From assembly GCA_017354415.1 (NCBI GenBank), contig JAFMQY010000008.1, positions 1-42,641 on the forward strand: a stretch of 42,641 nt of DNA, written 5' to 3'. Every line of letters begins with the position of its first letter. Positions within the stretch are counted from its first letter, which is position 1. The translations under genes were made by a program, and so were the position numbers. The DNA is from Nocardioides sp. (GTDB lineage: Bacteria; Actinomycetota; Actinomycetes; Propionibacteriales; Nocardioidaceae). Below, one piece after another: positions 1 through 42,641 of this stretch. The notes below the pieces were generated by a model, which saw only the letters and a program-made list of their open reading frames with translations, had not been told where the DNA came from and ran no database searches.

Positions 1-274
1 TTTCGCCGGCTCGGCCGTCTTCTGCCTCGCGGTGGGCGTCGCCATGGTGGTCTGGGTTCTGGACGCCGCATGGTGGATCGGCATCCTCCTGGGGCTGATC
101 GCCGTCGTGATGGCCACCCTCGGTGACCTCTGCGAGTCGGTGGTGAAGCGCGACCTCGGGATCAAGGACATGAGCAACGTGATCCCCGGCCACGGCGGCC
201 TGATGGACCGCCTCGACTCGCTGCTCGCCACGATCGCGCCGATCTGGCTGCTCCTGCACTACCTGGTGTTTTGA
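1..274 (+). CDS. cdsA: Phosphatidate cytidylyltransferase, C-terminal part (gene cut by window edge)
   Basis: This is the end of the membrane enzyme that makes CDP-diacylglycerol from phosphatidic acid and CTP, the branch point of phospholipid synthesis. The frame is open from base 2 and ends with TGA at 272-274. The visible C-terminus has membrane segments around a hydrophilic stretch that matches the CdsA family signature: SVVKRDLGIKD, then PGHGGLMDRLDS, which includes the Lys-Arg, Lys-Asp and Asp-Arg-Leu-Asp residues of the active-site pattern. The final hydrophobic segment (IWLLLHYLVF) is also typical. The next gene starts inside the stop codon, so translation is probably coupled. The identification rests on the signature; the N-terminus is outside the window. 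Confidence 0.93.
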   Translation, partial: FAGSAVFCLAVGVAMVVWVLDAAWWIGILLGLIAVVMATLGDLCESVVKRDLGIKDMSNVIPGHGGLMDRLDSLLATIAPIWLLLHYLVF

Positions 275-822
275 ACCTGTCCCTTGTCCGGCACGGGCGG
301 CCGCTGGTCGACCGGGCGAGGCCCGCGCACGAGTGGCCGCTCGATCCGGCGTACGCCGATGACGTGCGCGCGCTGCGAACCCGCCTCCCGGGGCATGCGG
401 CGTGGTACTCCTCGCCCGAGCCCAAGGCGATCGCGACCGCGCGGCTGCTCACGGACGAGCCGGTCGAGGTGGTCGCCGACCTGCGTGAGCACGAGCGGCA
501 CAGCACGGACTGGATCGCGGACTTCGAGGAGGTCGTACGGCGCGCCTTCGAGCACCCCGACTTCCCGGCGTACGACGGGTGGGAGCCGCTAGCCCATACC
601 CGCAGGCGTGTGGTCCAGGCGGTCGACCGCATCCGCGACGCCCACCAGTCCCGGGACGTCGTCCTGGTCGGACACGGGACCGCCTGGACGCTCCTGCGAG
701 CGGCGCTCGCGGGCGGCCCGCCGGACCTCGACGCGTGGGCGGGGCTCGCGATGCCCGACCTCTTCGTGTGCGGTACGTCGGGCACGCCAGGCCAGGGTGC
801 GGGTGACATGCTGACGTCATGA
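271..822 (+). CDS. Histidine phosphatase family protein (phosphoglycerate mutase-like)
   Basis: A 183-residue cytosolic protein of the histidine phosphatase superfamily. The phospho-accepting motif VRHGRP lies at residues 6-11, and the second catalytic His is in VGHGTAW near residue 133. The substrate cannot be told from sequence; relatives act on phosphosugars, cofactors or phosphoproteins. The TTG start overlaps the cdsA stop (TTGA at 271-274), and the stop overlaps the next start (ATGA at 819-822), so cdsA, this gene and the next probably form one transcript. No better in-frame start is visible, and the RHG motif lies as close to the N-terminus as is usual in the family. Confidence 0.85.
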   Translation: MNLSLVRHGRPLVDRARPAHEWPLDPAYADDVRALRTRLPGHAAWYSSPEPKAIATARLLTDEPVEVVADLREHERHSTDWIADFEEVVRRAFEHPDFPAYDGWEPLAHTRRRVVQAVDRIRDAHQSRDVVLVGHGTAWTLLRAALAGGPPDLDAWAGLAMPDLFVCGTSGTPGQGAGDMLTS

Positions 823-1175
823 GCGAGAGCGGCTCCGGCCCGACGGTCGACGACGAGACTGCTCCCGAACCCAGTTGGTGGCACCGCTCGCATCCCACGT
901 TTGCCGGCCTGGTCGGGTTCTTCTCCGGCGTGGCCTACGTGATCCTGGTCCCGGGCCTGTACGCCGCCGTGCTGAGCCTGGTGCTCGGCGACAAGACCGC
1001 GCAGCGACTGTTCCCTCTCGTGCTCGTGGCGCTGGTCGTCCCTCTGGGGATGCTGGTGCCTCGCAAGACGCGGCGGTTCGCCCAGTTCATGCTCCTGGGG
1101 GTCGTCCTCACCGCGTTGGTGGTCGGGCTGACCGCGGCGCTGGTGATCTGGGTGATGGTCCAGACCGAGGGCTGA
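819..1175 (+). CDS. Small membrane protein of unknown function
   Basis: A 118-residue protein with a hydrophilic, acidic N-terminus (about 25 residues) and roughly three to four hydrophobic segments: about residues 27-57, 64-82 and 90-115. A basic turn (VPRKTRRF) precedes the last one. It is a probable integral membrane protein, and I do not recognise a family. The ATG overlaps the stop of the histidine phosphatase by 4 bp, which supports the start and suggests co-translation. It could be an accessory membrane protein linked to the upstream lipid gene, but that is only context. Confidence 0.7.
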   Translation: MSESGSGPTVDDETAPEPSWWHRSHPTFAGLVGFFSGVAYVILVPGLYAAVLSLVLGDKTAQRLFPLVLVALVVPLGMLVPRKTRRFAQFMLLGVVLTALVVGLTAALVIWVMVQTEG

Positions 1176-1258
1176 CGAGTCGTGCCTGCTCTCAGCAGGT
1201 TCACAGCCCGTCGTTCGAACGCCCCGGCACGTCACGCCGTATCTCCAGTGAGTGATCC

Positions 1259-1265
1259 AGGAGGT
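1259..1265 (+). promoter_or_regulatory. Strong Shine-Dalgarno site of the lipoprotein gene
   Basis: AGGAGGT, 3 nt before the ATG at 1269. It decides the start in favour of 1269 over the in-frame ATG at 1182, whose extra N-terminus would bury the signal peptide. Confidence 0.75.
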
Positions 1266-1268
1266 CTC

Positions 1269-1799
1269 ATGAAGGTCTACAGCCTCGCGGCCGTTGCCGC
1301 GGTCTCCGTTCTCACCCTGTCCGCATGTGGATCCAGCTCCAGCTCGACCAACACCGGCACGGCGGGCCAGGGCAGCTCGTCCCCTTCCGGCGCGAGCGGC
1401 CTGCACGTCGCTTCCACGTCGCTCGGCAACGTCGTCGTCGACGGTTCCGGGATGACGGTGTACATGCTCACCGCCGACACGTCCGGCCACTCGAGCTGCT
1501 CGGCCGCGTGCCTGCAGTACTGGCCGCCGGTCACCTCGGCCCAGGAGTCCGGCATCCACGCCAAGGTGGGCATGACGTCGACCATGTCCGGCGGGAAGAC
1601 GGCCACGGTGGGCGGCTGGCCGGTGTACACGTTCATCCAGGACCAGAAGCCCGGAGACGTGACCGGTGAGGGGATGCAGACCTACGGCGGCACGTGGTAC
1701 GCCATCTCCGCGAGCGGCAAGCCGGTCAAGCAGGGCGGCTCGACCACACCGAAGTCGCCGTCGTCGTCCTCGTCGTCGGCCTACGGACGCGGCTACTGA
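1269..1799 (+). CDS. Secreted-repeat lipoprotein (COG4315 / Lipoprotein_15 type)
   Basis: A 176-residue predicted lipoprotein. A short signal peptide ends in the lipobox LSAC, so the mature protein would start at Cys19 and be anchored to the outer face of the membrane. A Ser/Thr/Gly-rich linker follows. The body carries the family pattern twice: a Y-x4-D segment (VYMLTADTSGHSSC) followed by CLQYWPPV, and later VYTFIQDQKPGDVTG. The C-terminus is a low-complexity Ser tail. The family is common in Actinobacteria and its function is not established; the two Cys residues in the first repeat may form a disulphide. The stop overlaps the 3' end of the convergent tetR gene by 7 bp. Confidence 0.85.
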   Translation: MKVYSLAAVAAVSVLTLSACGSSSSSTNTGTAGQGSSSPSGASGLHVASTSLGNVVVDGSGMTVYMLTADTSGHSSCSAACLQYWPPVTSAQESGIHAKVGMTSTMSGGKTATVGGWPVYTFIQDQKPGDVTGEGMQTYGGTWYAISASGKPVKQGGSTTPKSPSSSSSSAYGRGY

Positions 1800-2452
1800 G
1801 TCGAGCGTTCGGCCTCTGGCAGCACGAGCATCCGCTCCAGGCGGGTGATGGCGGCGTCCAGACGCTGCATCATCGCCTCGACGTCGGGGATCGCGTGCGC
1901 GACCTCCTCCCCGGGCTCGGCCACGGTCAGCAGCGCCCCGACAGCCGCGGCGGCGTACATCCGCACGTCGGGATCTCCGGGCTCCCGGCCGAGCCGCTGC
2001 TCGAGGGCGTGTGCCAACAGCCCGATCGGCCGGGTCATCTCCGCGATCAGGCCCCGGCGCAGCTCGGGGACCGTCCGGATCAGCTGGTTCCGCAGGGACT
2101 CGAGGGCGAGGTCCTCGGCTGACAGCGACGTCATGCTCTGCACCACCGCGTGCCGGAGCGCGGCCAGCGGACGGAGGTCCGCGGGGGCGTCGATCATCAG
2201 CTGCATGGTCCGAGCGTCCATGAAGTCCGCGAGCACGACGTCGTCCTTGGTCGGGTAGTACCGGAAGAAGGTGCTCGGGGAGACCTCCGCGGCGGCGGCG
2301 ATCTGCTCGACCGAGGTCTCGGCGTACCCCTGCTCGCTGAACAGCCGCAGCGCCTGACGCTGGATCTCCGCCTTGGTCTTCGCCTTCTTGCGCTCGCGCA
2401 GACCGAGTGCCGGTCCCTCAGGCCCGGACGGGGGAGTCGGTGACGGGGACAT
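1793..2452 (-). CDS. TetR family transcriptional regulator
   Basis: A 219-residue repressor of the TetR family. The N-terminal helix-turn-helix is clear: KAEIQRQALRLFSEQGYAET, then VEQIAAAAEVSPSTFFRYYP, the usual family core near residues 25-70. A variable helical ligand-binding domain follows. The ATG at 2452 is preferred because it gives a normal short N-terminal arm; the frame stays open to 2614, but that part is antisense-like Arg-rich sequence. It lies downstream of the MFS exporter gene on the same strand and overlaps its 3' end by 35 bp, so it is probably co-transcribed with the pump and represses it. Typical ligands are lipophilic drugs. Confidence 0.88.
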   Translation of the reverse strand: MSPSPTPPSGPEGPALGLRERKKAKTKAEIQRQALRLFSEQGYAETSVEQIAAAAEVSPSTFFRYYPTKDDVVLADFMDARTMQLMIDAPADLRPLAALRHAVVQSMTSLSAEDLALESLRNQLIRTVPELRRGLIAEMTRPIGLLAHALEQRLGREPGDPDVRMYAAAAVGALLTVAEPGEEVAHAIPDVEAMMQRLDAAITRLERMLVLPEAERSTQ

Positions 2453-3985
2453 GCTCCGATTCTGCGGCATCGCCGGCGTGCTGGGGGGACAGGTCCGTGT
2501 GAGTCGCGACGCGCGGCATGCGCCTCCACATCGCGAACGCGCCGACCACGGCGAGGGCTGCCGACACCCACAGGGTCGCGTCCATCCCGTGCACGAGCGC
2601 CGCCTGGATCCCATGGGTCAGCGCGGGGTCGCCGACGTGCGCGGCGACCGTGACCCCGGCCTGCGGCGAGTCCGCGACCGTCTGCCGTGACCCGTCCGGC
2701 ACGGGCAGGGCGGCGACGTCCGACCGGTACGCCGCGTTGAGGACCGCGCCGAGCACCGCGATACCGAGCACGCTTCCGCACTGGCGCAGGGCCTGGATCA
2801 ACGCCGAACCGGATGCGGCACGGGGGCGAGGGAGCGTGAGCAGTGCCTGGTTCTGGGAGGCGAAGAGGGAGGCGCCGAAGCCGAGGCCGACCAGAGCGGT
2901 CCAGACGGCGCAGAGGAGGAAGCCGCTGTCGACGCCGGTGGTGGCGCCGATCGCCAGCCCGACGGCGGTCAACGCGAATCCGGCGGTCGCGAGGGTCCTG
3001 GCCTGGAGACGACGCGTCAGGACCATCGTGCCGCGCATGCCGACCATCAGCCCGGCGACCATCGGCAGGGTGCGCAGGCCCGTGCCGAGGGCATCCGCGC
3101 CGAGAACCGCTCGGAAGTACTGCGGCGTCACGAAGAGCAGTCCGAACATCGACAGGCTGGCGAGGGTGGCACCGATCGCCCCCACCGGAACGACGGGACG
3201 GCCCAGACCGCGTAGTCGAAGACCGGTACGGCGTGCCGCTGACGGCGTTCCCACGCCAGGAAGCCGGTCAGCACCAGGATCCCGCCGACGACCGGGACCA
3301 GGGTGACCGGGTCGGCCCAACCACCCTCCGGTGCTTCGATGACGCCGTAGGTCAGCCCGAGCAGCCCGAGGCCGGAGGCCACGACTCCGACCCAGTCGAT
3401 CGGGCGGTCCCGCTCGCCGCGGGTCTCCGGCATGCACAGGGTGACGGCGACCAGGGCGAAGGCGACGACCGGAACGTTGACCAGGAACACCGAACCCCAC
3501 CAGAAGTGCTGGAGCAGGACGCCGGCCAGGATCGGCCCGAGCGGCAGGCCCACCATCGTCGAGAGGCCGAGGACCATCACCGCACGGGGGCGCTCCTCGG
3601 GCTCGAACAGGACGACCGCCGCCGACATGGCGAGCGGGATCAGGACAGCGGAGCCCAGGCCCAGCAGCGCCCGGGCCTCGATCAGCTCGGTCGGGGAGCC
3701 GGCGTACGCGCACCAGAGCGAGCCGACGCCGAAGACCGCCAGCGCGGCCAGGGTCAGGCGTTTCCTTCCGTAGCGGTCGCCGATCATCCCGGCCGGAAGC
3801 AGCATCGCCGACATCACCAGGGTGTAGGCGTCGACGAACCACTGGAGCTGGGAGCTGGACGCATGCAGGTCGACCGCGATCGTCGGCAGCGCGACGTTCA
3901 GCACGGTCATGTCCAGCCCGACCACGAGCATGGTGAGCGCGGTGGCGCCCATCGCCCACCAGCGGGCGTGCGGGGAACGGATCAT
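2418..3985 (-). pseudogene. DHA2-type MFS multidrug exporter, interrupted by a single-base frameshift
   Basis: Together the two halves make about 519 residues, the normal size of a 14-helix drug/proton antiporter of the QacA/EmrB type. The N-terminal half starts at 3985 (MIRSPHARWW) and shows LDMTVLNVALP (motif D1), GMIGDRYGRKRL (motif A) and LPLGPILAG (motif C-like). It runs to VPSFRWG near 3184. The C-terminal half continues in another frame with GAIGATLASLSMFGLLF and ends with TGA at 2418-2420. The junction is a run of five C at 3179-3183 (G on the coding strand); one more G joins the two frames into the normal family sequence (FRWG-AIGATLAS). It is either a recent inactivating mutation or a base-calling error. 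The neighbouring TetR is the likely regulator. Confidence 0.85.
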
Positions 3986-4014
3986 GGCCGACGCCCTTAC
4001 GAGAGTGAGTCTTG

Positions 4015-4043
4015 AATAAGAGTGACTAGAAAATAAGAGTAAC
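4015..4043. promoter_or_regulatory. Direct repeat, candidate operator/promoter region of the MFS-tetR unit
   Basis: AATAAGAGTGAC (4015-4026) is repeated as AATAAGAGTAAC (4032-4043), 11 of 12 bases identical and 17 bp apart. This lies in an unusually AT-rich patch for this genome, just upstream of the MFS start at 3985. Its place and period suggest a regulator site, with the TetR protein the first candidate. TetR sites are usually inverted repeats, so the identity of the binder is uncertain. Confidence 0.5.
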
Positions 4044-4104
4044 CCTCAAAATCTCGGAACGTCAAGGAGTCCTGTGGTTTTCGGCCGGGGAGGTCGGGCC
4101 TGGG

Positions 4105-5262
4105 ATGATCAGGGGGATGTCCGACGTCCAGTCCGCCGACCCGGGGCCCCGCTCGTTGCCGCTGGTGATGGCCGAGCCGCGCGGCCGCGCCAAGCCCCCG
4201 CGGCACCTCGCCGACCTCTCCGTGGAGGAGCGGTCGGCTCGTGCCGTCGAGCTGGGGCTGCCGGCGTACCGGGCCCGGCAGTTGTCGACCCACTACTTCG
4301 AGCGCCTCGTCGACGACCCCGCGCAGATGACCGACCTCCCTGCTGCCCAGCGCGAGGAGCTGGTGTCGGCGTTCCTGCCGCCCCTGATGACCCCGATCCG
4401 GACCCTCCAGGCCGATCGGGGCACGACCCGGAAGACGTTGTGGCGGCTGTTCGACCACGCCCTGGTCGAGTCGGTGCTCATGCGTTATCCCGACCGGGTG
4501 ACGATGTGCGTCTCTTCGCAGGCGGGGTGCGGGATGGCATGCCCGTTCTGCGCCACCGGTCAGGGCGGGCTCCAGCGCAACATGTCGACCGCCGAGATCG
4601 TCGAGCAGGTCGTGGCGGGGGCCCGGTCGCTGGTCCGTGGCGAGGTCCCCGGGGGACCGGCCCGAGTCTCCAACCTCGTCTTCATGGGGATGGGGGAGCC
4701 GCTCGCCAACTACAAGGCGGTGATGGGCGCCGTACGCCGGCTCACCGACCCGACTCCGGCGGGGCTCGGGATGAGCGCGCGCGGAGTCACGGTCTCCACG
4801 GTGGGGCTGGTGCCCCGGATGAAACAGCTCGCCGACGAGGGCATCCCGGTGACCCTCGCGCTGTCGTTGCACGCCCCCGATGACGAGCTGCGCAACGAGC
4901 TGGTCCCGATCAACACACGCTTCTCCGTCGACGAGGCTGTCGACGCTGCCTGGAACTACGCCCGCGTGACCAGGCGCCGGGTCTCGATCGAGTACGCGAT
5001 GATGCGCGGCATCAACGACCAGGCCTGGCGCGCCGACCTGCTCGCCGACGTACTCCTGGCGCGCGGCGACTGGGGCTGGGTCCACGTCAACCTGATCCCC
5101 CTCAACCCCACACCCGGGTCCAGGTGGACGGCCTCCGACCCGGCCGACGAGCACGAGTTCGTACGCCGTCTCGAGGCCCGCGGCATCCCGACCACCGTGC
5201 GTGACACCCGTGGCCGCGAGATCGACGGGGCCTGCGGCCAGCTGGCGGCGCACGAGAGCTGA
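4105..5262 (+). CDS. rlmN: Dual-specificity 23S rRNA (A2503-C2) / tRNA (A37-C2) methyltransferase RlmN
   Basis: A 385-residue radical-SAM enzyme that methylates C2 of A2503 in 23S rRNA and of A37 in some tRNAs. The [4Fe-4S] motif CGMACPFC has its Cys at residues 142, 146 and 149. The SAM-binding region [12 protein letters not shown] follows, and [15 protein letters not shown] is typical of the family. The C-terminal methyl-carrying Cys is at residue 377 in [15 protein letters not shown] site at 4089-4094 lies 10 nt before the ATG at 4105; an in-frame ATG at 4117 is the alternative. In most Actinobacteria rlmN is followed closely by dxr; here dxr is at 28527. Confidence 0.95.
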
Positions 5263-5349
5263 CCCACCTAGGGGAGCCGGCCCGGCACACGACCTCGCCA
5301 CAAACGGCCTCTCCGCCGAGCGCCCGCGCCGTGTCAGGGCCCGTTTCTC

Positions 5350-6261
5350 CTATGCGCCGGCGACCAGCCCCGCAGCCTCGTCGACGGTGTCGACCAGGTG
5401 GACGTGCCCCTCCATCGGGCGCCCGCGGGCGAGGGCCCGCAGAAGCGGCCACGCCGGCAGCTCGGAGGTCCAGTAGCGCACTCCGACCAGCACCATGGGC
5501 GCCACCGAATCCGGGGTGGCGTAGTAGTTCTCGCAGGCGTCGTCGAAGACCTCCTGGACGGTGCCGCCCGCACCGGGCAGGAACACGATCCCGGCCTCGC
5601 ACATCATCAGCAGGATCGACTCGCGGAGGGCGTTGCGGAAGTACTTCGCGATCGCGGTCGCGAACACATTGGGAGGCTCGTGGCCGTAGAACCAGGTCGG
5701 GATGCCGAGGTTCGCCCGCCCCTCGACCCCCTCCGCGACCGTGCGGGCCTTGGCGGCCCACTGGTCGACCGACGGCCGGAACGACGGTACGCCGGCCAGC
5801 GAGGCGACCGCCGTCGCCAGGTGGTCGCGGGTCGAACCGGCCAGGAAGCCGCCGAGATTGGCGGCCTCCATGGCGCCCGGGCCGCCGCCGGTCGCGACCA
5901 CATGATGCTGGCCCAGCATCCAGCCCAGCCGTGCGGCGTCGGCGTACCTCGGGGACGAGCGGTCGATGTCGTGCCCGCCCATGACCCCGACCAGACGCCG
6001 CCCCTCGATCCAGTTGGTCAGGGCCTCGTCGATCGCGTGGTCGTGCAGCGCCTGTGCCAGGGTGGCCGACGGCGTGGCCGGCTCCCGCGACCAGGCGTAC
6101 GCCCGCGCGTCGAGCGAGTCGGCGTACGGCGTGGCGTCGTACAGCTCGGCGGCCGTGTACAGCGCCCCCCGGTAGGGATCCACCGGCACCCCACGCGTGA
6201 TGACCTGCGGCGTCTCCGCGGATGGCCCGACCCGGATCGACCGCCCGCGGACCTTGCGCAC
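5350..6261 (-). CDS. LOG family (Rossmann-fold nucleotide-binding) protein, long form
   Basis: A 303-residue protein with the two LOG signatures: GGGPGAMEAAN near residue 125, and PGAGGTVQE near residue 230, a variant of PGGxGTxxE in which the first Gly pair is GA. Family members cleave ribose-phosphate from cytokinin nucleotides or other nucleoside monophosphates. This one is about 100 residues longer than the usual LOG protein, with an N-terminal extension of unknown role, so the substrate is open. The GTG start is supported by TAGAGT 6 nt upstream, as expected for a leaderless message. It faces rlmN convergently. Confidence 0.78.
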   Translation of the reverse strand: MRKVRGRSIRVGPSAETPQVITRGVPVDPYRGALYTAAELYDATPYADSLDARAYAWSREPATPSATLAQALHDHAIDEALTNWIEGRRLVGVMGGHDIDRSSPRYADAARLGWMLGQHHVVATGGGPGAMEAANLGGFLAGSTRDHLATAVASLAGVPSFRPSVDQWAAKARTVAEGVEGRANLGIPTWFYGHEPPNVFATAIAKYFRNALRESILLMMCEAGIVFLPGAGGTVQEVFDDACENYYATPDSVAPMVLVGVRYWTSELPAWPLLRALARGRPMEGHVHLVDTVDEAAGLVAGA

Positions 6262-6267
6262 GCCCCG

Positions 6268-6273
6268 ACTCTA
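6268..6273 (-). promoter_or_regulatory. -10-like hexamer TAGAGT, leaderless start of the LOG gene
   Basis: TAGAGT with exactly 6 nt to the GTG at 6261, the same geometry seen for at least six other genes here. No Shine-Dalgarno site fits in between. Confidence 0.55.
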
Positions 6274-6311
6274 GGTGGTCCTCGGTCGAGCCCGTCGAGA
6301 CCTCCGCGGGT

Positions 6312-6351
6312 GGTGTCGAGACAGGCGCTGCGCGCCTTCCTCAACCACCGG
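6312..6351. repeat. Single copy of the TCGAGAC...CTCAACCACCGG hairpin repeat
   Basis: The segment has GTCGAGAC, then a small hairpin GGCGC-TGC-GCGCC (6324-6336), then CTCAACCACCGG. It is the same element as the tandem array at 36967-37149. It sits in the gap between the LOG gene and the RIO kinase gene, downstream of the latter. Confidence 0.6.
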
Positions 6352-6412
6352 GCTCCCCGTCCCAGCCGGGGTCCGGAGCCCGGCTCACACGGGCAGCCTC
6401 ACCCGGGGGCGG

Positions 6413-7324
6413 TCAGAACGCGTGGGCCATCAGCTCTCCGAAGAGCTCGTGCTCGTCGGCCTCCAGTCCCTTGGCCCGGAACCACCCGCAGATGTTCGCG
6501 CAGTCGCGCAGCAGGAAGTCCGGGCCCTCCGGGTTGCCCACCAGGTCCACGACCTGGGGGAGGTCGATGATCACGAGCCGCTCGCCGGCCGCCAGGATGT
6601 TGTAAGACGACAGGTCGCCGTGGACGAGTCCCGCCTGCACCATCGTGGCCAGAGCCTCCCGGAGCTGGTCGAAGTACGACAGCAGCAGGTCGCGGTCGGG
6701 ACGGGTCTGAGCCAACCGCGGAGCCGTCTCACCGTCGACCGTGATCCACTCCATGAGGATCTCCGTGCCATCGATCTGGACCGGATAGGGGACCGGCAGG
6801 CCGAGCCGCCACAGCCGGACGAGTGCGCCCCACTCCGACACCGCCCACTCGCCGGCCGCGACCTCGCGGCCGAAGGTGCTCTTGCGCTTCAGCGCGCGAT
6901 TGTCCCGGGAGCGCTTCATGGAGCGGCCCTCGGTGTAGGCCGCAGACCGGTGGAAGCTGCGGTGCTCGGGTGCGCGGTAGCGCTTGGCGGCCATCACGAC
7001 GCCCGCGTCGGGCTCCCGCGGGTCCGCCCGCTCGAGCAGGAAGACGTCGGCCTCCTTGCCGGTCTTCAGGATCCCGAGGTCGGTGTCGATGGCGCCCTGG
7101 GACGTGACGACCCAGTCCGGGCATGGCTCGGGACCGCGTTGCAGCGGCTCGACACTGAGCCACGTCGACCAGCGGCGACCTTCGTCGAGGTCGTCGTAGG
7201 CGTGGAAGTCGAAGACGAACGCGTCGTCGATCCCGCTCAGCGGGTCGACGTGGATGTAGCTGTCGTTGAGGAAGTCGTCGAGGGCGTCAGCGCGCGACGA
7301 CGAGTCGGTGTGCTCCGAGGACAT
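6413..7324 (-). CDS. RIO-type serine protein kinase (RIO1-like)
   Basis: A 303-residue cytosolic protein of the RIO kinase family, atypical protein kinases best known from archaeal and eukaryotic ribosome maturation but also found in bacteria. The nucleotide loop is TGKEADVF (about residue 88) in place of a glycine-rich loop. A conserved Lys follows in MAAKRYRAPEHR. The catalytic loop is HGDLSSYNIL, and the metal-binding Asp lies in IIDLPQVVD. The first 70 residues are acidic and probably flexible. Its bacterial substrate is unknown. A GGAG at 7336-7339 may serve as ribosome site. It is transcribed away from the polyamine genes. Confidence 0.88.
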   Translation of the reverse strand: MSSEHTDSSSRADALDDFLNDSYIHVDPLSGIDDAFVFDFHAYDDLDEGRRWSTWLSVEPLQRGPEPCPDWVVTSQGAIDTDLGILKTGKEADVFLLERADPREPDAGVVMAAKRYRAPEHRSFHRSAAYTEGRSMKRSRDNRALKRKSTFGREVAAGEWAVSEWGALVRLWRLGLPVPYPVQIDGTEILMEWITVDGETAPRLAQTRPDRDLLLSYFDQLREALATMVQAGLVHGDLSSYNILAAGERLVIIDLPQVVDLVGNPEGPDFLLRDCANICGWFRAKGLEADEHELFGELMAHAF

Positions 7325-7484
7325 CGGTGGTGGTGCTCCAATGGTGAGAGTGGGCGGCGATGGGCATGCCGAAGGCTTCGGTGTTCACAACGCGTCCTCT
7401 CACGGGGGCACGGCCGGATGCCGAGCGCGCGCCCGAGTGTGTCAGCCCGTGCGTCGCGTCCGCAACGCAAATAACGGGCCATGA

Positions 7485-8879
7485 TCAGTGGATCAGCGGG
7501 GAGACCAGCTTCGCCAGCCGACTCTCGCGGCCGGTGCGCGCCTCCTCCTGGTCGGCCCACGTCATCGCCCGGAGCCCGGCGTTGATCCCCAGCCACCGGA
7601 ACGGCTCGGGCTCCCACGCCCGCGAGCGGTGGCCGACCCAGGGAAGCCGGGTCAGGTCCGTGTCGCGCTGCAGCACCAGGTCGGCGAGCGTCCGGCCGGC
7701 CAGGTTGGTCGTGCCGACGCCGTCGCCGACGTAGCCGCCGGCCCAGCCCAGTCCCGTGCCCCGGTCCAACCCCACCGACGCGGTCCAGTCGCGGGCGATG
7801 CCGAGCGCCCCACCCCACCGATGCGTGATCCGGGCGTCCCGGATCGCCGGGAAGAGGTCGACCAGGGCGGCGTGCAGGTCGTCGAACACCCGGTCGTTCC
7901 GGTCGAAACCCGGGCGGATGCGCGAGCCGAAGTGGTACGGCGCGCCGCGGCCGCCGAAGACCAACCGGTCGTCCGCGGTGCGCTGGCCGTAGATGATCAG
8001 GAGGCGATGGTCGGTGAAGGTCTCCCGACGGCGCAGCCCGATCTGGCCCCACACCTCCGTGGGGAGCGGCTCGGTGGCGATGATCAGCGAGTAGACCGGG
8101 ATCATCCGGCGCCGCTCGCCCTCGAGCGTGCGGGTGTAGCCCTCGGTCGCCCGGATCACGCACTCGGCACGCAGGACGCCGTGCCGGGTCACCACACCGC
8201 CAGGCTCGATCGCGATCGCGGGCGTCTGCTCGTGCAGCGTGACCCCCCGCCGTACGACGGCGTCGGCGAGGCCCCGGACCAGGCGCGCCGGGTGGATGGC
8301 CGCGCAGTCGGGCGTGTACGTCGCGCCGTGCACGCTGGTCGCCGCCAGCACGGCGCTCGCCTCTGCGGCGTCGAGGAGCCGGACGTCGTCTTCACCCAGT
8401 CCCCAGGACCGGGCCTGCTCGATGTCGGCTCGCGCCCGCGCCATCTGCGGCTCGGACCGGGCCAGCGAGATGGTGCCGCCCTTGGCCGCATGGGCGTCGA
8501 TGCCCTCCTCGGCCGCCGCAGCGAGCACCTCGTCGACGGTGCCGCGCATCGCCTCGTGCTGCGCGAGCGCGGCCGAGCGGGAGGACCGCTTCGCCAGGGA
8601 CTCCAAGGAGGAGGGGAACAGGGCGGAGCACCAGCCGCCGTTGCGGCCGCTCGCCCCGAAGCCCGCCGTCTCGGCCTCGAGCACGGTCACCCGCAGGGAG
8701 GGGTCGGCGCGGACCAGGTAGAGCGCGGTCCACAGCCCCGTGAAGCCCGCGCCCACCACGGCGACGTCGGTGTCCCGGTCTCCGGGCAGGGGCGGCCGGG
8801 GCGTCCAGTCGCCGGGAGCGGTCGCGTGCCACAGGGACAGCTCGCGGTACGCGACCCGCTCGCTCAGCGCACACCCCAC
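7485..8879 (-). CDS. FAD-dependent amine/amino-acid oxidoreductase (DAO family, PuuB-like)
   Basis: A 464-residue flavoprotein of the DAO/GlyOx family. The Rossmann dinucleotide motif VAVVGAGFTGLWTALYL lies near residue 38, followed by VTVLEAE and the GFGASGRNGGWC segment that typically contacts the flavin. Relatives include gamma-glutamylputrescine oxidase (PuuB) and other secondary-amine oxidases, and the neighbouring polyamine genes make an amine substrate likely. PuuB needs glutamylputrescine made by PuuA, and no puuA is present here, so I do not assign puuB. The GTG start lies 16 bp inside the end of the asnC gene, so the two are co-transcribed and probably coupled. Confidence 0.85.
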   Translation of the reverse strand: MGCALSERVAYRELSLWHATAPGDWTPRPPLPGDRDTDVAVVGAGFTGLWTALYLVRADPSLRVTVLEAETAGFGASGRNGGWCSALFPSSLESLAKRSSRSAALAQHEAMRGTVDEVLAAAAEEGIDAHAAKGGTISLARSEPQMARARADIEQARSWGLGEDDVRLLDAAEASAVLAATSVHGATYTPDCAAIHPARLVRGLADAVVRRGVTLHEQTPAIAIEPGGVVTRHGVLRAECVIRATEGYTRTLEGERRRMIPVYSLIIATEPLPTEVWGQIGLRRRETFTDHRLLIIYGQRTADDRLVFGGRGAPYHFGSRIRPGFDRNDRVFDDLHAALVDLFPAIRDARITHRWGGALGIARDWTASVGLDRGTGLGWAGGYVGDGVGTTNLAGRTLADLVLQRDTDLTRLPWVGHRSRAWEPEPFRWLGINAGLRAMTWADQEEARTGRESRLAKLVSPLIH

Positions 8880-9331
8880 GAGTAGGTCTGCTTGCGCAGC
8901 TTGAGGTACATGAACGTCTCGGTGGCGTCGACGCCGCTGATCCGGCGGATCTTGTTCGAGATCACCTCGAGCAGGTGCTCGTCGCTCTCGCAGACGACCT
9001 CGACCAGCACGTCGTACACACCGGCGGTGATCACCACGTAGTCGACCTCCTCGAGGTCGGCCAGGGCGTCGGCGACGGGTTCCATCGGGCCGTTCACCCG
9101 GATCCCGACCATCGCCTGCCGGGCGAACCCGAGCTCCAGGGGGTCGGTCACGGCGACCACCTGCATGACGCCGGAGTCGATCAGGCGCTGCACGCGTTGC
9201 CTGACGGCTGCCTCGGAGAGGCCGACCACCTTCCCGATCGCGGCGTACGAACGTCGGCCGTCAGCCTGCAGCTGCTCGATGATGGCCTTGGAGACGTCGT
9301 CGAGGGCTGCCCGAGGCTGCTTCTTCGTCAC
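8864..9331 (-). CDS. Lrp/AsnC family transcriptional regulator
   Basis: A 155-residue regulator with an N-terminal winged helix-turn-helix (DVSKAIIEQLQADGRRSYAA, then IGKVVGLSEAAVRQRVQRL) and a C-terminal RAM/ligand-binding domain (about residues 70-150; VDYVVITAGVYDVLVEV is typical). Such proteins form octamers and respond to amino acids or related amines. It is divergent from the polyamine importer and leads the operon with the FAD oxidoreductase, so it is the natural local regulator of polyamine use. The GTG is preceded by CAGCAT with a 6-nt gap, a weak leaderless-type promoter. Confidence 0.92.
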   Translation of the reverse strand: MTKKQPRAALDDVSKAIIEQLQADGRRSYAAIGKVVGLSEAAVRQRVQRLIDSGVMQVVAVTDPLELGFARQAMVGIRVNGPMEPVADALADLEEVDYVVITAGVYDVLVEVVCESDEHLLEVISNKIRRISGVDATETFMYLKLRKQTYSWGVR

Positions 9332-9372
9332 GGCCTTATGCTGTCAGCACAGAACACCTCCGGTCCAGCACC

Positions 9373-9421
9373 GTGATTCGCAGGATTTCGTCGTCCTGTG
9401 GCATTTTGTGTGCGGAATCAC
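9373..9421. promoter_or_regulatory. Inverted repeat between asnC and potD, candidate AsnC operator
   Basis: GTGATTCGCA (9373-9382) faces TGCGGAATCAC (9411-9421), whose complement is GTGATTCCGCA; they differ by one inserted C. The right half is 8 of 9 identical to the motif GAATCCGCA found before the other polyamine genes. It lies in the divergent promoter region of asnC and potD. Confidence 0.5.
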
Positions 9422-9478
9422 TTGTGACCACCCCCTCTACATGACACGATCCGGGCTGGATCAGCGCAAGGAGTACAG

Positions 9479-10666
9479 ATGGCAGAAGGACCCGGTCGAC
9501 CGGGCCTCTCGCGGCGCACCGTGTTACGGGGAGCAGGAGGTGTGGCGTTCGTCGGCGCGAGCCTGGCGGCCCTCAAGCTCCCTTTCTTCTCCGTGGACGG
9601 CGCCCAGCAGGACCCGAGGACGTGCAGGGCCACTGACGTCTCGGCCACGGACAAGCGGCTGATCATCTCGAACTGGCCGGAGTACATCGACCCGATCCAC
9701 AAGCCGAACTCCACGGTGTCGGTCTTCGAGCAGCGGACCGGGATCTCGGTGGACTACACCGACGACATCAACGACAACTCCGAGTTCTACGCCAAGGTCA
9801 AGAACCAGCTCGGGTCGTGCCAGTCGATCAACCGGGACATGATCGTCATGACCGACTGGATGGCCGCCCGGATGATCGGACTGGGCTGGATCCAGCCGCT
9901 CGACGCCAGCAAGATGCCCAACCTCCACAAGAACCTCATCCCGCGGCTGCGCAACAGGCCCTGGGATCCGGACCTGAAGTACCACGCGCCCTGGCAGAGC
10001 GGCCTGACCGGCATCGCCTACAACGCCGACCGTACCGGCGAGGTGAAGAGCTTCTCCGAGCTGCTCACCCGCTCCGACCTGCACGGGAAGATCACCCTGC
10101 TGACCGAGATGCGGGACACCATGGGGTTCATGCTCCGTACGGTCGGGGCAGACCCGGACAAGTTCACCGACACCCAGTGGCAGAACGCCCTCGACTCACT
10201 GAGCAAGGCCGTCGCCGACGGGCAGGTCCGGTCGTTCAACGGCAACGACTACCTCAACGACCTGGCGTCCGGGAACACCCTGGCGTGCGCGGCGTGGTCG
10301 GGCGACGTGATCCTCGCCCAGGCGGACAACCCGAACATCAAGTTCGTCACGCCTGAAGAGGGCCTCTCGCTCTGGGCGGACAACATGCTGGTCCCGAACC
10401 TGGCCCAGCACCAGGCGAACGCCGAGAAGTGGATCGACTACTACTACGAACCCGACGTAGCCGCGAAGCTCGCCGACTGGAACTACTACATCTGTCCTGT
10501 GCAGGGTGCGCAGGAAGTGATGCTCAAGCTCGACAAGCCTGCGGCGAAGAGCCCGCTGATCTTCCCGACCGACGAGATGCTGGCCAACACGTGGGGCTTC
10601 ATGGCGCTCAACGACCAGCAAGAGATCCAATACGAAAGGGACTGGGCCGATGTCACATCTGGCTGA
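9479..10666 (+). CDS. Polyamine ABC transporter, substrate-binding protein with Tat signal (PotD-like)
   Basis: A 395-residue extracellular binding protein of the spermidine/putrescine type. The N-terminus has a twin-arginine signal (SRRTVLRG, residues 11-18) and a hydrophobic segment. The body begins like PotD, with LIISNWPEYIDP near residue 60 and VSVFEQRTGISVDY. Unlike most Gram-positive binding proteins it shows no lipobox Cys after the signal, so it may be held by an uncleaved signal or be freely secreted. The start is set by AAGGAG at 9468-9473. Its end overlaps the ATPase gene by 17 bp, and the unit continues through two permeases. Putrescine or spermidine is the likely ligand. Confidence 0.88.
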   Translation: MAEGPGRPGLSRRTVLRGAGGVAFVGASLAALKLPFFSVDGAQQDPRTCRATDVSATDKRLIISNWPEYIDPIHKPNSTVSVFEQRTGISVDYTDDINDNSEFYAKVKNQLGSCQSINRDMIVMTDWMAARMIGLGWIQPLDASKMPNLHKNLIPRLRNRPWDPDLKYHAPWQSGLTGIAYNADRTGEVKSFSELLTRSDLHGKITLLTEMRDTMGFMLRTVGADPDKFTDTQWQNALDSLSKAVADGQVRSFNGNDYLNDLASGNTLACAAWSGDVILAQADNPNIKFVTPEEGLSLWADNMLVPNLAQHQANAEKWIDYYYEPDVAAKLADWNYYICPVQGAQEVMLKLDKPAAKSPLIFPTDEMLANTWGFMALNDQQEIQYERDWADVTSG

Positions 10667-11819
10667 GGACACCACCACAGTCGCGGCGGCCGAGGGGACA
10701 CCCGGCGCGGGTCTCGGACTCCGGGCGCTGACCAAGCAGTTCGCCAACTTCACGGCCGTGGACTCGCTCGACCTCGACGTCCCCACCGGGTCGTTCTTCG
10801 CGCTGCTCGGCCCGTCCGGCTGCGGCAAGACCACGACCCTGCGGATGGTCGCCGGCCTCGAGACGCCCACGTCCGGCACCATCCACCTGGCGGGCAAGGA
10901 CATCACCCACCAGAAGCCCTATCGCCGTCCGGTGAACACCGTGTTCCAGAACTACGCGCTGTTCCCGCACCTCGACATCTTCGAGAACGTCGCCTTCGGC
11001 CCACGTCGCCGCAAGGTCGCCGGGATCGACGCCGAGGTCCACCGGATGCTGGAGCTCGTCGAGCTGACCAGCCAGACGCGCAAGGTTCCGGCCCAGCTCT
11101 CCGGTGGACAGCAGCAGCGGGTGGCCCTGGCCCGGGCGCTGATCAACAAGCCCGAGGTTCTTCTCCTCGACGAGCCGCTCGGAGCTCTCGACCTCAAGCT
11201 GCGGCGCCAGATGCAGATCGAGCTCAAGCGGATCCAGACCGAGGTCGGCATCACGTTCATCCACGTCACCCACGACCAGGAGGAGGCCATGACCATGGCC
11301 GACACCATCGCGGTGATGAACGCCGGTGTCATCGAGCAGATGGGTGCCCCCGACGACCTCTACGAGAACCCCCGCACGACGTTCGTGGCCAACTTCCTGG
11401 GCCAGTCGAACCTGATCGACGGCACCATCCGGTCCCGCGACGGCGACATGACCCGGGTCGACATGCACGGCATCATGGTCTCGGTCCCGCGCGAACGCAC
11501 CCACGCCACCGATTCGCGGGGCTGGGTGGGCATCCGGCCGGAGAAGGTCCTGATCGGCGAGGAGGGCGAGGCCCTCGACGCACCCGGCAACACGATCCCC
11601 GGGGGCGTCATCAGCGACGTCAGCTTCGTCGGGGTCAGCACCCAGTACCTCGTGCGGATGCCGTGGGGCCAGGAGCTCCAGGTCTTCGAGCAGAACACCG
11701 GCCGCCGTCGGATCTTCCGCACCGGCGACCGCGTCGAGCTCTCGTGGCGCCCCGAGTACGCGTTCGTGCTCGACCACGCCCAGGACGCTTCGGCCGGCTC
11801 CCAGATCGACGACGAGTGA
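10650..11819 (+). CDS. Polyamine ABC transporter, ATP-binding protein (PotA-like)
   Basis: A 389-residue ATPase that powers the importer encoded around it. It has Walker A GPSGCGKTT (about residue 51), the Q-loop in FQNYALFPH, the signature LSGGQQQRVALARAL, Walker B VLLLDEPLGALD and the H-loop in VTHDQEEA. A C-terminal TOBE-like extension (about residues 250-375) is typical of PotA and related proteins and is often regulatory. It starts within the binding-protein gene and ends 10 bp before the first permease. Confidence 0.92.
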   Translation: MSHLAEDTTTVAAAEGTPGAGLGLRALTKQFANFTAVDSLDLDVPTGSFFALLGPSGCGKTTTLRMVAGLETPTSGTIHLAGKDITHQKPYRRPVNTVFQNYALFPHLDIFENVAFGPRRRKVAGIDAEVHRMLELVELTSQTRKVPAQLSGGQQQRVALARALINKPEVLLLDEPLGALDLKLRRQMQIELKRIQTEVGITFIHVTHDQEEAMTMADTIAVMNAGVIEQMGAPDDLYENPRTTFVANFLGQSNLIDGTIRSRDGDMTRVDMHGIMVSVPRERTHATDSRGWVGIRPEKVLIGEEGEALDAPGNTIPGGVISDVSFVGVSTQYLVRMPWGQELQVFEQNTGRRRIFRTGDRVELSWRPEYAFVLDHAQDASAGSQIDDE

Positions 11820-11829
11820 GCGCCCCCGC

Positions 11830-12690
11830 ATGAGCGAGACCGTGCGCCGGAAGGGAATCACCGGCTACATCCTGCTCGCCCCGGCCGTCGTCTGGCTGGT
11901 GGCGTTCTTCCTGATCCCGTTCTACTCCCTGCTCGCGGCCAGCCTGTTCAACTCTGACGGGTCCGACTTCCGCGGCTACACGATGACCTACGAGTGGAGC
12001 AACTACTGGCACGCCATCCAGGACTACTACCCGCAGTTCATCAGGTCCCTGGTGTACGCCGGGTTCGCCACGTTCTTCTGCCTGATCCTCGGCTACGTGC
12101 TGGCCTACGCGATCGCGTTCAAGTCCGGGCGGTGGAAGAACCTGATGCTGGTGCTGGTGATCGCGCCGTTCTTCACCAGCTTCCTGGTGCGCACGCTCTC
12201 GTGGAAGCTGATCCTGGGGAACGACGGGGTCGTCGTGAACACCTTGCAGTTCCTGCACATCCTGGGCCCGAACGGCCACCTGCTGTACACGCCGTTCGCG
12301 GTGGTGATGGGCCTGACCTACAACTTCCTGCCGTTCATGGTCCTGCCGCTGTTCGCCAGCATCGACAAGATCGACTACCGGCTGATCGAGGCGTCCAACG
12401 ACCTGTACGCCAACCCGGTGGTCGGCTTCTTCAAGGTGACGTGGCCGCTGTCGCTGCCGGGGGTGGTGTCGGGCACGCTGCTCACGTTCATCCCGGCGGT
12501 CGGTGACTACATCAACGACGAGCTGCTCGGCAGCACGCAGACCCGGATGATCGGCAACACCATCCAGAGCCTGTTCACCGAAGCCAACGACTATCCGGCC
12601 GCGAGCGCGCTCTCGGTCATCCTGATGCTGATGATCGTGGTGATGGTCCTGTTCTACGTGAAGCGAGCCGGGACGGAGGACCTGCTGTGA
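11830..12690 (+). CDS. Polyamine ABC transporter, permease (PotB-like)
   Basis: A 286-residue inner-membrane permease with six predicted helices. The EAA-type cytoplasmic loop that docks on the ATPase is visible around IEASNDLYANPVVGFFKVTW, followed by PLSLPGVVSG. This is the PotB/PotH class of the spermidine/putrescine permeases. Its stop overlaps the start of the next permease. Confidence 0.9.
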   Translation: MSETVRRKGITGYILLAPAVVWLVAFFLIPFYSLLAASLFNSDGSDFRGYTMTYEWSNYWHAIQDYYPQFIRSLVYAGFATFFCLILGYVLAYAIAFKSGRWKNLMLVLVIAPFFTSFLVRTLSWKLILGNDGVVVNTLQFLHILGPNGHLLYTPFAVVMGLTYNFLPFMVLPLFASIDKIDYRLIEASNDLYANPVVGFFKVTWPLSLPGVVSGTLLTFIPAVGDYINDELLGSTQTRMIGNTIQSLFTEANDYPAASALSVILMLMIVVMVLFYVKRAGTEDLL

Positions 12691-13571
12691 TGCGGTGGCT
12701 GCAGAGCAAGGTCGTCCTGATCCTCGGGATCCTGGTGCTCGTCTACACCTTCGTCCCGATCTCCGTGGTCGTGGTGATGAGCTTCAACAAGCTCCCGAGC
12801 GAGCAGTCGAAGATCTACCGGTTCAACCAGTTCACCCTCGACAACTGGCTGCACCCGTGCACCGACCCCAGCATGTGTCAGGCCCTGGGCCGCAGCATCG
12901 AGATCGGTCTGCTGGCGACGCTCGGGGCGACGATCCTCGGCACCCTGGCGGCCTTCGCACTGGTGCGCCACTCGTTCGTGGGCAGGTCGTCGACCAACGT
13001 GCTGATCTTCCTGCCGATGGCGGCGCCGGAGATCGTGATGGGCTCCTCGCTGCTGGCGCTGTTCGTCTCGGCCGGCTTCGCCGGCCAGCTCGGGTTCACG
13101 ACGATCCTGATCGCGCACATCATGTTCTGTCTGTCGTTCGTGATCGTCACGGTCCGGTCCCGGCTGGCCGGCCTCAGCGACACCCTCGAACAGGCGGCGA
13201 TGGACCTCTATGCGACCCCGCAGCAGACGTTCTGGAAGGTGACGTTCCCGCTGGTCTTCCCCGGGATTCTCGGCGCTGCCCTGCTGAGCTTCTCTCTGTC
13301 GTTCGACGACTTCATCATCACGAACCTCAACGCCGGCAACACCACCACCTTCCCGATGTACGTCTGGGGCGTCTCGCGCAAGACGATCCCGATGCAGATC
13401 AACGTCGTCGGCACGGTGATGCTGATCGTGTCGGTGCTGATCGTGGTCGGTGGTGAGGTGCGCAACCGTCGTCGGACCCGGGCCCTGGCCGGCCCGTCGC
13501 CGGCCCGCCGGGACTCGGTCGTCGCGGCAGCCGGCGCACGCTCGAGTGCCGGAGGCCTCGAGGCGGTCTGA
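12687..13571 (+). CDS. Polyamine ABC transporter, permease (PotC-like)
   Basis: A 294-residue second permease of the importer, with six predicted helices and the EAA loop around LEQAAMDLYATPQQTFWKVT, then FPLVFPGILGA. The end SLSFDDFIITNLNAG is typical of PotC. The start is GTG at 12687 or the adjacent ATG at 12690; GGAGGA at 12675-12680 suits either. The C-terminal 30 residues are polar and basic. It is the last gene of this transporter unit; a hairpin follows at 13611. Confidence 0.9.
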   Translation: MMRWLQSKVVLILGILVLVYTFVPISVVVVMSFNKLPSEQSKIYRFNQFTLDNWLHPCTDPSMCQALGRSIEIGLLATLGATILGTLAAFALVRHSFVGRSSTNVLIFLPMAAPEIVMGSSLLALFVSAGFAGQLGFTTILIAHIMFCLSFVIVTVRSRLAGLSDTLEQAAMDLYATPQQTFWKVTFPLVFPGILGAALLSFSLSFDDFIITNLNAGNTTTFPMYVWGVSRKTIPMQINVVGTVMLIVSVLIVVGGEVRNRRRTRALAGPSPARRDSVVAAAGARSSAGGLEAV

Positions 13572-13610
13572 GCGGAGCAGGGCCGAGCAGGCCGAGCACA
13601 AGCCGAGCAG

Positions 13611-13635
13611 GGGTGTGCGAGGAACGAGCACGCCC
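13611..13635 (+). terminator. Hairpin with GAGGAACGA loop after the importer operon
   Basis: Stem GGGTGTGC (13611-13618) pairs with GCACGCCC (13628-13635), with one G.U pair and loop GAGGAACGA. It lies 39 bp after the potC-like stop. There is no T tract, as is common in high-GC Actinobacteria. A hairpin with the identical loop follows the GNAT gene at 36839. Confidence 0.5.
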
Positions 13636-13698
13636 TGGGTCGCGTCTCTGGAGCCGGAGGCCGATGTCTCATCAGCCCCATCCGTCACACCGCGTAGG

Positions 13699-13770
13699 CA
13701 CTCCCGTCGCTTCTCATGGGTTGTAGCACCCGAGAAGCGACGGGATACCCGGTGAGCCGGGTATCCCGAC
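13699..13770 (+). repeat. 72-bp two-hairpin intergenic repeat, copy 1
   Basis: Identical at 61 of 72 positions, without gaps, to 41663-41734. Hairpin 1 is a perfect 13-bp stem (13703-13715 with 13732-13744, 16-nt loop). Hairpin 2 is a perfect 12-bp stem (13741-13752 with 13757-13768, loop TGAG). They share bases 13741-13744. This copy sits between convergent genes, after the PotABCD-like operon and before the aminotransferase 3' end. Confidence 0.75.
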
Positions 13771-13793
13771 GGGCAGCGCGGCTCACCGACCCC

Positions 13794-15173
13794 TCAGAGG
13801 AGCGTGCCGGCCTGGGTCAGCACCTCGCGCAGGATCTGCTCCATCTCGTCGAAGTGCTCCTGGTCGCAGATCAGCGGGGGAGCGAGCTGGATGACGGGGT
13901 CGCCGCGGTCGTCGGCACGGCAGTACAGGCCCGCGTCGTACAGCGCCTTCGACAGGAACCCGCGGAGCAGCTTCTCGGACTCCTCGTCGTTGAAGGTCTC
14001 CTTGGTGTTCTTGTCCTTCACCAGCTCGATGCCGAAGAAGTAGCCGTCACCGCGGACGTCGCCGACGATCGGCAGGTCCTTGAGCTTCTCGAGCGTGCCG
14101 CGGAAGGCACTCTCGTTCTCGCGGACGTGCTCGTTGATCCGCTCCTTCTCGAAGATGTCGAGGTTGGCCATCGCGACGGCGGTGGAGACGGGGTGGCCGC
14201 CGAAGGTGTAGCCGTGCAGGAACGTCTGGGTGTCCTTGAGGAACGGCTCCATCAGCTTGTCGGAGGCGATCATCGCGCCCAGCGGCGCGTAGCCGGAGGT
14301 GATGCCCTTGGCGCAGGTGATCATGTCCGGCTGGTAGCCGTAGCGCTCGGCACCGAACATGTGACCGAGCCGTCCGAACGCGCAGATCACCTCGTCGCTG
14401 ACCAGTAGCACGTCGTACTCGTCGCAGATCTCGCGCACCCGGTCGAAGTATCCCGGGGGAGGCGGGAAGCAGCCGCCGGAGTTCTGCACCGGCTCGAGGA
14501 ACACGGCGGCAACGGTCTCGGGACCCTCGTTCTCGATCGCGACCGCGATCTCGTTGGCGGCCCAGAGGCCGAACTTCTTCTCGTCGTCCTCGAAGTACGG
14601 CGCCCGGTAGTAGTTGGTGTTCGGCACCCGGAAGGTCGACGGGACGAGCGGCTCGAACGGCGCCTTCATGCCGGGGAGGCCGGTGATCGACAGCGCGCCC
14701 TGGGGCGTGCCGTGGTAGGCGATCGCACGGCTGATCACCTTGTGCTTGTAGGGCTTGCCGACGAGCTTGAAGTAGTTCTTCGCGAGCTTCCATGCGGTCT
14801 CGACCGCCTCGCCGCCGCCGGTGGTGAAGAAGACGCGGTTGAGGTCACCCGGTGCGTAGCCGGCGACCCGCTCGGCCAGCTCGATGGCGTTGGGATGGGC
14901 GTAGGACCAGAGCGGCATGAACCCCAGCTGCTCGGTCTGCTTGGCGGCTGCCTCGGCGAGCTCCCTGCGGCCGTGGCCGAGCTGGCTCACGAAGAGGCCG
15001 GCCAGACCGTCGAGGTAGCGCTTGCCGTTCACGTCGTAGATGTAGGGACCTTCGCCGCGGACGATGATGGGCACGTCGGCGGAGTCGTAGGTCGAGTGGC
15101 GCGTGAAGTGCATCCACAGGTGGTCGCGCGCGGCCTGCTGGAGGTGGGCGTTGTCGTAGCTCTCGCCGGGCAT
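13794..15173 (-). CDS. Class III aminotransferase, putrescine/omega-amino-acid type (SpuC-like)
   Basis: A 459-residue PLP enzyme of the class III (omega) aminotransferases. It is cytosolic and probably moves the amino group of putrescine or a related diamine to pyruvate or 2-oxoglutarate, giving 4-aminobutanal. The PLP Lys is in MITCAKGITSGYAPLGA. The Asp that contacts the pyridine N is in LLVSDEVICAFGRLG, and the cofactor-phosphate region is TGGGEAVETAWKLA. The frame is open to 15236; the ATG at 15173 (MPGESYDNAHLQ) with CAGGA upstream is preferred because it gives the usual family N-terminus. It is divergent from the amidohydrolase, and a GAATCCGCA motif lies upstream. The true amine substrate is not provable from sequence. 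Confidence 0.85.
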   Translation of the reverse strand: MPGESYDNAHLQQAARDHLWMHFTRHSTYDSADVPIIVRGEGPYIYDVNGKRYLDGLAGLFVSQLGHGRRELAEAAAKQTEQLGFMPLWSYAHPNAIELAERVAGYAPGDLNRVFFTTGGGEAVETAWKLAKNYFKLVGKPYKHKVISRAIAYHGTPQGALSITGLPGMKAPFEPLVPSTFRVPNTNYYRAPYFEDDEKKFGLWAANEIAVAIENEGPETVAAVFLEPVQNSGGCFPPPPGYFDRVREICDEYDVLLVSDEVICAFGRLGHMFGAERYGYQPDMITCAKGITSGYAPLGAMIASDKLMEPFLKDTQTFLHGYTFGGHPVSTAVAMANLDIFEKERINEHVRENESAFRGTLEKLKDLPIVGDVRGDGYFFGIELVKDKNTKETFNDEESEKLLRGFLSKALYDAGLYCRADDRGDPVIQLAPPLICDQEHFDEMEQILREVLTQAGTLL

Positions 15174-15240
15174 GCGTATCGGATCCTGTTCATCTGGTCG
15201 TGTCCTGCCATCATGATGCCCGGAATGTGCCCACACAAGC

Positions 15241-15280
15241 GAATCCGCAGTGTTTTCGCCAGTTCGTCACTGAATCCGAA
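15241..15280. promoter_or_regulatory. GAATCCGCA motif plus near copy, upstream of aminotransferase and amidohydrolase
   Basis: Exact GAATCCGCA at 15241-15249 (followed by GTG) and GAATCCGAA at 15272-15280 (preceded by CACT). The exact motif recurs before the aldehyde dehydrogenase and gabT. It is a candidate binding site for a shared polyamine regulator. Confidence 0.5.
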
Positions 15281-15317
15281 GGTCCACCGAGACGTGCGCG
15301 GCTGATAGGAATGCGCC

Positions 15318-15362
15318 ATGACGCGTGACGACCACGCCGGACCCCGGATCCAGGCCCGCTGA
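15318..15362 (+). CDS. Possible 14-codon leader ORF of the amidohydrolase
   Basis: ATG at 15318 reads MTRDDHAGPRIQAR and stops at TGA 15360-15362, where TGATG gives the amidohydrolase start at 15362. TAGGAA lies 6 nt before the ATG, so it could start a leaderless message. The amidohydrolase itself has only a weak CAGG before its start, which makes reinitiation or coupling from this small ORF plausible. No homology is recognised; the peptide may have no function of its own. Confidence 0.4.
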   Translation: MTRDDHAGPRIQAR

Positions 15363-17026
15363 TGGGCACGCTGTTCACCGGCGGCTCGGTGTTCGACGGG
15401 CACCGCCACCTGTCCGGCCACGGGCTGCTCGTCGACGACGGCTCGGTCGCCGGGGTGCTGGATCCCGGTGATCTCGACGAGTTCGACCGACGGGGCCCGC
15501 TCGACCGAGGTGAGCACGAGGTGGTGGACCTTGCCGGCGGGCTGGTCTCGCCAGGGTTCACCGACGCGCACTGCCATCCGATCCAGGGCGGACTCGAGCG
15601 GATGCAGTGCGACCTGACCGAGGGCGGCACCCGCGACGAGTACCTCGCCATGGTTCGCGACTACGCCGCTGGGCACGACGGACCGTGGGTGCTCGGCGGA
15701 GGCTGGGCGATGGCCGCCTTCACCGGGGGCACGCCCGCGGCGGTCGACCTCGACGCGGTGGTGCCGGACCGTCCCGCCTTCCTCCCCAACCGCGACCACC
15801 ACGGGGCCTGGGTCAACTCGCGAGCGCTGGAGCTCGCGGGGATCACCGCCGAGACCCCCGACCCGGCGGATGGGCGGATCGAGCGGCTCCCCGACGGCCG
15901 ACCGCAGGGGACCTTGCACGAGGGCGCGATGGATCTCGTCGCCCGGCTCCTGCCTCCCCTGTCTCCGGACGACTACGCGGCGGGCCTGCTCGAGGGCCAG
16001 CGGTACTTGTTCTCCCTCGGCGTCACCGCCTGGCAGGACGCGATCGTGGGCGCATACGCCGGGATGGCCGACACCGGCACGTCGTACCGGGACGCCATGG
16101 CGAACGGCGACCTCCTGGCCGACGTCGTCGGAGCACTGTGGTGGGACCGCGAGCTCGGACTCGCGCAGGTGACCGACCTCGTGCGGAGACGACAGGCCCT
16201 GTCCGGCGGGCGGTTCCGGGCGACGACCGTGAAGATCATGCAGGACGGCGTCTGTGAGAACTTCACGGCCTCGATGCTCACGCCGTACCTCGACGGGCAC
16301 GGTCACGTCACCGACAACGCCGGCCACTCGTTCGTCGAGGCCGAGGAGCTCCAAGAGGTCGTGGTCGCGCTCGCGGCCGAGGGCTTCCAGGTGCACGTGC
16401 ACGCCATCGGCGACCGGGGGACGCGGGAGGCTCTCGACGCGTTCGCGGCCGCCCGGGCAGCGGGCGGTCTCGACACGCTCGACCAGCGAGAGGACCTGCG
16501 GCACCACATCGCGCACCTCCAGGTGGTCCATCCGGACGACGTGCCGCGCTTCGCCGAGCTCGGCGTCGCTGCCAACGCGCAGGCGCTGTGGGCGTGCCAC
16601 GAGCCGCAGATGGACGAGCTGACGATCCCGTTCCTCGGTGCCGAGCGGGCGACCTGGCAGTACCCGTTCGGCAGCCTGCACCGCGGCGGTGCCCGGCTGG
16701 TGATGGGCAGCGACTGGCCGGTCACCTCACCGGACCCGCTGGCCGCGATCCATACGGCGGTGACGCGCACGTCGTACGACGACGCGCGCGAGCCGTTCCT
16801 CCCCGACCAGGCGGTCGACCTGACCACCGCGTTCGCGGCGTACACGTCGGGCTCGGCCTGGATCAACGGCCGCGACCGCCTCGATGGCGCCGGGGTCCTC
16901 GCCCCCGGCCATGCCGCGGACCTGGTGGTGCTCGACCGCGACCCGTTCACCGGGCCGCCCGACGAGATCGGCGCCAGTCGAGTCGCCTCCACCTGGGTCG
17001 GTGGGCGGGCCGTCCACGGTCGGTAG
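15362..17026 (+). CDS. YtcJ-like metal-dependent amidohydrolase
   Basis: A 554-residue member of the amidohydrolase superfamily, YtcJ subgroup. The first metal site is FTDAHCHP (about residue 68), the distal His motif is VHVHAIGDRGT, the catalytic Asp is in VMGSDWPVTSP, and the C-terminal beta-sandwich ends with the usual LAPGHAADLVVLDRDPF. Such enzymes hydrolyse C-N bonds of amides, ureas or cyclic amides; substrates of most YtcJ proteins are unknown. The setting among polyamine genes suggests an N-acylated or glutamylated amine or a lactam. The ATG at 15362 is the only usual start before an in-frame stop at 15326-15328. Confidence 0.86.
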   Translation: MGTLFTGGSVFDGHRHLSGHGLLVDDGSVAGVLDPGDLDEFDRRGPLDRGEHEVVDLAGGLVSPGFTDAHCHPIQGGLERMQCDLTEGGTRDEYLAMVRDYAAGHDGPWVLGGGWAMAAFTGGTPAAVDLDAVVPDRPAFLPNRDHHGAWVNSRALELAGITAETPDPADGRIERLPDGRPQGTLHEGAMDLVARLLPPLSPDDYAAGLLEGQRYLFSLGVTAWQDAIVGAYAGMADTGTSYRDAMANGDLLADVVGALWWDRELGLAQVTDLVRRRQALSGGRFRATTVKIMQDGVCENFTASMLTPYLDGHGHVTDNAGHSFVEAEELQEVVVALAAEGFQVHVHAIGDRGTREALDAFAAARAAGGLDTLDQREDLRHHIAHLQVVHPDDVPRFAELGVAANAQALWACHEPQMDELTIPFLGAERATWQYPFGSLHRGGARLVMGSDWPVTSPDPLAAIHTAVTRTSYDDAREPFLPDQAVDLTTAFAAYTSGSAWINGRDRLDGAGVLAPGHAADLVVLDRDPFTGPPDEIGASRVASTWVGGRAVHGR

Positions 17027-17110
17027 CGGCGCTCGAACCGTTCCCTGCCCCGTGGGCGTCACCGTCCGAGCCCGTGAAGGGTGATCCAGCCGGTCCCTCG
17101 ACTCTCGATG

Positions 17111-17132
17111 CACGAAATCCGTCGAATTCGTG
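17111..17132. promoter_or_regulatory. Imperfect palindrome upstream of the aldehyde dehydrogenase operon
   Basis: CACGAA (17111-17116) and TTCGTG (17127-17132) form a 22-bp dyad that also holds a GAAATCCG variant of the shared motif. It lies 13 bp before the exact GAATCCGCA copy, in the -60 to -35 zone, a place expected for an activator site. Confidence 0.4.
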
Positions 17133-17145
17133 ACGTCCCACTGTC

Positions 17146-17154
17146 GAATCCGCA
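17146..17154. promoter_or_regulatory. GAATCCGCA motif upstream of the aldehyde dehydrogenase
   Basis: Exact copy, followed by TG. With the next bases it matches the gabT copy (GAATCCGCATG) over 11 bp. It ends 11 bp before the probable -10 hexamer. Confidence 0.55.
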
Positions 17155-17165
17155 TGCGTCTTGGT

Positions 17166-17171
17166 TAGGCT
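17166..17171 (+). promoter_or_regulatory. -10 hexamer TAGGCT, leaderless start of the aldehyde dehydrogenase operon
   Basis: TAGGCT with 6 nt (CCCGCC) to the ATG at 17178. The same hexamer and gap occur before gabT, ispG and the GNAT gene. Confidence 0.6.
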
Positions 17172-17177
17172 CCCGCC

Positions 17178-18611
17178 ATGGCCGACCAGAGGTTCAAGAA
17201 CGTGATCAACGGGGAGCTCGTCGACAGCGCGTCGGGCGAGACCTACGACGTGATCGACCCGACGACGGGCGGGGTCTACGCCCAGGCGCTGATGTCGGGC
17301 GCCGCGGACATCGACCGGGCGTACGCCGCGGCGGACGCGGCGTTCGAGTCCTGGGGGCAGACCACGCCCCAGGAGCGGGCCAACGCCTTGCTCAAGATCG
17401 CCGAGGCGATCGAGAAGCGGGTCGAGGAGATCAACGCCGTCGAGTGCAAGGACACCGGCAAGCCGCTCGGACTCACGATGTCGGAGGAGATGCCCTACGC
17501 CTCCGACCACTTCCGGTTCTTCGCGGGTGCCGCGCGGGTGCTCGAGGGCCGCTCCGCCGGCGAGTACATGGCCGACCACACCTCGTGGATCCGCCGGGAG
17601 CCGATCGGCGTCGTCGGCCAGGTGACGCCGTGGAACTACCCCCTGATGATGATGATCTGGAAGATCGCCCCGGCCCTGGCCGGCGGCAACACCGTCGTCC
17701 TCAAGCCCAGTGACACCACGCCGGCCAGCTCGACCCTGCTCGCCGAGCTGTGTCAGGAGTTCCTGCCGCCGGGTGTCCTCAACGTCGTCTGCGGCGACCG
17801 TGACACGGGACGCGCCCTGGTCGCACACAAGACCCCGCAGATGGTCTCCATCACCGGCTCGGTGCGGGCCGGCATGGAGGTAGCCGGCTCGGCAGCCACC
17901 GACCTGAAGCGGGTCCACCTCGAGCTCGGCGGCAAGGCACCCGTGATCGTGTTCGACGACGCCGACCTCGAGAAGGCGGCCGAGGGCATCGCCGTCGCCG
18001 GCTACTTCAACGCCGGGCAGGACTGCACCGCGGCCACGCGGGTGCTGGCCGGGCCCGGCGTACACGACGAGTTCGTCGCCGCCATCACCGAGCAGGCGAA
18101 GAACACCAAGACCGGCCTGCCCGACGACGAGGACGTGCTGTACGGCGCCCTCAACAACGCGAACCAGCTGGACCGCGTCACCGGCATGGTGGACCGTCTC
18201 CCCGACCACGCGTCGATCGCGGTCGGCGGCCGGCGCCAGGGCAGTGTCGGCTACTTCTACGAGCCGACTGTGCTCGCCGGTCTGCAGCAGGACGACGAGC
18301 AGGTCCAGACCGAGATCTTCGGCCCGGTGATCACCGTGCAGAAGTTCACCGACGAGGCGGAGGCACTCCGGTGGGCGAACGGCGTGGAGTACGGCCTGGC
18401 CTCGAGCGTGTGGACCAAGGACCACGCCCGCGCGCTGCGGATGTCGAAGAGGCTCGACTTCGGCGTGGTGTGGATCAACACCCACATCCCGTTCGTCTCC
18501 GAGATGCCGCACGGAGGCTTCAAGCACTCCGGCTACGGCAAGGACCTGTCGATGTACGGCCTGGAGGACTACACCCGGGTCAAGCACGTCATGAGCTACA
18601 TCGGCGAGTAG
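17178..18611 (+). CDS. Aldehyde dehydrogenase, probable gamma-aminobutyraldehyde dehydrogenase (PatD/YdcW-like)
   Basis: A 477-residue NAD(P)-dependent aldehyde dehydrogenase. The catalytic Glu is at residue 249 (LELGGKAP) and the catalytic Cys at 283 (FNAGQDCTAATR). The NAAGQDC-type context, in place of the usual GQxC, is typical of aminobutyraldehyde dehydrogenases. Cofactor-binding PWNYPLMMM and ITGSVRAG are present. The expected reaction is 4-aminobutanal to GABA, after the aminotransferase step. It is the first gene of a probable seven-gene operon ending with a YdcSTUV-like importer; in E. coli ydcW likewise sits with ydcSTUV, which supports the assignment. Confidence 0.9.
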   Translation: MADQRFKNVINGELVDSASGETYDVIDPTTGGVYAQALMSGAADIDRAYAAADAAFESWGQTTPQERANALLKIAEAIEKRVEEINAVECKDTGKPLGLTMSEEMPYASDHFRFFAGAARVLEGRSAGEYMADHTSWIRREPIGVVGQVTPWNYPLMMMIWKIAPALAGGNTVVLKPSDTTPASSTLLAELCQEFLPPGVLNVVCGDRDTGRALVAHKTPQMVSITGSVRAGMEVAGSAATDLKRVHLELGGKAPVIVFDDADLEKAAEGIAVAGYFNAGQDCTAATRVLAGPGVHDEFVAAITEQAKNTKTGLPDDEDVLYGALNNANQLDRVTGMVDRLPDHASIAVGGRRQGSVGYFYEPTVLAGLQQDDEQVQTEIFGPVITVQKFTDEAEALRWANGVEYGLASSVWTKDHARALRMSKRLDFGVVWINTHIPFVSEMPHGGFKHSGYGKDLSMYGLEDYTRVKHVMSYIGE

Positions 18612-18645
18612 GCGGCGACCGTAGAGCGAGCGGAGCGAGCAGCCC

Positions 18646-19227
18646 ATGGCGAGAGTCGACGTCCTCATCGCCGGCCACGTGGAGCAGACCGAGGCCGGGA
18701 GCTCCGTCCACCCGACCGTGAGCCTGGTCCGCGACGGCGACCTGGTGGTCGTGGTCGACCCGGGCATTCTGTCGGGCCCGTCTCTGCTCGTCGACGCGCT
18801 GGCCGCCCACGACCTCTCCGTGTACGACGTGACCCACGTGTTCGTGACCCATCACCACATCGACCACACCCGCAACGTCGGCGTGTTCCCGATGGCGGTG
18901 GTCGTCGACGTCGACTCCGTGTACGACGGGTCCCTGTGGCTGGAGCACGACGGTGACGGTCACCACCTCAGCGCCGACATCTCCGTGATCGAGACCCCGG
19001 GCCATGCGCAGGAGTGCGCCGCCCTGGTGGTGTCCACCGACGACGGCACGGTGGTGCTGACACACGCCTGGTGGTTCGCTGACATGACGCCGGTCCAGGA
19101 CCCGCTGGCGTGGGACCAGTCGGAGCTGGAGCGAAGCCGCGAGCGGATCCTCGCGATCGCCGACATCGTCGTACCCGGACACGGCGCTCCCTTCCGGCCG
19201 AGGGACGTTCGAGGAGAGATCGCATGA
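18646..19227 (+). CDS. MBL-fold metallohydrolase (MBLAC1/glyoxalase II-like)
   Basis: A 193-residue protein of the metallo-beta-lactamase fold. The metal motif is VTHHHIDH (about residues 66-73). Further ligands are in ETPGHAQE, LTHAWWFAD (where His and Asp are expected) and the C-terminal VPGHG. It is a compact single-domain form. The substrate is unknown; thioesters, lactones and phosphodiesters are known in the fold. Its stop overlaps the start of the saccharopine-dehydrogenase-like gene (ATGA at 19224-19227), so the two products are probably made together. The intergenic stretch before it holds GAGCGAGCGGAGCGAGC, a simple repeat often seen in such genomes. Confidence 0.82.
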   Translation: MARVDVLIAGHVEQTEAGSSVHPTVSLVRDGDLVVVVDPGILSGPSLLVDALAAHDLSVYDVTHVFVTHHHIDHTRNVGVFPMAVVVDVDSVYDGSLWLEHDGDGHHLSADISVIETPGHAQECAALVVSTDDGTVVLTHAWWFADMTPVQDPLAWDQSELERSRERILAIADIVVPGHGAPFRPRDVRGEIA

Positions 19228-20465
19228 GGATCCTGCTGGTCGGCGCCGGAGGTGTCGGGGCGACGTTCACATCCATCGCCGCCCGCCGGGACTTCTTCGA
19301 GACCATCGTCGTGGCGGACTACGACATCGCCCGGTCCGAGCGCGCGGCGACGACCGACGAAAGGTTCGTCGCGGCCCAGATCGACGCTTCCGACGCAGAC
19401 GCGGTCACGGCGCTGTGCCGCGAGCATGCGATCACCCACGTCATGAACGCGGTCGATCCCGTCTTCAACATGCCGATCTTCGAGGGCGCGTTCGCCGCCG
19501 GCGCCGACTACCTCGACATGGCGATGTCGCTGTCGAAGCCGCATCCCGAGGCGCCGTACGAGAAGACGGGCGTGAAGCTCGGCGACGAGCAGTTCGCGGT
19601 CGCGTCCGAGTGGGAGAACGCCGGCAGGCTGGCCCTGGTCGGGATCGGGGTGGAGCCCGGGCTGTCCGACGTGTTCGCCCGGTACGCCGCCGACCACCAC
19701 TTCTCCGAGATCGACGAGCTCGGCACCCGCGACGGGGCCAACCTCCTGGTCACCGACGACGGCAACGAGATCTTCGCGCCGTCGTTCTCGATGTGGACCA
19801 CGATCGAGGAGTGCCTGAACCCGCCCGTCATCTGGGCCGTCGACGATTCCGGGCAGGGCTCCTGGCACACCACCGCGCCCTTCAGCGAGCCCGAGGTCTT
19901 CGACTTCCCCGAGGGCATCGGCCCGGTCGAGTGCGTGAACGTCGAGCACGAAGAGGTGCTCCTGATGCCGCGCTGGGTGGACTGCAAGCGGGCGACGTTC
20001 AAGTACGGCCTGGGTGATGAGTTCATCAACATCCTCAAGGTGCTCCACACCCTCGGTCTCGACCGCACCGAGAAGGTGCGGGTCAAGGCCGCTTCTGGTG
20101 GGCACTGCGAGGTCAGCCCGCGCGATGTGGTCGCTGCCGTGCTGCCCGACCCGGCCACGGTCGGGCCGCGGATGAAGGGCAAGACGTGCGCCGGGCTCTG
20201 GGTGACCGGGAAGGACAAGGACGGCGCGCCCAGGTCGACGTACTACTACCACGTGGTCGACAACGAGTGGACGATGCGTGAGTACGGCCACCAGTGCGTG
20301 GTCTGGCAGACCGCGATCAACCCCGTCGTCGCGCTCGAGCTCCTCTCCCGCGGCACCTGGGGCGGCGTCGGCGTCCTCGGGCCCGAGGCCTTCGACGCCG
20401 TACCGTTCCTCGACCTGCTGACCGAGTACGGATCGCCGTGGGGCATGCAGGAAGTGAGCGCCTGA
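19224..20465 (+). CDS. Saccharopine dehydrogenase-like oxidoreductase
   Basis: A 413-residue protein with an N-terminal Rossmann domain (ILLVGAGGVGATFTSIAA, residues 3-20; acidic ADYD at the end of beta 2) and a C-terminal saccharopine-dehydrogenase-type domain. Family reactions join or split an amine and an oxo acid through a reduced Schiff base (saccharopine, carboxynorspermidine), with NAD(P). GVEPGLSDVFARYA is a typical conserved segment. Inside a putrescine operon, a secondary-amine conjugate of a polyamine or aminoaldehyde is a reasonable substrate, but this is inference. The ATG at 19224 is fixed by GAGGAG at 19211-19216 and the 4-bp overlap with the MBL gene. The ATPase gene follows after 1 bp. 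Confidence 0.82.
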   Translation: MRILLVGAGGVGATFTSIAARRDFFETIVVADYDIARSERAATTDERFVAAQIDASDADAVTALCREHAITHVMNAVDPVFNMPIFEGAFAAGADYLDMAMSLSKPHPEAPYEKTGVKLGDEQFAVASEWENAGRLALVGIGVEPGLSDVFARYAADHHFSEIDELGTRDGANLLVTDDGNEIFAPSFSMWTTIEECLNPPVIWAVDDSGQGSWHTTAPFSEPEVFDFPEGIGPVECVNVEHEEVLLMPRWVDCKRATFKYGLGDEFINILKVLHTLGLDRTEKVRVKAASGGHCEVSPRDVVAAVLPDPATVGPRMKGKTCAGLWVTGKDKDGAPRSTYYYHVVDNEWTMREYGHQCVVWQTAINPVVALELLSRGTWGGVGVLGPEAFDAVPFLDLLTEYGSPWGMQEVSA

Positions 20466-20466
20466 C

Positions 20467-21516
20467 GTGACCGCCGAGGTGACCACCCAGGGACTGACCA
20501 AGCATTTCGGCGAGGTTCACGCCGTCGACGACCTCGACCTCGAGATCGCCGACGGTGAGTTCTTCTCGATGCTCGGTCCGTCCGGCTCCGGGAAGACCAC
20601 GGTGCTGCGGATGGTCGCCGGCTTCGAGCGCCCGACGAAGGGGAGGATCCTCCTCGGCGACGCCGACGTGACCGATCTCCCGCCGTACCGGCGCGACGTG
20701 AACACGGTGTTCCAGGACTACGCGATCTTCCCCCACATGGACGTGATCAGGAACGTCGAGTACGGCCTGCGCGTGAAGAGGGTCGATCGCAAGGAGCGCC
20801 GTCGTCGGGCCGAGGAGGCGCTGGCCACGGTGCGCCTCGAGGGGTACGGCGGGCGCAAGCCGAGCCAGCTCTCGGGCGGGCAGAGGCAGCGGGTCGCCCT
20901 CGCCCGCGCCCTCGTCAACCGACCCAAGGTGCTGCTCCTCGATGAGCCGCTCGGTGCGCTCGACCTCAAGCTGCGCCGTGAGATGCAGCTGGAGCTCAAG
21001 CAGATCCAGCGCGACGTCGGGATCACGTTCGTGTTCGTGACCCACGACCAGGAGGAGGCGCTGTCGATGAGCGACCGGGTCGCGGTCTTCCAGGACGGCC
21101 GCGTCGAGCAGGTGGCGACGCCGGTTCAGCTGTACGAGGAGCCTGCAAGCGAGTTCGTCGCCGGTTTCGTGGGCACGTCCAACCGCATCGGCGCCGCCGA
21201 CGCCCGACGGCTGCTCGGCACGCCGGGGGAGTACGCCGTACGGCCGGAGCGGCTGCGCGTCGTCCCCGCCGGTGCGTCGGTGGAGCGCGGCGAGCTCATG
21301 CTGCCGGGGAGGGTGCGCGAGGTGGTCTACCTGGGCCCCACCACCCACGCGATGGTCGAGCTGGACGGTGGGGCGACCCTGACCGTCTCGCGACCCAACG
21401 CCGGAGGAGCCGAGCCACCGCTCGAGGTGTCCGACCGAATGGTGGCGGTGGCACTCCACCGCAACTCATTGATCGCTCTCTCGGGAGGGACCGAAGAAAC
21501 CGAGGAGACAGCATGA
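20467..21516 (+). CDS. Putrescine-type ABC transporter, ATP-binding protein (YdcT/PotA-like)
   Basis: A 349-residue ATPase: Walker A GPSGSGKTT, signature LSGGQRQRVALARAL, Walker B VLLLDEPLGALD, H-loop VTHDQEEA, and a short TOBE-like C-terminal part. It is close to, but shorter than, the first ATPase at 10650. The GTG start lies 1 bp after the upstream stop, and its own stop overlaps the binding-protein start (ATGA at 21513), so this is tight operon structure. Confidence 0.9.
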   Translation: MTAEVTTQGLTKHFGEVHAVDDLDLEIADGEFFSMLGPSGSGKTTVLRMVAGFERPTKGRILLGDADVTDLPPYRRDVNTVFQDYAIFPHMDVIRNVEYGLRVKRVDRKERRRRAEEALATVRLEGYGGRKPSQLSGGQRQRVALARALVNRPKVLLLDEPLGALDLKLRREMQLELKQIQRDVGITFVFVTHDQEEALSMSDRVAVFQDGRVEQVATPVQLYEEPASEFVAGFVGTSNRIGAADARRLLGTPGEYAVRPERLRVVPAGASVERGELMLPGRVREVVYLGPTTHAMVELDGGATLTVSRPNAGGAEPPLEVSDRMVAVALHRNSLIALSGGTEETEETA

Positions 21517-22727
21517 CCATCCGCAGGAGAACGCAGGCACTGGGCGCTCTGCTGGGCGTCGCCGCCCTGGCCCTGGTCGCCGGTTGCGGCACGTCCGGAT
21601 CCAGCGACACCACTGCGACCCCGGGGACCGGTGGATTCATCCCGCCTGCCATCCCCATGAAGCAGTCGATGGGCAAGATGGAGGGCCAGGTCAACATCCT
21701 CGCCTGGCCCGGGTACGCCGAGGACGGCTCCAACGACCCCAAGGTCGACTGGGTGACGCCGTTCGAGAAGGCGACCGGCTGCCAGGCCAACGTCAAGTAC
21801 TTCGGCACCTCCGACGAGGCCGTCAACCTGATGAAGACCGGCGGGTACGACGTGGTGTCGGCGTCCGGGGACGCCTCCCTGCGGCTGGTCGCCGCCGGCG
21901 ACGTCGCACCGGTGAACACCGCCCTGATCAAGGACTACAGCCAGATCGAGCCGTTCCTCAAGGACCGCGCGTGGAACAGCGTCAACGGCCAGATGTACGG
22001 CGTGCCGCACGGCTGGGGCGCGAACCTGCTGATGTACCGGACCGACGACGTGAAGCCGGCCCCGACCAGCTGGGGTGCGGTCTTCACCGACGCCTCGAAG
22101 TACAAGGGCAAGGTGACGGCGTACGACTCGCCGATCTACATCGCCGACGCCGCGCTCTACCTGATGAAGACCCAGCCGGACCTCGGCATCAAGGACCCGT
22201 ACGCGTTGGACCAGAAGCAGCTCGACGCCGCCGTCAGCCTGCTCAAGGAGCAGCGCCAGAACATCTCGGAGTACTGGTCGGACTACCTCAAGGAGGTCCA
22301 GGCCTTCAAGACCGGTGACTCCGTGATCGGGACGACCTGGGAGGTGATCAAGCAGCTGGCAGCGAGCGAGAAGGCCCCGGTGAAGGCGATCCTGCCCAGC
22401 GAGGGCGCGACGGGCTGGTCGGATACCTGGATGATCAGCTCGCATGCCCAGCACCCGAACTGCGCCTACGCGTGGATGTCCTACATCACCGAGCCCAAGC
22501 CGCAGTCCGAGGTGGCGCAGTACTTCGGCGAGGCGCCCGCCAACGGGCAGGCCTGCCAGCTCACCGGCGAGGCGTTCTGCAAGGCCTACCACGTGACCGA
22601 CAAGGCTTTCGCGAACAAGATCTGGTACTGGACCACGCCGATCACGCAGTGCCTGGACGGGCGCACGGCCACCACCTGCACCGACTACACCCAGTGGACC
22701 CAGGCCTGGACCGAGATCAAGGGCTGA
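21513..22727 (+). CDS. Putrescine-type ABC transporter, substrate-binding lipoprotein (YdcS-like)
   Basis: A 404-residue membrane-anchored binding protein. The lipobox LVAGC puts the lipidated Cys at residue 25. The body matches the YdcS group: LAWPGYAEDG near residue 65, then DWVTPFEKATGCQANVK, GGYDVVSASGDASLRL, and WGANLLMYRTDDV. This differs clearly from the Tat-type binding protein at 9479, so the two importers belong to different subfamilies. Putrescine is the likely ligand by analogy with YdcS. Four Cys near the C-terminus (QACQLTGEAFC, TQCLDGRTATTC) may form two disulphides. Confidence 0.88.
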   Translation: MTIRRRTQALGALLGVAALALVAGCGTSGSSDTTATPGTGGFIPPAIPMKQSMGKMEGQVNILAWPGYAEDGSNDPKVDWVTPFEKATGCQANVKYFGTSDEAVNLMKTGGYDVVSASGDASLRLVAAGDVAPVNTALIKDYSQIEPFLKDRAWNSVNGQMYGVPHGWGANLLMYRTDDVKPAPTSWGAVFTDASKYKGKVTAYDSPIYIADAALYLMKTQPDLGIKDPYALDQKQLDAAVSLLKEQRQNISEYWSDYLKEVQAFKTGDSVIGTTWEVIKQLAASEKAPVKAILPSEGATGWSDTWMISSHAQHPNCAYAWMSYITEPKPQSEVAQYFGEAPANGQACQLTGEAFCKAYHVTDKAFANKIWYWTTPITQCLDGRTATTCTDYTQWTQAWTEIKG

Positions 22728-22730
22728 CGG

Positions 22731-23630
22731 TTGACATCACCTGCGCACACGGCCCCCGCCCGGGCGAAGAAGCCCGAGCGGGGGTCGCTGCTCAGCCGCT
22801 CGGGAGGTCTGCGCACCTTCGTCCTCCTTCTGCCGCCGATGATGTGGCTCGGCGTCGCCTACCTGGCGGCCCTTGCGGCGCTCTTCATCACATCGCTGTG
22901 GGGGCAGAACGACTTCACCGGTGACATCGAGCGGATCTGGACGCTCGACAACTACCGGCAGATCTGGGAGATCCCGGTCTATCGGACGATCGCGTTCCGC
23001 ACGATCGGCATCGCCGCGCTGGTGACGGTGATCGACGCGGTGCTGGCCTTCCCGATCGCGCTCTACATGGCGAAGGTGGCGTCGCCGCGCGTGCGCCGCC
23101 TGCTGGTGATCTCCGTGCTGATGCCGCTGTGGGCGTCGTATCTGGTCAAGGCGTACGCGTGGCGGGGGATGTTCTCGGACGGCGGCGTGATCGACTGGCT
23201 GGGCAAGCCGTTCGGGATCCAGTCGCCCGGATACGGTCTCGCGGCGACCACGATCACGCTTGCCTACCTGTGGCTGCCGTACATGATCCTGCCGGTCTAC
23301 GCCGGCCTGGAGCGGGTGCCGGACTCGCTGTTCGAGGCCTCGGGCGACCTCGGCGCCGGTGCCCTGACCACCATCCGGCGCGTGGTGCTGCCGATGGCCT
23401 TCCCGGCGATCGTGGCCGGGTCGATCTTCACGTTCTCGCTGTCGCTGGGCGACTTCATCGCGGTCACCATCGTCGGCGGCGCGAGCCAGCTGATCGGGAC
23501 CGTCGTCTACACGAACGTCGGAGTCGCCAACAACCTGCCGTTCGCGGCGGCGTACGCCACGATCCCGGTCGTGGTGATGCTCGTCTACCTGTACGCCGTG
23601 CGGCGTACCGGGGCCCTGGAGAACCTGTAG
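22731..23630 (+). CDS. Putrescine-type ABC transporter, permease (YdcU/PotB-like)
   Basis: A 299-residue permease with six predicted helices after a polar, basic N-terminal tail of about 25 residues. The EAA loop is around LFEASGDLGAGALTTIRRVV. The start is TTG at 22731, 3 bp after the upstream stop; no ATG or GTG lies nearer to the expected first helix. It pairs with the next permease. Confidence 0.88.
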   Translation: MTSPAHTAPARAKKPERGSLLSRSGGLRTFVLLLPPMMWLGVAYLAALAALFITSLWGQNDFTGDIERIWTLDNYRQIWEIPVYRTIAFRTIGIAALVTVIDAVLAFPIALYMAKVASPRVRRLLVISVLMPLWASYLVKAYAWRGMFSDGGVIDWLGKPFGIQSPGYGLAATTITLAYLWLPYMILPVYAGLERVPDSLFEASGDLGAGALTTIRRVVLPMAFPAIVAGSIFTFSLSLGDFIAVTIVGGASQLIGTVVYTNVGVANNLPFAAAYATIPVVVMLVYLYAVRRTGALENL

Positions 23631-23634
23631 CGCC

Positions 23635-24444
23635 ATGACCATCGACCGACGGCTCAAGGCCGTGCTCCGCGTATTCACCGGCCTGGTGCTGGTGATCGTC
23701 TACACACCGCTCGTGCTGGTGTTCGTCAACTCGTTCAACGTCGACCGGACGTTCACCTGGCCGCCGCCCGGGTACACCCTGGACTGGTGGGACCTCGCGA
23801 TCCACAGCAGCGGGGCACGCGACGCGCTGGTGACCAGCATCGAGGTGGCGCTGCTGGCGACGGCGATCGCGCTGGTCCTCGGCACCCTGGCCGGACTCGC
23901 GCTGCGGCGCACCAGGTTCTTCGGGCGGAACGTCGTCTCGCTGCTGATCATCCTTCCGATCGCTCTGCCGGGCATCGTGACCGGCATCGCACTGAACAAC
24001 GCCTTCCGGACGATGCTGGGTCTCGAGCTCGGCTTCTTCACGATCGTCGTAGCGCATGCGACGTTCTGCATCGTCACCGTGTTCAACAACGTGCAAGCCC
24101 GGGTCCAGCGGCTCGGTCCGTCGCTGGAGCAGGCGTCGGCCGATCTCGGTGCCGGACCGTTCAAGACGTTCCGGCTGGTGACCTTCCCGATGCTGCGCTC
24201 CGCTCTGCTCGCCGGCGCGCTGCTGGCGTTCGGGCTGTCTTTCGACGAGATCGTGGTGACCACGTTCACAGCCGGCCCCGACATACAGACGCTGCCCATC
24301 TGGATCTTCCAGAACCTCTTCCGGCCCAACCAGGCGCCGGTGGTCAACGTCGTGGCGGCCGTGCTGGTGCTGTTGTCGGCGGTTCCGATCTACCTCGCCC
24401 AGCGGCTCTCCGGCGACGTGGTGAACACCAGTGCCGCGCCCTGA
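23635..24444 (+). CDS. Putrescine-type ABC transporter, permease (YdcV/PotC-like)
   Basis: A 269-residue permease with six predicted helices and the EAA loop around LEQASADLGAGPFKTFRLVT, then FPMLRSALLAG and LSFDEIVVTTFTAG. It is the last gene of the probable 17178-24444 operon. Only 18 bp separate it from the convergent luciferase-like gene, so no free-standing terminator is visible. Confidence 0.9.
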   Translation: MTIDRRLKAVLRVFTGLVLVIVYTPLVLVFVNSFNVDRTFTWPPPGYTLDWWDLAIHSSGARDALVTSIEVALLATAIALVLGTLAGLALRRTRFFGRNVVSLLIILPIALPGIVTGIALNNAFRTMLGLELGFFTIVVAHATFCIVTVFNNVQARVQRLGPSLEQASADLGAGPFKTFRLVTFPMLRSALLAGALLAFGLSFDEIVVTTFTAGPDIQTLPIWIFQNLFRPNQAPVVNVVAAVLVLLSAVPIYLAQRLSGDVVNTSAAP

Positions 24445-24462
24445 CGGACGGCAAGCCCTCGA

Positions 24463-25509
24463 TCAGAGCGACGCGGTCACGAGCCGGAGGGTCTCCTCGC
24501 GATGCGGTGAGCGGTCGGGCGGGGTGTTGTCGTAGGCACCGGCGATCGGGTTCAGCATCACCTCGTCCACGTCGTACGTCGTCGCCAGCGCGGCCACCTG
24601 CTTGGCCGCGGACTCCGGGGTGCCGACCACCCAGCGCGTGCTCATCTGGTCGGCCAGCGGCCGGTGCTCGTCGGGTAGTCCGCGGAGCTCGGCCTCCTCG
24701 ATCGTCGGCTGCGGCCCGAGTGGGGCGCCGGTGCGGAGCGCAACCATCGTGAGCAGGTTGGGCAGCGCCCGCCGCTCCGCCTCCTCCTGGGACTCGGCCA
24801 CGACGGCGTTGACGGTGAGGAAGGTGCGGGGTTCGGGGTAGCGCTCGGACGGCTGGTACCCGGACCGGTACAGCTCCAGGGCCTCCGCGGTTCCCCGACC
24901 CGAGAAGTGGTGGGCAAAGACGTAGGGCAGTCCGCGGGCAGCGGCCAGCTGTGCGGAGAAGTCCGACGACCCGAGCAGCCACACGTCCGGCACCGTCCGG
25001 GCTGACGGCGTGGCTCGGAGTGCCTGGACCCGCCCGGCGACCTGCATCGCCACGCCGTGCGGGGACATCATCGTGACCACGTCGTCGACGTACTGAGGGA
25101 AGTGGGTGACCGCCTCGTCGCTGACGCCCCCGGCGCCGTGCCGGAGCGCGACGCTGGTCAGCGGGTCCGTGCCCGGAGCGCGGCCGATGCCGAGGTCGAT
25201 CCGGCCCGGGTACGCCGCCTCCAGCAGCGCGAACTGCTCGGCCACGACCAGCGGGGCGTGGTTCGGCAGCATCACGCCCCCCGAGCCGACGCGGATGCTC
25301 TCCGTCACCGCGGCGACCATGGCGACCAGGACCGGTGGGTTGGTCGCGGCCACGGCCGGCATGTTGTGGTGCTCGGCCAGCCAGTACCGCCGGAAGCCCT
25401 GCTCCTCGGCCACCTTCGCGAGGGAGCGGGTCGCAGCGAGCGCACCGGCGGTGGACTGGCCCGAGCGGACGGGCACGAGGTCGAGGACTGAGAGCGCGGG
25501 TGAGGTCAC
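24463..25509 (-). CDS. LLM class flavin-dependent oxidoreductase (luciferase-like)
   Basis: A 348-residue TIM-barrel flavoprotein of the bacterial luciferase-like group. The usual N-terminal features are present: [12 protein letters not shown], then [15 protein letters not shown] (the AEHH segment near the flavin), [20 protein letters not shown] and [12 protein letters not shown]. Members oxidise various substrates with FMNH2 and oxygen; the substrate here is unknown. The GTG start is 46 bp downstream of the unknown gene at 25556 on the same strand, so they may share a transcript. Confidence 0.88.
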
Positions 25510-25555
25510 GCCGGAGCAACCGCCAGGGACCGGCCGCTCATTCCGGCGTACCGCG

Positions 25556-26071
25556 TCAGGCCTCGGGCCCCTTGCTGCGTACGTCGGCCACCTGGCTCAT
25601 CGCCTCACGCAGTTCGGTGAGCCAGTCGTCCTCGTGTTGGGCGACCAGGCGCACGCACCAGGCCAGGGCGTCCGCCCTCGAGCGGGCGACGCCGGCATCG
25701 ACCAGAGTGTCGAGCACCTGCCGCTGCGGCTGGCGAAGCCGGGTCATGGTCGGGGCGGCGAGGTGGGTCCAAAGCTCCTGGTGGTCGCCGATCCGCACGC
25801 CCCAGCTCACCGTCCGCTCGTAGCGTCGCTGCGCCTCGCGGGCGATCGCCATCCGCTGCTCACGCGTGTCCTCGCGGAACGCACTGGCCCGCCCCGCCCT
25901 CGCCTCTGCTGTTTCGGCCTCGCTCTCGCCGGCTTCGACGTCGGGGAGGTTGAGGGTCACCACGATCTCGTCCCGGTCGACGCTGAGGTCGGCTGGGGAC
26001 TCCTGCCAGTCCTGCGGGAGCCGGCCGGCGAACCACCCGCGCACCCGCTCCATCGCTTCTTTAGTAATCAT
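25556..26071 (-). CDS. Unknown protein with a ribbon-helix-helix-like C-terminus
   Basis: A 171-residue acidic protein. I do not recognise a named family. The N-terminus ([19 protein letters not shown]) is amphipathic; the middle (about residues 50-85) is charged and probably helical. The end ([20 protein letters not shown], then [10 protein letters not shown]) resembles the ribbon-helix-helix pattern in which a short strand is followed by SRADAL-type helices, so DNA binding is possible. The ATG at 26071 is preferred: TAATGT lies 7 nt upstream, and a 16-bp palindrome covers both, as if the gene were autoregulated. The frame upstream to 26245 is Arg-rich and unlikely to be coding. Confidence 0.65.
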
Positions 26072-26086
26072 GTAATTCACATTACA
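26071..26086. promoter_or_regulatory. Palindrome over the promoter and start of the unknown gene
   Basis: On the minus strand TGTAAT-GTGA-ATTACA: perfect 6-bp arms around 4 bp, overlapping both the -10-like TAATGT and the first base of the ATG. This is the position expected of a repressor operator. Confidence 0.6.
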
Positions 26087-26196
26087 CGACGCCCCCTCGA
26101 CGGCTGCATGCCCTCTTCTGCGGGAGGGGGCCGCTGAACGCTTCCTCGACTTCGTCCGGACCGTCTGACGGCTCAGGGGACTGCGGTGTGGCCACA

Positions 26197-26229
26197 AACC
26201 GCAGCTTTGGGCCCGGAAAGTCTGCGGTT
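26197..26229. repeat. Hairpin between gabT and the unknown gene
   Basis: AACCGCAG-CTTT (26197-26208) pairs with AAAG-T-CTGCGGTT (26217-26229), a 12-bp stem with one bulged base and a GC-rich 8-nt loop. It lies 40 bp after the gabT stop. It may end gabT transcription or be a dispersed palindromic repeat; no T tract is seen. Confidence 0.5.
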
Positions 26230-26268
26230 GGGGCACAAACGGCAAGGCTCGGCCGGAGCGCGGGAGCC

Positions 26269-27621
26269 TCAGCCTGTCGCGGCGAAGGCCTCCGCGACCA
26301 CGTCGAACGCCTCCTCGAGCAGCTCGTCGCTGATCGAGAGCGGTGGCAGGAAGCGGAAGACGTTCCCCCAGGTGCCGCAGGTGAGGGTGACGACGCCGAC
26401 GCCGTGGCAGTACGCTGTCGCGGCTGCCGCGCGGGCGGCGTCCGGCTCGAGGGTCCCCGGCTTGCAGAGCTCGATCGCCATCATCGCCCCGCGCCCGCGG
26501 ATGTCGGCGATGACGGGGTGGTCAGCGGCGATCGCCTCGAGGCGGCGACGCATGATCGACTCGATGGCACGCGCGCGGGCGGGCAGGTCGTGCGACTTCA
26601 TCTCCTCGATCGCGCCGAGTGCGGCGGCGCAGGCGACAGGGTTGCCGCCGTACGTGCCACCCAGCCCGCCGACGTGTACGGCGTCCATCACGTCTGCTCG
26701 CCCGGTGACCGCGGCGAGGGGGAGGCCGCCGGCGATGCCCTTGGCGGTGGTGATCAGGTCGGGCACCACTCCCTCGTGGTTGCACGCGAACCACTCACCG
26801 GTGCGGCAGAACCCGCTCTGGATCTCGTCGGCGACGAAGAGCACGTCGTTCTCACGGCACCAGGCCGCGAGCGCCGGCAGGAAGCCCTCTGCCGGGACGA
26901 CGAAGCCGCCCTCGCCCAGGATCGGCTCGATGACGACGCAGGCGAGGTTCTGCGCGCCGACCTGCTTCTCGAGCTGGTCGATCGCCCGGGCCGCGGCGTC
27001 CTCGCCCTTGATCCCGGCGGTCTCGCGGAACGGGTAGGACATCGGCAGCCGGTAGATCTCACCGGCGAACGGCCCGAAGCCGTTCTTGTACGGCATGTTC
27101 TTGGCCGTCATCGCCATCGTCAGGTTGGTCCGGCCGTGGTAGGCGTGGTCGAACACGGCGACCGCGTCCTTCCCGGTCGCCACCCGCGCGATCTTGACGG
27201 CGTTCTCCACCGCTTCGGCGCCGGAGTTGAACAGCGCCGACTTCTTGGCGTGGTCGCCCGGAGTGAGCTCGGCGAGGGCCGCGCAGACGTCCACATAGCC
27301 GTCGTACGGCGTGACCATGAAGCAGGTGTGGGTGAACGCCGCCACCTGCTGCTGCACGCGGGCGACCACCTCCGGCGCGGCGTTGCCGACGGTGGTGACG
27401 GCGATGCCGGAGCCGAGGTCGATCAGCGAGTTGCCGTCGGCGTCCACGAGGATGCCGCCGCCGGCCGCCTCGACGAAGATCGGGAGCGTCGTGCCGACGC
27501 CGTCGGCGACGTACTGCTTCTTGCGCGCGAGCTTCTCCCGCGACCTGGGCCCGGGGATCTCGGTGACCAGGTTGCGCTGCTGGGTGAGGGAGGTGCCGCT
27601 GCCGGCGATCGTCGTGCTCAT
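26269..27621 (-). CDS. gabT: 4-aminobutyrate aminotransferase (GABA transaminase)
   Basis: A 450-residue class III PLP enzyme that turns GABA and 2-oxoglutarate into succinate semialdehyde and glutamate, completing putrescine breakdown to the edge of the TCA cycle. The PLP Lys is in LITTAKGIAGGLPLAAV. The Asp is in LFVADEIQSGFCRTGEW and the phosphate-binding segment is FNSGAEAVENAVKIAR, all in the GabT pattern. The length is normal. The ATG is preceded by TAGGCT with a 6-nt gap, and by the shared GAATCCGCA motif on the minus strand. The partner gabD (succinate semialdehyde dehydrogenase) is not in this window. Confidence 0.93.
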   Translation of the reverse strand: MSTTIAGSGTSLTQQRNLVTEIPGPRSREKLARKKQYVADGVGTTLPIFVEAAGGGILVDADGNSLIDLGSGIAVTTVGNAAPEVVARVQQQVAAFTHTCFMVTPYDGYVDVCAALAELTPGDHAKKSALFNSGAEAVENAVKIARVATGKDAVAVFDHAYHGRTNLTMAMTAKNMPYKNGFGPFAGEIYRLPMSYPFRETAGIKGEDAAARAIDQLEKQVGAQNLACVVIEPILGEGGFVVPAEGFLPALAAWCRENDVLFVADEIQSGFCRTGEWFACNHEGVVPDLITTAKGIAGGLPLAAVTGRADVMDAVHVGGLGGTYGGNPVACAAALGAIEEMKSHDLPARARAIESIMRRRLEAIAADHPVIADIRGRGAMMAIELCKPGTLEPDAARAAAATAYCHGVGVVTLTCGTWGNVFRFLPPLSISDELLEEAFDVVAEAFAATG

Positions 27622-27627
27622 GGCGGC

Positions 27628-27633
27628 AGCCTA
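27628..27633 (-). promoter_or_regulatory. -10 hexamer TAGGCT, leaderless start of gabT
   Basis: TAGGCT, then GCCGCC, then the ATG at 27621: 6-nt gap, the same as for the aldehyde dehydrogenase. Confidence 0.6.
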
Positions 27634-27646
27634 CGGCCCGGGCTCA

Positions 27647-27655
27647 TGCGGATTC
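27647..27655 (-). promoter_or_regulatory. GAATCCGCA motif upstream of gabT
   Basis: Exact copy on the minus strand, continuing as GAATCCGCATG like the copy before the aldehyde dehydrogenase. Further GAATCC and GGATTCC halves lie at 27671-27687. The motif ends 13 bp before the -10 hexamer. Confidence 0.55.
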
Positions 27656-27711
27656 CACCGCCCCAGGACCGAATCCCAACGGATTCCGTCGTCGGTGGTC
27701 GACCGCAGTGG

Positions 27712-28485
27712 TCAGGGGGTGTGGCGCAGCCTCACCGACAGGCAGGTCACGCCACCCTCGACCTTCTCGAACTCGCTGATGTCCACCGCCACCACATCGA
27801 GGCCGTGCTCCTCGAAGAGCTTCTTGGTGTCCGGCGCGGCGGCACTCATCAGCACCGTGTCACCGCCGAGAAGGACGACATGCGAACCCTCCGGCTCGGG
27901 GACGTCGAGGACCGAGTCCCACATGTCCGGGTGCTCGACCAGGGGCGCATAGCCGACCACGGTCCCGTCCGGCAGCGCGGTCACGGCCGTCTTCAGGTGC
28001 AGCACCTTGGACACCGGTACGGCGACCACGTGCGCGCCGAGGGGCTCGAGGTGCGCCGTCAGCTGGTCGATCCCCTCCTGGTTGGTGCGGCCGCCCAGCC
28101 CGACCCAGACCGTGCCGCCGTGCTTGAGCACGTCGCCGCCGTCGAGCGTGCCCGGCGCCTCGATCCGGACCACGTCGTACCCGAGGCCGCGCAGCACGGC
28201 CTCGGTGCCGGCGGTCTCGGGCTTGCGCGTGTCGGCGCCCGGGCGGGTGATCACGGCCCGGGACGCGTACATGACCACGGTGTCCTCCACGAACACGCTG
28301 TCCGGGCAGTCGTCGGCGGGTGGCACCTCGAGGGTCTCCCACCCGGCGGCGTGGAGGGCGTCGACGTACCCCTGCCACTGCCGGACTGCCAGGTCGACGT
28401 CGACCGGCTGCCGCTCGAGATGGGTCACGATCCCCTCGGCGAGACGGGAGGATGGGCGGCGCACCAGCGCACGACGAGCGTCCAT
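27712..28485 (-). CDS. ddaH: N(G),N(G)-dimethylarginine dimethylaminohydrolase (dimethylargininase)
   Basis: A 257-residue enzyme of the guanidino-group-modifying family that hydrolyses methylated arginines to citrulline and methylamines. The conserved sites are visible: DSVFVEDT (substrate Asp/Glu), [10 protein letters not shown], the catalytic His region in [11 protein letters not shown], and the catalytic Cys at residue 248 in [11 protein letters not shown]. The length is normal. Dimethylargininase fits a scavenging region for arginine-derived amines. The ATG at 28485 has TAGACT 6 nt upstream. It is divergent from dxr, with only 41 bp between start codons. Confidence 0.9.
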
Positions 28486-28491
28486 GCGCGG

Positions 28492-28497
28492 AGTCTA
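28492..28497 (-). promoter_or_regulatory. -10 hexamer TAGACT, leaderless start of ddaH
   Basis: TAGACT and a 6-nt gap (CCGCGC) to the ATG. The dxr start is only 30 bp away on the other strand. Confidence 0.55.
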
Positions 28498-28514
28498 CGA
28501 GGCGGGGGACGATG

Positions 28515-28520
28515 GACAAT
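28515..28520 (+). promoter_or_regulatory. Weak -10-like GACAAT before dxr
   Basis: GACAAT with a 6-nt gap (GGGCCC) to the ATG at 28527. It keeps only the A and final T of the TANNNT pattern. It favours 28527 over the in-frame ATG at 28512. Confidence 0.35.
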
Positions 28521-28526
28521 GGGCCC

Positions 28527-29639
28527 ATGACCACGCCTCCGGTGCAACGCCGCGACGTCGCCGTGCTCGGCTCGACCGGCTCGATCGGCACCCAGGCCCT
28601 CGACATCGTCCGGGCCAACCCCGACCGGTTCCGCGTGGTCGCCCTCAGCGCCGGCGGCAGCCACCGCGAGCTGTTCGACGCCCAGGTCGCGGAGTTCGCG
28701 CCGGGGTTCAGCGGGCTGGGGGCCGAGGCGTCCGCGGAGGCTGCGTCCCGTCCGTGCGACGTCGTGCTCAACGGCATCAACGGCGCGGTCGGTCTCGGCG
28801 CCACCCTGGCCGCGCTCGACGCCGGCAACACCCTGGCCCTGGCGAACAAGGAGTCGCTGATCATGGGCGGCCCACTCGTGCTCGAGCGCGCCAAGCCTGG
28901 GCAGATCGTGCCGGTCGACTCCGAGCACTCCGCGCTCGCCCAGTGCCTGCGTGGCGGCACCGCCGAGGAGGTACGCCGGCTCGTGCTCACCGCGTCAGGT
29001 GGACCGTTCCGTGGCCGTGGCCGCGACGAGCTGCTCTACGTGACGGTCGACGAGGCGCTGGCCCACCCGACCTGGGACATGGGGCCGGTGGTCACGATCA
29101 ACTCCGCGAGCCTGGTGAACAAGGGCCTCGAGGTGATCGAGGCCCACCTCCTCTTCGGCATCCCGTACGACCGGATCGAGGTCGTGGTCCATCCGACCAG
29201 CGTGGTGCACTCGATGGTCGAGTTCGCCGACGGCGCCACCCTGGTCCAGGCGAGCCCGCCGACGATGCTGATCCCGATCGCGCTCGGTCTCGCCTGGCCC
29301 GACCGGGTGCCCGACACCGCGCCGCCCGTGGACTGGAGCCACGTCAACACCTGGGAGTTCTTCCCGCTGGACGACGAGGCGTTCCCCGCGGTCCGGCTCG
29401 CCCGGGAGGCGGGCACGACCGGGGCCACGGCACCGGCCGTCTACAACGCCGCGAACGAGGTGGCGGTCGATGCGTTCCGGCACGGGCGGCTCGGTTTCGT
29501 GGAGATCATCGACACTGTTTCCCACGTGCTGGGGATGCACGACGTACCCTCGAACGGAAACCTCACCCTCGACGACGTCCTGGCTGCCGACGCCTGGGCC
29601 CGTGCCGAGGCCACCCGCCTGATCGAGAGCCCTGCATGA
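28527..29639 (+). CDS. dxr: 1-deoxy-D-xylulose 5-phosphate reductoisomerase
   Basis: A 370-residue second enzyme of the MEP isoprenoid pathway, making 2-C-methyl-erythritol 4-phosphate with NADPH. The NADPH loop is [16 protein letters not shown], followed by [13 protein letters not shown]. The metal and substrate residues are in PVDSEHSAL, and the flexible loop and substrate region in [11 protein letters not shown] and [19 protein letters not shown]. An in-frame ATG at 28512 would add five residues. The stop overlaps the start of the site-2 protease gene (ATGA at 29636). The later MEP gene ispG lies one gene downstream, the usual actinobacterial order. Confidence 0.96.
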
Positions 29640-30982
29640 CCGCCCCTCTGTACCTGCTCGGAGTCGTCGCCTTCGTGGTCGCGATCCTGGCTTCCATCGG
29701 CCTGCACGAGCTCGGGCACATGATCCCGGCGAAGGCGTTCGGCGGGAAGGTCACCCAGTACTTCATCGGCTTCGGCACGACGCTGTGGAGCAGGAAGAAG
29801 GGAGAGACCGAGTACGGCGTCAAAGCCGTCCCGGTCGGCGGCTACGTCAAGATCGTCGGGATGCTCCCGCCGGACAAGGAGCACGCCGGCAAGGTCGAGT
29901 ACGACGAGAACGGCAACCGCGTCGTCGCGGTCCGGCAGTCCAACACCGGACTGTTCGCCCAGCTGGTCTCCGACGCCCGCGCCGCCGAATGGGAGACGAT
30001 CACCGCAGCCGACGAGGACCGGCTCTTCTACCGGATGGCCTGGTGGAAGAAGGTGATCGTGATGGCCGGCGGCCCGACCGTGAACCTCCTGATCGCCTTC
30101 GTGATCTTCGCCGGCCTGTTCGCGACGTACGGCAACCCCGCCGACCAGCGGCTGCACCTGACCGTCAGCACGGTGGAAGCCTGCGTCGTGCCCGCTGCCC
30201 AGGACGGCCGTGTCTGCACCGCCCAGGACCCCGTCAGCCCGGCGAAGCTGGCGGGCCTGGAGCCGGGCGACCGGTTCGTGTCCTTCAACGGCACCACGGT
30301 GCACAGCTGGACCCAGATGCAGGGCCTGATCCGCAAGAACCGGAACGGCGCCGCCACGATCGTGGTCGAGCGGGACGGCAGGCAGCTGACCCTCCACACC
30401 AACACCATGGTCACCCCTCGCCCGACCAATGCGTCCGACCCGACCCAGCTCCACAAGGTCGGCTTCCTCGGGGTCTCGCCGGACGTCACCTACCATCACG
30501 GCGGCCCGATCTACACGCTTCAGCAGATGGGCGGACTGGCGAAGCAGTCGGCGGTCGCCCTCGCCACCCTGCCGGTCAAGGTATGGGGCGTCGCCGAGGC
30601 GATCGCCGGTGTGAAGCCGCGGGCCGACAACAGCCCCGTCAGCATCGTCGGTGGCGGCCGGCTGGCCGGCGAGACCGCGTCCGCCCAGAACTTCCCGCTC
30701 AAGGAGAAGCTGGTCAGCCTGCTCGGCCTGGTCGCCGGCTTCAACTTCTTCATCGGCCTGTTCAACTTCGTGCCGCTGCTGCCGCTCGACGGCGGCCACA
30801 TCGCCGGCGCCCTCTGGGAGGCCGCCCGCCGCGGCATCGCCCGGCTGAGGCGCCGCCCCGACCCGGGGTACGTCGACGTCGCCAAGCTGTTGCCGGTCGC
30901 GTACGTCGTGGCCAGCTTCCTGCTGGTCATGGGCGTCGTCCTCATCGTCGGCGACCTCGTCGTACCCGTCCAGCTGTCCTGA
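29636..30982 (+). CDS. RIP metalloprotease, site-2 protease (RseP/Rip1)
   Basis: A 448-residue integral membrane zinc protease that cuts anti-sigma factors or other single-pass proteins inside the membrane. The zinc site HELGH is in the first helix (about residue 25), and the third ligand Asp is in [11 protein letters not shown] near the C-terminus. A PDZ domain lies between (about residues 195-260, [15 protein letters not shown]). It is placed between dxr and ispG as in Mycobacterium, where the homologue is Rip1. Its target in this organism is not in the window. Confidence 0.94.
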
Positions 30983-31028
30983 CCGTGGCGACCCGCGTCC
31001 TGGAGTCCGGAGATCGCGCGCCAGCGCC

Positions 31029-31034
31029 TAGGCT
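31029..31034 (+). promoter_or_regulatory. -10 hexamer TAGGCT, leaderless start of ispG
   Basis: TAGGCT and a 6-nt gap to the ATG at 31041. It suggests ispG has its own promoter besides read-through from dxr-rseP. Confidence 0.6.
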
Positions 31035-31040
31035 GAGTGC

Positions 31041-32195
31041 ATGACCTCTGTCAGCCTGGGGATGCCCGAGGCACCCCCGCCCGTGCTCGCCCCGCGCCGC
31101 CAGACCCGTCAGATCAAGGTCGGCAAGGTGGGTGTCGGCAGCGACTACCCGGTCTCGGTCCAGTCGATGACCACCACCCTCACCGCGGACGTCAACGCGA
31201 CGCTCCAGCAGATCGCCGAACTCACGGCCACGGGCTGCGACATCGTGCGGGTCGCCTGCCCCAGCCAGGATGACGCGGAGGCGCTCCCGGCCATCGCCCA
31301 GCACAGCCAGATCCCGGTCATCGCCGACATCCACTTCCAGCCGAGATACGTCTTCGCCGCGATCGACGCCGGATGCGCGGCGGTCCGGGTCAACCCGGGG
31401 AACATCCGCAAGTTCGACGACCAGGTCAAGGAGATCGCCCAGGCGGCCCAGGACCACGGCACGAGCATCCGGATCGGCGTCAATGCCGGCAGTCTCGACA
31501 AGCGCCTCCTCGAGAAGTACGGCAAGGCCACGCCCGAGGCTCTGGTCGAGAGCGCGGTGTGGGAGGCGAGCCTCTTCGAGGAGCACGACTTCCACGACTT
31601 CAAGATCTCGGTCAAGCACCACGACCCCGTCGTGATGGTGCGGGCCTACGAGCTGCTCGCCGAGAAGGGCGACTGGCCCCTGCACCTCGGCGTCACCGAG
31701 GCCGGTCCGGCCTTCCAGGGCACGATCAAGTCCGCCACCGCGTTCGGTGCGCTTCTGAGCAAGGGCATCGGAGACACGATCCGGGTCTCGCTCTCCGCTC
31801 CGCCGGTCGAGGAGGTGAAGGTGGGCATCCAGATCCTCGAGTCGCTCAACCTCCGGCCGCGACGCCTCGAGATCGTCTCCTGCCCCTCCTGCGGTCGCGC
31901 CCAGGTCGACGTCTACAAGCTCGCCGACGCGGTCACCGCCGGCCTCGACGGTCTGGAGGTCCCGCTCCGCGTCGCGGTCATGGGCTGCGTCGTGAACGGC
32001 CCCGGTGAGGCGCGCGAGGCCGACCTCGGCGTCGCCTCGGGCAACGGCAAGGGTCAGATCTTCGTCAAGGGCGAGGTGATCAAGACCGTCCCCGAGTCGC
32101 AGATCGTGGAGACCCTGATCGAGGAAGCGATGCGGATCGCCGAGGGCCTCGAGCCCGTCGAGGGCGGCGCCGGGGCGAGTGTCACTGTCGGCTGA
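31041..32195 (+). CDS. ispG: 4-hydroxy-3-methylbut-2-enyl diphosphate synthase (flavodoxin/ferredoxin)
   Basis: A 384-residue iron-sulphur enzyme of the MEP pathway. The N-terminal barrel has [19 protein letters not shown] and [10 protein letters not shown]. The [4Fe-4S] ligands are in [11 protein letters not shown] and [13 protein letters not shown], including the conserved Glu. The length is normal for the bacterial form. The next gene starts 17 bp before its stop, an unusual overlap with a secreted phosphoesterase gene that has no known link to isoprenoids. Confidence 0.96.
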
Positions 32196-33333
32196 GCGCC
32201 ACCGCCTCCGAGCCGTCCCGTTGGCCGCGGCCGGGACGGCCCTGGTGGTCGTCGGCGTCTTCCTCACGATGGGCCTGGCGCCTCGCGGGACCGGGCAGGC
32301 CGCGGCGACGACCACCTCGGCTCGCGCGGCCACACCCCATGTGGGCCATGTCTTCGTGGTCAACATCGAGAACAAGGGCTTCCGCCAGACCTGGGGCGGG
32401 CGCTCCGCCGCGCCGTACCTGGCCCACCGGCTGCGCGCCAAGGGGGTGCTGCTGCGGCAGTACTACGCCACCGCCCACCACAGCCTCCCCAACTACCTGG
32501 CCCAGATCTCCGGACAGGGACCGGACCGCGCGACCCAGGACGACTGCCCGACGTACACCCGGTTCAGGCAGACCCGGCGGGCGGTCAGGCCCGGCCAGAT
32601 CGTGGGCCACGGGTGCGTCTACCCCAAGAAGGTCCGCACGCTCCCGTTGCAGCTCACCCGGGCCGGCCGGAGCTGGCGCGGCTACATGCAGGACATGGCA
32701 CGCCCCTGCCAGCACTCCCGTCTCGGCGCACGTGAGCGGTGGGCCGGCGCGACGGCCCGCGAGCAGTACGCGACCCGGCACAACCCCTTCATGTACTTCC
32801 GGTCCATCACCGCCCGCCCGGCGTACTGCAAGGCCCACGTGAAGCCCCTGTCCGCGCTGTCCGGAGACCTGAGGCGGAGGTCGAGGACGCGCAGCCTCAG
32901 CTACATCACCCCGGACCTGTGTCACGACGGACACGACGCCCAGTGCGCCGATGGGGGACCCGGCGGGCTGCGGGCGGTGAACAACTGGGCCAAGACCTGG
33001 ATCCCCAAGATCCTGTCGTCCCGGGCGTTCCGCAGGAACGGCGTGCTGGTCATCACCGCCGACGAGTCGGCGGGCGTGAGCCAGGACTCCCGGGCCTGCT
33101 GCGGCGAGCGTCCTGGCCCGAACGCCAGACACCCCGGGATCGGCGGTCCGGGTGGCGGCCGGGTCGGAGGCCTGGTGATCTCGCGGTTCTCCCGGCCCGG
33201 TACGACGAGCACGCGGCCCTACAACCACTACTCGCTGCTGGCGACGATCGAGCGCCTGTTCGGCCTGCCTCGGCTGGGCTACGCCCGCACGGTCCCGCGC
33301 ACCTTCGGCCGAGACGTCTTCAACGCGTCGTGA
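32179..33333 (+). CDS. Secreted phosphoesterase, short type (alkaline-phosphatase-like superfamily), paralogue 1
   Basis: A 384-residue exported protein: a basic N-terminus and one hydrophobic segment (about residues 13-33) as signal or anchor. The body shows [27 protein letters not shown] (candidate Ser nucleophile), ITADES (metal Asp/Glu) and [20 protein letters not shown], the PF04185-like pattern. Many paired Cys ([16 protein letters not shown]) suggest disulphides. It is close to the gene at 34744. Probable role: release of phosphate or alcohol from phosphoesters outside the cell. The start is GTG at 32179 inside the ispG end. Confidence 0.78.
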
Positions 33334-33353
33334 CCTCCGCCACGGCGGAGGTC
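33332..33353 (+). promoter_or_regulatory. Hairpin that covers the ribosome site of the next phosphoesterase gene
   Basis: GACCTCCGC (33332-33340) pairs perfectly with GCGGAGGTC (33345-33353), 4-nt loop, starting inside the stop codon of the upstream gene. The 3' arm contains GGAGGT (33346-33351), 10 nt before the GTG at 33362. Ribosomes ending the upstream gene would open it. Confidence 0.5.
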
Positions 33354-33361
33354 AAGATCCG

Positions 33362-34744
33362 GTGTCGGCTGGTGACTTCTCGGAGTCTTTACCCGATAGT
33401 TCACCCGTGACGAATCCACGACCGTCCCAGGACGGCTTTCCGAGCGCCGGTCTCTCGAGGCGTGCGCTGATCGGCGCCGCCGGCGCAGCGGGTCTGATGA
33501 CGGTAGGTGGTGGATACCGGCTGCTGGGCGACGAGGCGGCGGCCGCCACCGCGCTGCCCGATCCGGCGAAGTCCGGGATCCAGAACATCGTCGTGGTGAT
33601 GATGGAGAACCGCTCCTTCGACCACTTCCTGGGCTGGCTTCCCTCGATCTACCCGGAGCCGGGGGCGGTGGACGGCAAGCAGGCAGGGCTCACCTACCTC
33701 GACCGCTACCTGGTCCCGCATCAGACCCACCACCTCGACGTCTTCGCCTCGTGCGGCTTCCAGGACCCCGACCACAGCTTCGAAGGTGGCCGCATCGAGC
33801 TCAACGGCGGACGCTGCGACGGGTGGCTCCGTGCGGGTCAGAACGACAGCCTCTCGATCGGCTACTACGAGCAGGCGGACCTGCCCTTCCTCGGCCAGGC
33901 GGTGCCGGACTGGACGACGTTCGACCGGTACTTCTCCGCGGTGATGGCGGAGACCTACCCCAACCGGTTCTACCTGCACTGCGCGCAGACGGACCGGCTG
34001 CACAACACCTCGGCGACAGCGAACCTGACGAGCATCTGGGACCGGCTCGAGGCCAAGGGCGTCTCCAACGGCTACTACTTCTCCGACCTTCCGTTCACCG
34101 CGCTGCTCGGCATCACGCACGCCCCGAGCAAGCTCGCCCAGTTCCCGCAGTTCCTGGCGGACGCGGCCGCCGGCACGCTGCCCAAGGTGAGCTTCGTCGA
34201 CCCCCGCTTCATCGGCGAGGCGCAGGGAGAGTCGAACGACGACCACCCGCACGCCGACATCCGGGCCGGGGAGGACTTCATGAACCAGATCTACAACGCG
34301 GTGCGCACCGGCCCGAAGTGGGACAAGACGGTGCTCGTGATCACCTACGACGAGTGGGGCGGCTTCTTCGACCACGTGCCGCCCGGGCGTGCCCCGGACG
34401 TGAGCGCGAGGACCAGCCTCCGGGGCTTCCGGGTGCCGACGATCGTGATCTCCCCGTTCGCCCGGCGTGGCTTCGTGTCCCACAAGACCTTCGACCACAC
34501 GTCGATCCTGAAGATGATCGAGTGGCGGTTCGGGCTGAAGCCGCTGACGCCGCGGGACCAGCACGCCAACAACCTTGCGACGGTGCTCGACTTCGCGCAC
34601 CCGGACAGCACGACGGTCGAGTACCAGGTGCCGCCGTTCACCAGCCAGGGCTGCTCCGCGGCCGCCGACACCTCAGGATCGGAGTACCAGGAGTGGCCCG
34701 CCTTGAAGCAGAAGCTGATCGCCGAGGGTTGGAAGCTCAACTGA
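33362..34744 (+). CDS. Tat-exported phospholipase C-type phosphoesterase
   Basis: A 460-residue enzyme of the PF04185 phosphoesterase family, the group of bacterial phospholipases C and acid phosphatases. A twin-arginine signal, LSRRALIGAAGAAGL, lies at about residues 31-45. The catalytic core is visible: VVMMENRSFDHFLGWL (metal ligands), AETYPNRFYLH (candidate Thr nucleophile), and ITYDEWGGFFDHVPPG (second metal set). It acts outside the cell, probably on phospholipid head groups. GGAGGT with a 10-nt gap supports GTG 33362; GTG 33407 is the alternative. Its stop overlaps the next start (TGATG). Confidence 0.85.
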   Translation: MSAGDFSESLPDSSPVTNPRPSQDGFPSAGLSRRALIGAAGAAGLMTVGGGYRLLGDEAAAATALPDPAKSGIQNIVVVMMENRSFDHFLGWLPSIYPEPGAVDGKQAGLTYLDRYLVPHQTHHLDVFASCGFQDPDHSFEGGRIELNGGRCDGWLRAGQNDSLSIGYYEQADLPFLGQAVPDWTTFDRYFSAVMAETYPNRFYLHCAQTDRLHNTSATANLTSIWDRLEAKGVSNGYYFSDLPFTALLGITHAPSKLAQFPQFLADAAAGTLPKVSFVDPRFIGEAQGESNDDHPHADIRAGEDFMNQIYNAVRTGPKWDKTVLVITYDEWGGFFDHVPPGRAPDVSARTSLRGFRVPTIVISPFARRGFVSHKTFDHTSILKMIEWRFGLKPLTPRDQHANNLATVLDFAHPDSTTVEYQVPPFTSQGCSAAADTSGSEYQEWPALKQKLIAEGWKLN

Positions 34745-35934
34745 TGACGCGACGACTCCACCGGCCGCTCCTCATGGTCGCGATCCCCGTGGCCCTCGGC
34801 CTGGCAGCAGCCCTCGCCCCTGCGCAGGCCTCGGGCCGCGCCCTGGTCGGCTCCGGCCACGCGGCAGCGGCTGCGCCGACTCGCCCACCCCGGCCGTCGT
34901 ACGTCCCGCCGATCAAGCACGTGTTCGTGATCAACATCGAGAACAAGGGCTATGCCGAGACCTTCGACACCGGCACCGGCTCCGACGCGCCGTACCTCGC
35001 GGGAAAGCTCCGCAGGCAGGGTGTGCTGCTCACCTCCTACTACGGCGTCGCGCACAACTCCCTGCCGAACTACATCGCCGAGATCTCCGGTCAGGCCCCC
35101 AACGCCCAGACCCAGGCGGACTGCCAGACGTACTCGCCGTTCACGGTGACCGGACCCGATCAGGCGCCGGGCCAGGCGGTGGGCAGCGGCTGCGTCCTCC
35201 CGGCGAAGGTTCGCGCCCTGCCACTCCAGATGACCATGTACGGACTGACCTGGCGGGGCTATATGCAGCAGATGCGCAGCCCGTGCCGGCATCCCGCGCT
35301 CGGGAAGCCGGATCCGACCCAGCATGCGTCCCAGGGCCACAACTACGCCGTCCGACACGACCCGTTCATGTACTTCCAGAGGATCACGGGCCGGCAGCAG
35401 TACTGCGAGGCGCACGTCAAGGACCTCAGCCGGCTGAGCGACGACCTGAAACACATCGGTACGACGCGCAACCTCAGCTACATCAGTCCCGACCTGTGCC
35501 GTGACGGTCACGACGACCCCTGCGCCAACGGGCAGCCGGGTGGCCTGCCGCAGGTCGACGCGTTCCTCAAGCTCTGGGTGCCGCAGATCCTGGCCGCGCC
35601 CGCGTTCAAGAGGAACGGGATGCTGATCATCACCGCTGACGAGTCGGACAGTCCCGTCGCGGACTCGACGGCGTGCTGTGGCGAGGTGCCCGGCCCGAAC
35701 GCGATCCTGGGCACCGGCCCCGGAATCGCTGGCCCCGGCGGCGGGAAGGTCGGGGCCCTGGTGATCTCGCCGTTCACCAAGGGGCATTCCTGGAGCACGA
35801 CGCCGTACAACCACTACTCGCTGCTGGCCTCACTCGAGGAGATCTTCAGGCTGCCGAAGCTGGGCATGGCGGACGTGGACGGCCTGCCGGTGTTCGGGAT
35901 CGACGTCTACAACCGCGACTGGTGGACCAACTGA
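34744..35934 (+). CDS. Secreted phosphoesterase, short type, paralogue 2
   Basis: A 396-residue protein with a cleavable-looking signal peptide (AQA-S near residue 29). The motif set equals that of the gene at 32179: HVFVINIENKGYAETF, VAHNSLPNYIAEISG, ITADES and [15 protein letters not shown], with many identical Cys positions (DLCRDGHDDPC, ACCGEVPGPN). The two are clearly duplicates, with the Tat-type enzyme between them. The ATG is at 34744, overlapping the previous stop by 1 bp. It acts outside the cell; the substrate is unknown. Confidence 0.8.
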   Translation: MTRRLHRPLLMVAIPVALGLAAALAPAQASGRALVGSGHAAAAAPTRPPRPSYVPPIKHVFVINIENKGYAETFDTGTGSDAPYLAGKLRRQGVLLTSYYGVAHNSLPNYIAEISGQAPNAQTQADCQTYSPFTVTGPDQAPGQAVGSGCVLPAKVRALPLQMTMYGLTWRGYMQQMRSPCRHPALGKPDPTQHASQGHNYAVRHDPFMYFQRITGRQQYCEAHVKDLSRLSDDLKHIGTTRNLSYISPDLCRDGHDDPCANGQPGGLPQVDAFLKLWVPQILAAPAFKRNGMLIITADESDSPVADSTACCGEVPGPNAILGTGPGIAGPGGGKVGALVISPFTKGHSWSTTPYNHYSLLASLEEIFRLPKLGMADVDGLPVFGIDVYNRDWWTN

Positions 35935-35960
35935 CGGGAGCGCGGGGACGCCGACACGCG

Positions 35961-35966
35961 TAGGCT
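35961..35966 (+). promoter_or_regulatory. -10 hexamer TAGGCT, leaderless start of the GNAT gene
   Basis: TAGGCT with a 6-nt gap to the GTG at 35973. It decides this GTG as the start and marks a promoter separate from the phosphoesterase genes. Confidence 0.6.
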
Positions 35967-35972
35967 CCTGGC

Positions 35973-36830
35973 GTGACCTTGTCCAGGTTCCGCGCGCGTC
36001 ATGGCGTGAGTGTGCTCGGGCCTGCTGACCTGGCGGACTTCTTGGAGCTGACCGGCCGGAGCCCGGTCGTGAACGCCTTCGCCGAGTACCGCGCACGCAG
36101 CACCAACCTGGAGCCGCGGCTGCTCGCGGGCGAGATGTGGGGCCGGTACGACGCGGGGCGGCTCGTCGCCGGCTGCCACGTCGGCGCGAACCTGGTCCCG
36201 GTGTCCTGCACCCCGGAGGACGCCCGCGCGTTCGCCGAGCGGGCCCTCTCCCGGCCGCGCTCCGTGGTCACGATCGTCGGCCCGCAGGAACAGGTGTGGC
36301 CGATGTGGGACTCGTTGTCGGACATGTGGGGACCGGCCCGTGAGGCCCGGTGGGACCAGCCGCACATGGAGCTGACCGACGAGCCGCTGGTGGCCTCCGA
36401 CCCCGCCGTACGCCGTACCACGCCGGACGACTTCGCAGTGCTGTACCCGGCATGCGTCGCCATGTACACCGAGGAGGTCGGCGTCGACCCGGAGGCGGAG
36501 GGAGGCGCCCCGATCTACCGTTCCCGGGTGCGTCAGCTCATCGGACTGGGCTGGTCGTTCGCCCGGATCGAGGACCGCCGCGTCGTCTTCAAGGCCGAGG
36601 TCGCGCACGCGACCCCTCATGCCGCGCAGATCCAGGGGGTATGGGTCGCACCAGAGCGGCGCGGCGAGGGCCTCGCGGCCGCCGGCGTCGCCGCGGTGGC
36701 AGAGGCGTGCCGGCGCACCATCGCCCCGGTCGTCTCCCTCTACGCCAACATCTGGAACGAGCCCGCCCTGCGCGCCTACGCCCGGGTCGGGTTCGAACAG
36801 ACGGCGACGTTCGCCACAGTGATGTTCTGA
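35973..36830 (+). CDS. GNAT family N-acetyltransferase with DUF4081-like N-terminal domain
   Basis: A 285-residue protein: the first 140 residues match the accessory domain common in this actinobacterial group (VLGPADLADFLEL, then WGRYDAGRLVAGCHVGANLV). The C-terminal half is the GNAT fold, with the acetyl-CoA loop in IQGVWVAPERRGEGLAAAGVAAV and the terminal SLYANIWNEPALRAYARVGF. In Mycobacterium and Streptomyces a homologue follows ispG directly, so this is the conserved neighbour, here separated from ispG by three phosphoesterase genes. The substrate is unknown. Confidence 0.88.
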   Translation: MTLSRFRARHGVSVLGPADLADFLELTGRSPVVNAFAEYRARSTNLEPRLLAGEMWGRYDAGRLVAGCHVGANLVPVSCTPEDARAFAERALSRPRSVVTIVGPQEQVWPMWDSLSDMWGPAREARWDQPHMELTDEPLVASDPAVRRTTPDDFAVLYPACVAMYTEEVGVDPEAEGGAPIYRSRVRQLIGLGWSFARIEDRRVVFKAEVAHATPHAAQIQGVWVAPERRGEGLAAAGVAAVAEACRRTIAPVVSLYANIWNEPALRAYARVGFEQTATFATVMF

Positions 36831-36838
36831 GTCGAGCA

Positions 36839-36865
36839 GCGGCGCGTGAGGAACGAACGCGCCGC
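36839..36865 (+). terminator. Hairpin with GAGGAACGA loop after the GNAT gene
   Basis: Stem GCGGCGCGT (36839-36847) pairs with ACGCGCCGC (36857-36865), perfect 9 bp, loop GAGGAACGA. It starts 8 bp after the stop. The loop is identical to that of the hairpin at 13611, while the stem bases differ but still pair. Confidence 0.55.
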
Positions 36866-36966
36866 GTGGGCTCGGCCAGGTCGAGCAAGCCCCACGGCTG
36901 AGCGTGCGAAGCCGTGACGGGCGCGTCGAGGCTCCTGACGGTGCCCGGAGTCCCAGGCGCCGTCAC

Positions 36967-37149
36967 CATGGTTTCGAGACGGTCGCAGAGCGACCTCCTC
37001 AACCACCGGCGGGTCCTGTCGAGTCGGTCGGAGGGCGGCCTTCTCGACCACCGGTGGGTCCTGTCGAGTGGGTCGGGGGGCGGCCTTCTCGACCATCGGT
37101 GGGTCCTGGTGTCGCGTCGGTCGCGGAGCGACCTCCTCGACCACCGGAC
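36967..37149. repeat. Four tandem copies of a 45-bp hairpin repeat
   Basis: Units at 36967-37011, 37012-37056, 37057-37101 and 37102-37149 (the last with 3 extra bases). Each ends with a CTCRACCAYCGG-like segment. Units 1 and 4 hold a perfect hairpin GGTCGC-nnn-GCGACC; units 2 and 3 are diverged there and most alike. A solo copy is at 6312-6351. Confidence 0.75.
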
Positions 37150-37278
37150 GCAGAACCGGCGGGTCGAGACGCCGCGCCACCCATTGCCACCGTGGTGATC
37201 TGACGTCAGGATGGGCCGAACCCGACTCGCGGCGGCTCCGCGGGCCGGTTCATTCAAGTCGGACCTGGAGGGTGGGCC

Positions 37279-38925
37279 ATGTCCCTGTATCGCACGACGC
37301 ACACGTCCAAGCGCCTCACACGGCTCCTCGTCACCGTCGCCGCTGTCGCGGCGGCCGCACTCGCGGCCGGCCCGGCCGTGTTCGCGGCAGGGGCCCCCTC
37401 GCCCGCGGCGGCTGCCGCACAGGGCAAACCGCCGACGCTGCCCGGGGGCTACAAGCACCTGGTGGTGATCTACGAGGAGAACCACTCCTTCGACAACCTC
37501 TACGGGATGTGGGGCGACGTGCGCGGACAGCACGTCGACGGTCTCGCAGACGCGACCGCAGCGAACTCGACCCAGGTGGCGCAGGACGGCACGCCGTACG
37601 GCTGCCTGCTCCAGGTCGACGTCAACCTCGCGTCGCCGCCGCTGGCCAGCACCTGCAGCGACGCGGCGCACGGTGTGCCCAACAGCCACTTCACCAACCG
37701 GCCGTTCTCGATCGACGACTTCATCCATCCCGAGGACACCACCTGTCCGGCCCCGGGAGTCTTCGCGGCCAACGGGGTGCCCAACGGCCAGGGTCAGCCG
37801 GGTGGCTGCACCCGCGACATCGTCCACCGCTTCTACCAGGAGCAGTACCAGATCGACGGCGGCAAGCAGGATCGGTACACGACGGGCTCCGACGCGGTCG
37901 GACTCACCCAGGGCTACTACGACACGACCAAGCTGCCGATCTACACCTACCTCCACTCGCCGGGTGCGCCGAAGTACGTCATCGCCGACCACTTCTTCCA
38001 GGCGGCCTTCGGCGGTTCGTTCCTCAACCACCAGTGGCTGATCGCCGCTCGCAGCCCGCTCGACACCAACCCGACGCTGGTGCCGGCCAGCCCGGCGAAC
38101 AACTCCGTGCTGGACAGCAACGGGATGCCCAACGCCACCTACCCGCTGTACCACCCGACCTCCGCGGTGGTCGACGGCCAGCTGACCCAGAAGTGCGCGG
38201 ACCCGACGGTCAACGACTACGTCGACGCGTGCGGAAACTTCGCGGTGAACACGATCCAGCCGCAGAGCGTGCCGCACGGCGGGGGTGCCCAGATGCCCCC
38301 GATCGACGACGCGACGTACCCGAACATCGGCGACGAGCTGAGCGCCGCGGGCATCAGCTGGAACTGGTACTCCGGAGGCTGGGACGACGCCGCCAGCGGT
38401 CACCCGGGCGCGCTCTTCCAGTACCACCACCAGCCGTTCAACTACTTCGCGAACTACGCGCCGGGCCAGCCGGGTCGGGCGCACCTGCAGGACGAGACGA
38501 ACTTCATCTCGGCCGCGAAGAACGGAACGCTGCCCACGGTCTCGTTCGTCAAGCCCTACGGCGCCGAGAACGAACACCCCGGCTACGCGAGTGAGCCGCA
38601 GGGCTCCGACCACCTGGTCGACCTGCTGCAGACCATCGAGAACGGCCCCCAGGCCGGCAACACCCTCGTGGTCGTGACCTACGACGAGTTCGGCGGGCAG
38701 TGGGACCACGTGTCACCGCCGAAGGTCGACGCATGGGGCCCGGGCACCCGGATCCCGGCTCTGGTGATCAGCCGGTCCTTGAAGCACTCCGGCGTCGACC
38801 ACACGACGTACGACACGACGTCGATCCTGGCGACCATCGAGCGGAGCTACGGGCTGGCGCCCCTCTCCTCGCGGGACGCGGTCGTGAACGACCTGTCGCA
38901 CGCCGTCGCCGCGGGCGGTCGCTGA
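37279..38925 (+). CDS. Secreted phosphoesterase, acid phosphatase/phospholipase C type (PF04185)
   Basis: A 548-residue exported protein. The signal peptide spans about residues 1-36 (hydrophobic Ala/Val stretch, VFA-A). The catalytic pattern is [18 protein letters not shown] (metal ligands), [17 protein letters not shown] (candidate Ser nucleophile, as in AcpA-type acid phosphatases), and [17 protein letters not shown]. It is larger than, and only distantly related to, the three enzymes at 32179-35934. GGAGGG 6 nt before the ATG supports the start. A long GC-rich hairpin follows. Confidence 0.86.
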
Positions 38926-38934
38926 ACGACACGC

Positions 38935-38979
38935 GGACGCCCCTCCCGAAACCGCTTCGCGGGGCCGGGAGGGGCGCCC
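38935..38979 (+). terminator. Large hairpin between the phosphoesterase gene and proS
   Basis: GGACGCCCCTCCCG (38935-38948) pairs with CGGGAGGGGCGCCC (38966-38979) with one mismatch (13 of 14). An inner CCGC-TTC-GCGG dyad lies in the loop. It begins 9 bp after the stop and ends 1 bp before the proS -10 hexamer, so it insulates proS. Confidence 0.7.
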
Positions 38980-38980
38980 G

Positions 38981-38986
38981 TAGGCT
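38981..38986 (+). promoter_or_regulatory. -10 hexamer TAGGCT before proS
   Basis: TAGGCT with a 7-nt gap to the ATG at 38994, leaderless geometry. Confidence 0.58.
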
Positions 38987-38993
38987 TCCGCAC

Positions 38994-40769
38994 ATGAGCA
39001 CCGTCCTGCGCATGTCCAGCCTCTTCGTCCGCACGCTGCGCGACGACCCGGCGGACGCCGAGGTGCCCAGCCACAAGCTGCTGGTGCGGGCCGGCTACAT
39101 CCGCCGGAACGCACCGGGCATCTACACCTGGCTGCCCCTGGGCCTGCGGGTCCTGCGCAAGATCGACAACATCATCCGCGAGGAGATGGACGCGATCGGC
39201 GCCCAGGAGCTCCTCTTCCCTGCGCTGCTGCCCCGTGAGCCCTACGAGGCCACCGGCCGCTGGACCGAGTACGGCGACGCCATCTTCCGCCTCCAGGACC
39301 GGAAGGGGGCCGACTACCTCCTCGGCCCCACCCACGAGGAGATGTTCACCCTGGTGGTCAAGGACCTGTACTCGTCGTACAAGGACCTGCCGCTCTCGAT
39401 CTACCAGATCCAGACCAAGTACCGCGACGAGGCCCGTCCCCGCGCCGGGCTGCTGCGCGGCCGCGAGTTCACGATGAAGGACTCCTACTCCTTCGACGTC
39501 GACGACGCCGGCCTCGACGCGTCGTACCAGCGTCATCGCGGCGCCTACATCCGCATCTTCGACCGGCTCGGCTTCGACTACGTGATCGTGAAGGCGACCT
39601 CCGGAGCCATGGGCGGCTCGAAGTCCGAGGAGTTCCTGGCCAAGGCTGCCGTGGGCGAGGACACCTACGTGCGCTGCACGAACTGCGACTACGCCGCCAA
39701 CGTCGAGGCGGTGCAGGTGCGGCCGCCCGCGCCCCTCCCCTACGACGACGTGCCCGACGCGCATGCGGAGGACACGCCCGACACGCCGACCATCGAGACG
39801 CTGGTCGCGCTGCTCAACGAGAAGTACCCCCGTGACGACCGTCCGTGGACGGCGGGCGACACGCTCAAGAACGTCCTCGTGGTGTTCAAGCACCCCGACG
39901 GCGTCCGGGAGCCGATCGCGATCGGCGTACCCGGCGATCGTGAGGTCGACCAGAAGCGGCTCGGCGGTCAGCTGGAGCCGATCGAGGTCGAGCCCATGGA
40001 CGAGGAGGAGATGGCGAAGTACCCCAGCCTGGTCAAGGGCTACATCGGCCCTGGTGTGCTGGGCGAGAAGAACGCCTCCGGCATTCGGTTCCTGGTCGAC
40101 CCCCGCGTCGTCGAGGGCACCCGCTGGGTCACCGGCGCCGACGTCGCCGGCAACCACGTGCTCGACCTGGTGGTCGGCCGCGACTTCACGCCCGACGGCA
40201 CGATCGAGGCCGCCGAGGTGTGGGACGGTGACCCCTGCCCCATCTGTGATGTCGGGATCCTGGAGTCCGCCCGTGGCATCGAGATGGGCCACATCTTCCA
40301 GCTCGGCCGGAAGTACGCCGACGCGCTCGGCCTGCAGGTCCTCGATGAGAACGGCAAGCTGGTCACCGTCACCATGGGCTCCTACGGCATCGGCCCTTCG
40401 CGAGCGGTCGCAGCGATCGCCGAGGGCACCCTCGACGAGCTCGGCCTCTGCTGGCCGCGCCACGTCGCACCGGCTGACGTGCACCTGGTCGCCACGGGCA
40501 AGGACGAGGCGGTCTTCGCCGCGGCCGGCCGGATCGCCCGCGAGCTGGCGGCCGGCGGCGTGACCGTGCTCTTCGACGACCGGGAGAAGGTCAGCCCCGG
40601 CGTGAAGTTCAAGGACGCCGAGCTGATCGGCGTACCCACGATCGTGGTGGTCGGCCGCAACCTGGCCGACGGCACCATCGAGGTCCGTGACCGGCGTACC
40701 GGCGACCGCGAGGACGTCCCTGTCGACCACGTGGTCAACCACCTGGTCCGCCTGGTCAGCGCGTCCTAG
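38994..40769 (+). CDS. proS: Prolyl-tRNA synthetase, bacterial type
   Basis: A 591-residue class II synthetase that charges tRNA-Pro. Motif 2 and its loop are in [20 protein letters not shown] and [12 protein letters not shown]; motif 3 is in [16 protein letters not shown]. Between them (about residues 230-390) lies the insertion (editing) domain typical of long bacterial ProRS, which removes mischarged alanine. The anticodon-binding domain is at the end. The start is supported by the promoter spacing. Its 3' end overlaps the convergent phosphotransferase gene by 14 bp. Confidence 0.96.
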
Positions 40770-41652
40770 GCGCTTCCTCAGACCGGCCGAAGCGCTCGAG
40801 CCGGGCGATGGCTCCCTCCAGCCCGCTCTCGACGAAAGCCGGGCCACCGGAGCCCAGCCCGTAGAGGACCTCGTGCCAGGGCCCGAGCAGGTGCCAGTCG
40901 CGGGCGCGCACGACTTGCTCCTCGTCGGGCCGGTACGCCGCGAGGACGGCGTCGGCGAACGCCGGGGCGGATCCGAGCGTCGTCCAGGCGAGATCCACGG
41001 CCGGGTCGGTGACACACGTGTCGCCCCAGTCGATGACTCCGCCGACCTGCTCGCCCACCACGCGGATGTGCTCGGGACCGAGGTCCCCGTGCACCAGGCG
41101 GCTCACAGGCGGTGGGGTCGCCATGCGGTCCACCAGCGCCCGCCCGATCGAGGCCACATGGTGGGGCAGCAGCGGGAGCACGTCGCGCTCCATCCGGGCC
41201 AGCGTCTCCCGCATCTCGCCCTGGGCCGCACTCGCGTCGCGGGCACCATGACGGACGGCGTCGTCCGGATCGACGTCGTGCAAGGCCCGGAGGAAGTCGC
41301 CGACGGCGGAGCCGTGCGCAGGTGACGTGCCGGGACACGGCCCGCCCGGGAGGTACTCGTGGCGCACCGTGAGCGGGTCCTCCGAGAGGATCTGGGGAAC
41401 CGGGACCGGCAGCGGCAGCAGCGGAGCCAGCCACGGGAGCAGCTCCACCTCGCGGCGCAACTGAGCCTCACGGTCCGGAAATCGCGGCGTGCGGTCGACC
41501 CAGCGGCCGTCCACGAGCGTGACGCGGTTGTCCCAGCCCCCGTCGAAGTCGTCCCCCGTGTTGTCATCGAGCCCGCTCACGGGACCCGAGCCCACCATCC
41601 GGCGTCCGTCACGGACAACCGGGTTACGAGTCACAGGAGCCCCAGGCGTCAC
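40756..41652 (-). CDS. Aminoglycoside phosphotransferase (APH) family protein
   Basis: A 298-residue kinase-like protein of the APH/choline kinase family. The catalytic motif is [14 protein letters not shown] (Brenner-type HGD) and the metal motif is VIDWGDTC. The N-terminal lobe is short and lacks an obvious glycine loop, as in the family. The phosphate acceptor may be an antibiotic, a sugar or a small metabolite. The start is GTG at 41652; an ATG at 41598 would give 280 residues and is equally likely, since neither has a clear ribosome site. Confidence 0.82.
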
Positions 41653-41662
41653 AATGAGGGGT

Positions 41663-41734
41663 CACTTCCGTTGCTTACCGGGGGTTGCAACACCTGAGAA
41701 GCGACGGGATACCCGGTGAGCCGGGGATCCCAAC
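41663..41734 (+). repeat. 72-bp two-hairpin intergenic repeat, copy 2
   Basis: Ungapped match, 61 of 72, to 13699-13770. In the first stem the two changes at 41667 and 41672 (C to T) keep pairing as U.G in a plus-strand RNA. Hairpin 2 has one A/G mismatch. It lies between divergent genes and ends next to the -10 hexamer of the HAD gene. Confidence 0.75.
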
Positions 41735-41740
41735 TACGGT
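41735..41740 (+). promoter_or_regulatory. -10 hexamer TACGGT, leaderless start of the HAD gene
   Basis: TACGGT with a 6-nt gap to the GTG at 41747. It abuts the 72-bp repeat, whose second hairpin would span the -35 zone. Confidence 0.5.
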
Positions 41741-41746
41741 GGCCGC

Positions 41747-42445
41747 GTGGATCTCGACGCAGTGGTCTTCGACTGGGGCGGCACGCTCACGCGGTGGCAC
41801 GACATCGACTTCCATGCTGAGTCCCTGGCGCTCGCCGCTGCCGTCACCACCGCCGGCCATGACCCGGCCGCCGCGCGAGCCGCGCTCCACGAGGCCGGGA
41901 ACGTCGTGTGGGGTCGGGCTCGCGAGCACCAGCAGAGCGCCACCATCGCCGACCTCTTCGCCGAGGCCGGGCTCGACCACGATCCTGCGTTGCTGACGGC
42001 GTACCGGGAGTTCTGGGAGCCGCACACCTACACCGATCCCGAGGTCGGGCCGACGCTCGAGCGGCTGCGGGCAGCGGGGCTGCGGGTCGGGGTCCTCTCC
42101 AACACGATCTGGCCGCGCGAGTGGCACGTCGGGTTCTTCGAGCGCGACGGTGTCTACGACCTGATCGACGGCGACGTGTACACCAGCGAGATCCCGTGGA
42201 CGAAGCCCTCTCCACAGGCGTTCCGGGCCGCCATGGACGCGATCGGGGTCACGGAGCCCGCGCGTTGCGTCTTCGTGGGCGACCGGCTGTACGACGACGT
42301 GTGGGGCGCGCAGCAGGCCGGGATGAGGGCGGTGCACATCCCTCTCAGCACGATCCCGGCCGCGCAGGTCGGTGCGCGCCAAGGCACGCCGGACGGCGTC
42401 ATCCACTCGCTGGCCGAGCTCCCGGACCTGCTGGCCGCCTGGTGA
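41747..42445 (+). CDS. HAD superfamily hydrolase
   Basis: A 232-residue haloacid-dehalogenase-type hydrolase, probably a small-molecule phosphatase. Motif I is VVFDWGGTLT, where the second Asp of DxD is replaced by Gly, a variant seen in several HAD subgroups that can weaken phosphatase acid/base function. Motif II is VLSNT, motif III Lys is in TKPSPQAF, and motif IV is FVGDRLYDDVWGAQQAG. A helical cap lies at about residues 20-85. The GTG start is supported by promoter spacing. The substrate is unknown. Confidence 0.87.
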   Translation: MDLDAVVFDWGGTLTRWHDIDFHAESLALAAAVTTAGHDPAAARAALHEAGNVVWGRAREHQQSATIADLFAEAGLDHDPALLTAYREFWEPHTYTDPEVGPTLERLRAAGLRVGVLSNTIWPREWHVGFFERDGVYDLIDGDVYTSEIPWTKPSPQAFRAAMDAIGVTEPARCVFVGDRLYDDVWGAQQAGMRAVHIPLSTIPAAQVGARQGTPDGVIHSLAELPDLLAAW

Positions 42446-42481
42446 CGCTGACTTCATGCAGTGGTCTTCATCTTTTGGCAT

Positions 42482-42542
42482 TGCACAAACATGAGGCAGA
42501 AAGGGCCAGACGGCTTCCGAGCCTGCGTTGCATGATTGTGCA
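42482..42542. promoter_or_regulatory. Widely spaced inverted repeat near the right edge
   Basis: TGCACAAACATG (42482-42493) and CATGATTGTGCA (42531-42542) are complementary at 11 of 12 positions, in a relatively AT-rich intergenic stretch. They are candidate paired operator sites for the gene that starts near 42552. Confidence 0.45.
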
Positions 42543-42551
42543 TGCGGGTCT

Positions 42552-42641
42552 GTGGATCACACCCCCCCTGTCGATCCGGGGCCCAGGCCGATTTCCCCCA
42601 ATTGGCCGCGTCTGGTGCTTCGGGGAATGTCTCGGGAGTTC
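42552..42641 (+). CDS. Possible start of a gene cut by the window edge
   Basis: GTG at 42552 opens a frame of 30 codons that runs off the window, beginning MDHTPPVDPGPRPISP and going on with NWPRLVLRGMSREF, a plausible protein start. No clear ribosome site is seen (GCGGG at 42544-42548 at best). No family can be named. Confidence 0.35.
   Translation, partial: MDHTPPVDPGPRPISPNWPRLVLRGMSREF

Follow-up and report, generated by a model that had tools for sequence, protein, structure and literature searches.

On the plus strand of the window (the whole stretch analysed, 42,641 nucleotides of a Nocardioides sp. contig, JAFMQY010000008.1), an amidohydrolase gene is followed by genes for an aminobutyraldehyde dehydrogenase (ALDH), an MBL-fold hydrolase (MBL), a saccharopine-dehydrogenase-type protein (SDH) and an ABC importer made of an ATPase, a YdcS-like binding protein and two permeases. 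The minus strand carries a class III aminotransferase gene upstream of this series and, downstream of it, gabT and a dimethylargininase gene (Table 1). We found both the MBL and the SDH frame where the initial annotation had put them, with the 4-base ATGA overlap readable off the sequence, and their position between the aminobutyraldehyde dehydrogenase and the importer holds as well, with the proviso that the binding protein is only YdcS-like. The gaps between ALDH and MBL, MBL and SDH, and SDH and the ATPase gene measure 34, -4 and 1 bases, respectively, and this spacing makes it likely that the four genes share one transcript. The SDH frame is not a product of chance, as its same-genus orthologues are 72-89% identical to it; the nearest named loci are from Nocardioides, within a set that leans to close relatives because it comprises the best 80 of 208 loci. 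The aminotransferase, whose listed frame matches PRK06541 from residue 28 onwards, would be of the putrescine/omega-amine type judging by its gene context. The neighbours of SDH are those of the putrescine transaminase, aminobutyraldehyde dehydrogenase and GabT route with a Pot or Ydc importer; we know of no dehydrogenase of SDH's family in that route, and the pathway forces no SDH step, since aminotransferase and ALDH already suffice for putrescine. The second polyamine importer stands upstream of the aminotransferase gene, and related importer genes are found there in other Nocardioides loci; an Amidohydro_3 gene lies near SDH in 33 of 62 Nocardioidaceae loci. Three PF04185 phosphoesterase-family genes are clustered at 32179-38922 of the window.

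Table 1. Genes of the SDH locus and its surroundings (positions within the window).
Feature	Position	Strand	Evidence
Second polyamine-type importer, complete	9479..13571	+	profile matches
Second importer SBP, PotF/PotD-like	9479-10666	+	profile matches
Second importer ATPase, PotA-like	10650-11819	+	profile matches
Second importer permeases	11830-12690 and 12687-13571	+	profile matches
Class III aminotransferase	13794..15236	-	PRK06541, 832 bits vs cut-off 574
Amidohydrolase (Amidohydro_3)	15362..17026	+	Pfam
Aminobutyraldehyde dehydrogenase (ALDH)	17178..18611	+	NCBI PRK13473, 712 bits vs cut-off 615
MBL-fold hydrolase (MBL), 193 aa	18646..19227	+	Pfam Lactamase_B 6.5e-09
Saccharopine-dehydrogenase-type protein (SDH), 413 aa	19224..20465	+	Pfam Sacchrp_dh_NADP 1.6e-20, Sacchrp_dh_C 4.2e-23
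ABC importer ATPase, PotA-like	20467..21516	+	profile matches
ABC importer binding protein, YdcS-like	21513..22727	+	358 bits, below cut-off 725
ABC importer permease, PotB-like	22731..23630	+	profile matches
ABC importer permease, PotC-like	23635..24444	+	profile matches
4-Aminobutyrate transaminase (GabT)	26269..27621	-	profile matches
Dimethylargininase, adjoining gabT	27712..28485	-	411 bits vs cut-off 340

The Sacchrp_dh_NADP and Sacchrp_dh_C domains mark SDH at the superfamily level only. Its closest solved relatives by sequence are of the carboxyspermidine dehydrogenase type (CASDH, EC 1.5.1.43): a PDB search gave 4ina (3.5e-50), 4rl6 (6.4e-46), 8deb (8.4e-42) and 8h4z (1.1e-29), the first two of which are assigned to CASDH in the available excerpts of PMC10413350. 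Structure prediction, into which 41 of 51 non-redundant SDH proteins entered, yielded an AlphaFold2 model of SDH (pLDDT 96.1, pTM 0.93) that matches the Bacteroides fragilis CASDH (BfCASDH, 8deb) over 387 residues (Z 53.1, rmsd 1.8 Å, 28% identity). Other CASDHs came next in the structural ranking, followed by L-lysine 6-dehydrogenase (3abi; Z 37.7, 18% identity), homospermidine synthase (6y87, 4plp; Z ~29-31 with a best of 31.4, 12-16% identity) and saccharopine reductase (1ff9, 1e5l, 2axq; Z 28-29, 14-17% identity). All of these share the superfamily fold with SDH, and saccharopine reductase also shares its predicted secondary-amine chemistry; homospermidine synthase has NAD in its structures and a polyamine substrate, going by the entry titles, but only its N-terminal part matches by profile, whereas CASDH (8deb, 8h4z/8h52) is homologous over its full length and has equivalents of the catalytic residues. 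In BfCASDH these are Glu188 and His228-Glu229-Glu230, and the active site of saccharopine reductase differs from that of CASDH (both from excerpts of PMC10413350). The four BfCASDH residues align with E196 and H242-E243-E244 of SDH, all four of which are kept in 133/133 distinct orthologues (159 rows, each at least 55% identical to the window's SDH). BfCASDH Ser144 corresponds to SDH Ser148, which is no strict marker: 124 of the 133 orthologues have Ser there and 9 have Ala, and the eight nspC-linked CASDHs have Thr or Val. Against the NCBIfam model for carboxynorspermidine synthase (NF043000), SDH scored 174.9 bits versus a cut-off of 800, with no true CASDH scored alongside. Taken together, its sequence, its predicted structure and its catalytic residues place SDH with CASDH and not with the saccharopine enzymes; the suggestion in the initial annotation that carboxyspermidine-like conjugates might be split had named the right subfamily (CASDH, Z 53.1).

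SDH nonetheless differs from CASDH in its cofactor site and in two added arginines. BfCASDH holds the NADP 2'-phosphate with Ser34, Arg35, Thr36 and others (PMC10413350, in excerpts). The three named residues align with D32-Y33-D34 of SDH, in which the 2'-phosphate site is absent; Asp32 is present in 133/133 distinct orthologues, and Ser-Arg-Thr-Lys in 8/8 CASDHs encoded beside nspC and in two more that lack annotation. Asp is also found at this position in distant relatives (2/2 at 42-44% identity, 3/3 at 34-36%, locus L195 and a Haladaptatus protein). An acidic residue here usually means NAD, which is the cofactor we infer for SDH. Arg169 and Arg300 occur in 133/133 orthologues and in 0/8 nspC-linked CASDHs; Arg169 is kept in the distant relatives, and Arg300 is shared by the 34-36% group and Haladaptatus, whereas the 42-44% pair and L195 lack it. 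The two conserved arginines could hold a carboxylate. Within the SDH match, one in-frame TGA is present in each of three same-genus genomes (G129, G146 and G189; loci L009, L015 and L023). In a quick-search tree of 62 rows, which has SH-aLRT support only, long branches at L195, L223 and L185 and an outgroup that no single branch splits off, one fully supported branch (SH-aLRT 100) sets the ten CASDH rows apart, and another (SH-aLRT 93) unites the window's group and the 42-44% pair. On these alignments SDH forms a branch separate from the nspC-linked CASDHs, and its family is a CASDH variant widespread in Actinomycetota, with a match at 1e-30 in 55 of 396 phylum-sample genomes.

We found that SDH is strongly linked to ALDH. 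Among 198 genomes of the family, 120 have an SDH match, or 116 without four weak ones (G138, G152, G166, G177), and 134 have an ALDH match, or 122 without 12 whose best match was only ~60-63% identical or had no listed identity; with one place entered per genome, both genes occurred in 102 genomes, SDH only in 14, ALDH only in 20 and neither in 62 (Fisher p = 2.7e-20, uncorrected for kinship). ALDH lies directly upstream of SDH on the same strand in 76 of the 116 SDH genomes (with a gap of at most 28 bases in 60 of the 76); a further 20 have it no more than 10 kb away on that strand. In 6 of the 102 genomes with both it is on another contig, and four of those six assemblies consist of 200-300 contigs. 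The order of the genes varies: the importer lies between ALDH and SDH in 7/7 Intrasporangiaceae loci, importer and ALDH stand divergently opposite SDH in 2/2 loci of family f46, and the order aminotransferase-ALDH-importer-SDH was also found. That the arrangement differs between lineages argues that the ALDH-SDH link is kept by function, not only by descent. We retain the initial annotation's idea of an unusual step in a putrescine locus, but place it in a conserved ALDH-SDH unit rather than an MBL-SDH one, with an enzyme whose kin is CASDH.

In a census using identity thresholds of 45-60%, 80 of 121 SDH loci had at least one of aminotransferase, ALDH, GabT and Pot-type ATPase genes near SDH, and 41 had none. 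Such genes were near SDH in 62/62 Nocardioidaceae, 7/7 Intrasporangiaceae, 2/2 f46 and 2/4 f9 loci and in a few others (15/56 outside the Nocardioidaceae-like records; 8/41 for the phylum-sample loci alone), and the aminotransferase itself was near in 56/62 Nocardioidaceae loci. Putrescine loci of Nocardioidaceae and some other Actinomycetota thus repeatedly contain an oxidoreductase of the saccharopine dehydrogenase superfamily, in partial support of the initial annotation. The census found none of these amine genes within reach in 5/5 Mycobacteriaceae, 3/3 Microbacteriaceae, 5/5 f3, 8/8 f15 and 7/7 f29 loci, although some amine-gene-free loci end at contig ends (L157 at 4.7 kb). The 41 loci without amine genes imply that SDH must also work without the cluster. 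Open reading frame clustering over 75 loci gave no partner shared across lineages in these contexts; named by eye, the mycobacterial neighbours are of the tRNA-guanine transglycosylase, P450 and acetyl-CoA hydrolase types, and those in family f3 of the TetR type. SDH matches also occur on 126 plasmid records, 12 of which were inspected: on one from Streptomyces goshikiensis, SDH adjoins a TetR/AcrR regulator and an MpaB-type oxygenase, and on one from Kitasatospora, a helix-turn-helix regulator and an APC permease.

The proposal that MBL and SDH form a functional pair was abandoned for the rarity of the pair. MBL adjoins SDH in 3 of 110 SDH loci (the window, L006 in genome G131, and L031), a count that includes two contigs ending ~200 bases upstream of SDH (L033, L098), too short for an MBL to show there; an MBL match at 1e-15 is present in 7 of the 198 family genomes, and a close MBL in just two, the window's own and G131. 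The junction in L031 has the same ATGA overlap in its sequence, and all of the pairs adjoin ALDH and/or the importer, though three are too few to judge whether such pairs lie mainly away from amine genes. Near five distant MBL homologues (36-42% identical), ten window proteins matched nothing except MBL and, in one locus (L213), two short ATPase stretches (28% and 39%). MBL is a rare local insert between ALDH and SDH, confined as an accessory to very few strains; the SDH chemistry proposed below does not require it. Its metal site is odd: residues 69-74 form the HxHxDH motif as HHHIDH (seven distinct aligned homologues have HHHxDH), and the Asp of the 'GD' motif, the bridging Asp of the metallo-beta-lactamase fold, is replaced by His in the window and in all seven (TH(A/L)WW, compared with AGD in 4v0h).

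We reasoned that a catalytic set suited to secondary amines or imines, a cofactor site of the NAD type and neighbours for import and aminoaldehyde oxidation point to polyamine oxidation. Our leading interpretation, to which we assign a probability of roughly 0.45, is that SDH is an NAD-dependent CASDH relative acting in polyamine breakdown, where it would oxidise a secondary amine and supply an aminoaldehyde to ALDH; the use of NAD+, the oxidative direction and the substrate are all read from sequence and context. A polyamine would enter via the Pot-type importers, SDH would oxidise the C-N bond at its secondary amine with NAD+, the resulting Schiff base would be hydrolysed, and the aminoaldehyde would pass to the neighbouring aminobutyraldehyde dehydrogenase, while putrescine would be turned by aminotransferase, ALDH and GabT into 4-aminobutanal, GABA and finally succinate semialdehyde. 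Spermidine or aminopropyl-GABA (isoputreanine) would be the most likely substrate. Spermidine would give putrescine and 3-aminopropanal, in what would be a decarboxylated mirror image of the CASDH reaction; alternatively, aminotransferase and ALDH could first turn spermidine into aminopropyl-GABA, which SDH would then split, and this substrate would offer a carboxylate for Arg169 and Arg300 to hold. The narrower claim, that SDH is a polyamine-splitting dehydrogenase which uses NAD to release 3-aminopropanal from spermidine, leaving putrescine (or from aminopropyl-GABA, leaving GABA), is possible but doubtful. Other polyamine routes may exist in the window's genome, given its five glutamine-synthetase-family and nine amine-oxidase-family matches, one of the latter strong and with an in-frame stop.

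The competing explanations fall in odds from a different conjugate through a deaminating putrescine dehydrogenase and a 2-oxoglutarate route to biosynthesis. SDH might have an unrelated or broader substrate and act with NAD on some other secondary amine or amino-acid conjugate, adjoining putrescine genes only in some lineages, as the amine-gene-free loci, the non-polyamine contexts on the Streptomyces goshikiensis and Kitasatospora plasmids and two conserved arginines able to bind a carboxylate would allow; the tight and repeatedly rearranged linkage with ALDH and Pot-type importers speaks against this, and we consider it unlikely. Rather unlikely too is a deaminating amine dehydrogenase, which would use NAD+ to convert a primary amine of putrescine (or cadaverine) to an aminoaldehyde and ammonia and leave the aldehyde to ALDH. 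L-lysine 6-dehydrogenase oxidises the lysine amine with NAD and ranks directly behind the CASDHs in the structural comparison, and the 76 genomes with ALDH directly upstream of SDH would suit such a reaction; on the other hand, most Nocardioidaceae loci have an aminotransferase nearby that would catalyse this step, and SDH has the catalytic residues of CASDH, whereas L-lysine 6-dehydrogenase is without the His-Glu-Glu motif (excerpts of PMC10413350). The saccharopine-like route put forward in the initial annotation, in which putrescine and 2-oxoglutarate would be reduced to a conjugate that is then split to 4-aminobutanal and glutamate, found no specific support and is improbable: the chemistry is that of the superfamily and the arginines could bind its carboxylates, but saccharopine reductases are distant (Z ~29 versus 53.1 for CASDH), MBL is absent from nearly all such clusters seen, and two dehydrogenase steps are needed where the genome has one such gene, its other PF03435 matches reaching at most 44 bits and lying on other contigs.

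That SDH is a biosynthetic CASDH, or a carboxyaminopropylagmatine dehydrogenase, making spermidine precursors would agree with its family and catalytic residues; it is nevertheless the most improbable of the readings, given the lost NADP site, the separate branch in the tree, the low score against the carboxynorspermidine synthase model (~175 bits versus 800) and the distribution of nspC. CASDH makes carboxyspermidine, which NspC then decarboxylates, and nspC behaves as expected of a marker, since it adjoins annotated CASDH-type genes on six plasmid loci (Peptoclostridium, Qingshengfaniella, Salipiger, Pseudochrobactrum, Rhizobium and Leisingera) and one Sinorhizobium meliloti locus. Our sample of 48 hand-picked genomes comprised 34 with an SDH orthologue (a fragment in G324), one with a relative at 44% identity, three at 36-38%, G310 and nine without. 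No strong nspC was found in the 34 orthologue genomes (29 with no match, five with weak matches of 21-40 bits; the window's own genome is ~91% complete); the only strong one in the sample is that of G310 (383 bits, slightly short of the 409-bit cut-off), which directly adjoins the CASDH-type gene of that genome. In the excerpts available of PMC13293326, the S. meliloti casdh is smb21630. Unlike CASDH, SDH often lies in a locus for import and breakdown.

Titles and abstract openings in the open-licence literature tie no saccharopine-type dehydrogenase to bacterial polyamine breakdown, and no assay was found. In the accessible parts of a SAR11 paper (PMC8437039), spermidine use in bacteria without spdH is described as unexplained by canonical genes, and reversal of spermidine synthase is proposed for SAR11. 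Another concrete and readily assayed candidate for spermidine use, in actinomycetes, would be the NAD-type CASDH branch with its ties to putrescine breakdown genes. If the narrower, polyamine-splitting reading of SDH is true, spermidine dehydrogenase (SpdH), amine oxidases and gamma-glutamylation would have a peroxide-free alternative that occurs across several classes of Actinomycetota. As a warning to annotators, catabolic polyamine enzymes may be hidden among genes labelled saccharopine dehydrogenase.

Two loci of distant relatives were also noted. On a Haladaptatus plasmid (L223, 892-5134), an SDH-type gene with the cofactor-site Asp follows two ALDH genes behind an ABC ATPase gene, starting one base after the second ALDH gene, and this cluster is possibly an archaeal parallel. 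In a genome with no nspC match, a relative 34-36% identical to SDH (L183, 3168-10701) lies with an ALDH gene, a GabT-like match (34%), an EamA transporter, an AsnC-type regulator and an FAD oxidoreductase.
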